From Paramacrobiotus metropolitanus (Eukaryota > Tardigrada > Eutardigrada > Parachela > Macrobiotidae): 64,000 bases of DNA. Location of the stretch: assembly GCF_019649055.1 (NCBI RefSeq), contig NW_026570236.1, forward strand, positions 1,674,001 to 1,738,000, given 5' to 3'. Shown here piece after piece: positions 1-64,000 of this stretch. The notes beneath the pieces were generated by a model that did not search any database, was not told the DNA's origin, and was given only the letters and a program-made list of their open reading frames with translations. The first letter of the stretch is position 1, and each line of letters starts with the position of its first letter. A program made the position numbers and the translations under genes.

Positions 1-3000
1 TTATTGGGATATGACCAGGAAGATACTTATTATTTCGTCCCCGGCCGATGAAAGCCGTTAAAACTGACACATACACGTATTTAGTGTGCGCAAACGGGGC
101 GTTCCCTTTGTTCCAGGATATATTAATGGGAACACACAAGGCAAATCACACCGCGGCGGTGTACGGAAATTGTTGACTTTTGTTGTATGCATGTAAGAGA
201 GGGACGGATCATGTATACATATATATGCACGTAACGCATTCCACCAACCGTAAATTGATGTGATGTTTACGTTTGCGGTGTGCCTCGGCGTTGACAGGCT
301 ATTTCGCGCCTCATTTCCGGTTTGGCTGACACCTTCAATATCCCGTTACGTAAGCAGAATGCGGTTTATATGACGTTCATAAATAAACGGCGACGGGGTA
401 TTATATTGTACTAAGTGTAGTTTGTATTTGCTATAGTTTAATTTCCTTCCCAGTTTTTTTGTACTGACTGCTTAAACTTTACATTTCAGCCTAATAGTAT
501 ACAAAGCATACATTATTAGTTTCCTAAAAAATTATCATAGACGTGTGTTACAACAAGCACCTGCACTTGAATATCCACTTTTGTTGAGATGCGCATTTCA
601 AAGTTGTATGGAGCGTATTTTTTGACTGCCTGTATGGTGGTTGGTTTATAAAACTGCACACCAATATGTTGCATTTTTCATTTTTGTCTTATTAATAAAT
701 ATTTAAATATTAATTTTCTCCTGAAAAGTTTTGCTTTGACTGTGTAGTCAGTCGTACAACGAACAGATACATGCCGTTAATTGCAGATGAAACAGCTGTG
801 GGGAAACCCACTGGAAAAAGGTCGTTACGACAATGTACCATTATCGTGGTACAAGGCCATAAAGCATTCTGCGCAAAACCAAAGAAAACATTCTAATCGT
901 TCGCGCGTCGCGTGTATGCAAATCGGATGATGAGATCGTATGGCAGTCATCGTACACACGTGCAACAGGAAAACGTGCTGTAAAAAATAGGTATAATGAT
1001 CCTGCGTTTGACGTCATTGCAATTAAATGTCCTCCTACGGATAACGGTATCCAGACGGTAATAAATGATTAATACGTAGTCGTGTCGAATTAACCGGTAT
1101 CTGAAAGTGAGGTCACTCACAAGGTGCTGGCACGGTATAGATTTGGTGTCATATAAATATTTTATTAATAATATAGTTAGTTAGAAAGCATGAGTTTATT
1201 AAGGCTCCAGTTATAATACTGGAAAGTGTGACAGTTGAATTACTCCATTTTGCATCGGAAAAATCGAAACCGGTTGCCTTAACAAAATGTAATTTTAAAT
1301 TGTTACTAAAAGATAATATCGAAACCAAATCTCATACTTTTGATGGGCTAACAAAACCTCACGAAATCATTATAATTACAAATGTTGGTTTTCTTTCTCC
1401 GGTTGTATGCCTGATTTGCAGCGGGCGCGCAACCAGTGCTGCATTATTAATATGTAATTATATATTTTTAAAAACATGTTCTTTCAGGATTTGATCAGTG
1501 CATTTGTACGTTGGACTCCTGCATTCATATCGACGGTAGTGCATTTTCCAATTTTTTTGCTGAATGAAAAAGAGTGGATGCGGTCTGATTGAATTAGAGG
1601 TGGGAAAATCACGAAGACACTTCCGTTACGGTGGATATGCGCACCGCAGCGAACCGTAGGCGTCACGCACTGCGCAGCCGGTCAACAAGGATTCCGTGCC
1701 GTTGCGGTGTACCTCGGGAGATGAATAACAAGAGTTGATTAGTTCGGCTTATAATCGGCAATGGGGATTCATGGGCACACATATGTGCACCGGTGACATG
1801 TACCCGGGCCAATCAACTAATACAACCCGCAATGCACACGCTATTTCGCCACCAGTATCCCTGACGCTCCATACTCAACGTCAATTATATCCTAGTACTG
1901 GTACTAGTGTTGATATATATCAAATGCTACGTCGCATATCATATGTTTCCACAAAAGTGTCAAAGTTTCTCGAAATTAATGATCCCATGTACCGCGTATA
2001 AGCTCGAAAAAAATTGACGGTAGTATTTACATATGCAAAACTGTTTGATACAATATTTTTTGATGTAAAAAATCTTATAAAGACCAACTAAATTTATGCA
2101 GATTTTGAAAAAAGAACTTCATTGGATAAAACGTTTGCGCATATTTCACAACAATGCTGCTTTTAATATTTTTAATAATCGCCTTTCGGTTATTGTTTCT
2201 TCAGGCTGTGTCCTATGCATGCGTAAATTCGACGTTACGTTGGACAAATTTGACCGGCAATTTGATTACATAAATTAGCTCGCTTCGCTGTCGTGTATTC
2301 CGAATAAAATAGGGCTCTGAAATAGCTTGATTTATTTTTTTATAAATCATTTCATGTTTATTGCTTATTGTATAGCAGAACTATTTTAATTTTAGTGAAA
2401 CAAAAATCGATATGGTTTCTGAACAGACAGTTAATGTGAGGAGGAGAAACACCGCCCTCCCAAAAAAACTCCTCTGGTGCGTGTACAGCTCAGGGTTCTA
2501 TCCCTAAATTATGCAGCTGTTGGTACCGTATGGTCATTGTATGCTCAGCTTACAGAGATCCTGCGTACTTTTTTCGGCGCATTTCAACCCCGTTTTCCGC
2601 CGGCGGCACTGCACTGGCCGGATATGCTTCCTGTCAGGGAACTTGACCGACAGGATAACCGGAAAACACAACCCGGTGCTAATTATGGAGTAGGGAACAT
2701 GACAGCTGGTAAATGGCGAATCTGCGATCGATTCCCAATACAACGCGTTCGCCGGCACCCGTCCATTACGGGATTACTCCGGCACCCCGGCGTATATCCA
2801 GAAAAATAATAGTGTTATATACCGCGCTACTGTGCATATATACATTATGTGTGTTTATCTGTGCTGAGCTCTTTAACCCATCATCAGTCAACTGGGTTGC
2901 GTTTATTTGCAAATCTCAATAATGCGTCTAATCGATTACAGCCGCTTATGCACAGTTATGATGATTAATAATTTCCCTGAGTTGCATTCGACATCACCCT

Positions 3001-6000
3001 CTTCCGCCCACCAATCGGTTGTGTGCGAAATGAACATCGACTGCAGTAAATAATGTACGGCATTTGCTACCAGTACAAATATGTACAGCTTAAAAAATTA
3101 CAGTGCTTAAATGAGACTGTATCAACGCTATCAAAAACCAATGAATATCACTTATATATGCATATTATTTGTGTAAGATTGACGTATATGCACAATAAAA
3201 TTTCAACAATAATATTATCATTTTACTTTAAAGTTTGAATATTTAAAAAGCTGAATAATATTGCGTATTGTAGGTACTTTAAGAATTTAAACTGGTCCCG
3301 GCGATCTGCCATCACAACAGCGACACCAATTTACATAGTCAAATGCTGCTTTGTAAAGAAAAATAGCACCACTAAACAACCTTACAACTACCGACTCTGT
3401 ACTTGCCTCGACCCTGAAAATATAGTTGAACGAATGGTATCAGGGAATTTCTCTCTAAAGGGAATTATGTACGTAGAGGTTAGGAAATGCTGTTATGTGC
3501 TCGACACACACAAAACATAATGTTATTATTATTACGCATTTATTATTATTACTATTATTCTGCAAATCACGTGAGTCAGGTATTAAGGGCAATGGAATTG
3601 CCGTGTAATATATCATCCCATCCAGAGAATCCGGCGATAGCCACTTGTAGAGCCAATTTAATCAAATTACCCGCTGATGCTGCATATTCAATCAGCAGTG
3701 TATGTCTGATATCATACAGTATGCCGGCTGCCCGTATCGTGCATCAATTATTTACACAGGCTCTTGCCAAGCGTTGTACCGTACTTGACATCCATGAATT
3801 ATGTAACGCTCTCACTTTGAACATGCTTTTTTGGATTTGTACAATACTCACGCTGCATACCAGCTTCCACTAAAACCCTTTTTTAATGCATGGAGCATGA
3901 CAGTGGACACCATTCACATGACTAAAAAAAACGCTACGCGCTAAACAAAAGTTTAACCTATGTAATACAGTAAGCTCGGCTTAAAATCCCCAAATTTTAT
4001 CACAGATTTTTAATGTTTTCCATATGATTGTGAAATTTTTACTAACGCAAGGACAATAAATAAAATTTGTATGCATATGAAAACCAATTTTGTGGAGATT
4101 TTCATTAGAGTAGTACACTTTTATTTCAAGGAATTGATAACGTGCATGCGTGACTAGCATACAGTAGAAATACGTGAATACTGATATATCTGGTAAATAT
4201 TTGCAGTACCGGAAACCGAAATTTTATTTGCCTTTAAAATTAGCAGAAATGTGCTGCAGAACGACGTGTCAAATGTAGCACAGGGAAGTCAAGAGTATTT
4301 CAGTTGAGCTTAAGAGCGACTTAGAGCGTTAAAAAACTCGCATGTTAAGCTGGCGCCTGCTCCAGCGTGCACGGGAATATATGACAATGTCATCTGATCC
4401 CGTTTTGGACTTAAGTGGATTACATCCAAGACAAAGCAGCCAGGCCAGTATACAGCCAATTGACTTTCAATAAAAACCAGCTGGGCCAGTTACGCTGCGC
4501 GGCGCGGTGTGTGCGGACACTTTCTTAAGACACACATATTATATGCAATAGGCAGTTCCCTATCCCCATCGTAAATTGCTACACACAACGTTAAACGCCG
4601 TCAATCTCTGGGCATTTAAACAAACGTTCCCCGAAACGGCTCAATTTAACTCGGGCGCGCATATATGCAGTGCAGCACAGCGGAAGCGGCCAGTTAGTTG
4701 TCGGCTGCTGGGGATGTTTCTAATTAATCAGTATTATCGTGAACTTTGAAGATGGTGGTTTAGTATCCGGTTGCCGGAAGACGGTGTTAATGTATCTACG
4801 GGACATATTCAGGCCGCTGCCCTGCTGCACCGGAAGCCGGCAGTGGCCTAGGGAACAAGATGGCAACTCCGCGTTTAAATACACGGCGTGTATGTATGTA
4901 TATGCCCCGTCGCTTACCGGATAGCATGACTGTGTCCAAACATTCCCGATAACCCATGGGAATGCGCCAAGGAAATGGAAAGAAAATTATAATAAATAAT
5001 CGCGACAAACTCAATTCCGTAGACGTATACGGATTGCAGGAAAGAGGGGCTGTTTTGAAAAATGCTGCCGGCGATTGGAGAAATTAAAAGCCAAGTGGAA
5101 AATAAACACCAGAATGGAAGCGATGGCTCAATGTATCATAACATTCAGGCGTACATAATAAATTGCAATTCTGGATGAATTATAAGCCAATTTGTTATGG
5201 CAATAAAAAATATTTTTATTACGGTAACTGGGTCACAGAATTATTCTCGGCTATTTTACAGGGCTGCGAAATCATGCCGGACGGATTACAGAAAAATCCA
5301 CCACAAGTAATCTGCTTGTTTATTACGTAAACCGATCATATAAAAACCAGAAAACTAATCTGTCTCGCTTACCGTGATCCCCATCCATACTATGATTAAT
5401 GTTCGTTGAATTTACAAATCACAATTTCCGGATGTCAACATGCGGGCGAATTCCAGTATAATACACAATCATCGTTCAACGTTAATATGCACGTAAGTAA
5501 AAATTGCTTCACAGAGATTAATATCGATGACAAGCGCGAACAATAGCTAAAGTTTACACGGCAACAATGTGTACGGATCGGATCAATGCAACCTCATGTA
5601 AACACCGCACATCCAGGTGCAAAACGGGGAGAATAAACACGGAGGGAATCTCCCGGTCGGTCCGGAATTCACTGTACTGTCTCCCGCCGCCACCGCCGCC
5701 GTGCCAGATCAGCGTTTAAACGAGGACGTCACCGAAAAATGTTCAGGTGTGGCCTGTCAAAACCGGCCAACGCTCGTATAATATAACCGGGAGAGAGGAG
5801 AGTGACACTATTGTAAAAACGCCGGGAATGACAATTAAGCGCCGATGCCGGTCTATAGATAAATCGCATCCCAGATCAATAACATATACAGGAGCACCCA
5901 AGAGCATCAATATATATATCGGTGTGTATATATACCGTTTTTCGTAAATGCGGGATAAGTGCTGCTACTGCTGTATGAAGGGAAAAGCACAACACGGCGC

Positions 6001-7080
6001 ATGATATACCCGCAACAATGGCGACTACTGCGCATTCACCGCCCAACCGCCGCCGGTAAAAAACGCCGCCCAAACACATGTGGATGCGCGCGCGCGGATG
6101 TTTTGTATGGCAGGGATGTTGAGCCTGCCTGGCCTCCCCATGTACAGGTCGATAATCCGGGAAATGGATATGTAATACGCCACATTGCCGGATACCGGGA
6201 CCAATCTGTTCGACTGAACTGGTTCGGTTTCCGGGGGGACGATTGCTGCGCGATCGGATCTGTATATGGCGGATAAAATTGTACTGCCAGTTTCCGATGC
6301 CGCTTTTGAAACAATTATGCCGGACAATTACATTCCACTCTAGAAGACCGATACTAATATCTACGACGCGTGTAATTATTTGTTGCTCCATCAAATGTAC
6401 AACTGCAGTTGTGCTGCATTCAGAAAGTTCATGAGTATTGATCAGACGGAAAAATATATTTTCAATTCCATTTAAGCACTCGTAATCAATAAGGCAATAC
6501 GACAAAAGTCTTAGTTTTTGCTGATATGTATGTCGTTGACATTTGAGTGTCTGCTTCGATTGTAATTTAGTAGATCATGGAAAGGTCAGTTTTAAAGCTG
6601 CGGATTCTATGGTTTCGCAATTACTGGATATCAATAGTTTCTACAATAACAACCATCTTATACAGATAGTTCCAGCAGAAACGCAATGAACGTCTCGCTT
6701 ATACAAAGTCGAAACTAACAAGCAAGACTTAGTAGTATGGAAAATTGAGCTCATTTTGTACGGTAAATTGGATTTGTGGGAGCTGCTTATTATGCGATCC
6801 TACTTTTCCTGTGCACATGACTGATTAAACACTTAGTCAACCCGAAATCTCGGCCAATCTGCTTGCTCAACTGAAGCTGCCTGAATTGCTCATTTAATAA
6901 TTGTACAGCTGTACGTACTGCTGCCACAGAAGTGCTTCGTAAATATTTCACGGAATATGTACGTAGTAATCTTCTGTCCTTGTGAATACATAGTATGATC
7001 TACTGTAATTTAAATCTACTGTTCAGATAGTTTAGAAGAATAGGTTTCTTAACGAGGACGATCGCCTGATAAATGTGACC
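1..7080. other. Region without a recognisable gene
   Basis: I see no ORF with family resemblance, no exon chain with matching phases and no RNA gene here. The longest open frame is a 209-codon minus-strand frame at 5876-6505. It has the composition of a chance ORF (rich in Cys, His, Ile and Arg, no motif) and is overlapped by two other open frames on the same strand, so I did not call it. The stretch may be intergenic or a long intron or 5' region of a gene outside the window. Confidence 0.5.
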
Positions 7081-7542
7081 TTTGGGACGACCTCCAGGAA
7101 CTGGTGTCACTAATGACTGCTTGTGGTGATTTATATTTCATAATAACTCTGTCATTCAGTTATACCAAGTTACGCTGAATCTGGTAAACGTAAAATTAGT
7201 AATACATTCACAAAACCATCCAAAAATAAAGACCGAAACAAATTATGCAAATGCAGACGAACATCTCGTAAGGCAGCTATTTGCCAAGTGGCTCTTGCCA
7301 GTGTAACTTGACTTATTTATCTTACCATTAGCTAGTTGTTTACCATGGTCATGCTTATTGTAAATCGCTGAAAGTAACTCAAAGAGAAGAAAATTACAAA
7401 AAAAAACAGACGTGAATGTAATAATGCTAAAATGTAGAGCGCGGGCTTATTACATTTTCAGCCATACTACTGCAAAAACCTGGGTGCCCCAAACTCATCA
7501 ACATCTACGGTATACCACGCGTTGGGCAATTATGTAAAAGCA

Positions 7543-10500
7543 TCAGCGGCTGTTGGATGTAACAAGTTCGTCCCGATATTGAAGAAATGGTTGCATCTGT
7601 GCTGATGCCTCCTTTTGCCTTTCCAGTCGCCTGGCCATCTCATGGGTGACCTTCGATTCCCGTCCACAAATCTTGGCATAGATCATCAGGGCTTCTTTTA
7701 CGTAATCGACTCCCGCCGAAACCGCTTGCGCTATCAATGGAATCACACGGAGCTTTTCTTCCCGTGTAGTGTGCGTACCCTGCTCAAAAGACCAATGCAA
7801 CCATTTTCTTGAGCAGTACGCGGCGTTCCACAGATACTCGGCGCGCTCCACATTGTACTTCGGATAGACCTTGCTACAACCCAAGAAAACACTTATGTAC
7901 AACTTGCGAGCCGTTTTGGTTTTAAAAGTTAGTCACTATAATTACCGACAGACAAATTAATCTCTGTTTATTCTTAAAGAGACGTTTGAAAGATTGCGCA
8001 CCCTTTGCTAGCCAAAGAAAATTATTGTATTTGAGAATAGAGAAGCAGTTTTTGTAACAGAGTAAGAGAAAACGTACCGTAAGCAAACGATGAGTTCCTG
8101 GAAGAGCTTACATGCCTCTTCGTATCGCTGGCTATCCTGATAGTATTCCGCCACGCACCTACCGCAGGCGTAGCGCAGATGGGCATCTGGCTGCAAAACG
8201 TTCAAACTTTCCAGCTCTTTAAAAATGGTCATTTTGTTGATCTCCATCGACTGATAATTCATATTGTCTTCCGTTGGCACACAAGTTTGCAGAAGTGCTT
8301 GGTTTTTGGCCATAAACTTCTTAAATTTGTGCAAATTTCCGGCGCTAACCACACCGCATTGTGAACAGGGAAGCAATGCACGCTCGTCGCTCGGAATACG
8401 CTCTGTACACCCATCGGTGACACATTTCAGAGGATTGATATCAGCATCCTTGCAAATATACGAGTAACAATAATCAATTAAACAATTATACAGCAACGGC
8501 ATTACTTGTGTACGCATGTCATTTGCGATTTCTTACAAATTCTTCGGTGCATTTACGGCAGTTACACTCTCGCCCGTACTCCTCCCCAAAAAGATATTGC
8601 CTCTGTTTTAGCGGATAAAACATAGTGCAACATAAAGATCTCGAGCTGCGCAGTCGTGTCTGAAAGCAAAGTAAATAATCAAGCTCATAAAAAAACGATT
8701 CCTCAGCAGCCGAATACTGTCAGTCACTAAAGGTCACCCAGATACTAGATAGCCAATCGGCATCGAAATTACATACCTGAAGTACGCCGGTAAAATCCGG
8801 GATATCATCGCTTGCTTGCAGTCGCACTTGCCGGCCACGAAACATGACGATTACATTGTGGTCGGAACAGACTGTCTCCATTGCTCCTTTGGGCACGCAC
8901 GGATACAGACCGATACCGAAGAACGTAGGCACATCTTCGGTGCAATTAGTAATCGGCAGTTGATTGTTCATGACCCGGCTGAAAATGTCCTTGATCTCCG
9001 CTGTGGGAAGGACTGTCTGGCCCTCGAAAACGTCTGCCACCAGTTGCTTGAAGAACGTCTCATCAATGATATCCTTAACACTGTAACCAGCAAATAATAG
9101 TACAATACAGTTTAACAAAGATTTACATTGCAGAGTCGAGCGGAAAATGCTGCATACAGCTGCTCCAGCCGCTTGTTATCCGCATCGTATGGAAATAATT
9201 GCAGGATATCTTTGTCTGACTTTTTCTCCTTCCTCGCAGAAGCATTCTTCTTATTCGTTTCCTATAAGAGCGAGCAAGTTTAAAGTAACGCAACTATGTC
9301 TACTTCAGGAAACCGAAACGTATCAAGAGACCGCTTCGGCTACTCTGGTTATTTGATTCATAAATGCCAAACCAGTGTAAATTTTGGCTTTCATTAGTTT
9401 CATAACGCTCAAGTTTTCACTTTTTTACGAGATATTCAACAGGTCTCCTACAGGGGAGATATGGTGATTAGGCAAACAAAGGAATGAGAGTTATACAAAT
9501 GAATTTTAAGATGTTCTACAAAGCAAAACATATATCACGTTTTTAGTATTCAGTGGACAGTGATGTACGCACTACACATATCAATTCTGGCGTGATTACT
9601 TGTAACCGTCATCCTTAATACCTGAATTTTTTGGATAATTTTCAGCAGGAGTACCATACGCATGCCGATAAGGGTGTCTTCGCCTTGTACTCCCGTGGTG
9701 TGCCTTTTTCATTTGCTCCAGTTCAGCAGTTTGTGCTGATCCGGGTTCAATGTCGTTCTTTACCTTCAGGATGCGTTTTAACAATGCACATTCCACTTTA
9801 TGTTCTTTCCTCCAATCTGTTCGCTGGAGAAAAATATGGTATGCAGTAATAGGTCAGGGCTGTTATCGAGTGTTTCAACTGCTGTACGGCACCAGCGTCA
9901 GATTATTAGTAAAATTATTCTTCTATTACCATTACGGTTAAATTAGCTTCACCGTAAAAGGCGTTATCAGAAATTTCAAGTTTTAGAATAGGTTTTTAGA
10001 TTTGCAAAAAGTTCTTTTTGTCGTCCCGTCAGAAGTAGTTTTCCGACGTCATAGATTTCAGACATACCGTATTTTTCGAATTAGAAGCCCTGGGCTTCTA
10101 AATTTTCAAAGGTGCACGGGGTGAGGCTTATACCGCAGAGGAGGCTTATATTGCGGGGGAGGCTTTTAAATTTTCGAAGCCTTTAAACTAGCGTTATTTA
10201 ACTATGCACCGTATATGAAGAGAGGACTCCAATGCGGAGGAGGCTACTAAATTTTTGAACTAATGTGGGGGGAGGCTTATACGATAGAGGAGGTTTCAAT
10301 TTTGGAGGAGGCGTTAAATTCAAAAAATATGGTATACGGGTCAACATACCTGGCAGCTGACACTGCAGTATCGGTGTAGTTGGCACTGTTGACATCGAGG
10401 CAGATTCGGTGCCGGCTTGAAACAACCGGCACAAAAACTCTCGTAACGCGACCACTCAAACGACCACACCCAGGGTTCGCCCTCTACAATAATATCCCCA

Positions 10501-10565
10501 GCATACACCATCTTGGACGTCCTCCCTTTCGTCGTCTTCATTGAATGATGAGACATTTTTAGCAT
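7543..10565 (-). CDS. SMYD-like MYND/SET-domain protein, copy 1 (7 exons)
   Basis: Seven exons with consensus splice sites and matching phases: 10350-10565, 9622-9823, 9158-9261, 8777-9080, 8537-8659, 8078-8448 and 7543-7873, giving about 549 residues. Exon 1 and the start of exon 2 hold a complete MYND zinc finger (Cys 45, 48, 58, 61, 67, 71, then His and Cys near 80 and 84). Exon 4 holds the end of a SET domain (GLYP, RGRQVRL), exon 5 the post-SET cysteines (CNCRKC), and exons 6-7 the helical C-terminal domain of SMYD proteins. SMYD proteins are usually lysine methyltransferases of histone or cytoplasmic targets. Here the usual NHSC motif after GLYP reads ETVCSDHN, so cofactor binding is doubtful. 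Exon 2 is 202 nt where the paralogue has 201; the extra base near 9680 shifts the frame, so this copy may be a pseudogene or contain an assembly error. The ATG at 10565 is the first in frame; 10556 is also possible. Confidence 0.85.
9976..10335. repeat. GGAGGCTTATA-type minisatellite in SMYD copy 1 intron 1
   Basis: Inside the intron between the MYND exon (10350-10565) and exon 2 (ending 9823), the plus strand carries about seven degenerate copies of a GGAGGCTTATA-like unit between about 10117 and 10315, separated by AT-rich spacers. The copies lie 18-40 bp apart. This expansion is absent from copy 2, which lacks that part of the gene. No function is visible. Confidence 0.6.
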
Positions 10566-11821
10566 TTAAATTATCCGCACCCGGAGTGGAGTGATGTTAA
10601 AACCCAGAATATTACGAGTCTATAAAATGAATATGAGTCTATAAAATATACGACAGTTGCTTATGTACGGTACCGATTGCATGCGAAATCGCTTGATTAC
10701 ATCGAGTAGTGCATATACAGAGTCTGTATGCACTACGGTAGAGTACTTACTAACAGTGCAAACTGCAAAGCGCAATGGGAAAAAACTATCAATCTGTATC
10801 TGTACTGTAGAAAAATATATGCCAATGGCCAGAGTTTGGACAATAATGAAAAGAAATAAACAATACCGAATACGGAACTGTTTTTTGTCGAGGACATACC
10901 CGATTGAATTTGCCAAGGACTGGAATCTACCATGCCGGTTAATTATGAATTCGAATTTAAAAAAAACCTTGCCCTGCTGCCAAAGTGCTGCGCATGTGCA
11001 TTGCATCCAGTATTAGTGCGTGTATGACATGAGGTCAATGAGACGATTATAAAATTGTGAATTTGTATTTGTATGATAACATTAGCAATTTCTTTATGAT
11101 TCTGGCCCAATAAAAAAGTGCTGGAGCTTTGGGTTTATGCGCATCCAGTCAAGTACATAATGACTGTTATGAACAAATACCGTAAGAGTACAGTATACAC
11201 CATGCCAGTTACGACTTACGAATACTACCGGCATCTGGAGAGCTGAAATACTTAACATTTTGTAACAGTTTCGTTAGTTAATAAGAAACACTGCATGTGT
11301 TCTTTTGACTTAGAAAAGCTGTACAAACGCGAATTTGTCACAAGCACCCCGTTATGCAGCGCACAGAAGCGCCTACCGGTCAGTCTAACTGGACTTGTTT
11401 CTTTTTTATGATACTCATAATAAAATTAATGCGAACGTCGGTATTCTTTCTTGGTCTGGTTTCTTGGATCCGAACAAACATTTGCACTGCAGATTTTGCC
11501 GTATATATCTCTCACATTCTTAATTACTGTTGCATAATTAAAAGAGTTACGTTAAGTTTTATTATAATGCAGTGCAGTTACATCACGATTTTTAATCATA
11601 CTTAATAGCGTTTTCAAGAAAAGTTATTACTAACTAAATGCCGCAAAATTCTGAAGCAAACAAGCAATTGAAACAACACACAAATTGCTTAGAAAATGAG
11701 ACCAAAAACCTACTGACAATAAGTACATGAAACTGAGTATACTAAGTACTAGAACATAAATATAAAACCAAGACACTTGCATGCACAACATTTACGTATT
11801 TTCACACCAGACCATGCCATA
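10566..11821. other. Intergenic stretch upstream of SMYD copy 1
   Basis: No gene recognised. Two open frames overlap on opposite strands at 10620-11016, but neither has a motif. The part just above 10565 presumably holds the promoter and 5' UTR of SMYD copy 1. I found no clear TATA box. Confidence 0.4.
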
Positions 11822-12382
11822 TCAACCGTTGTCCCAGGGATCACGGTCGATAGGCTTTGGCGCCATTATATTACCAAGGAAGTCAGCGGCTTCCAACTGT
11901 TGCCTGTCTTCAGTGGAGACCGGCTGTTGGTACTTCAGGGCTTCCGCATTCTGCAGCCGCTGAGCCTCGTTCCGACGCAGCTGGAATGCTCGGCGTATCT
12001 CCTGAATCCGCGGCGTGTTGGTTTCATTGGCGGCGGCTTGGGCATCCAAATAGCTTTGAATCGTCGCCTCATTCTCTAGCTGCTTCTGGAAGTTATGCCG
12101 GTCCCTGGCCTCCCGCTGTCTGGCAAGTTCTTGTTCGACGTCGTCGCGGATCTGCTGCATGGTTTTCGGTGGCAAACGGTACAGGGGAATGGCGCCGGTA
12201 ATGTACTGTCGCAGCAAGAATTCCGCGGAAAAATGCGGATTCGGTGCACCGTTGATGTAAATGTCATCCAAGAATGTTAACGAGTTGCCGGTTGCTGCTG
12301 CTGTCCTGTCGAAGGAAGCGGTCCAAACTAGAAGTGTGGTGGCCACAACACTCATTAATCCGCTAATTGTAACTTCTGCCAT
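11822..12382 (-). CDS. Small secreted coiled protein, MQQ family member 1
   Basis: Single-exon ORF of 186 codons starting at ATG 12382. Residues 8-22 form a hydrophobic stretch followed by Ala/Thr-rich sequence, as in a signal peptide, so the product is probably secreted. The mature part contains a conserved block (LRQYITGAIPLYRLPP then MQQIRDDV) and a charged Glu/Arg/Gln helix (QKQLENEATIQ, then LQNAEALKYQQP). The same blocks occur in the plus-strand ORF at 40342-40857, and the MQQ[IL]R core also occurs in the interrupted gene at 37401-39498, so the three form a local paralogue family. I do not recognise the family and see no catalytic motif. The ORF looks intact. Confidence 0.75.
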   Translation of the reverse strand: MAEVTISGLMSVVATTLLVWTASFDRTAAATGNSLTFLDDIYINGAPNPHFSAEFLLRQYITGAIPLYRLPPKTMQQIRDDVEQELARQREARDRHNFQKQLENEATIQSYLDAQAAANETNTPRIQEIRRAFQLRRNEAQRLQNAEALKYQQPVSTEDRQQLEAADFLGNIMAPKPIDRDPWDNG

Positions 12383-12865
12383 TGTAGCGATAATTTTCCA
12401 ATCAGTTACGAGATTTACAGAATTACATACTAGGATCGCTGTACTAACTATTAGACCGAATACAGTAAGCAGTAAAAATATCGTTGTCCTATCATTCAGC
12501 TCACAGTGAATAAAAAATACTGAATTACCGTTCTACGGATTATATCTGCCGAGCTGTTTATGTAGTCAAGCGCTTATACGATGACTGCATTGCGCAAGCG
12601 ATCATTGGAAACTCGTTGTATATGTGTGAGCTACAAATAATGAAAAAGTGGAAAAGAAGCCGTACGTATCCCGTTATCCGCGCACGTTGTTCAAGGTGCA
12701 ATTGACTACAAAGGACCGTCAGGAAAAAGTCAGGACCGGACCAGTTGTGCAAGCGGGGTTTTTAATCGGTCGTATCGGGCCTATTGGCCAGCGTCAGTTA
12801 TTTTCGAGTCGAGTTATTTATAAAACCAGGGCGCTATCCACTGGAAACCGAGATACGGCTGAAAA
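12383..12865. other. Short intergenic region
   Basis: No gene recognised between the secreted-protein start and the tRNA-like sequence. It presumably includes the promoter of the secreted-protein gene. Confidence 0.4.
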
Positions 12866-12938
12866 GGCGCCGATGGGGGAATCGAACCCCGGCTACGTCG
12901 TTAGATCCGCGTAGGCAGTACCACTGCACCACGGCGCA
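12866..12938 (-). tRNA. tRNA-like sequence, probably not a standard tRNA
   Basis: Read on the minus strand, 73 nt contain a good A box (TGGTGCAGTGG) and B box (GGTTCGATTCC) at tRNA spacing. The two ends can pair over about six bases (GCGCCG with CGGCGC). The T arm has a four-pair GC stem. The anticodon arm does not fold normally: the obvious CTACG/CGTAG stem leaves a 12-nt loop, and counting by length puts no T at position 33. I therefore cannot assign an anticodon. It could be a decayed tRNA, a tRNA with an unusual insertion, or a tRNA-derived SINE head. Confidence 0.4.
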
Positions 12939-13249
12939 ATACGTTGAAATCATTTGAAAGATTTTGTCGCTGTACGTGAGCCGCTTCTCTCCTCACAATG
13001 CACAACGAATCCGGATGTAAACGTTAAAATGTAAAGTTTTGACGCTTTTGTCAAGATAATGTCAGTATTGTACTGTACCGAATAATGAATTGGTGCTGGA
13101 AAAAAATTTTTGCTGCATTATGCTTGCTGTGTACCTTTATATTATTGAAACAGGTACTCGCAGGCCGTATTAAAAGTACTAGTTACTACTTTAACCGACA
13201 ATACCCACCAGTTTGCATTAAGATCTGCAGCACAGATCCCGAACATAAA

Positions 13250-13734
13250 TCATAAATCCACACGATCAGAAACTTTTCGTATTACATACGGTAAATTGCG
13301 GCAGTAATGTTTTGGTAGAAGAGCGGCACAGACGGCTAAACATTCTGTCCATGAGTTCACGTAGGTGGAAATTTCACAAAGCACAAGTTGAGAAGCTTCG
13401 AATTTTACGGCGGTAACTAAATTGTCCTCGTGCGAAATCTTTGTTGCCGATAAATTGCGATAATTAGCACACCGTGTTTTAAGTACCAGGGAATCTCTTA
13501 TCATCTTCTCTTGACTAGCCAAAATAAAAATTAAAAAATACACAAACAAAACAACCAAAAAAATGTGTGCACAGATCGAGAGTGTGAAGAAAGTTCAAGA
13601 AACATTTCATGACACAGATCGAGACTGTGAAGAAACATTTAGGCAAGATAAAAACCAATAAAAAGCCAAAACGATAATATGTGAAACAAGCCCAAATTTT
13701 CTAATCCACGTGATACAAAACGTGTAGAAAGCAG
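13250..13734 (-). pseudogene. Duplicated 3' flank of the PDZ/PH gene, left half
   Basis: This stretch is similar to 47355-47800, which lies just past the last exon of the PDZ/PH gene. Shared landmarks in order include the TTGACTAGCCAAA block, a GTGTGCAC block, the GTGTGAAGAAACATTTAG block and AAAAGCCAAAA. It ends exactly at the retrotransposon, with the sequence ...GCAG as the left target-site copy. The continuation is at 31659. No coding sequence lies in this half. The copy has extra material (a repeated GTGTGAAGAAA segment) compared with the parent. Confidence 0.75.
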
Positions 13735-14094
13735 TCTAATGCTAGATCCAACCGTGATCCAGAGACGGAGACAGAAACGGAATCTATCCCGTGGAAGCGA
13801 GCGATACGATATGGATCGCGAGCTATGCGGAAACACAAACGTCGCACCGTAAATCGCTGACTTTTAATAATATTGAAAATCTGCACAACAGAAATCAACA
13901 AGTGATCGGCACAGCTCGATCGTAAAACGTAGAGCCCGTTCAACAGTGTGCAACACCGTGCAGCACGTGCTATGCCGCGCCCACTATCAAAACGCAAGCC
14001 AATCAGAAGAGACACAACACAGACACGTAATCCTAAGGCGTAGCGCCACAGGCGTAGCGCCACTGACGTGAACGCTAGTGATCCTGGTCTCACA
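13735..14094 (-). repeat. 3' LTR of the retrotransposon
   Basis: 360-bp left copy. In element sense it starts TGTGAGACC and ends CATTAGA, so it has the usual TG start but not a CA end. It matches the right copy throughout by eye. A 118-codon open frame runs through both copies with the same translation; I regard it as incidental because it has no motif. Confidence 0.93.
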
Positions 14095-16886
14095 TGCCTC
14101 TGGGGGGATGCCGAGCTCCAGTGAGGCTGGACACACTCCCGAATCCACGAGAAGACGACGGTCGCCAGTGTCTGTGCGTGCTCAAAAACATCAAATTCTC
14201 TTAATCCATTTTATCACATCAATTCCGTAAAGGCACAATTCCATTTAATACAATGTGAAATAAAGAGATCCAATTATAAAAATACTATCAAATCATTAGG
14301 AACAGATCAACAGTAACAGATCAACAAAAGTATTAATCAAATTGTAGACTAGGATCCTCCATTTCTGACTCGCAAAGGTCACAGGTCCTGTCCACCGTTT
14401 TCCGCACTTTTAATCCATTCCGCTCCGTTGAGCAAGCCTGCGCATCCGTAATGCGACTTCATCACAATCCGCTTGAGAATCAGGTGCGTATCAAGTACGA
14501 CTTAGGAATACTGCTTCATCTTTGGAATAAGGTGCATATCAATTGTACGACTTCAAAATGAGATCCATAAAGGTCATGGAGGGACGTCATGTAGACAAGC
14601 GTAGTTCGCTTCCTCCCTGGTAAAGGTCATCCTTTATTGAGATGATCAGTTGAGATGTGCGACTCATTTTGGGTTAATGGTCCCAAAGGTCATGCGACTT
14701 GAATTCCGATACGATGACTCTCTCGGGCGGTAATGGTCCCAAAGGTCATCCGACTTCTCTTCAAATTTCCATTAAAGGTCATGGAGAAACTTAGCCAATT
14801 TTCTGCGGCTTTCAAGCACTTCTTTGCTTGCCTCCCTGGTTAAGACTTAATTTGACCTTTGCGTCGCACATCCAACTTCAACATGCCTCGAGCGGCCAGA
14901 GTGCCGGCGAGTTTACCGTAGCATCTCTGATGGGGCCGGCTAGTTACCGCATTAAGTTCACCCCATGAAATTTCCACATTTTAACCTTTTACTCTTGTTC
15001 GCCGCTTGTGGCTTACGTTATTACGAGAAATCCGGCTTGGTTACCGTAGTTTTTCTCGTTTTAATTTTGACACTGAATCGCTTAAAAAGAGTGCCGGCAC
15101 GGTTTACCGTAACAACTCTAATGAGGCCGGCTGGTTGCCGCATTAAGTTAACCTCATCAATATTCCACCTGTTGTCTTTCTCTTTTTCGCCGCTTGTGGC
15201 CCCGTTTCGTATTCAAGAGATCCGGCTTGATTACCGTAGTTTCTCTTGTCAATTTATAACACTGAATCGCTTAAGGAGGAGAGCCGGCTAACTGCCGTAA
15301 CTACTCCCTTGGGGCCGGCTCTATAGACCGAATCAATCTCAACCCCAATAGATATTCCACATGATTTCTTTTAGGCAATTCTGTGCTATAAACGCTGAAA
15401 ACAACAATTGCACTAATGCAGTTTAAGTTAACATGTTACGTGACCTTTATACTTAACCATGATATTCGCTTCTGATGACCTTTCATGACCTTATCATTAA
15501 GGTCATTTGCTTCATTCACGCGGTGACCTTTCACATTTTGTCGTTTACGCCAGTTCAAGTGCTCCGTCGTTAATCAAACATTCAACAGAGTTTCTGATTT
15601 ACTTTCCATCCTTTCCGATATTCAGTTTGAACATTTCGAAGTCAGACAGCCATGCAGTTCAAAAGGTCATGTCGTTCCATTTGTTCGACAGATATTACCC
15701 AATGTCGCATCAGTTATGACCATTCTCCACGCATTTCTGTTGTGCTCTGGCAGCATTTTTCATTTCGCTGGTGTACCGCACGTATCCGGTTTCTGGGGGA
15801 ATGCCGAGTCCGTTGGTTCGGCTTCCTGACTCTGTTTCTCATCGATTTTCTATCTCGCCAATGATCCGGACGAAGACTGAGTCGATTTCGGTTCGTCAGT
15901 CTTCTCTTTTTTTGCGGCTAAGTCTCGTGACCTTTGGATTTCTCGGTCGTCAGTGGAATCTCTTGACCTTTCGGTTTCTCCGTCGCTGAAGCCTCTTTCA
16001 ACAGTGTAAACAGCGATTTTTGAACCACCTGTCGCGCGGAGTCCGCTTCTGCATCTACTGCCGCTTTTTCTATGGGGAGCATGACCTTTTCTTTCCCATC
16101 TTCTTTCAAAGTCTCGTGACCTTTCGGTTGTTCCATAGACACGGAACTCTCTTGACCTTTAGGTTGCGCTTCCTTCTCCACGGTTCCAGACGTCTTTTGA
16201 CCTTTAGGCTGTTCGAATTTTCTGTGAAAGTCCGTGACCTTCAGGCGGTCTGTCACTTGACCTTTCACTTGACACTTGGTTCATTTGATATTTGACCTTT
16301 AAGTTCATTTGCGCTTAACCTTTGGATCATTGGTCACTTTACCTTTTAGTCTTCAGTTATTTGACCTTTTCGGCTTCTTCAAATGTCTGACCTTTGCCAT
16401 AACAACCTCGTCTGAGTCTCATGACCTTTGTTCTCGCGTTTTCCAAATCCTCTTGACCTTTTCTTTTAGTTTGAATTCCAGTTGGAGTCTAGTGACCTTT
16501 CGAATGATCGTTCACTTCTTCCGTTTGTTCTTCCGTCAATTTCACAACCTTTCGACTGGGCGACAATTTCTGATGACCTTTCGTCCCGGATAACCTTTAT
16601 GAAGACCGTCCTGACGAATTTGAGGACCTTTTGACCTTTCTGATGATTCCGAATTTTGTGACCTTTTCGTTGTTCATTTGAATTTGGGTTGAATTATCTT
16701 GACCTTTCGATTGACCTTTCACTTCTACCGCATGATTCAGTCTAAGTCTGATGACCTTTCAAATTGATGATCTTTCTGGCTAGCAACGAAAACAATAACG
16801 ATTGGCCGCTTTGCGTCGTGTGACCTTTATGCCTTCCCAACTCCTATTTTTAATGAAGTGGACCCCATTATTCCTATTTATGAGGG
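14095..16886 (-). other. 3' non-coding part of the retrotransposon with internal repeats
   Basis: Between the end of the last pol-type frame and the 3' LTR lie about 2.8 kb rich in AAAGGTCA/TGACCTTT. A tandem array with a period of about 190 bp starts near 14899, 15089 and 15279, marked by GAGTGCCGGC and CCGCTTGTGG blocks. A frame at 15918-16268 encodes Lys/Gly/His-rich repeats that are simply the translated octamer (KGH, KGQ). I could not see a clear purine tract directly before the 3' LTR. Confidence 0.6.
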
Positions 16887-17999
16887 TTATTTGTTTTCGC
16901 GTCCTTTAGTTATCCGATCAAGGAGTTCTTTCTCGGCTGCATCCTCAGGTTCGCCTTTCTGGGTTAGCAGTTCCGTAGGAGTTGGTTTCTTCTTCTTCTG
17001 CTTGACCTTTCGCTCATTGATTGCTTTCGCTATATCGCGGCCCAATTGTTCTGCCTTTATTTTGACCGCCTCTATTTCCTCTTTTCGCTTTTCTATAAGG
17101 TCATTCTCATTGCCGGTAGCAGTGAGTGGTTCGAAAAAATTCGAATCGCGCTCTAATATTCCAGCGCCAACTTGCTGTTTCAAAAGGTCATCTTTGTCTC
17201 CGGTAGCAGTACGTGGTTCGAAAAATAGCTTTTGATTCGGTTCGAAACCCTTTTGCGAAGCGCGTCCTGCTACTTCGATTTCTTCTCCGAAAGCTGGTGA
17301 CCTTTCTGCCAAATTTCCAGCTTCTGCGTTCAACTTTTTTGTAACTGCTGTCTCGAAATCTTTGTCTTCTTTCCTGGGTCTTCCTCTCTTCTTCCTCGGT
17401 TTATCTCCACTCATATCAGGTAGCAGAGTGCGTGGTTCGAAAAATGGCTTTTGTTGTGTGACTGAGTCATTTTTCGGACTCGCCTGATTCATTTTCTTTC
17501 CGTTGGCTTTCTCCGTTTCGGGAAGCAGAGGTGGTTCGAAAAAAGATTCTGCCGAGTCTTTTTGAGTACGCTCTGTTACTCGTTCTACTGTTCCATGTTC
17601 TACTTCAGGTAGTAGAGGTGGTTCGAAAAAATTCGAGGTACGCTCTGATACTTTTTGCGAATCTTTCTCCTCAGGTAATGGCGGATGCCACAGCTTTAAT
17701 CGGTCAATCGAGACCACCTTTAAGTCTGCTTCCTTCTTAGGGTTCTGCTCAATGACCTCAGCTTCGTTTGTTCGCGGGAAACTCAGAATCTTCCACACTT
17801 TATCGTATTTCGACTTAAAGTCCGACTGGTTTTCTTTCTTCCCTTGTTTCGTGTCCTTTGGTAATCGTATCAGTACGAGGTCGCCCACTTTGAAATTCGG
17901 CTCCGATTTCTTCTTATTGTAAATTTCCGCATTCTTCTCATAAGCGTCTTTGATGTTACATCTCGCCACTTCTTCGGCAAAGGTCAAGTTCTTTTTCAT
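16887..17999 (-). CDS. Integrase C-terminal region and proline-rich tail
   Basis: Open frame of 370 codons. The first 110 residues resemble the end of a Ty3/Gypsy integrase: a helical stretch, then FKVGDLVLIRLPK, KYDKVWKIL and SIDRLKLWHPP, which is the usual chromatin or DNA-binding C-terminal fold. The rest is a low-complexity tail with five repeats of a FFEP-x-LLP or FFEP-x-TATG unit separated by acidic stretches, ending with a Lys-rich helix. The upstream catalytic part is in other frames, so this is a fragment of pol and not a separate gene. The listed start is only the first in-frame ATG. Confidence 0.75.
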   Translation of the reverse strand: MKKNLTFAEEVARCNIKDAYEKNAEIYNKKKSEPNFKVGDLVLIRLPKDTKQGKKENQSDFKSKYDKVWKILSFPRTNEAEVIEQNPKKEADLKVVSIDRLKLWHPPLPEEKDSQKVSERTSNFFEPPLLPEVEHGTVERVTERTQKDSAESFFEPPLLPETEKANGKKMNQASPKNDSVTQQKPFFEPRTLLPDMSGDKPRKKRGRPRKEDKDFETAVTKKLNAEAGNLAERSPAFGEEIEVAGRASQKGFEPNQKLFFEPRTATGDKDDLLKQQVGAGILERDSNFFEPLTATGNENDLIEKRKEEIEAVKIKAEQLGRDIAKAINERKVKQKKKKPTPTELLTQKGEPEDAAEKELLDRITKGRENK

Positions 18000-18189
18000 G
18001 GTCTCTACCCATTCGTCTGAGTTCCATAATCATCGGTATATTCGTTTTTGTAACCACATCTTCCGGCATTGTCATTTCTCTGCCGTGTAGCATATAGTAT
18101 GCTGAATATCCGTTGTGGCGTGCACGACTCTGTTCATCGCCGAAATAACGTATGGGAGATACTTATTAAACTTTCGTTCATTTCCGCCT

Positions 18190-19009
18190 TCAGATATTGT
18201 GCCAAACCATCCGCAATTGTCTGCATCTGCCTTTCAACTTGGCCTTGACCTTCTGGATGATATGCCGTTCCGAATGTGTGTTTAATCTTAAACACATTGG
18301 TGACCTTGCCAATACTTCAGCTGTAAAGTGTCGTCCGCGATCCGTATGTAGGATGTGCGGTGCTCCGTGTACCAATATCACGTGCTTCAAACACTTTGGC
18401 AAATTCTTTAGCCGTTGCCGTCTTCATTGGTACCGCAATCACGTATTTCGTCAGTTGATCAATGAACACCGCTATGTACTTATATCCGAGTTTCTTCGTC
18501 GGTAGCAAAGGTCCTTTGAGATCAGCATACACCGGAAGAACGGATGTCCGACTTTAATCTCTTGCAATTTTCCTGGCGGGCATTTCCTCGGTGTTTTACG
18601 AAACTGACATCCTTGGCAGGCGAATGTAATTCTTCACATCTGTACTCATCCTGTCCCAGTAATATCGTAGTCGGATTGCAGATAATGTCTTTTCGAATCC
18701 CAGATGTCCTGCCTTCTCGTCGTGCAATGCGTGAATTATCGCTCTTCGCATGGACAACGGTACCACATATGACCTTTCAAGTCTCCCATTTTTATCCTTT
18801 ACTCGGTATAATATGCCGTTCCACAACTGGTAATGTACTTCAAATTTCGATCTTGTCTCCGCGTCTGGTAGATGTTCCAATTCATCTATAATCATTGCCA
18901 GATGGGGATCTTTTAACTCGTTTATTCCGTAGCTGCAGATTTGAGTCATCCTCTTCTTCTTCATCTCCTTGTAGGTTAACGATGCGGACTGTCGCTGTGC
19001 TGAGTTCAT
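18190..19009 (-). pseudogene. Integrase, zinc-binding and catalytic core (frame-broken)
   Basis: The strand encodes in order the zinc-binding part (HALHDEKAGHLGFEKT) in 18596-19009, the first catalytic Asp region (AVFIDQLTKYV) in 18317-18532, the second Asp (HTDRGRHF) near 18340, and the Glu-containing HPEGQG motif near 18240. These are the D,D,E signature blocks of retroviral-type integrases. The pieces are in at least two different frames. The enzyme would join the element's cDNA to host DNA. As read here it cannot be made as one protein. Confidence 0.85.
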
Positions 19010-19611
19010 TCCAATCTTTGATGACCTTGCAGCGTGGTAATGGTTTGTACCTCTTTTTCATTTGTTTTGGGAATCTCAGCAACTTAATCGGGCACTCATT
19101 TAACGCTTGTGCCACCTTATCCGTTTCCCAAAGGTCATCTTTCTCTGGTCCACCAAGTCCTGTGACCTTTTCATTCTGTACTGTAAATTCCGCATCAAGT
19201 CCGGTGACCTTTAAGTCACTAACGGCGGGCAACCAACTTTTCACTCGGTTCACTTGTACTTCGTTTTCAGCCGACTCATTCGCCGTAGCTGAAGTGACCT
19301 TTAATCGTTTTTCTCGTTGTTCCACCATCTGTAGGAACAGCTGACCGATTTCGATTGCTGGTTCTTTCGTGTCAAATTCCTTCTTATAATCCTCGAAGTT
19401 TGGAATCTCATCAAATTCCTCCTCCTGACACGTCGGACCTTCAATTGGTGCTCTTGATAACGCATCTGCGTTGTCACAATATTTTCTGGTTTGTATTCGA
19501 TTTTAAATTGATGACCTTGTAATGCCATTGCCCATCTTGTCAAGCGCGGGTTCATTCCGACTTTATTCGTCTCTGACCTTAGCAAATTGGTCAGCGCCTG
19601 ATGATCCGTCC
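19010..19611 (-). pseudogene. RNase H-integrase linker (frame-broken)
   Basis: The end of the RNase H region is seen at 19301-19585 (RWAMALQGHQFKIEYKP, typical of the Ty3/Gypsy RNase H tail). It is followed at 18882-19328 by a charged segment with KVT repeats that come from translated AAGGTCA octamers. Frames change at least twice in this stretch. Confidence 0.7.
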
Positions 19612-20121
19612 TTAGGTGAATTCTGCGTAATCGATATACGGCTTAAATTTCCTGACAGCGAACACTACTGCCAGACATTCCCATTCCGTTACACCGTAAT
19701 TTTTCTCCGCTCCATGTAGGACGCGGCTCGCATATGCGATTGGATGTCCATCTTGTGACAGTACGGCCCCAATTCCTTCTTTGCTCGCGTCGCATTCGAT
19801 GACGGTCGGTTTTGCAGGGTCAAACTTTGCCAATACTGGACCTTCACATAACAGCTGTTTCAAGCTGTTGAACTCTTCTCCATGTACTGCTGTCCAGTCC
19901 TTTTTCACATGTTTATCTTGTCTCAGCAGCTCATACAAGCGGCAAGTCTTCTGTGCGTATCCCATTATGAACTTGCGGTAATAGTTCGCTAGTCCAAGGA
20001 ATGACCTTAATTGTCTTTCAGTTTGAGGCCGTTTGAACTCGGAGACCGCGGTGACCTTTTCCGGGTCCATACGAATTCCGTCTTCGCTGAGTATATGACC
20101 CAGAAATCCCATTTGTCTCAT
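19612..20121 (-). pseudogene. Thumb/connection and RNase H domain
   Basis: 169 codons open. It contains GFLGHILSEDG and the FLGLANYYRKF block that follow the RT palm in Ty3/Gypsy elements, then IECDASKEGIGAVLSQ with the first catalytic Asp of RNase H, and YASRVLHGAEKNY, the usual continuation. It shares its frame with the RT piece at 20227-20961, but about 100 bp between them must be read in another frame. Confidence 0.88.
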
Positions 20122-20226
20122 TCCAAATTCGCACTTGGTTGGTTTAATCGTGAATCCGCTTCAACCAGACTCATTAAGACATTTGCAGATTCTGCATGAA
20201 GATCGCCCAAGTCTTTCCGGCGAAGA

Positions 20227-21321
20227 TCACGTCATCAATGTACCCGAAAACGCAACCCTTTCTTTTTTTGCTTTCGAGAGAACTTTGTCCATACACAATT
20301 GGAATGTTGCTGGTCCGTTGCATACGCCGAATGGCATTCTTTTAAATCGGTACATTCCATCTTGCGTTACAAAGGTCGTCTTGTTGATTGACGCTGGATC
20401 CATTGGGATCTGCCAAAATCCACTTTGTAAATCCATTTTCCGTAATATTTGTTGCCTGCGCGCGTCGAGCAACTCATCCGGATTTGGTAGCGGGTAATTA
20501 TTCTTTCTCGTTAGCTTGTTAAGCATGATGTAATTGACGCAAAATCTTGTTCCCATTGTTCCGTCGCCATTTTTCTTTACTGCCAATACGACCGGGAAAC
20601 TCCACTCGGCGTCTGACGGTTCAATTACATCTTGTGCCAACATCTCTTCGATATGCTTTGTTATAAACTCGCGGCCTGTCCAACTCGTTCTGGCCGGGTT
20701 ACATTTAACTGGCTTCGCATCTCCCGTATCAATTACATGGGTGACTCCTTTCACATCTCCATACGGTTTCTTGGATGTCGGTAAGACTTTCCAGAATTCC
20801 CAGAACGCGTTGTACACATCGTTTTTCTGTTCCTGGGTAAGGTCAGGTTCCAATTTCAGGTTTTCGATTATCTTCTTCAATTCAGGTTTCGTTGTATCAT
20901 CCACCTCAGGGTCTTCGAGTACGTTCTTTACTGTCCCTGCGTTGACCTTTACATTTTCCATATGTTCATACGGCTAAACGTAGCCAAGAAGCTGATTTTT
21001 CTTCACAATCCGGTATTTGCTGCTGTGATTCGCAATGACGATTTCAAAGTACTTTCCTCTGTGGTCCGTTACTCCTGCCAATGGTTGCACTTCCGTTTCC
21101 ACTTGTGGGACCGGTGTAAACATCAACTTGTTTTGGGCAGGTGCGTATTTTCCCATCTTGACCTTTACGCGTGTGCAATTGGGCGGTTTCAATTTGATTC
21201 TTTGGTCACTGTAGACTTTGATCACGTCTTTCGACATCCTGGCCTTTTCCACTTTCAATCTTTTGACTTTAATATCCTTTTCTTTTTCCTCATCTACTTC
21301 GTCATCTTCATCCAAGTCCAT
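20227..21321 (-). pseudogene. Reverse transcriptase (internal stop and frameshift)
   Basis: 20974-21321 encodes the pre-RT linker ending KNQLLGYV. An in-frame TAG follows, and the frame stays open in 20227-20961 with RT blocks: KKNGDGTMGTRFCVNY, YPLPNPDELLDA, KMDLQSGFWQIPMDP, FKRMPFGVCNGPATFQ. The catalytic box is present as YIDD near 20235, but in a neighbouring frame, so a frameshift lies just before it. The fingers and palm blocks clearly place it in Ty3/Gypsy. As read, it could not give an intact enzyme. Confidence 0.9.
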
Positions 21322-21638
21322 TAAATCTTCTTGTTCTGAAAGGTCACTTACACCTGAATCTTCCGAAGTCGTTGAGTTATCACTTGAACTCGTCCACTCA
21401 GAGTCAGGTTACTGCTCTCATATTCTTGTGCAGTAGCTTGACCTTTGTCAACTTTTCAATTGGGCGCTCATCAACTCCTTCGTCTTCTGATGAAAGGTCA
21501 CTTTCGTTTTCCGCGAATCGCTAAGTTTTTTTCGCCGAATTTTGAGCAGAGGTTTGTCCCCTTCTTTGCCTTTCGCCGTTTCGTGCGGCGACTTTTGACT
21601 CCTTGCTACGAATTCTCGTTGGTGACCTTTCTGATTGA

Positions 21639-22887
21639 TCAGTTTGACCTTTCTTCGTTCGATTTTGACTTTTCCAGTTCATTTATTTCTTCGCTCGTTA
21701 ATGGCTTTTCAGTCAACTCGACTTTCCTCTGCCCGCGGCGACTCTTGGTGACTCCTTGCTGGAATTCTCGTTGGTGACCTTTCTGATTGATCAGGTTTGA
21801 CCTTTCTTCGTTCGATTTTGACTTTTCCAGTTCATTTATTTCTTCGGGGCTCGTTAATGGCTTTTCAGTCAACTCGACCGGCGGACATTCCTCACCGTTA
21901 TCGAGTGGCCTTTCCCCGTTTTTTGCCTCAGTTACTGGGTTTTGCTGTTCATTCGATATTCGCTCCACTTCTTCTTTAAACTTTCTCCACATTTCAATTC
22001 TGTCCGTTAACATCTGCGCAATATCGAAAGCCGACTTTGAACTTTCTTCCGTTTCGTTCGATCCTCCTTCGACTATTCCATTCGTGTCTTCAACTGGTTC
22101 CTCTTTGTCTGCTTCTTTTACAGTCCCTTTATCGACTTCATTCTGTTGGACTGTTTCGTAACCTTTAGGTCGTTTGGGACCGACGAAAATGCAGTTTGCC
22201 ATCAGTTCTTCGGTGACCCATTCATCATTCGGAATCGTTTCATACATGCACCACGTATCACCACCTCGTTCTGGGTAGTCCACTCCATCTGGATCTGGTG
22301 CAAAGGTCACCTTTTTCTTTTGCATTATTCCCGGTAGCCTTCTTTTCCGGGTTACCTGTAGTTCTCGCATCTCTTTTACGTCGAATTTGGGGATTTCTTC
22401 TTCAAATTTATTCCAGTATTTTTGGAATACTTCTTCGTTCCCCTCTTTTAACGCGTTGTAATATACTTCGAGTGATTCGTAGACAGGCGTACCAAGTCCT
22501 GCCGGGAAAATAATCGTCCTCCCTTCACCTTTATACATGTGGTTCACACGGAAGTCCCAGAAAAGGTCAACTCTCGCTTCTTCCCACATTTCTCCTTCTT
22601 CGGTCATCTCTTCTATCTCTCTTTCAAATCTCTTTTCGGTTGCTACCGGATCAAGGGGATCTTGGATTCCTTTCTCCACACGTTGCAACCAATGGTTTAG
22701 CCATCTGCCTCTTCCGATTATAAAAACTTTCCACACATGACAACCACGTTCGATATCTATTCCAATGATACCGTTCGATGTGGTTTCCACATTCGTTTGT
22801 CCGCATGATGCTTTTCACTTCCTTTTGGGCATGACCTTCAAGGTCTGCTAATGCGGTGTTACATTTCGGCCATTCTGAAAAGGTCAT
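21639..22887 (-). pseudogene. Variable pol spacer of unknown function with tandem duplication
   Basis: Open frames at 22651-22887 and 21639-22790 encode a Glu/Lys-rich protein without a recognised domain. The second frame is the same as that of the protease ORF, separated by a TGA at 22884-22886 that overlaps an ATG. Near the end a segment of about 148 bp is duplicated in tandem (about 21590-21735 and 21738-21885), giving two copies of VELTEKPLTS. It lies where Ty3/Gypsy elements usually have only a short protease-RT linker. Confidence 0.6.
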
Positions 22888-25800
22888 CTCGAGGCATTTT
22901 CACAACACTCCGCGCATTCCCATTGTGGTTGCACTCTGCACGGATCCTCAAAGTAACCGTGGTGACAACTCCCGGCTCGTTCTTCTGGAGTTAATGTCCT
23001 TTGACTCGCTTGAGGTTTAACCTGTTCCTGTATTGTGGTATCTTCCTCACATTCGATCGGAGTCACGCTTTTATCCTCAGAGGATATTAGGATGACCTCT
23101 GGTTCTTTTTGTGTTCTGTGACCTTTCAACTGTTCGAGCGCCTTGTTGCGGATTTCGCTCGTAAACATCTGTTCCTCTTCAGTTATTCGTTTCAAAACTC
23201 GTAACCTTTCGCTCTTTTTATCCTTCCCCACTTTAGCCGTCTTTATTTCCAGTACCTCTGGTACTGGGATAACTTTTTCAACACATTCTTTTTCTGTGGC
23301 TCCTTGCTTACAGTCATCTGCGATCATACTTCTCCCGTCCGGAAGAAATATGATCGCCTCATCCATATCTGGCGCAAGCGGTTCCTTTTTCTTTTCGTTA
23401 ACTTCTTTGACCTTTCCACTTTCTCTTTTCTTCTCCGGTGCCTCTGGTACCGGGATTATCCGTTGGCTAATCTCGTTCTGGTGTACTCTCGTCATTCCCG
23501 GTGCCTCTGGTACTGGGATGACCTTTTCTCTTCCCTTTTGTGTCAGCATTGTCCGGTTTAACGTGTTTTCAATCTCCTGTTGAATCATTTGCAGCTGTTC
23601 AAATGGTGACAATCCTTTTGGAAACATCTCTTTCTTTTCTTTTCCCGGTGCCTCTGGTACTGGGATTAGCGTTTTATTGGCCGTTTGACCATTTTCCTGT
23701 TTTGCAAGTTCGGTGACCTTTCCGACCTGTACTTTAGCAACTGGTTTCGGGTCATCTTCTTTTTCTTCTTCGCCTTCGTTATCCATCAGTACAAATTTCT
23801 TTTCCAAGAAGTCAAATCCCAATAACACCTGTACGTCGTCACACTTCGGTCGGACGTAGAAGGAATGTTCGCTTGTCTTCTTTCGTAAGGTCACCGGTGC
23901 TACACAGTAGTGTGTTACCATGAAACCTGACGTTCCACTAATTCCATTTATCCGCACCAGCCTATCTGGCGGTAGTGGGAGCATATGAAGTCCATTCTTC
24001 TCGCAAAACGGTTTGCTGATTAGCGACGTCTCGGCGCCGGTGTCCAACATTGCGTTGACCTTTATGTCTCCCACTTTCACTTCGTGTGTGTACGCTTCAG
24101 TTCCTTTAGGCTGTTTTCCATTTTGAATTTTCAACGTGTGAATCTTGCATTTTACAGGAATCAGCGATACTGGTCCCGGATCCATATCGGGAAGCACCTG
24201 TCCTTTTACTGGAGTGCTATGACCTTTCAGTATTTCGCTCAACTTATCAATCCTGTGTGGAACGTCAGTTCGAACATCGTAGTATTTTCGCGGCTTTTCT
24301 GTATTTGTTTGCTTCTGCACATTCTGCACTTGCTCATTTGCTTTTGTGCTATCCACGTGACCTTTAGTCACTTCATTTATCGTCTGATGGATCAGTTCCT
24401 CTTTACGGTTTTCATTTCGTTTATCCCTCAACTTCTCAATGACTTCACTTGTTATTTGGTCCGCTCGCTTCAATTCGTCTTCTTCACTATCTTTCGTCTC
24501 ATCTGGTGACCTTTCGTATGTAACCATGTCATATCCCTTTTCGGTCATCCATTCGATCACCTTCGCGGACACTTCATTGTTCGTTTTCGTCTGATCAATT
24601 TGTGAAGACATTCCGTCTGTTCGGGCTGGTGACTTGTCATTGGCATCCTTTTGCAGTGCCTCCGATAAGTCCCGTGACCTTTCAACTGTGCCACTCTGTT
24701 GCATTTGCGTCATCTTATTTGACCGTCTTTTTTGTTCATTTTGCGCTAAGTCCTGTGACCTTTCGTTGCGCTTCATGACAAATCCGCCGCCCGTCAGCTT
24801 TTGTATGGGGACTTTTTCTCCATAATTCGGCGGTTTGTCCTCTGGCGGTGCATTTTGTCGATAATTCGCGTCAGCGAATGTCTTCTTATATTCAGCTGGG
24901 TCAAATGCTGGGACTGTGTTCGGTGACTTTTGCGCTGGTTTCCCGGTAACCAACTCTTCTAGTCGCTTTCTTTCACATTGCGTTCGCAACTGTTGCATGT
25001 CCCAGTAGTCCTCTTGTGACATTCTCGCTTTCTGCTTTGCTTTCGGCGTCACAGGTATCCACATCCCGTGATTGCCATTCAGTCTGTAGGCCACTTTTTG
25101 CCACTTCTCCTTCTGTTGTAGTGTTACTGCGTCCACAAGTGAGTCGTCGGAGTTCTGTGCCATTTCATTATTCTTTTGCTGCGCTGTCCGCAGTGTCAAG
25201 TCCGTTTCTTGACCTTTTAACACGGCACTTTCATCGTGACCTTTAGCGTTCGCACTTGCTCCTTGACCTTTCACTTGGACTTTTCCAACAGAAGGTGACC
25301 TTTCATCTTTACTGTTAGTGATACTCTGCTCCATCCATTTTTGCCTTATCAACTTCTCTTCTTCGTTCTCTGAACAATTCCAGAACTTTGGCTTTATCTC
25401 TCCGTAACAGTCGCAACCTGGTTCATTTGCTTTATCATTTTCTGCCAAGTATTTCCGGAATTTCGCATGTTGCACATTTTCTTCTTTCGCAGTATCGTTC
25501 TGCGGTTTCTTCTGATCGAGCAACGCCTGTTTAATCTTTGCGTTCCGTTGTGCGCGTCGTTGCGCTAACACTTCTTCGCTGCAGTACGGTGACCTTTCGT
25601 TTTGCTGCACTTTTTGCAGTGTCGCGCTACCGTCACGACAATTTCCACTCGCAGTACCATTCTGCGGTGACCTTTGGTCCCGTTGCGCGTTTCCACTCGC
25701 AGTACCATTCTGCGGTGACCTTTTATCCACTTGAACATTTCCACTCGCAGTACCATTCTGCGGTGACCTTTTGTCCACTTGAACATTTCCACTCGCAGTG

Positions 25801-26101
25801 CCATTCTGCGGTGACCTTTGATTCTGTGACGGTATCCTTATAACCGTTCCATTCCCCTTTTGCGGTGACGGCATCCATATAGCCGTTTCTCTTTGCTGTG
25901 GCGGCATCCATCTAGCCGTTTCCTGTGGTTGCGGCATCCATATAGCTGGTCCATTTTGCTTTTTCGCTGACGGCATCCATATAGCCGTTGTAGTGGTCAC
26001 ATTCACTGCAGTACCATTCTGCAGTGGTGACCTTTCATTTTTATCCGGTGGTTTAGGGTCGGGACGATCAGTAGGCTCACCGGTGCCTACTGATCTTGCC
26101 C
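22884..26101 (-). CDS. Pro region: retropepsin with long repetitive N-terminus, read by -1 frameshift
   Basis: This frame is open from inside the end of gag to 22884. It has no early ATG, which fits entry by -1 frameshifting at 26102-26108. The N-terminal part is repetitive: about five IWMP-type units (25869-26000) and four 45-bp units encoding RSPQNGTASGN (about 25640-25830). The aspartic protease core is near 24015-24050 with DTGAETSLIS. It is followed by a hydrophobic-Gly block with LLGFDFLEKKF, the typical second half of a retropepsin. Downstream come five VIPVPEAP repeats. The protease should cut the Gag-Pol precursor. The octamer repeat is read here as KGH, KVT and RSP. Confidence 0.85.
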
Positions 26102-26108
26102 GTTTCCC
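26066..26108 (-). promoter_or_regulatory. -1 programmed ribosomal frameshift signal (gag to pro-pol)
   Basis: In gag frame the RNA reads CAG GGA AAC, which contains the canonical slippery heptamer G-GGA-AAC (26102-26108). A 6-nt spacer follows. Then comes a perfect 11-bp hairpin (GATCAGTAGGC with its complement, 8-nt loop) at 26066-26095, which encloses the gag TAG stop (26087-26089). Slipping back one base enters precisely the long protease frame. All three elements of a classical -1 site are present with normal spacing. Confidence 0.88.
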
Positions 26109-29100
26109 TGAACCGGCGCCCCGCCTTGTTGCGCGCCCTGCACATTTCCTTGCACATTTCCTTGTTGTTGTCCGATATCGTTTGCTGGGTTAGGATTCTG
26201 TCCGTTGCCGTTGTTGTATTGGCCACCACCCTGTTGGTAGTTGCCTTGGCCGCCTCCATTGTTCTGGCCTCCTCTGAAATTTCCGCGGCCATAGCCTCTG
26301 TTCCTTCCTCTGAAGCCGCCGCGGCCGAAGCCACCACGGCCGTAGCCACCGTTCTGGCCGCCGCCATTTCCATTTCCGTAATTACTATTTCCATTGCCTT
26401 GTTGGTTTTGGAAGTTCGCTTTGTGCTGGTACCATTGGGTGATAAGGTCATATCCGTTTGCTACCGCTGGGCGCCAGCCACCCGTGGCTCGGAGGCGTTG
26501 CCACTCCCTGAAGGCAAACAGATTCGGGTTCTGTTCTGGTGGTGTATTGGCGAACTTGCATCCCTGTGTCTGATGATTGCCATACATACAGTACTGGCAC
26601 ATCTGTACATTGTTCGCCACCCATCCGTCGATCATCTGAAACTTGAATTCAGTTCGTGACCCTTGTTGCTGTTGGTTTCCTCTGAAGTTTCCTTGACCTT
26701 GACCTTGTCCCTGATTCTGGAAGTTCCCTTGACCTCCATTCCAATTTCCGTTTCCGTACCCGTTTCCGCCAAAGTTTCCGTTACCCATTCCTTGTTGTGG
26801 TAACGCTACATTCATAGGGGCCATATTCTGTGGTGCCGGTGGGATTACATTCTGGGGTGCCGGTCTCACTTGGGCCGCCGCTTGTATCGCCGCTACCATC
26901 GCATAGGTTATCGGCTGCCCCGTCTGACTGTCGATAAAGGTTACCTTTTCCGTGACCTCTCTGACCGGGGTTTCCACATGGTATTCCACTGGCTGTTGGA
27001 CTGGTGCAGCTGTCATCCTCTGTTGCGGTACATTTTCCACTTGGCCTTGCCGGATGGTCACGTATTCCTGATTACGTCGACCTTTCGGCGCCTTATACTT
27101 TTCCTCGCCCGTTGCCCAATGTCGGAAGAAGTCCTTTACGTCCGTTGGCGTCTTGCACTTCTGTATGCGCAGTGCCTTGTAGAGTTCATTATCCACCCTA
27201 CATCCTTCAATTAGGAAGCCCACGGCCTGTTTCTCAGTAATGATTCTCTTTGCCTTAAACCGCATCATCGCTTGATAGTATTGGTCAAGCGATTCTTTTC
27301 CGAGTTCAAATTTCCTTGCGTAGGCCTCACGTAAGCCTAGGACTTCTTCATCTCGGTCACCGTATTCATCTTTAAATTTGTCCATCCATTCGGTTATTGA
27401 GTACTCAATTCCATCTTCTGCCGCGATGTCCTTTTCTCCTTCGAACCAGGTTTTGGCAGGACCTTTCACCGCACTGGCTATCTCAATCATGATTTGGTCG
27501 TCCGTCAGCTGGTAAGTCCTTTGGGTTTCTTTCACCAATCGTGTCCACCCACTTACTGTGTCACGACTGCCGTCAAAGGTCATGAGTGGTGTTTTCCTGG
27601 CCATCGAGTTGAGTGCTTTTATCAATTGCACCGCTGTATTTTCTGCTCTCTGGTCATCGTCTTCTTCGCTACTTCCATCATCACTTTGATTTCGTTTCGC
27701 TTTTCCATAACGGGATTTCCTAGGGCGCTCCTGCCGGCTGGAGGGTCTGTCCCGTCGCCCTTCATCAATGAACACGTTTGTTTCAAAGTGCGAGGGAAAT
27801 TGTGAAGGGTCACCTCGACTCATATGCGGGTTACTTTCCGAAGGTGGCTCTTTGTCTTCTTTGCCCTTTTCTCCTTCTCGTTCCGCTTTTACGCTTCCTT
27901 TACCAGTACCAGTTCGTTTTGGCACTTCAAAGTGGAAGCTTTTACCCGTGCCCGTTTCTTGCGCCTTGCTGTAACTGGGCGACGGTGATTCCACTGTTGC
28001 AGTTCTGACTCCGTATTGCAACAGCTGTTCATCCTTGTGTTTGTTCGACATGTTGAGGGCCTTATTCTCGTCTTCGAGGCGTTTGACTTTCAGCTGGAAT
28101 TCTTCCCTCTCAGTTTTCAAGTTCTGATTTTCCTCCTTGACCTTCAACATGTGTTGGTGGAGCTGGAATGTTTTCTCCTGAATGACCTTTTCAGTGTCGT
28201 TCTCCACTTTTTTAATGTGTTCTGCCAACTGGGTCACATCCCTTTCCAACATCATGTATTCCTCAGCTGATGCTTTCAATTGGTTTTTCGACTGGGTGAC
28301 CTCATCTTCTCTTGTCATCGCCGTTTGGGTCATATCAATCAGCTCCGTGTTGAGTTTGATGATTTCCTGCGTCTTCTGGTGAACTGTTTGTTGCCATTCT
28401 TTATCTTTCAACCCAAGCGCCGTGACCTTTACGTCCAAGAGGTGTGCCTCATGCTCCCACCTCATGCCCTGTTCGGCAATTGTCTTAACGGTTCCTTTTA
28501 ACTCGTTGATCTCTTCGGATACCTTTCGGTTATCTTCTTTCAACGCCTGGTTCTCTTCTTCATGTTCCTTGGCCACCCTGGCGGCTTCATCGGCCCTTCT
28601 CTGGTGATCATATGATTCCTTCTGGAGGATCCCGATATTCTCGTCACGCAGCTTCAGGTCATTCCTGAGTTTAAACACTTCGGTAGTGTTTGTCAGTAGT
28701 CGCTGGGTAGCCTCGGCAAGTTTAGTCGCATAATCATCTCTCTTGGCTTCTGCTTCAGTGACCTTTTGTTTCAGGGAGTCGCATTCGTCCTTCAATTCTG
28801 CCAAATGCCGTGACCTTTCCGCTGTTTCCTCGGACATACTCTCGTTAAGGTCACTGACTGCAAGATGACCTTCCATTTCTCTGTCATCTACCATTTTCAG
28901 GTACTCCTCAGCGAGTTCTTTTTGGCGCTCGTATTTGATCTTCCATTCGTCCGCCGTGTTCTCCAAATAAGCCTGTTGTTGCTCCAATTCATAAATACGA
29001 GCATTGAGGGATCCCATCTGGGTTTGGTATTCCTGTCTTTTTTTCATCACCTGACCTTCCTTCACTTCGAGTTCTTCTTCCAATTCCTTTACACGTCTTT

Positions 29101-29827
29101 TCAAAGTTGACGTGGGACTGTTCGGTGATGGCGGTCGTACATTGATGACCTTTCCAGTTTGTGTCCGTTCAATGAGGTGCTCTGGTATGTCCTTAAATCG
29201 TGTCATACCTTCAGCGCGGTCGGCTTCCTTCATCGCAGTTTGGAAGGACATATTCATCGTCGCTTCGTCATCCGTGAAGTATGATTCGTTTGACTCATCT
29301 GAGACCATTGGAGTTGCCCAAAGGTCATCGCCTGCGGTTTTACCGTTCAGTGAAAGGTCATCCAATCCCAGCTCAGCCAGTTCCTCTTCGGTGACCTTTG
29401 TGTTTCTCTCTTCCACTTGAGTCAGGTTCGCATTTTTATCCTGCTCATTCGTTCCGCCAATGGTAACATCCAGCTGTGATGCTCCAATTGAATCCGCTCC
29501 TCTTTCTGTGGCTCTTTCCTCCCCAGTGACCTTATTCTGGTTCATCGGATCACTTCCCGCCGTAGGTGCGGGAGTGTGCTTCTGGTCGTCACTGGAACTT
29601 TCCTGGTTGGCGACCGCCTCGAGCGCCTTCTGATAAGTGCTATCAGAGCCTCGTGAATCCTTCTTCTCGAATGCTTTGGGCGCTCGAGTGTTCCGCTCAT
29701 GTCCAACTGGACGTGAGTACGGGTACAAGTCCTTTTTGTACGGGTTCGGTGCGCTTTGCTGTGAGCTGCGGGAGCTTTTACTTCCCTGACTACTGTTGGA
29801 TGTCGGTACCTCTTGGTCTTTGTCCAT
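26087..29827 (-). CDS. Gag polyprotein, very large, with coiled coil, capsid region, zinc knuckle and RGG tail
   Basis: About 1246 codons from ATG 29827 (the frame is open further up but only from a GTG). Order: Ser/Gln-rich N-terminus; acidic segment; a long heptad-like coiled coil of about 400 residues (roughly 240-640) rich in Glu, Lys and Gln; a Glu/Arg spacer; a retrotransposon Gag capsid-like region (about 760-950, with MTFDGSRDTVSGW, AKTWFEGE and FKDEYGDRDEEVLGLREAY); one CCHC zinc knuckle (CQYCMYGNHQTQGC, spacing 2-4-4) near 26559-26600; and a Gly/Asn/Gln/Arg-rich tail with several RGG boxes. It would package element RNA. The frame is intact. The coiled coil and RGG tail are unusual additions for Ty3/Gypsy Gag. 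Octamer-encoded KVT and RSR tripeptides are scattered through it. Confidence 0.92.
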   Translation of the reverse strand: MDKDQEVPTSNSSQGSKSSRSSQQSAPNPYKKDLYPYSRPVGHERNTRAPKAFEKKDSRGSDSTYQKALEAVANQESSSDDQKHTPAPTAGSDPMNQNKVTGEERATERGADSIGASQLDVTIGGTNEQDKNANLTQVEERNTKVTEEELAELGLDDLSLNGKTAGDDLWATPMVSDESNESYFTDDEATMNMSFQTAMKEADRAEGMTRFKDIPEHLIERTQTGKVINVRPPSPNSPTSTLKRRVKELEEELEVKEGQVMKKRQEYQTQMGSLNARIYELEQQQAYLENTADEWKIKYERQKELAEEYLKMVDDREMEGHLAVSDLNESMSEETAERSRHLAELKDECDSLKQKVTEAEAKRDDYATKLAEATQRLLTNTTEVFKLRNDLKLRDENIGILQKESYDHQRRADEAARVAKEHEEENQALKEDNRKVSEEINELKGTVKTIAEQGMRWEHEAHLLDVKVTALGLKDKEWQQTVHQKTQEIIKLNTELIDMTQTAMTREDEVTQSKNQLKASAEEYMMLERDVTQLAEHIKKVENDTEKVIQEKTFQLHQHMLKVKEENQNLKTEREEFQLKVKRLEDENKALNMSNKHKDEQLLQYGVRTATVESPSPSYSKAQETGTGKSFHFEVPKRTGTGKGSVKAEREGEKGKEDKEPPSESNPHMSRGDPSQFPSHFETNVFIDEGRRDRPSSRQERPRKSRYGKAKRNQSDDGSSEEDDDQRAENTAVQLIKALNSMARKTPLMTFDGSRDTVSGWTRLVKETQRTYQLTDDQIMIEIASAVKGPAKTWFEGEKDIAAEDGIEYSITEWMDKFKDEYGDRDEEVLGLREAYARKFELGKESLDQYYQAMMRFKAKRIITEKQAVGFLIEGCRVDNELYKALRIQKCKTPTDVKDFFRHWATGEEKYKAPKGRRNQEYVTIRQGQVENVPQQRMTAAPVQQPVEYHVETPVREVTEKVTFIDSQTGQPITYAMVAAIQAAAQVRPAPQNVIPPAPQNMAPMNVALPQQGMGNGNFGGNGYGNGNWNGGQGNFQNQGQGQGQGNFRGNQQQQGSRTEFKFQMIDGWVANNVQMCQYCMYGNHQTQGCKFANTPPEQNPNLFAFREWQRLRATGGWRPAVANGYDLITQWYQHKANFQNQQGNGNSNYGNGNGGGQNGGYGRGGFGRGGFRGRNRGYGRGNFRGGQNNGGGQGNYQQGGGQYNNGNGQNPNPANDIGQQQGNVQGNVQGAQQGGAPVQGNGQDQ

Positions 29828-31286
29828 GTTGATCGGATAACTTGGACGCTCCTGCCAATTGTTCTCACACACACGTTATTGTATGGTTTATTCAGTTATC
29901 CTAAAGGTCACTTCGTACTTCGAAATTTTCCAAGTCCTTTGTAAAGGTCACTTTTCGGTTGAAAAATTTCGACTAAGTCCCGTTTTAAGGGTCACTTTTT
30001 CGATAAAAAGTTCGAGAGATTTGCCCTAAAGGTCACTCTTCAGACAAAACTTCGAAGCCGTTCTTACGGTTCAGAACATGTTTACAAATGAAATCCTACA
30101 GCTGCTGATATCGCTGTACTACTATTCACTTCAATTTCACTTCGATAAAGGTCACTATTGGTCGCTTTCAGGTCATAAAGGTCACGTAACTAAGTCAATG
30201 TGGTCAATTCCAACTTTTCAGTGAAGGTCACTTTTCAAAGTCGAAGGTCACGTTCTGATCTCAAAGGTCACTTTCCGACTCAATTCAACTCAAAAGGTTA
30301 CTTTCCAACTCAATTTCTGTTAAAAGGTCACTTTCCCGCTCAATTCAAGTTAAAGGTCACTTTTAAGCTCAATTCGATCAAAGGTCACGCTTCCTTTGTC
30401 TCAACTCAAAAGGTCACTTTTCGTCTCAATTATCTTATCTCAAATCAAATTTCCCATTACAACTAGAGTTCAGCGGAAAATCCCCATTCGGGTTGTTTAC
30501 TTCATTCCTATTGGTCAGCTAGCTCAAATTATTCAGTTCAAATCTCAACCAGTCGCAGCTCAGATAACCGACCAATCATGTTGCTCCTCTTAAAGTTTAA
30601 ATCAGCCTGACGTCACGGTCAACGGCCAGACATGCGCACCGTGTGCAAAACCCCGCCTACTTTTACGCTCAGCTCAGTACGGACCAATAAGAATTGCGAA
30701 TTTTACCAGCTGACCAATCCCTTAATTAATAACGGTTTTCTACCTGTTAACCGTCCGTCCGTTCCGCGTTCCACGGGGAAATGATCCAGATGATCCAGAT
30801 TCTTCTTCCAATTCCGCTCCCGCGTCGCCGCTGTTCCGTAGCGTGCCTTGCGCTATTAGTAGGCTACTGTGCCGGCTGTGCCGTAGCAGCAGTAGTTGTA
30901 CGCTCTACACCAGTTTGGTGGAGTCTGATCTGTCTTTTCCGTGCGCCCCTTTCGGCGTTTCGGCGCTTCTGCCCCACGGCTTTTAGGATTCGCTGAATCC
31001 TTGCCGAGTATCAGCGACACCAGTGTAGGTCTTCGCTGAAGACTCTACACCGAGGAACGCTGACAACTGAACTCTTGAACTCTTGCACAGCTGAGGAAAC
31101 AGCACGGTTCTTCGCTGAAGATACCGTACCGAAAACCAAAGCTGGAAATCCACGTCAGATGAGGCAGTTCACCGCTTGTGGTGTTGCGCTTTGCTGTCGG
31201 ATAGACCTGTGCCTTACTGGTCGGGTTTCACGTCAAATAACAGGCCAACTTTGCCTGACACAAATCAAATCAGAGAACCGCTGTCG
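29828..31286 (-). other. 5' leader of the retrotransposon with octamer array
   Basis: 1.46 kb between the primer-binding site and gag. Between 29900 and 30420 the plus strand shows about 14 AAAGGTCA or one-off copies, mostly 30-40 bp apart with similar flanks (AAAGGTCACTTTTC then a Ser/Asn-like AACTCAATTC spacer), so part of it is a true tandem array. In element sense these read TGACCTTT, the complement of the form that prevails in the coding region. Short frames here have no motif. Confidence 0.7.
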
Positions 31287-31298
31287 GCTCTGCTACCA
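31287..31298 (-). other. Primer-binding site
   Basis: TGGTAGCAGAGC lies immediately inside the 5' LTR in element sense. The first 11 bases are complementary to the 3' end of a typical animal initiator methionine tRNA including CCA, so this tRNA is the likely primer. The tRNA match is from memory of animal tRNA-iMet ends. Confidence 0.8.
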
Positions 31299-31658
31299 TC
31301 TAATGCTAGATCCAACCGTGATCCAGAGACGGAGACAGAAACGGAATCTATCCCGTGGAAGCGAGCGATACGATATGGATCGCGAGCTATGCGGAAACAC
31401 AAACGTCGCACCGTAAATCGCTGACTTTTAATAATATTGAAAATCTGCACAACAGAAATCAACAAGTGATCGGCACAGCTCGATCGTAAAACGTAGAGCC
31501 CGTTCAACAGTGTGCAACACCGTGCAGCACGTGCTATGCCGCGCCCACTATCAAAACGCAAGCCAATCAGAAGAGACACAACACAGACACGTAATCCTAA
31601 GGCGTAGCGCCACAGGCGTAGCGCCACTGACGTGAACGCTAGTGATCCTGGTCTCACA
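31299..31658 (-). repeat. 5' LTR of the retrotransposon
   Basis: 360-bp right copy, followed on its outer side by GCAG (target duplication) and on its inner side by the primer-binding site. It should hold the element's promoter. The GTGATCCTGG and AGGCGTAGCGCCAC direct repeats lie near its start in element sense. Confidence 0.93.
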
Positions 31659-31985
31659 GCAGGATGCCAGAAAGAAAAATAAATGACCACAACAGCTGCA
31701 ATTTTATACAATCTTCGTTCATGTCGTGAACATCAAGCTGCCCGGCGAAATGCGATCGCTTTACTGCGTCAACAGGGGATAAGCGGGAAAAACCGACTTC
31801 TCCCCATCGGAAAAGCATCACAGCGAGCCACATTGTGCCGATGATGGTGATAGCATCACTGAACAGTAATCTTTGTAGTTGCGCAGTGTTTTCAGCTGAT
31901 TCTTGATGGCCAGCACCAGATCTGAAGGCTGCACTACTATCGAGATTTCTTTCCCCAGTGCGTTCAAACGGTCATCAATCTACAG
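31659..31985 (-). pseudogene. Duplicated last exon of the PDZ/PH gene, right half
   Basis: Starting at 31979 after an AG, the minus strand encodes the start of the PDZ gene's last exon (IDDRLNALGKEIS...) with few changes. Near 31860 two bases are missing, so the frame runs past the normal stop. The rest matches 47800-48010. With 13250-13734 it forms one duplicated fragment interrupted by the retrotransposon. No upstream exons of that gene are found next to it, so it is a dead fragment. Confidence 0.85.
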
Positions 31986-32802
31986 AGAAAAATATCAATA
32001 GTTTAGTTTAAGTTTAAGTTTTCACTATAATTTAGTTCAAGTTTTCACTATATCTGTATATATAACATTATAGAATTTGTGACAAAATTTTGATTTAGCC
32101 TCGCAATGCGCTTCACACATACAGATACGTAAAAGTGGTCTAGCTATTTACCAAATAATTCAAGTGCATATTTACTGTTTAAATCTTTATCGTGTTTATG
32201 CTAAAGTAAGTCACTGAAAGCAATTGAAAGATTAGAGAAGATGTAAAGACTACAGTGTAGATCGCATGCTTAATTGTACGTTTAGTCAAGTTTCTCGACG
32301 AAGACGATCAGTCAAATTCAGCCTAACTGATAAGTGTGACCTTTATGGTGACCTGTAGGAACTGGTCACTGGACTGTCATCAGTGGCTGCTTGTGATTTA
32401 TTATTCATAGTAACTATGCCAGTAAGTTATATCATGTTCCTCCAAATCTGGTAAAAAGTTACTAGATTGATAATACATGGCACAGAACCATCCAAAAGCT
32501 TTCAGGATGGCAGAAACAAAAATATGCAAATGCAGTCTAATATCTCAACGCCAGTTATTTACCCAGTGATTCTGACACAGTGCAGATGGACTTGTTTATC
32601 TTCACGTTTACCGTATTTCTGCTTATTGTAAGGCGCTGAATGCAACCAAAGAGGAGGGAACTGCAGAAAACAGATATGAATGCTGTTGCATAAAATGCAC
32701 GTTAACTATATACATTTCAGTCATACCCCTGCTACAACCTTATTGTCGCAAACGCGTCAACATGCACGAATTCATCCCGCATTGGACAATGATGTAAAAG
32801 CA

Positions 32803-35313
32803 TCAATAACTACTGGATTTTATGATTTCATCCCGATACGGAAGCAATGGCTGCATTTGAGCTAATGCGTCCTTCTGTCGTTCCAGTCTCCTGGCCATTG
32901 CATGGGTGGCTCTAGATTCCCGTCCACAGATCTTGGCATAGATCATCAGCGCTTCCTTCAAATAGTCGATCCCCACCAAAATCGCCTGCGCTATCAAAGG
33001 TATCACACGAAGTGTTTCTTGCGCAGAGCGCGAACCTTGCTTTGAAAACCAGTGCTTCCATTGTCGTGCACAATCCGCAGCGTGGCACAGATACCCAGCG
33101 CGCTCCACGTTGTACTTCGGGTACACCTTCCTACAACAGAAACCTTTCTGCTGAACTTGTGAGGATTCTCGTTTAGAACTTTATGTCTTGTAATTCAAAG
33201 GCCAACTACGGTCTTCTTTAAAATCCGTAATTTTAACACAATTCCCAGTGGAAAAACTTAGGTTATGAGTTATTGTTGCTGTATGTCGAAACGTTAATAT
33301 GATCTCGTACAAATTTGTTATCCTAACAAATTGCAACCAAAATCTGAGAAGTAACTTCAGCAAACATTTACGCACCGCATGCAAATGATGAGTTCCTGGA
33401 AAAGCTTGCATGCCTCTTCGTAACGCTGGTTGTCCTGATAGAAACCTGCCACACACCAGCCGCTGGTATAGCGCAGATGGGCATCTGGTTGCAAAACGTT
33501 CAGACTTTCCAGCTCTTTAAAAACGGTCATTTTGTTAATCGCTATCGACTGATAATTCTTAATGTCAGTCGTCGGCACACAACATTCCAGCAGTGCTTGG
33601 TTTGTGGCCATAAACGTTTTGAATTTATGCAGATTGCCGGCACTGACCACACCGCACTGCGGACAGGGAAGTAAGGCGCGCTCATCACTGGGAATAGGTT
33701 CGGTACATCCATCGGTGACACATTTCAGAGGGTTGATATCAGCATCCTAAAAGGTTATGGTTAACCATTGAATTGTGTGTTTGCTTTAGTTTTGCATCTG
33801 CTCGAAACCGGATGAAGTTGTTCCAGAGACGCTATCTCGATAGTGCATAGTGCATATACATGCCTTATACGTAATATATGAGTATTAAAGTTTAAATTAC
33901 TTACAAATTTGTCGGAACATTTACGGCAGCTGCAGTCTCGCCCGTACTCTCCCGCAAAGAGAAATTTCCGCTCCTCTAGCGGATATAACATGGTGCAACA
34001 TAATATCTCCGAACTGCACAGTCGCGCCTGAAACAAAAAAAAAATAAGCATCCTAAAAGAAAGGCTTCTTCTACAACAAGAAACTGCAAATCACTAAAGG
34101 TTACCCAGTCAGATGGCACAAGATAATTACTACCTGAAGTACGCCGGTGAAATCCGGGATATCATCGCTCGCAAGTAACCGCACTTGCCGACCGCGAAAC
34201 ATGACGAGTACATTGTGATCAGAACACACCGTCTCCATGGCTCCTCTGGGCACGCACGGATACAGACCGGTCCCGAAAAAAGTGGGGTAGTCGTGGGTGC
34301 AGTTCGTAACTGGCAGATGATTATAAAAGATTCGGCTGAGAATATCCATGATCTCCACTCCGGATAAGACTGTCTGGTTCTCAAAAACGGTTGCCAACAA
34401 CTGCTGGAAGAAACTCTTGTCAACCATATCCATAACACTGTAATAAGGTATTGATAAGGTTGACGTCTTTAACGCAGTACTGTACGTGTACTTCAGGAAG
34501 TATAGTATTTTACCACTGCTTCAGGAGCTTGTTATCTGCGTCGTATGGGAAAAACTGCAAAATTTCTCTTGCGGATTTCTTCTCTTTCCGCGCGGACGTT
34601 TGCTTGTTATTCGTTTCGTCCTAGAGTAGGAAAAAGGAGACGGAAAACGTTTATATCAATGAACGGTGTAAAACAGTGTAAGTTAAAGTTTTTTTTACTG
34701 TTAAATTTTGACAACATTTTGGCTAAAAGGTCATCCACGCTAGCTAGCGTGGATGTTAGGCATGTTTAATTAACAGCAATAGCGCTATCGCTATTAAGCG
34801 TGCAAACCGAATGTGAAACATTTGCTTTATAATTTACGGGAAGTAACCCGGTACGTGGTACCTAGTAGGGCACAAAAAATTCCCACAAAATACAAAGTGC
34901 ACATACTCACAAAATTTCGCTTTTGCACACTCCCAAACACTTTTTTGCATTGTTTTATGACAATATTTAGCCAAATTATTTGTATACGTCGATCGGCGTA
35001 AGCAGATGTTTTTATACACTAGCATAAACGCCGTCTGTGGAAGTTTTCGTGCATGTACATATATGAATTTGGTACCATGTGCCGGCCACGCCCTTTGAAT
35101 ACCATCCTTTACCTGAATTTTGTTGATAATTTTCAGCAAGAGTACCAATCGCATACTGATCTTATTGCTGTCGCCCTGCAGTCCGTGATGTGCCTTTTTT
35201 AGCTGCTCTAGTTTGGCAGCAAATATCGATCTGGGATCCGTGGCGTTCTTGAATTCCAGGATGCCTTTTAGCAGCGCACATTCCTTTTTGTGTTCTTTTT
35301 GCCAATCGCTTCG
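32803..35313 (-). CDS. SMYD-like protein, copy 2, lacking the MYND exon
   Basis: Six exons equivalent to exons 2-7 of copy 1: 35113-35313, 34514-34620, 34134-34437, 33905-34027, 33376-33746 and 32803-33130, with identical phases (0,2,0,0,2) and nearly identical lengths. The frame is open throughout for about 477 residues. The SET part (GLYPCVP, RGRQVRL), post-SET cysteines (CSCRKC) and C-terminal helices match copy 1. The residues after GLYP again lack NHSC. I find no MYND exon upstream as far as 37 kb, only the second half of the finger (DWQKEHKKEC) at the start of exon 2, so the copy is probably 5'-truncated or has a new first exon I cannot see. Homology with copy 1 extends about 450 bp past the stop. 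Confidence 0.8.
34732..34755. repeat. Perfect 24-bp palindrome
   Basis: CATCCACGCTAG followed directly by its reverse complement. It lies in the intron between exons 2 and 3 of SMYD copy 2 and is preceded by one AAAGGTCA. No counterpart is seen at the same place in copy 1. Confidence 0.85.
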
Positions 35314-36220
35314 CTAAAATAAATTCGTCTAAGCCTTGCACGGTCAGGCCTATTCGCTAAAAACCTGTTGCGTTGCGTACTGTTCATAGTGTCTGTTTTC
35401 TTGCGTTATGTAGCGGGGTTACATCAGCAGATGACCGTAAATACTCTGGTGATGCAGATTATCGTAAGCGAGGTCTTCGAGTTTCTAGCTAGCTACCCTA
35501 GGTTCTGACCCATGTCAGCCGACTGGAAAATTTTCATCTGCTACTAATACTTTGATTTGCGCTGAATTTAGAATATCGTTAATCGGCGCTATTAACCCTT
35601 TGCCAACCACACGACGGCGGTCGTCACGGCGCAGGAAACTAAAAGAAACTAATGAATCTAAGAAAACTAAAAATACATGGCTAACCATAAGCAGAAATAA
35701 GATGCCTAAGAAAAATTATGACGGATTAGCACAATGACTCCTTAGTCTTTGCGACAGCTCGGCTTTGCGACAGGCGTCTGTTTGACTCCTTAGTATCTGT
35801 CGGTCGACGGATTTCTGTTGACAAAATCTTTGTTGGTGGTCACCAACATTAAGTACTACGCACTGGAAACATGCACGCTGTAACAAAGTATACATACGGA
35901 AAAATGGAAAATCCGTAGATTTAAAATCCGTAGCTGATTCTGTAAATCCGGAGAATGCGTAAGGATTTTTTTGTTAATCGTCGCAAATAACGAAAGACGC
36001 GAGCGCATAGTTAGACTAGCAAAAAAAGTTTCCTCATCTTTTGGCCGAGACTTTGTCCACCCGGTCAGTTTAATTTTCTCAGCAACCGGTCAGTTCGATT
36101 CGTCATATCAGCCAAAAAGAAGGCAAAACACTGACGGTTAAAATTCCAAAAGTTCAGCAAAAGTAACAAACTTCTTTCGCCCGTGGTTGTCCTGCAGCGA
36201 CTGCGATATGGTGTCCTTCT
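35314..36220. other. Stretch upstream of SMYD copy 2
   Basis: I searched this region for the missing MYND exon (CxxC pairs with WxxHKxEC context) and did not find it. No other gene is recognised. Confidence 0.4.
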
Positions 36221-36802
36221 TCATCGACCAGTTTCTTTGTTCCCGTCTCCGGCCCCAAGGTCCGTATATTTCGAAAGCTGCGGCCATAAAGTTCTATCTT
36301 GGCTGAAGCCACGCGTGTAGCTGGCAGAAAGGTTAACGCTTCCGGCAGAAAGGTTTACACATCCGGCAGAAAGGTTAACGTGGCGCCTTTGATCGTAAAC
36401 CATTAACCCGTAAACCTTTCTGCCGGCTACACACGCGCACTTTGCGAGCTTTTTCGTTTCGACCAGCTCCGTTGCGGCGCCGGCGTTGACGACAGTACGT
36501 TCAATATATGACGCTGCCAGGGTGTCCACACATATGTTACGTTTATTCCAAGAGGCTTACCACGTTCCCACGGGATAAGCGTGACGACGTCCGGTTTTAC
36601 TATGTGATATCGATAAACCCTTCGGATCCATTCTTGCAGGAAAACCGCCGGTCGTTAAACCACGAGTAAACTCTCCTGCGATACCATCATGTCTGGGCAG
36701 TCGTCCAGCGGATCGCTGGCACCGTGTTCCATGTCTACCAAATTCTTCTACCCACCCGCCGCATTTACAGAAGTGCGGGCCACGATTGGGGCTCCTAACC
36801 AA
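36221..36802 (-). pseudogene. Retroelement remnant (C-terminal domain found next to reverse transcriptases)
   Basis: 36557-36802 encodes a Cys/His block (HFCKCGG, HGTRCQ) followed by SAGRLPRHDG, and 36221-36529 encodes DTLAASY, NAGAATELVE and a late DLG-x-GNKETGR. These short blocks, in this order, resemble the C-terminal region of RT-encoding retroelements common in invertebrate genomes. This is my recollection, not a search. A stop and a frame change separate the two parts, and a foldback repeat sits inside the second. I see no RT domain upstream. Confidence 0.5.
36308..36440. repeat. GGCAGAAAGGTTAACG direct and inverted repeats
   Basis: Three direct copies of (C/T)GGCAGAAAGGTT(A/T)AC at about 36328-36382 and one inverted copy at about 36413-36427. 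The outer left copy with ACGCGTGTAGC and the right copy with GCTACACACGCG form an imperfect inverted repeat of about 28 bp. It interrupts the retroelement remnant. Confidence 0.65.
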
Positions 36803-37056
36803 AGCGCGACGCTAGTTTGGTAGTCGATGTTTTTCAGCAAATACACTATGACATTGTGCATTTAGCAGTATCTTATTATTATTAGCGTAGCGGCAATTCA
36901 GTATTAGGATTATGTCGTGCTTATTTCAAAATGTCTGCGCTTGCAGAAGCATTATTTTACGTCATACTTATCGATTACCCACATTAATATTAAAGAGAGC
37001 CCGAAAAGTAATGACGGGGAAAAACTAGTAGACCTACGCCGTTAAATGGAAAATTT

Positions 37057-37123
37057 CAGTAACATATTGTATGGACAAGTGTCAAAAACCTTTGCCACTA
37101 CTTGTCCATACAATATGTTACTG
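37057..37123. repeat. Perfect 24-bp inverted repeat with 19-nt loop
   Basis: 37057-37080 and 37100-37123 are exact reverse complements (start CAGTAACATATTG). The arms could form a stable RNA hairpin. No gene is adjacent. Confidence 0.85.
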
Positions 37124-37703
37124 CGGGCCGATACGTTTTTGTCTACGATCTCGAAAGTCAGCTTCTTTGGATATTTGTGATGCCAATTCTTAAAGCACTG
37201 TAGGTTCTAATCCTGCATTCGGCCAACTAACCAAATTAGAACGTCTAGGCTGCATATTCGCGACATTGGATATCAGATGCAAACAAGAAATAAACAACGG
37301 GAACACAACGGAAAATATTATGACAACCACGTTATATCTACACCCATTATTCAAAAACTGAAACACCTGCAGCATATTTCCTATAAGTGATCATCAATTC
37401 CTATTCAAAAAGTATTAATCGTGATTCGTCATCCGCCATGCCGGCTGCCATCGCTTGAATGGTCGGCAAGCGGCATAAGCGAATAACGAGGGAATATATC
37501 TGCGACGTGCCTTCCATAACCTGTTGGTGATATTCCATGGCGGCAGCGCTCAGGACCTCGTTCGGGCTCTGCGCCGTCAGCACACGCGGTTCCTCCATCT
37601 GCGTAACGGTGTTGGAGTTATTAACGCTGCCTAAGGATTCTCGCAGGATTCGCATGATTTCTTGAAGATGCAGCTTCTTCTCGTAGGTGTACCTCTGCCT
37701 GGA

Positions 37704-39306
37704 CTGCAGCAGGGCAGGGGATAAAAGGTGGCAGTGGCACCTGCCACTGGCATCTGCCACCGGCAGTGGCAGTTGCCACTACGCGTTATGGCAAGCGATT
37801 AAACGTGGCAACTGTTAGAAATTAAAATATTGAAGGAAGCCATAACTTTTCTTGTATTAACAACTCAAAATCCCTTAAACTCTTGAAGGCATTCATGTGC
37901 ATGGTCCACGTCAAGTATGATGAACCCTGATTATAAAAAAACATTCTTAGTGCGACTTAGTACAAGGGATACCGAACCGAGTGCGCACCGATTGTTCCCC
38001 AGGATTTGTTCAAAAAAAAACGAAAACAAACAGAACAAAAAATTTTGCACACCGACCACATCTGTAGTACCTACAAACTACAGCACAGATACTGAGATAC
38101 ATAAAGAATCATAACCATACGCGCTTTTTGTTTTCCACAATCAAGCGCAGGCCATTTTTACCTTTTCGCTGTCATACAGTCTGTTGGGCGTAACTGAAGC
38201 CTTTGAGGAGTTTAAGCCGGTGTTTAGCACATCAATGCGGCAGCATGCGTCAATGGATAAAGCCGCTTGCAGTTCAGCTTGCACCGCATCCGCCGTGCCA
38301 ATGGAGTCTGGCTCCTACAGACAAAACATTTTCTAGCTTTTAAGACTTATAAATTTTTGAAGTTTCTTGCGCTTTTTGCGTTCGAACGCAAAAAGCGCAC
38401 GAAATCTAAAAACCCTAAGAATTCTAAGGAGTTCCCAGAACTCTTAGGGTTTTTAGGTTTTCATAGAATTTTTCAAGAATTCTATGAAAATTTGTTTATT
38501 TTTAGAAAGCCTAAGAAATTCAAGAAACTAAGAAATCTAAAATTAAGAAGAACCTAACATAACGATAAAAATGAATAAAACCCGTTAACGATGAAAACGA
38601 ACAAGTTTGTCTCCGACTTTTAGTAGTCAGACTCAGCCCTACGGCCGCGAGCCTGTAGCCCAACAGCTTTAAACACTTTTGCCACATCAGTTTCTTGCGT
38701 TACTCACAACTGATGCGAAAACCTGAACGATACTGTCGATACACAACGAAGTTTTTGTATTTTCGTCGTTTTTATGACACATACCGGACCGACGGGACCT
38801 TAGTCAAAACGCTCGTTTTAAGCCGCGCTCATCAAGCGTGACAGATTAGTTAGTTTAGCTTTCAGAATGTGTCATGACAAGTCATCCAAAATCAAACGAT
38901 TGCTGGAGATCGCCAGTCATGCACGAATGGAACGCTTTTACAATACCGTCGCATTACCGCGCTTCGATCGTGAGCGACACTGATTCTGAGAGTATCTGCG
39001 ACAGTTTCTTCTGCTAAATAGCGATTGCAGCACTCATTTAATACTGCATGGAAGGCGCGGAAACAAAACTCAGCTGGGGTGTACGTCCATAGCATCCATA
39101 GTTCTATAGAGTCGATCTGTGAAAATACGAAAATGCTCTCCCTAGAACTTATCGTTGGATGGCAAAATTGTCTCAAGATGATTCGGAATTTTAATAGGTT
39201 GCCATGCTTTATCGCTTGCCAGAACGCGTAGTGGCGACTGCCACTGCCGGTGGCAGTTGCCAGTGGCAGGTGCCACTGCCACCTTTTATCCCCTGCCCTG
39301 CAGCAG
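37704..39306. mobile_element. Non-autonomous TIR transposon (1585 bp) with 9-bp target duplication
   Basis: Terminal inverted repeats of about 100 bp start GGCAGGGGATAAAAGGTGGC at 37713 and end with the complement at 39297. They are flanked by CTGCAGCAG at 37704-37712 and 39298-39306. The TIRs are filled with TGGCAGTGGCA-type short repeats. Target duplications of 8-9 bp suggest hAT- or Mutator-like mobilisation; I cannot decide which. No transposase motif is seen inside. A minus-strand open frame at 38892-39425 crosses the right TIR and is not recognised. Confidence 0.8.
38368..38399. repeat. Perfect 32-bp palindrome inside the TIR element, with neighbouring hairpins
   Basis: TGCGCTTTTTGCGTTC and its exact complement abut. 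Two further foldbacks follow at once: one built on AAAAACCCTAAGA and TCTTAGGGTTTTT (about 38409-38457) and one on TTCATAGAATT and AATTCTATGAA (about 38459-38489). Confidence 0.85.
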
Positions 39307-39498
39307 CATGGCTTGTTGGCGCTGGTAAGTGTCGCGGAGCTGCTGCATGGCTTGCGGTGAACAAAGATTACCAAAGAGTCTCGAAAGGTCGTCACTTCCG
39401 GCCACCTCGTTGTCGATCGCAGCATTCCAAACAGGATTAATAGTTAGTAAAATCGCGCTCGCCAGGACACTTAGTCGGACAACCTGTGCCATTTTCAT

Positions 39499-40341
39499 GA
39501 TTAAACTTGGCAGTTACTATTTTGTGCTAAGAGAATTTGTAGTTGACTGATATCTGTTTACTAGCAAGCCAAATTGGTGGTACGTAGTTATCAGCGTGAA
39601 CTACCGCATTTAGGCAATGGTTTGACAAATGACTAGGTTGACATGAATAGCTTACCGAGATACTTACATTCAAGAGTTAAGGCGGTGATTGCATAGAATA
39701 ACAGGATGCGTATCCTGGGTCCGTATTCGTAGTGCTTAGATTACGCTCACTGCTTACACAATAACTTTTTCGTGATCTTCGAATCAAAATAATTTGTCGG
39801 AAATTGAAATTTGTGGTTAAACTCGTTTGTTAAATTTCCAACTCCCGTAAGTCGCGCGACCAAATGTCAGGTAACGAAACGGTTGTGCAGGAAAAGGGAG
39901 CAGGTATTAAAATCAAATTCTGCTTTGGAACTACTGTATAGCAGTATTCACATTCAACGGTTATTCAACAGCAAGTTTCTTTTAGTAAGTGCTGCTGTCA
40001 TTTCGAAATAAACTTAAAGCGTTTCTTTTGTTAGAGTGAATTACGCAGTTATATAACCGGATTTGTTGTAATTTGGAACATTTGTCCGGACACGTGCCCT
40101 CTTGTTACAGATGCGAGACGCGAGTACATTATATTCGTCGCACAAACGCGTGACTACAGATAGTCCGGCAGTATACTGTAATTTTGTTCATCCTGACTAT
40201 CATTAAATATTTATGATAGTCAGTGCATTAACGGCGCTAAAGCCTAAATACATACGAACTTTGCGGTTTGGTAGCTTGTTCATTATAGTTAAATCCGACG
40301 TGATATCGAATTAGTTAGTTCAGAGTTTATTTCTTGTGAAC
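39499..40341. other. Divergent intergenic region between two secreted paralogues
   Basis: The genes at 39498 (-) and 40342 (+) are divergent, so this interval should hold both promoters. I see no clear core-promoter element and no gene. Confidence 0.4.
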
Positions 40342-40857
40342 ATGAAAAAATCGAGCGTAGTCCGTGTCGTGGCCATCGCGCTTTCACTTGGCTGTGCTTT
40401 TAGCGGCAAAGAGGACGCAGCTACCGGTAGCCTTCCAAATTTCTTGGGCGATGTTACCGTCAATGCCCAACCGAATCCCATTTCTCTTCCAGAACGGCTG
40501 CGTCAGTATTTAACCGGCCCCGTGCCTCTGTACCGCTTGTCACCACAAATTATGCAGCAAATCCGCGCAGACGTCCAACGCGAACAAGCCGGACTGCGGG
40601 AAGCCAAGGACAGAGAAGCGTTCAAGAAGCAGCTGGAGAATGAGGCGACCATTCAAAACTACTTCGATTCCCAGAGCGGCGCCAACGATACAAACAAGAC
40701 ACGGATGGCGGAAATGCGCTGGCTGTTCGAGCAGCGCCGGAACGAGGTTGAACGCCTGCAAAATGCGGAGGCCATCAAATATCAGCAACCGGCGATGAAA
40801 AAAATGGTGCTAGTAGAGGAAATAACGCCTTGGGCTTTTCGATATAATCTGTCTTAG
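40342..40857 (+). CDS. Small secreted coiled protein, MQQ family member 2
   Basis: Single-exon ORF of 171 codons from ATG 40342; the frame is open two codons further to a GTG. Residues 5-22 form a hydrophobic signal-peptide-like segment. It then shares with the 11822 gene the blocks ATGSLPNFLGD, LRQYLTGPVPLYRLSP, MQQIRADV, KKQLENEATIQNY and LQNAEAIKYQQP, so about 130 residues are alignable. The last 20 residues differ (ending FRYNLS). The function is unknown; the charged helix suggests oligomerisation. Confidence 0.78.
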   Translation: MKKSSVVRVVAIALSLGCAFSGKEDAATGSLPNFLGDVTVNAQPNPISLPERLRQYLTGPVPLYRLSPQIMQQIRADVQREQAGLREAKDREAFKKQLENEATIQNYFDSQSGANDTNKTRMAEMRWLFEQRRNEVERLQNAEAIKYQQPAMKKMVLVEEITPWAFRYNLS

Positions 40858-41938
40858 CCGGGGATGGGCAACAAGATGCAGGTAGAGGCAATAATGCCGC
40901 AGCAGCAGTTTCGGGCTTTTCGATATTTACCTTCTCACCTTTGATCTTCTTATACGTTGCCTGCGACGTGATGGATCCCGATTAATATTACAGTTTTCTA
41001 TGTCGAAATGGGCAGTAACTATGATATTAAATTGGTTTGATTCTTCAGTGAGTTGCTCGGATAAAGTTTGTTTTGTGGTTTTCGTTTGGTGCTTACTGAT
41101 TTGCTTCACACATCTTGTTTCAAGGGAAGCATGTGGTGGTAATGTTCGAGCTGGCATCGGTGAAATGTAAACTTATGTAAATCACAGAATTTTGAAAAAC
41201 GGCAATGAAAAAGGTGTCTGTTATATATATATAGTTTCTGCCGGAAATGCAGTTATGTACTCTGTAGTTACTTAATAGGGAAGTAGCCCGGTGCATAAGG
41301 TGTTAAATGTGTTCACATGCACTGAGATTTTTGATAAGCATGTTTTCATAGAAACTTTTGGATCTACTTGCAGTTTTCGTTTGTGCGCGCAACATCTCAC
41401 CAACCGGATGTTGCGCGCACAAACGGCTGTCACGCCAATGCATTCAAATGATTTGACTATAAAATGAAGAATGCAGGAATTTGTTTTCGAGTGCGCGAAA
41501 GCAGATGTGCTCGGGCATGTACATGTAGCATGCACTACATTTTCTATATAGATATAAATCCGGGCATTGCGTTGCTACTTGTATGTTACACAACTAAGAA
41601 CCCATCTATATAAGTTACGCCATGGCCGAACCCACAATAATGCGATTTGCTGCCGCGCAAATTAGATCTATGCATGTGTGAGGGCGGTGCCAAAAATGCA
41701 TACTCGTAAGGGCCTTAAGTGAATGTGTGGCAATCCCGCCTCTTGCTCATTTTTGGACCTAGCATATATGGCGTGCATCTACGATGCAGCGAACACTTGC
41801 CCGTTTTCCTAACCCATGGGCAAATTTTCCGAAATTTACTGGGATGCAAAAATATTCGAATTTCTTTGTAGTTTTTAAAATCAGAACTCTGGACTTGCAA
41901 AAGCAAGGTTTTAAAAATTTTAATATTTTAAAGTGAAA
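40858..41938. other. Intergenic stretch with a hairpin
   Basis: No gene recognised. A perfect inverted repeat of 19 bp lies at 41378-41396 and 41407-41425 with a 10-nt loop. An (AT)n run is near 41222. One terminus of the Harbinger-type element may lie here, but I could not define it. Confidence 0.4.
41378..41425. repeat. Perfect 19-bp inverted repeat
   Basis: CGTTTGTGCGCGCAACATC and its exact complement, with loop TCACCAACCG. It is GC-rich and likely to form a stable hairpin in RNA or single-stranded DNA. It could be part of an element end, but no second copy is seen in the window. Confidence 0.85.
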
Positions 41939-43925
41939 ATGTCCGCTCACGATATGGTCTCGACGGATTCGTTTTTCTATTTCACCGACCCAAAAAGACC
42001 GGGACAAGTGTTTGCGATAAAACGCAAAGAAACTGCACCAGTAAGCGATAACGCTGCAGCAGGAGTATCAGCGGCCAGTTATCAAAAAGCCTTTATGAAG
42101 TCTTACCAGCCAGTCAGCGCGGCCACGGAGTCTGAGCTGGTTTCCCAGCCGAATGCAATGCTAAATATCTTGCCCTCTTGTACCAATGGGCTTCCGCGAG
42201 ATATCTTAATGGGTCTGGATGATGTGATTACAAACCTTGAGCCTGGAAACCCGGCTACGCCTGGAGATCCGGCTGAGCCAGAAGAATTGGCTGACGAGGA
42301 AGAATTCACGGGAACGCAAGGTAAAAGAAAACGGAAGCGGATGCCCGCCGATGAGAAGACGCTAATAAGGCTGAAAGCCGTCCTCGAAAAAAACCCTTTT
42401 GATTATCCTGACAAGTCGGTAGAGCGCAGAGAAGCATGGATCGCGGCCGTGAAATTAGCCAACGGGGACGACAACATTCCTGTTAAGGAGGCAGATACGG
42501 TCGCTCTTAAAGCAGTGGTGCAGAGACATCTGAAGGTGTTTAAATCCATTGATAACGAGGATCGCCCAACCGGGACGGAACGAGATCTCGAAGTGTTTGA
42601 CGAATACATGCAGGTAAGCGCAAAAGCTCCCAGCTGACTTCTCATTCATATCTTTAACGCCGTAAAATCAGTAGTGTAAATATCAAAATTCGCCAGCCGG
42701 ATATCCAGGCTTGTCGATTTTTTACTGTTTTCTATTATTCTTTAGTGTCTTTTAGTTTTTATGGCATATACGGTATGTTTGGCTTTTTAAGCTTTACAAA
42801 ACAACAAATTTAGGTATCAAAAAAGGATCTATAAGCAGCCGGTTATCCAGGCGTATCTCCTTTCATCTTTTCTAAAATACTATAAAAGTTCACATTTTGT
42901 TTTACTAGGTGATGGAGCAAATTACCAGTTATAAGGATTCAGCGCCTCTTGCTGTTCGCAAACCAGAAAAGGCCAAAAAAGATGCAGCCATTTCATTGCG
43001 CGCACGAGCCACTAGACTAGCGATGACGAGCGGGATCTCGTTGGAGAAATTTGGCGATTTGTTGACTGCTGAAACAAGTGGCTACGATGGTGACTTTGAG
43101 AATGGTGACCTGGAAGAACGCTGCGATGAAATGCACTTCGACAGTACGTTGAAAAATTTTGACTTCATTTTCATCTGAGGTCAAGTATTTCAATTTTGTC
43201 GTGGTATGAGCAAATTAGCAACTGTCCTTCTTTATTTCTGCAGGAGACGACCTTATTAAAATCAACAAGGATGGTCAGTTGAGTCTTCTACGACGTTTGA
43301 AGAGATCGCCAGGCAATCCGGCTTAGAAGACAGTCTTCAAATGCGGGCTGTCAGTGAAGCTACTCCAGGTGCTAACTCAAGCTTAATCAGAACAAACTGT
43401 GAAACAACAAAAAAAGCCGGAAAGCCGGCTGGTGTTAGAACACCAAAGAAGTCACCATTTAAAGGCATTAGAGATGTGGCAGAGGCTGCTCGGAGGAAGG
43501 CGACACACCTCCGTGGGAGCAGGCAGCAGTTAGCAGCGCTAGCTGGAGGCTTGCAGTCCGCTGTGGAAAAAATGTCAGCAGGCGATCAAATTAGTTATGC
43601 TATGGAGAAACAAGAGCGGGCCTTAGATCGGGCTGCGGAAAAGGAGAGGGTCGAGGCAGATCGCGCAGAAAGAATCCAAAAGGATAAAGAAGACCGGGCT
43701 GAAAGGGAGCTGATCCGACAGCAGCAAGCAGAAAAGGAAGAAAAAGATCGAGCCGAAAGAGAGGCTGTCCGGAAGCAAGAATTAGAGCGATTCAAAATTG
43801 AAATGGAGCAGCGCGGAAAAGAACAAGAAAAACGGTCAGATGAGATTAAAACGTTAATTGGTTTTATGGGTGATTTGATTAAGAAGCCTAAAAAAACTAA
43901 AAAGTCTGCGCAGAATACAGAATAA
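41939..43925 (+). CDS. Harbinger-associated Myb/SANT-like protein with coiled-coil tail
   Basis: Exon A 41939-42613 (ATG 41939, donor CAG|GTAAGC) joins exon B from 42909 in phase 0. Exon B probably ends at 43143 (A|GTACGT), and exon C runs to 43925. Exon A ends with a basic patch (GKRKRKR) and a helical block (DEKTLIRLKAVLEKNPFDYPDK..RREAW) that resembles the Myb/SANT-like second protein of PIF/Harbinger transposons, which binds element ends and brings in the nuclease. Exon C encodes a 120-residue charged coiled coil. The B-C junction is uncertain: the clear frame of exon C (FEEIARQSG) is closed upstream at 43257, so either a weak acceptor inside 43260-43290 or an indel is involved. Exon A contains two copies of the 17-bp motif, read as EPGNPATPGDPAEPE. 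Confidence 0.7.
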
Positions 43926-46295
43926 AAGTTTTGATTTTTATTTCCAAAAAGGACACTGTTTAATTCTTAATAATAAACTGACAATAAAAAATACAGCAAC
44001 AGCCGGATGTCCAGGCTTAGCCGGTTATCCAGGCTGCTTTCGATGCTCCTTTGTCCGTAGGTATACCTCAAGCGCAGGTGGAGACACAAAAAATTTTTGG
44101 TGAATTAATTCAAACCCATACAGACATGTCAAACAATTTGCTAGTATGGCGGAAACCAAATACGTTTTACCCGTTTGTTGCCAAAAGAGCTTATTGTTCT
44201 CCCGATAATTCCCAAAAGCAAACAACGAGCAGATTTTCTGAAATCCCAATTCCACTGCTAGCCGTAATCTGGACATTATCAGATTGAATTGTTCTTGAGC
44301 CGGTGTAATTCGCGGACCTTTATAAGGAACTTGGATTTCTTCCGAAAGACAATACCCTTTATCACCAAATAAAAAGTACGGCTTCCCCCACTCGAGATTT
44401 TTTATCTGCAACCGCTCACGTATTCTAGACTCCCGTGCCATATATCCGTCATGCCTGCTTCCTTCGCACGGTCCCCACATATTCACTATCAGACCGTCAG
44501 GAGCCAAAATGCTCTGATACTTCATAACGTGACCGCGGCAATGACCGGAATAATACAAGCGCTGCAAAAATCCAGGCCGGCAGATTGGACGCGCTGTGCC
44601 ATCTATGAAACCCCAGCACTTGTCTGCAATACGACAATAGCTTAGTTATTAATTCCAGATTTCATGGCGATCCATGATCAGCCGGCTAACCAGGCTTAAA
44701 TTACCGTAAATTCCTCCACTCGCTGTTTCCACCGCCTTTGCGTAAAGTGCTATGCGTTCACCAGATAGCCAGGGTTGTGTTAAAGAGTTCAACAAATGTC
44801 CATGCTTATCATAAACGATGTTAATTGTTGCATTGTAAATCCTTGATAATTGACTTTTTTCCCGGCCGAGTAGCTCCATACAATCACCCCACCGGTTTGG
44901 ATAAGCAAGTCTTCTTAGCACGACAGCTAAACCAAAACGTCCACTCACTTTCGAATTGTTGCTGCAGTGAATGACATTTGGAATCTGCAGGGCGCGGTAC
45001 AGTCTTTCAAAATCGTTATAACACTCCAGCCGGAAAAAATGCTTCAGCTTATCGTTTCCCATCGTTTGCAAGTCTAGCTCGTGCCTCACGTAGAATTTTT
45101 CCAATTCCTTCTCTTGGCGGTCCACGACAAACGCTGCTGCTGCAAAAAGCAGTAAGCGCCAGGTTTTCCGGCTACGTTTCTTCCGTGCTTTTGCAGCTAA
45201 AGCACGACGTGGTTTCTTTTCAAACATGTGAAAATTATTATTTACCCGTGCCATCTCAAAAGTAAATCAGTTTCTGAGTTTCACAAAAAAATTAGACGAG
45301 GGAGGAGAAGGGCTGATATTTTTTACTAACATCTCGTACCGCCAACGAAATGCAATTACATGAATTTTAATCAGATTCACAAGGTTTATGATTTGAGATT
45401 TTGTTGTTTCTTCGTAGGATTCTTACATGGTCTGCCAATTACCCAAAGATTGCATAAAATCGAGTGAATTCACTTTCTTCAGTGCCTAACATTTATGTAA
45501 AAATAACAAAAGTAGCCACAGACGAAATAATCCAGTAGGAACAGAAGCATCAGTACAAAACTGATATTATTACAAAAACAAAAAATCCAACCATATTGAT
45601 GTGTTGCGTTCATGTTGTTCCATAAACCTGAAATCAGATTAGTAGCCAGGTTATCCGGCTTTTAAGCGCTCGTAAATGCATCGTAACTCAAATTACCTAA
45701 AAACGAATGTTGCGATGAACACGCAATTTTTCCGCCCAGACGTCCTCCCAGCGACGATCCTCACGACGGCGGCGCTCCGTACGCTCACGATCTTCCCGAC
45801 GATAGCGTTCCTCGCGAGCGTTTCGTTCAGCGCGGATTTCGTCGTCACGTTGGGCGCGAATCTCAGCATCCTCCGCTTTGCGGTCATCCTCGATTTGGCG
45901 CATAGCTCGCTCTTTATCCTGTAGCAGTTGAATTTATCAGGACCATGAATAAAGTGCTTTTAATAATATCTAATTATTTTCATTTCATTTTTGAGAAATA
46001 CATTTATATCGCCGGATATCCTGGCTGTAAGTGAAGTAAATTTAAATCACGCGAACCTCCAGAAATTTTTTAAATTTCTTCGCGCGTTCTCCGTCACGTG
46101 GCTGAAAACGGCGACTGTTCAAACGACGGCATTGACTGGTGGTGTGCCCGGGTTCAGGCTTGCGACAGTTAAAGCACACATACTGTGTTCCTGGGGAAAC
46201 AAAATTCCGGCTGTATGAAAGTATGTGAGCAATTACTCTACACTGTCTACCGCGAGCCACAGCCGGATATCCAGGCTCAGCCGGAATTCCAGGCT
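42240..46295. repeat. Dispersed 17-bp near-palindrome AGCCGGATATCCAGGCT
   Basis: Copies with few changes at 42240-42256, 42258-42274, 42695-42711, 42837-42853, 44001-44017, 44019-44035, 44680-44696, 45644-45660, 46010-46026, 46261-46277 and 46279-46295. Both orientations occur. They lie in exons, in introns and in the space between convergent genes. Several are in pairs one or two bases apart. The central 5-6 bases vary; the AGCC(G/T)G and CCAGGCT arms are kept. Confidence 0.85.
44025..45254 (-). CDS. PIF/Harbinger transposase (DDE nuclease), two exons
   Basis: Exon 1 44705-45254 and exon 2 44025-44623 are joined by an 81-nt intron (TACG|GTAATT...TTGCAG, phase 1), giving about 382 residues. 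The N-terminal part is basic, followed by a helix-turn-helix region (WGDCMELLGREKSQLSRIYN). The nuclease part has FIDGTARPICRP (first Asp), FLFGDKGYCL (second Asp) and RLRLAVELGFQKI (the catalytic Glu), the expected spacing and order for the Harbinger DDE domain. Read without the intron the frame meets two TAA codons, so splicing is needed. The 17-bp motif lies inside the intron. The gene looks intact, so the element may be or may recently have been active. Confidence 0.88.
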
Positions 46296-46894
46296 CTTTC
46301 ATGTCAGGCGTTTCATCCAGATCGCTTTCCGCTCCAGCCGGAATAACATCGGCGTCTTTCATGGACATACGATTCAAAGCTGAAACAGATGGGCCCGAAT
46401 AATGTAAATATAAACTGCAAATAAACGGCCTATGTAATACAGCCTGATACCAGATTCAACTTTTTCGAAGGCTTCTGCTTTGTTCTCCGAATGTTCCCAC
46501 TGCTGAACCAGAGCGTCGACTTCTGAAAATTAAAAATTTAAAAAGCTATGGAAAGCAAGGACAAATGTGCTTTATTTTTCCGTACAAACGTCCGCAAATC
46601 TTGCTTAGAAGGGAAACAATAACTGTTCCAATTTAAAGTCATTACAAGCAAAGACTACATTTAGAAGGTTTTACAATGCTTACCTCTCTGATCTCCAGAA
46701 ACGCTGGATGTTTCGGAACGTGCGGACAAGCGCGACACAGAGCGAGGGATGAAAACCATTATGAACAGCTGCAGTACTACACGGACTGAATCCGTCGACC
46801 TCAAGCTCGATTCTTCAATTAATAACACGACACAGATCGCCCTGATTGAGGCCTTGAGACAAGAACGATATGAAACCAAGACATAAACTTTCAA
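45697..46894 (-). CDS. Zinc-knuckle, charged coiled-coil protein (third gene of the Harbinger block)
   Basis: Exons with matching phases: a first part ending at 46684, then 46451-46522, 46251-46379, 46057-46190 and 45697-45918. The start is uncertain; the frame is open to 46894 but its hydrophobic beginning is doubtful. Features: Ser-rich segment, a helix (ALVQQWEHSENKAEAFEKVE), a segment with EPGIPAEPGYP encoded by two adjacent 17-bp motifs, a zinc knuckle CFNCRKPEPGHTTSQC with spacing 2-6-4 instead of the usual 2-4-4, and a very Arg/Glu-rich coiled coil to the stop. The last part resembles the tail of the Myb-like protein in style. The protein may bind nucleic acid. I do not recognise it as a standard Harbinger product. 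Confidence 0.62.
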
Positions 46895-48012
46895 AAAGCT
46901 ATGAAACAGGTAGATTTAAAAAAAGTAGGAGTTAAAAAACACTAGGAACTATCTGGTTTCAAAGGAAGGAATGAGATTCCTTAATTTAGTTTGGACAAAT
47001 TTTCAAGATCGACTGGCAAGATAGTTGTATGTGTGTATGCAAAGAGGCTTGCCATGCCGCACACCAGCGCGTTCAAACACGTTACGATCTATACACACAG
47101 GCCAGTTTCCGGGCGGTTCCAGCGTTAGTTGTTTGTATGCATAGGTTTCGTGTATAGATACAAGTTGTAACGCTTTTCCACTAATATAATACCATGTACA
47201 AGTACAACAGATGCACAAGTACCATGCATTTATAATTACTAACTAAATAAATCTTCTTGCGATTTAAACTACAAATCAATCAACAATTAAGCAAGCTGCG
47301 TTATGTTTTGCCACACATGGAGTTGCAAAAGTCGACGAGCCGAAACCATAAATCCTTATAAGTTTTGGATGTGATATACGGTAAACAGTAAATACCGGAA
47401 GTAATCTTTTCGCACTCTACAGTAGAAGTGCAGCAGAGACGAGTTCTGACACACACATCTCGTGTACGTGTATGTCAAATGTATGTAAATTAAAACAAGT
47501 TCAGAAAATCTGGTTTTTACGACAACAACTAAATAATTCTCGTGCGACGTTTTTTGTTGTCGATAGTTAGCACACCATATAAGCATTGCTAGTACCAGAT
47601 AATCTCTTATCATCTTTCACTTGACTAGCCAAATCAAAACGTAAAAAATACGCCAACAAAACAATCAAAAAATTGTGTGCACAATTTCATGACACAGAGA
47701 GTGTGAAGAAACATTTAGACAAGATAAAAACTAATAAAAAGCCAAAAAATCCGTGGAACAACTGTAATTCATCCGATCCACGTGAGAGAAAACGTTTAGA
47801 AAACACGAGGCCAGAAAGAGAAATAAACGACCGCAACAGCTGCAATTTTCTGGTTAATTTACACACACTTCCTCCTTGTCGTGAACGTCGAGCTGCCCGG
47901 CGAAAAGCGATCGCTTTACTGCGTCAACAGGGGATAAGCGGGGAAAAAACCGATTTCTCCCCATCGGAAAAGCATCACAGCGAGCCACATTGTGCCGATG
48001 ATGGCGACAGCA
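46895..48012. other. 3' flank of the PDZ/PH gene
   Basis: Non-coding stretch downstream of the PDZ gene stop (minus strand). 47355-48012 is the parent of the duplicated fragment at 13250-13734 plus 31659-31860. At about 47790 it shows the uninterrupted site that corresponds to the retrotransposon insertion in the copy. Confidence 0.6.
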
Positions 48013-51000
48013 TCATTGGACAATGTAATCTTTGTAGTTGCGCAGTGTTTTAAGCTGTTTCTTAATGGCCTGCACCAGATCTGAAGGCTGCACTAATATC
48101 GAGATTTCTTTCCCCAGTGCGTTCAAACGGTCATCGATCTAGAGGAAAAAAAACACCACCATTAATCAGCTGCATGTATTTCACAGAAAACTGGAAATCA
48201 TATTCACTGTCGTATAAAATTCCGTTCAAATACGGTGACAAAACCACACATTTTGTCACAAGAAGAATAAATTGTTTAACATCAGGGTGAATAATTTTTT
48301 AACACTGATCGCGTTTTTCTAGTTTTTGTAATTTTTGAACGGAGCGCCTCAGCATTCACAATTTTCTTCTGAAAAGCATTCAAAATACAAGCGGAAAGTA
48401 TGCCGAAATTTATTTATATTTAATAAAATTATAACCTTTCCGGAACAATTCAGTACAACAAAACAACTGCATTATTTTGCAAAAAAGGTCTGAAAATTAT
48501 TAATAACTAAGAAAAAGTATAAATAAAAGTAAACACATCAAATTTACCTCGTTTTCTTTAAAGAACCAGTTCAGCGGTCGGTGGTTGATCTCCGTGAGAA
48601 CCCAATTACATAGACTGCTCCCATCACACGTGACGGAGCGGGCGGGCAGGCCAAACTTAGCCGCCGGTTTCTCTGGGACAACGGTTTTAATTTCAGCGGA
48701 CTTCCCCTCCCGCATCAGGCCCAGATTCTCCCCATCCATCTGACGCTCGATGACCAGCACGCGGGCACGTGGCACCCGGTTGAGATTGAAGACCACGGAG
48801 CGATTGGGCGGAGCGTCTTGGATGAGGCGGTGGGCGTCGGTGGCGCGGGCAATGTAGATGCCGTTGACCGACACCACCTGGTCGCCCAGATGGAACACGG
48901 AGTGGAAGTGGGGATGTTCGCGCTGTTTCCAACCGGCCACCCTAAAAATAAAGCCAAATAAAATTAACGAACAAAATTTATAAAGTTAAAAATACATTTC
49001 CAGTCATTATCTATAATAAATTTCTGACAATTTTCAATTTAATTATCAGTAAATTTAATACTATCAATTTAATTATTACTTATTTCTATTTATTTCCTAA
49101 TTATTTTCAGAAAATCCCCCATGTTTTTAGTGGAACTAATCGCTCAGTTAACTGTTCAGCTACAGTTTACACGATTCGACGAAGTATCACCTGCACTGGA
49201 ATATTTCGCGAATTCATGAACAGCCTAAGCTACGCAGAAAACCAACAAAAAAATTCACTGAATGGAGCATCGATTTATGCCTGCGACAGCAAACTGCGCT
49301 AAACGCTGACAGATCATCGTCAACAAACCATAAAAACACTTTGTCAACAACGCGGCCATACGGTCAACATTGTTCACACGCAGAGCGCGACTACCTTGCG
49401 CAACAGACGAAACTATGATGTCATGTTTATCCAAACACCCGCGCCGCACAACGCCGATGACCAAAAGCATGTAGCGCGTCCTAATCAGATCGGGCCCATC
49501 CTTCTGATTATATTAATACGTGCACCTTCGCCTGCCAGCGTCAACAGCCAAATAACCGATACTACCCAGACGACCGGATGGGATTGGAAGCGGCCTGACA
49601 TTGTGCCGTTAAACTAGCGCACTGTTTACCGAAACAGAGCGATAGATAGGGGACGGATGCAGACCCGAAGAGATACCTAATCAAGCGACAACGCACCTTT
49701 TACACTTTTACAGCCCGGCTGCTTCCCGTCGCCGCCTGTTCTACACACGCACACCCTAATTCCGCGTGCGCGAGCGTGCTCACTTTGTGGAATGACACAC
49801 GGGCGGTCATTTTGCCAGGAAATCGACTGGAGAAAAATGCTGGGCTATCCATCTGCCAAAATATCTTTCACACCACACCACAGCAGCGCCTCGTGTGTTT
49901 ACAAAATCGCATCGCAAACAAATAATCAGTCACGATCCATCGGTTATCGGGGCAAAAATCACGGCGTGAAGGTCACGCGCCAACTTGAACCACCCAAAAA
50001 CAGAAAAGCCTTATCGTTTAAAAAATCTATCATTTAAAAAAATCAAGGCCCTGAAATTTCCACGAAAAAAGTTTGAAAAAATCGAAAATATTAAACAAAA
50101 AGGGCAAAGTTGAATGAAATACGATAAGCATGGAAAGATAATTTCTGCTTGCGCAAATGTTATGCCTTTTACCAGACACATCCAAAGGCGTCCACCAGCG
50201 CCAATGACGCCAGACAGTCCTTCTTGCGCAGCTTGACGGTGACCCCCCGCGGATCGTGCATCTGCTCCTTCAGTCGGACGACCTGCTGCTGGCGCAACGT
50301 GAGCACTTTTTCCGTCCTTGTTGAGCCGGTATTTTTATCCTCGCTCTTGTCGGTATCACAGGACCAGAAGGCTGAAAAGGGCGCCAGTGCTGACGTGGGA
50401 CTGGGCTCGGATAAAGTGGAGGAAGCCACGCTATGATCACTTAACGCCGGCGAGGCCGTCTGAGATCGGGTTTCCTGTTGGATAATAAACCGGTAAATTA
50501 ACAGTAAGCAACATTTTGCAACATGAAGTAATAAAAAGTAATATAATTATATTCGAAGTATGCGAAATTCATTTTACACTAAAGCAGTTAAATACTCGGA
50601 GCTTTCCGAAGAACTGTGCAAACCTGTGCACTACGATTGCTCCCAATGCTCAATCACAGAAATGTACGCCTGTGAAATATAAATTCCGTATGCACCGTGC
50701 AACAAAAAGAAAAATATCGGAAAGCGTGATTAAATTCACTTTTTCCAGCTTACGAAAACTATTGCATCATCGACGGAGCTACGTTTAATCTGTAAATCGA
50801 TAAATTTGTTATTATTGACCCTTCCATTTCGCACCATCAACGGTTGGCATAAAAGCAACGTCGGTGGTTCGCAATGGATTATTTTTCCACTTTTGCTCTC
50901 CTGACCAACCACTTCGGATCAGCAAGTATTCCGGTCGGCAGGATGAATGAATCAAGAGGCTTGTTGTGACATGTGTGCGGGAGTATGAGAGCAGAGAGCG

Positions 51001-54000
51001 GATCGGACCGGCATTAATGATTTATACCCCGATGAATGGGCACGGCTCCCACACCACACCACTTTATTTTTATTTCATTCATTCATTTATTCCGCCGCGC
51101 CATCTGGTCTGGCAAAGCAACACAGTACACACACTCATGCAGTCAGGCCTGATGAGCCAGCCAAGCAGTCGCCGGGGATATTTTTATGAATGAATAAAAT
51201 GAATGAATGAAAGCGCAACATGAATGAAAACAGCGACCTGACTGGACAGTTGGCAGTGCAACCACGTTTCGATGGATAGACATAACTGACAGCGGGAGAG
51301 ATGTGCCATATCCTATGAGTTTCTTTCATTCACAAAAACTGACCACCGACGCTGATTACCGCCCTTTTTTCAGTTCGAAGCTGGGAACCATTGGAAAGTC
51401 CGCCCAAAAAACATTGCACATGCATGCGAACAAAACTCTAATTTAGTAGTACTTGCAAGGGTGAACTGTGAACTTATTTGCAAACCAAAAATTATAATTA
51501 TTAAATGCAGCGGACTGTAAATGTTCTTCACAACATCTTTCGATGGTAACCCGCATTGGCTGATGCCACTACTCTACGAAACCACACTGAAACATAATAC
51601 AGCTACACATTTACATTTACCTAATCAAATTATTTTTCGTCTCATCGTCATTTTCAGAAATTCGTGTTTTCAGTGTTTGTATATATTTTTTCTGTCCAGC
51701 TACCTGCACCTGAATGTGTAACAAAATTAGTCTAAATCTACGCGCGCGAATTGTTATGTATTCTGGCTGATGGCGGTTAAAGAACTTAATCCTTTACCAA
51801 AATTTTAAAATGAAAGAAAGCATCAAACTATGTAGACACAACGACGTCAACACGTACAACGCAATATCATTTCACGCTAAAATAATGAAAACGCGTGACT
51901 TACTCGTCTGAAATGACCATTATCCATCGACGACGACATCCTCCTGTCTCTCCTTGCCACACTCCCTTCCACTTTCTCCAGCTTCTTCTGAAACAGCGTC
52001 CCATACTCTTTCTTCTCCTCATCCAGACTGATCAGGGGTGCCATTCCCCCGGCGTCCTTGTCCTTCCGATCCTCGGCTATCCGTGGCGGTGGTGGCGGGG
52101 AATATGCGCCGAGAGGAGCGGATGCGGCACCGTCGCATCAGTTTGACGCCGCGCGGAGGGATGGGCGGCGGCATGGTGGGAGAGGTCGGGAGGGACGCGG
52201 ATTTCTGCTCTGGAATGGGTGGTGCACTGAAGGCCGGAGGGGAAGACAGCGCCGGGTCCAGCGGTTGGATGGGGAGGCGCAGCGCCGGGGGTTTCTTGAT
52301 GGGGTGATCGCGGAGACGGCCCGATGTGCGGGTGCGATCACTGCGGAGGAGTGTCGGCGACAGGGAGGTGGACGGGGTGAAGAGGATGTGCGTGGGCTCG
52401 GACGGGGGTTCCGAAGGACTAGGAGGGCTGGGGTCGGCTTTCGACACCAGAGGGCACCGAGTGTAGGCGTTTTTATCACCCTACAATCATCCGAATTAGA
52501 TCCAGTGCTTGTTATTTGCGGTTTTATAATTACCCTTAACGTAGACAGATTTGACATTGACAGCCTTACAAAACAATTTTGATTTTTTCTAAATTTAATT
52601 TTCGAAATAACGCAACGCCTGAAATGCATTGACGTAATTACAAGCGATGCGGTTAGCGTCATCGGAAATTCCAGCAAAATTGGTTTGTGTTTATGCAAAG
52701 AGCGGATGCGATAAAGGGAACCATTTGCAGCATCACATCCGCATGGATACTCAGAGATTTTCTCACAATGATGATAGCGATCGAATGATGAGAAATCGAG
52801 CGTTGGGGTGGCACACCCCACTGACCAACATATCTGCATACTTCCGTGCTAGCCATGAGCGTGAGTAATGCGCTCCCATTAGGGCGCTCACATGGACCGC
52901 AGACGAATTTCAGCCATGATGCAATCGTTCAATATTCGTGAATAAAGTAAGTAAACTGCTCAAAATAGTTAAATCACTTAATTACAATTTTGGAGCAATT
53001 TTAAGTAAACTATCGAAACATTTAAATAAATAAATTCAGCTAACTATTTTTTGACAATTACTAATTATTCTACAAATATAGGTACCAGTAATTTATTTCA
53101 TAAAAGCACTGCACCAACAGAAACAAAGAAAAATTCAATTATAACAATTTTCATCCTTAAGAAAATTAATTGGAAGTCACATTACACTTTCCATCGGTTG
53201 ACTCAAAATATTTCATGACAACTGTCGGCTTCAAGAAAATGTGAATTCGCGATACCGGTAAAGCACAAAAACTTTCATGCAACACTGCATAGCAAATAAT
53301 CAGTGTTAATTTTAATGTTATCAATTAGGTACAGAGTAAGTCCAGCAACTTACCATCAATGCAAATCGTTGCACAATAAAATTCATCTTTCCAAACAAAA
53401 TTATTCAGTTTTCACAGGAAGGGTTCCAATGCAAAAACACACCCCAACACAAGTGCTACGAAAAATTCCTTGCAAGTATCTTCCACGAAACAAACAGAAC
53501 AAAAGTAGGCAAACCTCGTGCGCACCGCAATCAAAACCAACAATCACCCATGAATCAGTCGCAACGAGTGGTACATTCATCCAAACACGTAATACTTTTC
53601 GATCGGCATCGCATCAAAATTATCTCCAGCAGTATGAAGAATCTACACCCGTCCACCCGGCTGAACTTTCACCCACAACCGGCGCAAAACCTCCCTGCAT
53701 CCGATGCAACACCGGAGCCGGTCGGGGCTACCGAACAAAACACCGACGACAAACACACACTGCATTTTCTGACCGGTTATAAACGGCTGGGTGCGGCACC
53801 CTTCTGCATTCTGCCTGTCCTGCTGCCTTTGCAATGTCTCTGCCTACCTCTCAGTTTCTTAAATGGGTTTGTTATCGATTTTTCCAAACCCCCTCAGACC
53901 ACTACACATGGCATTCTTAGGCTTGTCAGAAATGAATGAAATTTTTCAATGAACCAAACTGGCCCGACCGGGTCCGGCTGCCTTCGAGTGTCTGTTTCGC

Positions 54001-57000
54001 CAACTGATATTTAATCCCCAAAATGGATCACCAGACACACCACTGGCATTCCGACCCCACGACAACAGTCATCCGTCAGCAGTGTTCACTGAAGGGCTCT
54101 TCTTAATGAGGCCCGTTTCCAGCGGAAATTTCAAACTCATTTACCGGGGCTTCCTTTTCCGATAAATCATTCGTATGGGATGACGTGAGAGGAACGCGAG
54201 GGCTCTAATGGGAATATGCCAGTTTCATTTCCGCTGGGAAAGAAACTTTTCCTTGCGCTTCTAATGCACAATTTCCGATTAACACAACCTTTTACAGAAT
54301 ACGTGACTTCAGTTTCAGCTCTTATTATTATCTCACCTCATTTAAAAAAATTTCGCCTATTCGATAAAAATAATTTGTTAAATATTAACGATAATTTATC
54401 GAAAAAATTAAACCGATCCCTAAATTTATTTTTTTATTTTAATTTTACGGGCTACCATCACGATTGAAAATGTGGCAATTTTAATACAAAAATTATCGAG
54501 CGACGGCAGTAAATTCGCAGGAATTGCCGAACCGGCTCGTCCAATGAATGCAGACCCACACCAATCAAGGGGGAGCGTAAATGATGATTTGTCCCAGTAG
54601 GTAATCTGTCAATAATGCATCCCTCGTGCAACGCTCACATGCCCTCTCCTCTCTATAAGCAGCGCCCACATTTTTTCCGCCGAGCATTGCATAATTCAAT
54701 CTAGCCACGGTTTGTTCGTTGCAGCTGCAATTTCCCTTGCATCACCGGTTTGAAAGGCGATAGCCATGGGTACATTATTGTGCAGTCAATGGACTATTGA
54801 TTCATTCATTACCGTTGCTCGGTGAACACTGCTCACAGCAGCAACCCATACACACACACACCGGCCTTGACACTCCCCAATTCGTGCAGGCTTCATTAAT
54901 TTCTCCTACCTGCTCTAAATATTTTCTCATTGATAATCTGCATTCTGCACCCAGGACGGTAAATCGACCATGTTCTGGGTGCGTCCCGCTAATGCTGCTG
55001 CTGTCTTATCGAGAGAGCGCACAACGTATTTTCCGGCATGCTACCAACACCCTCTTCGCCCGATGGACTTTAATCTTTCAGCGCGGTGAAGTCAAACAAT
55101 ATCTTCTCAAAAGATTACATTCTTCAAAAACGTCGCCAGTTTTCCTATTTATCATGCCAAAAAATGGGTCAAAAATTTCCATGTCCAGTATTGCTCAACG
55201 CTGATCATAAGAGAATTCGAAATTCAAATAAACACATAAACAGAAGTTAGAACCACATTCAAATTTTCTATTTAAATATTGTTCTTAATCAGAATTAAAA
55301 AGGATGCAAAAAATATGGGATAATAATACCTTTAAAATGTGAGACTTCCACAAGAAGTGCAGCACGGACTGTGAAGCAATCCGGCTCATTTAGAAATAAA
55401 ATAATAACAACGACTGCTCTTAACAAACAATGCTTTAGATGGATACTTTACTTTAGATACAGTAAAAGTCTTCATTCATTCCGCTGTATTTTCCGCATAT
55501 GCCACTCACTACGATATCGCCATAAAAAAGTATATCCTACAGTCAACAAATTGATTTGATCTACTTTCCTAACTCAAAAAGTCATCAAGAAAAAATCCGA
55601 TGCTAATCAATTCTTACTACACTGTGCAATACCCAAAACATTATAGCTAAACATCCAGAAAAATGAGTAAATAATACAGTAGCTCCTTTACAGTTTACTT
55701 AGAAAACAGGATGCCAGTTTTAAAATAATTTTTCAGGAATAAATTAGAGTTATCAGGCTGCTACATACCTGGAAAGACTGTAGCTCCTGCAACTTGGTCC
55801 GCAACGTGCCAATCCAATCCTGCATATCCGTGTGATTCTCCGCGGCCAGCTGGTAGATTTCGTTGGCCAGTGTGAGCGTGAAGGAGTGCTGATTGGGATT
55901 GATATTGGGGGAAACGTGCTGGCACTGGCTGAGCGTGATCACCCGCAGTGGCTCATGCGATAAGGAACTCCTGTGATCCTCGTACAGCTCCAAAAATGGA
56001 CGGCTCTCATCGTGGATGCAAAATAAACAATAATACGCCTTTTCCCGCTAAACAACAAAACACCCACACAGCGTTAACCACCAAAATATAAATATTTTTC
56101 GTCTTATAGCGCATAGTTTTTTCACACGTCCATATGTCACACAACGACATTTTTCATTCAACTTCTTAGGATCATTGCTCGCAATTCAAAGAAACGCCAG
56201 TAAGAAAAATTTCCATCGGAATCATGGTGCTACAACATTCTCTCAAAGAGCCGGTTCGTGTACCACTTGTTATTCCCAAAATTCCAGCCAGCAAAAACAT
56301 GTTCAAAAATCCCAGTCCCAATTCAAATTACAGTACTTATCAAAATTATTTAAATTATCAAATAAAATCCGACCAAAAGAACGATCTGTTGAAGCAGTTA
56401 CTTTTAATTCTTTCCAGCTTTTAATTATATTATGTAATGAACCAGCCCAATGAAAATCTTGCATACTAAAAATAAACAGTTTAGCCAGAATAACGTATAA
56501 ACTATAATGTGCTGATTTCGTAATGGGAAAATGACGCAAATCAATCAACATATGGCACCCTATCCAACAGCCCCGAAATCAGGATCGATAATCGGTTATG
56601 CAAACAGAAACGCTCAAAAGCCTTATCATAAACTCTAAACATTAAACATTTTCTAAACAATTTCTGATAAGCATTTTTACTTGTTTAAACCTAATCTCCT
56701 TCACGGCTAACATTCAAACCTCCACGGAAATTGTATTATCATGATTCATAGAAACAATGGGCGCATTTCCGTCGCATAAAAGCGGTTCCCGAAATTACCT
56801 GATACAACCACCATCGACCGATACCGGAAAATTATTTAAAATGGTTGACAGCGGAATAAAAAGAAAAACACGATAATAAAATTTTAACCTGGAAATTTTC
56901 GAATTAATCGCTCAAAACCACATTAAATGCGATATCAGAATCAATATAAAACCGACACAAAAACAGTACCGACTCAGACCGAGTACGAAACAAACAGGTT

Positions 57001-58475
57001 TTACAGAGGGAACAAACTGAAATAAATATTAATGAAGCCGGAAAAATTCACAACGGCTCTTCAGTGAAGCTTCAGGAAAGAAAAAAAACGTGTCAAGTGA
57101 AGCTGTAACAGCGTGAACACTGTGTAAAACATCTAATAACTCATCCAGGTGTAACACAGCGAGTAAGAAATATTTGAGGAAACGCACCCTGAAATCGTAC
57201 TCGAGCATTCTCATGGCAGCAGTCACTTGAGAAATATGAGTGAGTTTGACTCACAGACGAATCTCTCCAGCCGATGTTTACCAACGCAAAATCATCCATT
57301 CATCACCAGAAATTTTGTATACACCTGCTTTTAAAATGAATAACACTGCTCAAAGCCCTGGACTGGGTCAGTGCACGGGTGAAACAATTGCCCGGATTAT
57401 TCATCTTTTGTTTTCTGCACATATTTTCATCAATTTCACACCACTCGTTTTCGCACCGATCGAGCGCGGCACGGACCAGATAAAATCGGGAAAATGGAAA
57501 ATCGTTACAAAAATCGAAAATCATAAAAGTCAAATGTCAAAATTAACAGCAATAAAAAGCCAAGCCCTGATCATTTCGCAGCTCATCAACGTGTTTATGC
57601 ATTCTACGAGCAGAAATGCACGCGCGCCAAAATTACACCACATTAATTTTCAACGAAAACTTGGTCAGTACGTTTCCATTGTTGATTGATACTATTCATG
57701 AAAAAATTCCAAGAAATAATATAAACTGGTATTTTTAGACGATGTATGTAACCAGCCGGATATAAACAATTAAAAATCTGACTCACGTAATGCTTAAATT
57801 TCATTTAAAAATTTAAATTTCAATCGAAAAATGTTACACTTCAATGTTGCCGCTACATACACTGTCGTTCATAAAAAAATTTCCAAGAAGCAATATAAAA
57901 CACAATAACAGATTTCTCACTACGGATTGTAAAGAAGTAAAAGCATAGGAATATAAGCAATTAAAATCTGGCCAAAAATACTATAAACTGCTAAATAAAA
58001 AGCAAGCTTTCATCGCTTCAATATCTGAGTATCCGAATTTTGAATTTCCTTCATTTTGCCAATAACAGCACAAGTTTTGGTCAGAACTCTGAACCCACTC
58101 GTCCAAACTACGGTAAAGCATTTTCTGTGCGATCTACCAACTCACCTGTCGAGTAAAGATCCGTTTTTCCAATGGGATCAACTTTAACTTTCCGCTTTTA
58201 TAAATTTCCCGTATTTCGATGTCTTTTTGCCAGCCGTCATCGGAGGCCGCTGACGATGTACTGCCCGTCGACAGGGACGAGAACGTGGACGACGAGGATG
58301 AATGGCTGTGCGTGGAGTGACTAGACGCGGAACTCGGCGTTCGACATGTCATTTTGCGCGGTACATCCTCATCGACAGTGCGCTGATTATGGATCCTCAC
58401 CAGTAAATCTTGAAAGGACGGCATGGACACGCCGTTGAACGATAGACAATCCAACAGATAAAATTCCCTTACAAT
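48013..58475 (-). CDS. Scaffold protein with PH-like domain and two PDZ domains (5' end not found)
   Basis: Exons: 58146-58475, 55769-56047, about 51904-52480, 50173-50474, 48548-48941 and 48013-48138, with matching phases. The first listed exon opens after an AG with REFYLLDCLSFNGVSMPSF and is internal, so earlier exons must lie upstream. A Ser-rich segment precedes a PH-like domain split over two exons (GKLKLIPLEK, KAYYCLFCIHDESRPFLELYED, W near its end). Exon 3 is proline-rich and ends in a charged helix. The last exons form two PDZ domains (VFHLGDQVVSVNGIYI; ENLGLMREG and SLCNWVLTEINHRPLN). The C-terminus is YKDYIVQ. It is probably a membrane-proximal signalling scaffold. Exon 3 is 577 nt where its phase needs a multiple of three: the frame changes between about 52019 and 52138, either by a small cryptic intron or by an indel. 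The final exon was duplicated to 31.9 kb. Confidence 0.82.
48942..50172. other. Intron of the PDZ/PH gene
   Basis: Begins with GTAAAA (minus strand, 50172) and ends in TTTTTAG before 48941, phase 2. It contains scattered short ORFs on both strands but no recognisable feature. Confidence 0.7.
50475..51903. other. Intron of the PDZ/PH gene with TTCATTCA repeats
   Basis: Donor GTAAGT at 51903 and acceptor TCCAACAG before 50474, phase 0. At about 51074-51096 the plus strand has ATTCATTCATTTATT and at 51184-51212 its complement-like TGAATGAATAAAATGAATGA, so the two can pair across about 90 nt. Confidence 0.7.
52481..55768. other. Intron of the PDZ/PH gene
   Basis: Donor GTATGT at 55768 and acceptor TTGTAG before 52480, phase 0. 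No gene is recognised inside. Short open frames at 53303-53939 and 54797-55204 (plus strand) lack motifs. Confidence 0.65.
56048..58145. other. Intron of the PDZ/PH gene
   Basis: Donor GTGAGT at 58145 and acceptor TTTAG before 56047, phase 0. AT-rich; nothing else recognised. Confidence 0.7.
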
Positions 58476-61400
58476 CTAACCAACGTTGACTAATCCACAC
58501 CGGAGAGGATTCGAATGATGGGCCAAAATATTAGCACGTGATTTCATGGGAAAAGTTGTGTGGTAAACAGTTCGCCAAAAACCATAATTTCTCATGTGGT
58601 TGGAGTTTTTGCCCATTGAGTTATGGAAAATGCGTACCCTCGACAATAACGCTTCATACAGTCGAAAGAGCTGCTTGAGGCAGCCGAGCGGTGCAGCACT
58701 GCCACTGCGTGCTGCTGGATTGTACGTACGTCCATTGAAGGCGTGCCAGCACGTTGAGATGCACAGCGCTGCCAAGCGTTGCACTCGTACTGCAGTCTGC
58801 TACAACTCCGTCTCTCTCTATGTTTCTCTCTCTCGTTCTCTTCTCGACTCAAATGCGGTTTGGCCGGGGCATTCATTCATAAAATGAAACTCGCGTGAAT
58901 GAATGAATGGGCCAGGTTAGCCGGCTACGCAACAGGAAGGCGGAATGTTTAGAGCGTAAAATGGAAACCGGATTTTACAGTAAAAATATGCCGTTTCAGT
59001 CAGAGAACTCAAGGATGCCATCGATTTGGTTCACACGCTGAATGAAGCAGTTTATGAGAGAATTTATTTCAGGATCCTGTTCTTGAGGATCTGCTTGTCG
59101 AAATTTTTTTATCAATCAGACTTTTACGTTCTGAATGCCACGTAAAATAAACGAATAATTCCAGAAGACCGCGATAAATTAAATGCAATGTAATCTCAGA
59201 ATTTGTTCCGTTTTTAGACTATTACTGTCCACATTTTATTTTTATATCAAACAAATTATCAGGGGAAATTCAATACATGTAAGAAAGCGTCGATGCTAAT
59301 TAGAACACCTGTTGCTCCATTACTCTGTGGATGATATTATCGTTAATCTTTATTGCTAATTATTACCAAACGTCTTAACAGCATCAGTAAGCATTTAACA
59401 GCTTTTTTCCCACAATGATGCATTTCCTTGCCGGTTGGTGTGGTCAGTCGAGAACAGTGCGTTTTATCGACGGTTGGGCAAATAATACTAGTAATCTGGC
59501 TGAACATCAGCGTCATCTTCGTCTCGGCTTTTCATATCGGTCAGTTTAATCAGCAAGCGCCTTGTGTAACACTCTACAGCGCATACCGACCGCCCCGCCC
59601 TTCATTCCACAATAAATGAATGATTCACATCCACATATATTTTTCATGCCATAGATCAAAAGATTCCGCTAAATGCAGTGCAATCATCATCAGTGATCTG
59701 ATGCATGGAGAATATACGGCTGGTCATTCATGCCATGGCTAACATAACGTTGTTCATAGTTGCAACGGAATGGAAATAAGTACATTTAATTATGTGTGCA
59801 AACCGGCTGCTTATTACTGACTCATGGTCAGGCATAAAAAAAGCAGCCGCAACATAAGGTCAACTTTACAAAACGCTCGCGGAGTGTGAATCACACAGTT
59901 TTAGAATTTCCATAATATGGAAATAAGCAGCTGCTTACCCCGGGATCTAAAATAAGGCTCGTATTATTAAGAACGTTTACAATTGCAAATTAATTTAATA
60001 ACAGCATATGTACAAACTTCCAATTCACCGTTTTATAAGTACAAACTGCATATATAAATATATTTTCTACAATTTGTTTATATAAAATATTTTGGAAATT
60101 ACACGTATCCCTACGTACATGCGGTCAAGACAAACATATTAATAACATCGACTTCCGTTTGTGTATTTGACTTATTTTCGAATTTCCTGCTGCCAGTCTG
60201 GAAAAAAACTCCTGGTTTCAAAATTTCGCATACGGAGTTCGATTTAAAATATTTGGTAGGCTTCTATTCGACGCAAGTTTCCTATATAGCATAGCATTTT
60301 ATCGGTTTTCTACAACACGGCCCATATACGTATATAAAGTTCAACACATACAGATACATGTTATACTTTAAACTTATCTCTTTAATAAAATTTCGTTAAA
60401 TAATTCAAATTTAGTTTAGGCATTACCTTTTGCGTTATACTACGCATGTGTAATATTAGTATACATAAAGGCCTATATCTGTGACAGTTATTCTTAATTC
60501 CAATAAGATCGATCGGTGCTCGTAAATTTAACTTTAACCAGATATAATTATACAAACATTAACGAACAACTTGCAAATGGATGGGTAAACGGTTATGCGA
60601 TCAGATTACATCCCATCCATTGCCGAGTGACATTTTCCGCAGCATTACTCGCATAATCTCAGGATCATTCGGCAGTTCATTTGCATTGGCGATCAGGTTG
60701 TGGAATTAATTATCCGGCTTGCAATGTGCATCCTGTGCATGACAATCATACTGCGCATCAGCGCATGCCGGTGTCGACGTTGCGATCCACTCCGGTCACG
60801 TGATCACTGTCCAGCCGGATGTACATGATACCGCAGTCCGGCAGATGAAGGGGACACACCTAGTTTCGAGTACTTACTTATATGAACGCCCGTGCGTGCC
60901 TGTAAATTCTGCATATTAAAAGGGAAGGGGCCATCACCTATCTACTGCCGGTATATTAAGAATTTAAGATCCAAAGGTGCACTTCTATAATTCTATCCAC
61001 ACATCTTAAAGAGTTTGAGACAGTGCTACGGTTCTGACGTCCACAGGTCCACTTATACGATGATTTATGCTAATGAGAATCGGAATGGCGCTTAGCACTT
61101 CCATTCACCATAAATTAACTGGAGAATCTCATTCATTGTGGTCATCTGGGAACGTGCCTATTTAAAGTTTATGGCGCTCGATGAAGTGCGAAATAAATCC
61201 AATCTTCGTTCTGTGTCTTTGAAACAGAGCATTGCTTTAACCGATCAACTGTACGGTACAGCTCTACAAGTGATATACATATTGCTTTAATTATTAATTT
61301 TGATATACAGATATACTTCTATCTGTCACGGTGTAAAACTTGCGGACTGTCTTGGTAAATTATCTACAGTTTATTTATTATTTGGATGTTTCTAGTAAAA

Positions 61401-64000
61401 TGATTAGTGTGATCATAAATGTGCAATAACGTGCTATAATTCAGCCCTTGCCTGTGGTATCTTTTGAAACTCGTAATAAATATTCCAATTATGGCAGATG
61501 AATTCAAGTGACGCTGGAGCTAAGTACAAAACATGCATGCACCATGTCCCATTACGCTTTTAATTTTATTATATAACTTTTTACATAGTTATGCCGCTTA
61601 CACTTTGAAATCAACCCGTACAGTACACACTGCAGTACTAACAGAGTTTTCTCGCTAAGTTGTGGTCGCTAATTATTTGAAAACAAAATACAACACCATG
61701 CAACAAAATATAATACAAAATTAAATTTTCTGCTTGGTTTTTCCATGTACAGAGTACATTCTATGTTCTTCGAGGTTTTTCATTGGGGAATAAAAAAAAT
61801 TGCACGGGAAACAGACGAAACAAATCTGGTAGAAAAAAATGTATTCATGGTAAAGTAAGAGAGCATGGTCAAATAAAATCTTACACATCAAGTCGTTGCA
61901 CATGGTCAATCAATCATGGCATTATTTTGATTTTTAGCGGCAACCTTTACATGTTGCCATCCGGTGTAATTGTCCGGTCAACCACAAAAACAACAAGTAC
62001 CGGTTTGGTGAGGCCCAAAACATGCTAGACGGCAGACAATTACTTAGTTCCGACAACTTGATTTCATACTGTGCCGATAATCTAATATTACTGCAAACAG
62101 CCGTACATATACTGCTGGCGGATGTACAATATGCCGCGCATCTCTGTCACCTTTGCCGGAGACGTGCATTAAAACAAACCATGTGCGCGCGATGTTAGCA
62201 TAAGCCCCATTAGGATTTCCTGTAGCACAGCAGCGCATCACACGGTGTTGTACCGGGGTTATTTATACAAGCCCCGGAGGAGGATGCTGTGTGATTGTGG
62301 TCACTCATAACGTTAATGTCGAAGAGTGCGTGGTGTGTATCTTCACGCGCACACATTTCCGTCTATTAGACATCTTAACCGTTATTAATATATCCGCTAC
62401 TTAAAATGAGTTATGTGGCCGCGATTTTGATTTGAACCAACTGTTCCACATTCTAATGTCGTCAACGCTGGATCGTCTCCGCGTTGTAAGACGGACGATG
62501 AGAATTTTCACACCATTAAATTATGGTGGGAAAATGTCGCGGAATTAGAATTTTAGCCACTCGTTGATGAAGTTCAGCTGTCAGGCAGAATCTTTCGCTT
62601 TTAGGATGGGCAATGGCGTCGAAAATGCTACAACAAGGATTTTTGGTTATATTCCTTCTCACAATTGCGGTTAACAATTGTACCAATCTGCCGTCATATT
62701 TTTGAAATCTGGGTTTCTCAAAAATCACTTTCATCTCACATGCGGAAAATAAAAAGATACGTCACAATCTACAGATTTACTAATTATAAACAATCTTGTT
62801 GCAGTCGGTCATTGAGTATTATTGTATTCAGACATCCAAAACATATTCCGCCACTGTTCTATGTTACGTTACTGTATAGCAGCCGATGCCCAACTGCTTG
62901 GTTTTGATACAACGTCAGATTATAAAATGTCTATCGTTGATTTTGGTGTGTAGGCATTTTTTCATGCCTATACAACGGTACAGTAACATCCACTTTATTA
63001 ATTTTATGTTCGAACCGTTGTAATAATTACTGCGTCTTCTACTCCGAATACGAAACACATTCTGAAAAAAGGCTGCAAAAATTTTTTTATACTTGCCTCA
63101 ATTAATTTGAATTTTAAGAATTGCAGAACATTTTGACTTGAGAGCAATTATTTCGGAACGCGTAGTATACATGCCAAATTAAATAAATAAATGTCAAAAT
63201 CAGCTCAAGATACACGTCATTATCAATATAACAAGCGTGTTATCAAAGATTGCTGTTTTCGCGGTCGGGCGGATGTTGTTGTGGTCAGTTGAGTGAGCCG
63301 GTCGATGAGTCGTTGCTGCAGGTTGCGTATGCGGTTGCCGGAAGTGGAGGGGTCATGCCACGTGAACAGTTCGTAGCGGTGAGCGGTTTTCGTGCTTGCT
63401 GGTGCTGGTTGGCTGATTTAATAATTGCACAAACAAATTGAAACAATTGAAGAATGCAGTTACAGTAGATTGGTATTTAATGTGTTAATTTATAAATACT
63501 AATAACCTAATGTGGGCATATATGTGCGTTTCTCATCCATATGTCCCGTAAATTTCAGCTATGTTTTGCAAGTACTTAATTACATGGTTCTGCGCACCTT
63601 GTTTTGATTGCGTCAAATTGACTGTACGCACACACTCGTCCATGATTTTCCACTATGATTGGTTGTTGCAGCGATCTTGTTCGCGTTGGAATGAGATCCA
63701 AAATTAAATTGATGTCATTCAAAATCTGTAACATGCAAACTGTTTATTGGGTGAATGCTGCAATCCAAATCATAACTAATATTAAAACTAATCGTAAATA
63801 CGTCGTTCTGCAATCGGGATATATGAATACGGTATCTTGATGCTACCCTCGTGTGGGTGTTTAACGATGGCTTATATGTGCCACTGTTCATGCTCGTGCG
63901 ATCAAGGACTGGCTAAATCACCGTTGCATAGTGCATATCCCGTTGTACAAGTACACTGTACAGTACAGAGAGCGGAAAACGCCTGCTTGTGCCTTGTAGT
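58476..64000. other. Upstream part of the PDZ/PH gene or intergenic, no exon recognised
   Basis: The first exons and promoter of the PDZ gene should lie here or beyond the window, but I could not identify them. At about 58871-58906 there is an inverted pair of ATTCATTCAT and ATGAATGAATG separated by about 14 nt, similar to the repeats in the intron at 51.1 kb. The other open frames are short and have no motif. Confidence 0.45.

Follow-up and report, generated by a model that had tools for sequence, protein, structure and literature searches.

In Drosophila, the gypsy element carries a cluster of sites for the host zinc-finger protein Su(Hw) between its 5′ LTR and gag, and the gypsy insulator comprises roughly 12 sites within a single non-coding segment. 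Sites for HNF4-alpha reportedly occur in Alu repeats, where they are spread over many short repeats. Binding-site arrays in transposons are already known, and the cases compared here are mainly non-coding. Paramacrobiotus metropolitanus, the tardigrade host of the present element, is known for desiccation survival. VANDAL/VANC is an anti-silencing system of Arabidopsis; the VANDALs are plant DNA transposons with a chiefly non-coding motif and a transposon-encoded reader (PMC5735166, PMC10398659). The NBRE is known as a single site in host enhancers, and PMC4777543 gives AAAGGTCA as this monomer site of the NR4A receptors, in agreement with the preliminary description of the present locus. Here, one exact 8-bp word is preserved across approximately 16 kb of a tardigrade retrotransposon, running across gag, pol, and an ORF3 relic and using all reading frames, as a regulatory DNA code overlaid on the protein code.

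Results

The window (the whole stretch of 64 kb that was analyzed) contains a Ty3/gypsy-type LTR retrotransposon of 17.9 kb on the minus strand at 13735–31658. The 5′ LTR (31299–31658) and the 3′ LTR (13735–14094) are 360 bp each, mutually identical, and free of the octamer. A 4-bp target duplication, GCAG, flanks the element at 31659–31662, adjoining the 5′ LTR, and at 13731–13734. A probable primer-binding site, TGGTAGCAGAGC, was identified by reading the sequence directly adjoining the 5′ LTR (31287–31298, minus strand); we take it to resemble the 3′ end of the initiator Met tRNA. The Pfam matches on the minus strand appear in the order protease, reverse transcriptase, RNase H, and integrase. 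The element is assigned to the Ty3/gypsy LTR retrotransposons on the basis of its identical LTRs, the GCAG duplication, TGGTAGCAGAGC, and the Pfam domain order. Rfam and tRNA scans of the 64-kb window gave zero matches. The interval of 14375–30420 previously given for the element includes 91 octamer starts, with one more at 14374, and falls short of the full extent, since the LTRs reach 13735 and 31658.

All of the internal features lie on the minus strand. The non-coding leader (29896–30416) contains an array of 10 octamers, all TGACCTTT on the sense strand and partly on 30-bp tandem units. The gag-like ORF of 1261 aa (26087–29872) contains nine octamers and is named for its position and composition; it gave zero Pfam matches. 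The aspartyl protease ORF, assigned using Pfam (22884–26006), contains 19 octamers, or 20 when the frame is counted from stop to stop, and includes 48-bp tandem units at 25641–25820. A protein search with this ORF returned nothing at E 0.001 among 8000 scored. In the pol frame, five octamers are found in a portion without a Pfam match (21639–22790), and one octamer is found in each of the reverse transcriptase (RVT_1; 20227–20961), RNase H (RT_RNaseH_2 and RT_RNaseH; 19612–20121), and integrase zinc-binding (Integrase_H2C2; 18596–19009) portions. Four more are located at the C-terminal end of the frame (16887–17999); in subfamily B, its homolog is the terminal portion of the frame that carries the integrase. 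The densest stretch, with 24 octamers (15441–16830), holds a decayed relic of ORF3; positions 15732–16178 match residues 526–681 of the L080 ORF3 fragment with 38% identity (E 4e-16). The 3′ non-coding cluster (14374–14860) contains six antisense octamers and one sense octamer.

The window contains 97 exact octamers, which appear on the plus strand as 31 AAAGGTCA and 66 TGACCTTT. The whole element contains 92, including 27 AAAGGTCA and 64 TGACCTTT that start within 14375–30420. Simulated sequences (60 for each model) gave means of 0.9, 1.7, and 11.1 and maxima of 3, 5, and 18 for first-, second-, and third-order Markov models, respectively. The approximately 90 copies reported in the preliminary description are therefore borne out as far above composition-matched controls, and an origin by chance or composition is ruled out. 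The octamer is also scarce outside the element, as had been proposed, with five copies in the remaining 46 kb beyond the LTRs against a permutation mean of 1.6; a count of five was attained in 37 of 839 letter permutations.

The element contains 58 one-base neighbors of the octamer, led by TAAGGTCA (10), GAAGGTCA (8), AAAGGTTA (7), and CAAGGTCA (5). Position 1 admits T, G, and C more readily than most positions admit change, and beyond one base the sequence around the 92 sites is near random. The closest octamer starts in the window element are 12 bp apart, and close dimer layouts are therefore absent; this spacing of exact AAAGGTCA copies is that of NBRE monomers. Helical phasing was not detected in the body of the window element (best period of 11.8 bp, R of 0.22 vs 0.18 for the null), C1 (0.28 vs 0.27), or D1 and A2 (under their own nulls), and no consistent period was found across copies. 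A periodicity of approximately 9.8 bp is present in two of the three leaders tested and may reflect just the 29–30-bp units.

The octamers occupy all three reading frames, at approximately 10 times the level of synonymous-codon shuffles (34 observed vs 3.8 for L077 and 47 vs 5.3 for L071). In the alignment of A and C/D, 25 of 70 octamer columns are shared. The octamers of C1 are retained in A in 53–54% of ungapped comparisons, against 5–6% for other 8-mers, and the flanks have a per-base identity of 0.58–0.59. Across the leaders of 15 copies, octamers are identical in 82% of pairwise comparisons, vs 39% for spacer 8-mers from the same zone. Within the element, 64 of the 92 octamers are in the sense orientation and 28 are antisense; every site is antisense in all 15 of the A-type leaders examined. 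Between the window element and C1, conservation was found for 15 of 20 sense and three of four antisense sites, the antisense values resting on few sites (two to four per comparison). The octamer is followed by G at one of 64 sense and none of 28 antisense sites, and this avoidance is also present in the non-coding leader. Because three frames are used, orthologous sites persist, and both orientations are conserved, the octamer is preserved at the DNA level. The octamers are very probably selected duplex-DNA sites, and selection for them is supported by the synonymous shuffles, the aligned relatives, and the leader comparisons.

The preliminary description had also named relatives that lack the octamer at orthologous positions as evidence against its reading. 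Such relatives were found in B and E, and the opposite was found for A and C/D. At sites shared by its relatives, B has kept 0 of 12–19, and zero octamers are present in 23 kb from two B copies. By parsimony, this absence reads as a loss. The array is not indispensable, because the array-free B has many reverse transcriptase copies. The per-base identity of B at the shared sites is 0.63–0.67, vs 0.55–0.68 for its own flanks. Active purging of sites is unsupported by these similar values, and lifted constraint suffices for the loss. A comparable replacement motif was not found in the coding DNA of B or E (best z of approximately 7 vs 18 for A and D); a mild enrichment of GGGCCAA is present in the coding DNA of E.

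Discussion

From sequence comparison, the best reading of these octamers is an array of putative monomer sites for a host receptor of the NR4A type, for which we judge the chances to be even. The DNA-binding domain and C-terminal extension of the host NR4A match NGFI-B (1cit) at 77 of 87 residues, including GRRGRLP. The reader would be a sequence-specific protein that binds double-stranded DNA as a monomer and recognizes AAAGGTCA when the next base is C, A, or T. A host NR4A-type nuclear receptor would suit this role, the NBRE being exactly this octamer, and the probability that such a receptor reads the octamers falls just below even. The receptor platform proposed in the preliminary description is partly supported, by the octamer count, the NBRE identity, the selection, the host domain, and the monomer spacing; the coupling of expression or integration to a hormone or activity signal that was suggested there is conjectural. 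A simple promoter platform is disfavored, because zero octamers were found in the LTRs at all 29 loci examined. Since the sites are found in gag, in pol, in the ORF3 relic, and at each non-coding end rather than in the LTR promoter, the bound protein would most likely act as an intragenic enhancer or would keep the chromatin of the element accessible (anti-silencing). Chromatin opening is only tentatively proposed as the purpose of the array. It is conceivable, though we would not expect it, that nearly the whole internal sequence is a landing platform for a stress- or activity-responsive host NR4A, which would open the chromatin or fire the element on host signals, and that the sister lineage escaped this dependence and lost its sites. 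That the proteins of the element were bent to accommodate the sites belongs to this same proposal and is similarly doubtful.

The main rival is that an element-encoded protein, with ORF3 as the candidate, reads the octamers as VANC reads the VANDAL motifs and may keep the element active. ORF3 (approximately 1600–1800 aa) is located downstream of pol in longer copies and is present in A-, B-, and C/D-type copies. It diverges much faster than reverse transcriptase: the ORF3 ends share approximately 50% identity for A vs B and 32–36% for B vs C/D, where reverse transcriptase has 88% and about 85% or less, respectively. One of five ORF3 proteins (P0052) has a weak Pfam linker-histone match (E 2.4e-4; 21.7 bits, cutoff of 22.4), but the other four match no DNA-binding family. 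The VANDAL motifs are likewise dense, short, and family-specific (PMC5735166). However, octamers are lacking in B, which does have ORF3, and are common to A and C/D, whose ORF3 ends differ more than those of A and B. The window copy retains its array with a decayed ORF3, although supply in trans is possible, and under this reading the octamer would match a known host receptor site only by chance. We consider a reader encoded by the element unlikely. A different host DNA-binding protein, either another nuclear receptor or an architectural or insulator protein, could instead read AAAGGTCAH in an array resembling the Su(Hw) insulator, and this is rated as rather unlikely. The host has 63 zf-C4 matches, the octamer ranks first in frequency among complex 8-mers in the vicinity of host receptor genes, and the leader array sits between LTR and gag as does the gypsy insulator, but the coding frames are also filled with sites, unlike that insulator. 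FTZ-F1/ERR-type sites are TCAAGGTCA and fit less well, since T precedes just 22 of the 92 octamers and CAAGGTCA occurs five times. The avoidance of a following G is, to our knowledge, no known rule of the NBRE, which favors a different protein, but an NR4A receptor preferring C over G after the octamer (AAAGGTCAC vs AAAGGTCAG) would also account for it. Near host receptor genes, G follows 8 of 20 octamers, vs 1 of 92 in the element (Fisher p 2e-6), and the genic and element words may therefore have different readers.

A role in RNA, also suggested in the preliminary description, would make the octamer a signal for packaging, export, or splicing control in the element transcript. The transcripts traverse all of the sites and 64 of 92 are sense, but this bias within the ORFs can be explained by protein constraint, because the antisense word gives a stop in one frame and F or L in the others. 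The wholly antisense leaders, the conservation of antisense body sites (few per comparison) at the level of sense sites, and the avoidance of G in both orientations make an RNA signal very improbable. Least credible is a functionless by-product of tandem duplication or repeated peptide motifs. Some octamers do lie on tandem units (25641–25820 and 30263–30431), but the site flanks are nearly random, the three frames encode different residues, the shuffles yield about a tenth of the count, and orthologous sites outlast their changing flanks. The flanks, the shuffles, and this persistence rule out a protein-repeat or codon by-product for most of the sites.

If the host NR4A reads the array, a signal-responsive receptor would be directly linked to transposon activity. 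The loss of the array from one closely related subfamily also leaves array-bearing and array-free relatives within one genome, which can be compared for expression, chromatin, and spread.

Comparison with Known Systems

The element resembles VANDAL/VANC in having a short DNA word that is dense within a single group of transposons, is missing from close relatives or replaced there, and is partly in tandem arrays. It differs in being an animal LTR retrotransposon rather than a Mutator-type DNA transposon, in a word that extends into coding frames and is identical to the site of a host receptor, and in having ORF3 only as a candidate for an element-encoded reader. The relatives of a VANDAL carry differing motifs; B and E lack the octamer, and a comparable replacement word was not found in their coding DNA. 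As in gypsy, an LTR retrotransposon carries a site cluster between the 5′ LTR and gag. Unlike gypsy, it has 92 sites of a different word in 17.9 kb, and most are outside the leader, which contains 10, with the rest in the coding and 3′ parts. The Alu repeats with HNF4-alpha sites are likewise mobile elements carrying nuclear-receptor sites, but here approximately 90 sites are present per element and are preserved across diverged lineages. The correspondence with the NBRE consists of an identical octamer, monomer spacing, and an NR4A domain in the host; the putative sites here form an array within a mobile element rather than single sites in host enhancers.

Octamer Enrichment and Structure of the Window Element

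The window contains 97 exact copies of the octamer AAAGGTCA or its complement TGACCTTT, 92 of which lie inside a single 17.9-kb Ty3/gypsy-type LTR retrotransposon on the minus strand (13735–31658). Simulations at first-, second-, and third-order matched composition (60 runs each) gave means of 0.9, 1.7, and 11.1 octamers and maxima of 3, 5, and 18, all far below the count in the element. The preliminary description had claimed about 90 copies in the retrotransposon and scarcity elsewhere; both claims are borne out, with 5 of the 97 octamers in the window flanks, a mild excess over the 1.6 expected. In the 169.8-Mb assembly, with repeats and genes pooled, there are 42,562 octamers vs 15,522 copies of the reversed word. 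Eight copies of another word, AAAGGTCAG, at steps of 90–91 bp on contig C1 (G000:C1:2537724-2538368) look like a satellite array.

Repeat comparison identified two 360-bp LTRs at 13735–14094 and 31299–31658, bordered by a 4-bp duplication, GCAG. The two LTRs are identical, which suggests a recent insertion. Pfam matches for aspartyl protease, RT, RNase H, and the integrase zinc-binding domain appear in that order. Many other copies possess a single long frame around RT, open up to 3,124 aa; the window copy looks disabled because the corresponding region is broken into several ORFs. For hand-set regions of the element, octamer density is low in RT–RNase H (1.3 per kb) and in gag (2.4 per kb) and peaks at 15.7 per kb in the relic of ORF3, the third large ORF that follows pol in longer copies. 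The difference between RT–RNase H and the relic is as expected if protein constraint limits the number of sites.

Two diverged tandem units of ~191 bp in the 3′ part of the element (14898–15320) contain no octamers. Direct repeats of 79–84% identity, ~25.3 kb apart on either side of the element (7518–9073 and 32778–34430), are perhaps another repeat family. A further direct-repeat pair (31703–31992 and 47858–48151; 89–93%) and a 120-bp inverted repeat (37704–37823 and 39187–39306; 90%) are also present in the window.

Relatives of the Element

The best 150 of 1216 candidates for the RT query were scored and all 150 match; copy numbers are lower bounds. Relatives were sorted into rough tiers by RT identity: A (~90–100%, the tier of the window copy), B (~86–89%), C/D (~78–85%), and E (64%). 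Three copies of A (window included), two of B (23 kb), two each of C and D, and two of E (16 kb) were compared, and the surroundings of 30 LTRs were sampled additionally. With midpoint rooting, trees of two protein pieces separated A and B from C/D, with support of 100/100 for the larger piece; the protease tree placed E far outside. Several inner branches are weak, and one tree has no supported A group (three A rows) separate from B.

A Paramacrobiotus metropolitanus protein at NCBI matches the RT query at 96% identity over 44% of the query, and all three protein matches to the ORF3 query are from the same species. Four NCBI gene models (P0001, P0052, P0053, and P0054) are assembled from gag, pol, and ORF3 pieces of the retrotransposon, and one of these carries the name golgin A6-like.

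Selection on the Octamer

The 6 kb before RT contain 29–34 octamers in A, 35 and 40 in C, and 26 in the D2 copy; the D1 copy has 55 in 10 kb. No octamers appear before RT in B (10, 6, and 7 kb) or E (10 and 6 kb). Within ORFs the octamer uses all three frames, encoding K-G-H/Q, E/K/Q-R-S, or x-K-V. Against 100 synonymous-codon shuffles, 34 vs 3.8 octamers were found in locus L077, 47 vs 5.3 in the pol frame of locus L071, and 20 vs 2.1 and 9 vs 0.6 in two window ORFs.

A nine-locus alignment provided 70 octamer columns: 25 common to A and C/D, 27 in C/D only, 18 in A only, and none in B. Octamers of the C1 copy are retained in A in 53–54% of ungapped comparisons vs 5–6% for other 8-mers, and the bases flanking them agree with A at 0.58–0.59. 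Relatives lacking the octamer at orthologous positions, named in the preliminary description as evidence against its reading, are found in E and in B, which retains none of the 12–19 octamers common to an A and a C/D copy; A and C/D do not show this pattern. Of other 8-mers common to A and C/D copies, B retains 32–47%. Because A and C/D have octamers at common positions, the simplest account is that the common ancestor of tiers A through D carried the array and that B lost it. Per-base identity of B at the lost octamers (0.63–0.67) is similar to that of its flanks; relaxed constraint therefore accounts for the loss, and active purging is unneeded.

Duplex DNA and Candidate Readers of the Array

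Between the window copy and C1, 15 of 20 sense and 3 of 4 antisense octamers are kept, the antisense sites being few. In the window element, a G directly follows one of the 64 sense octamers and none of the 28 antisense ones; the counts are 0/29, 0/34, and 0/8 at three other A loci and 0–3 per locus in C and D. Genome-wide, G adjoins the octamer's end in 4,042 of 42,562 cases. Every octamer in the 15 non-coding leaders compared is antisense; when the leaders are taken in pairs, octamers match exactly in 82% of cases vs 39% for 8-mers from the spacers of this zone. The array very probably consists of selected duplex-DNA sites. The RNA signal offered earlier as an alternative is disfavored, as antisense octamers are kept like sense ones and G is avoided in both orientations.

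No octamer was found inside the LTR at any of 29 LTR loci, and the array is therefore no ordinary promoter. The outer flanks of 27 LTR loci (39 kb) show no clear excess (3 vs 1.4). Among complex 8-mers in the 85 kb near host nuclear-receptor genes (L039–L068), the octamer ranks first in frequency, and its flanks there are unrelated. Across 28 loci, receptor genes only and with two overlapping loci left out, 21 octamers occur in 88 kb vs a mean of 3.0, and none of 839 permutations reaches 21. A following G is present in 8 of 20 octamers near receptor genes (27 loci) vs 1 of 92 in the element (Fisher p 2e-6). The form used in the element may therefore be more restricted than the genic form, a difference unexpected if a single receptor recognizes both in the same way. 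An element-encoded protein, with ORF3 (~1600–1800 aa) as the candidate, could instead read the octamers, although this is rather unlikely. ORF3 follows pol in longer copies (L079, L080, and P0052–P0054, on contigs G000:C44, C7, C109, and others) and diverges quickly. Of five related proteins, one has a weak Pfam match to linker histone, slightly under the curated cutoff. The ORF3 end of the A copy L080 contains 8 sense octamers in 2.5 kb, and a decayed relic of it remains in the window at 15732–16178.

No comparable array was found in titles and abstract openings of mostly open-access literature on the octamer or NBRE with retrotransposons, on receptor motifs with retrotransposons (among the matches listed, best 10 of 122), or on P. 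metropolitanus transposable elements, tardigrade LTR elements, and tardigrade NR4A. PMC4777543 gives AAAGGTCA as the NBRE, to which NR4A receptors bind as monomers. The closest octamer starts in the element are 12 bp apart. FTZ-F1 and ERR sites read TCAAGGTCA; these receptors fit worse, as T precedes the octamer in 22 of 92 cases and CAAGGTCA occurs 5 times. The genome gives 63 zf-C4 matches, many of which cover just one exon of a domain divided between exons, and the exons of an NR4A gene on contig C45 (L063 and L054) join into one DNA-binding domain. On the NBRE identity, this host domain, the site spacing, and the poorer FTZ-F1/ERR fit, a host NR4A-type receptor is the best single hypothesis for the candidate reader. 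The receptor platform proposed in the preliminary description is partly supported: against the site's absence from the LTR at all 29 loci are set the NBRE word and a joined host NR4A domain that shares 77 of 87 residues with the NGFI-B structure chain 1cit and carries both CEGCKG and the GRRGRLP extension.
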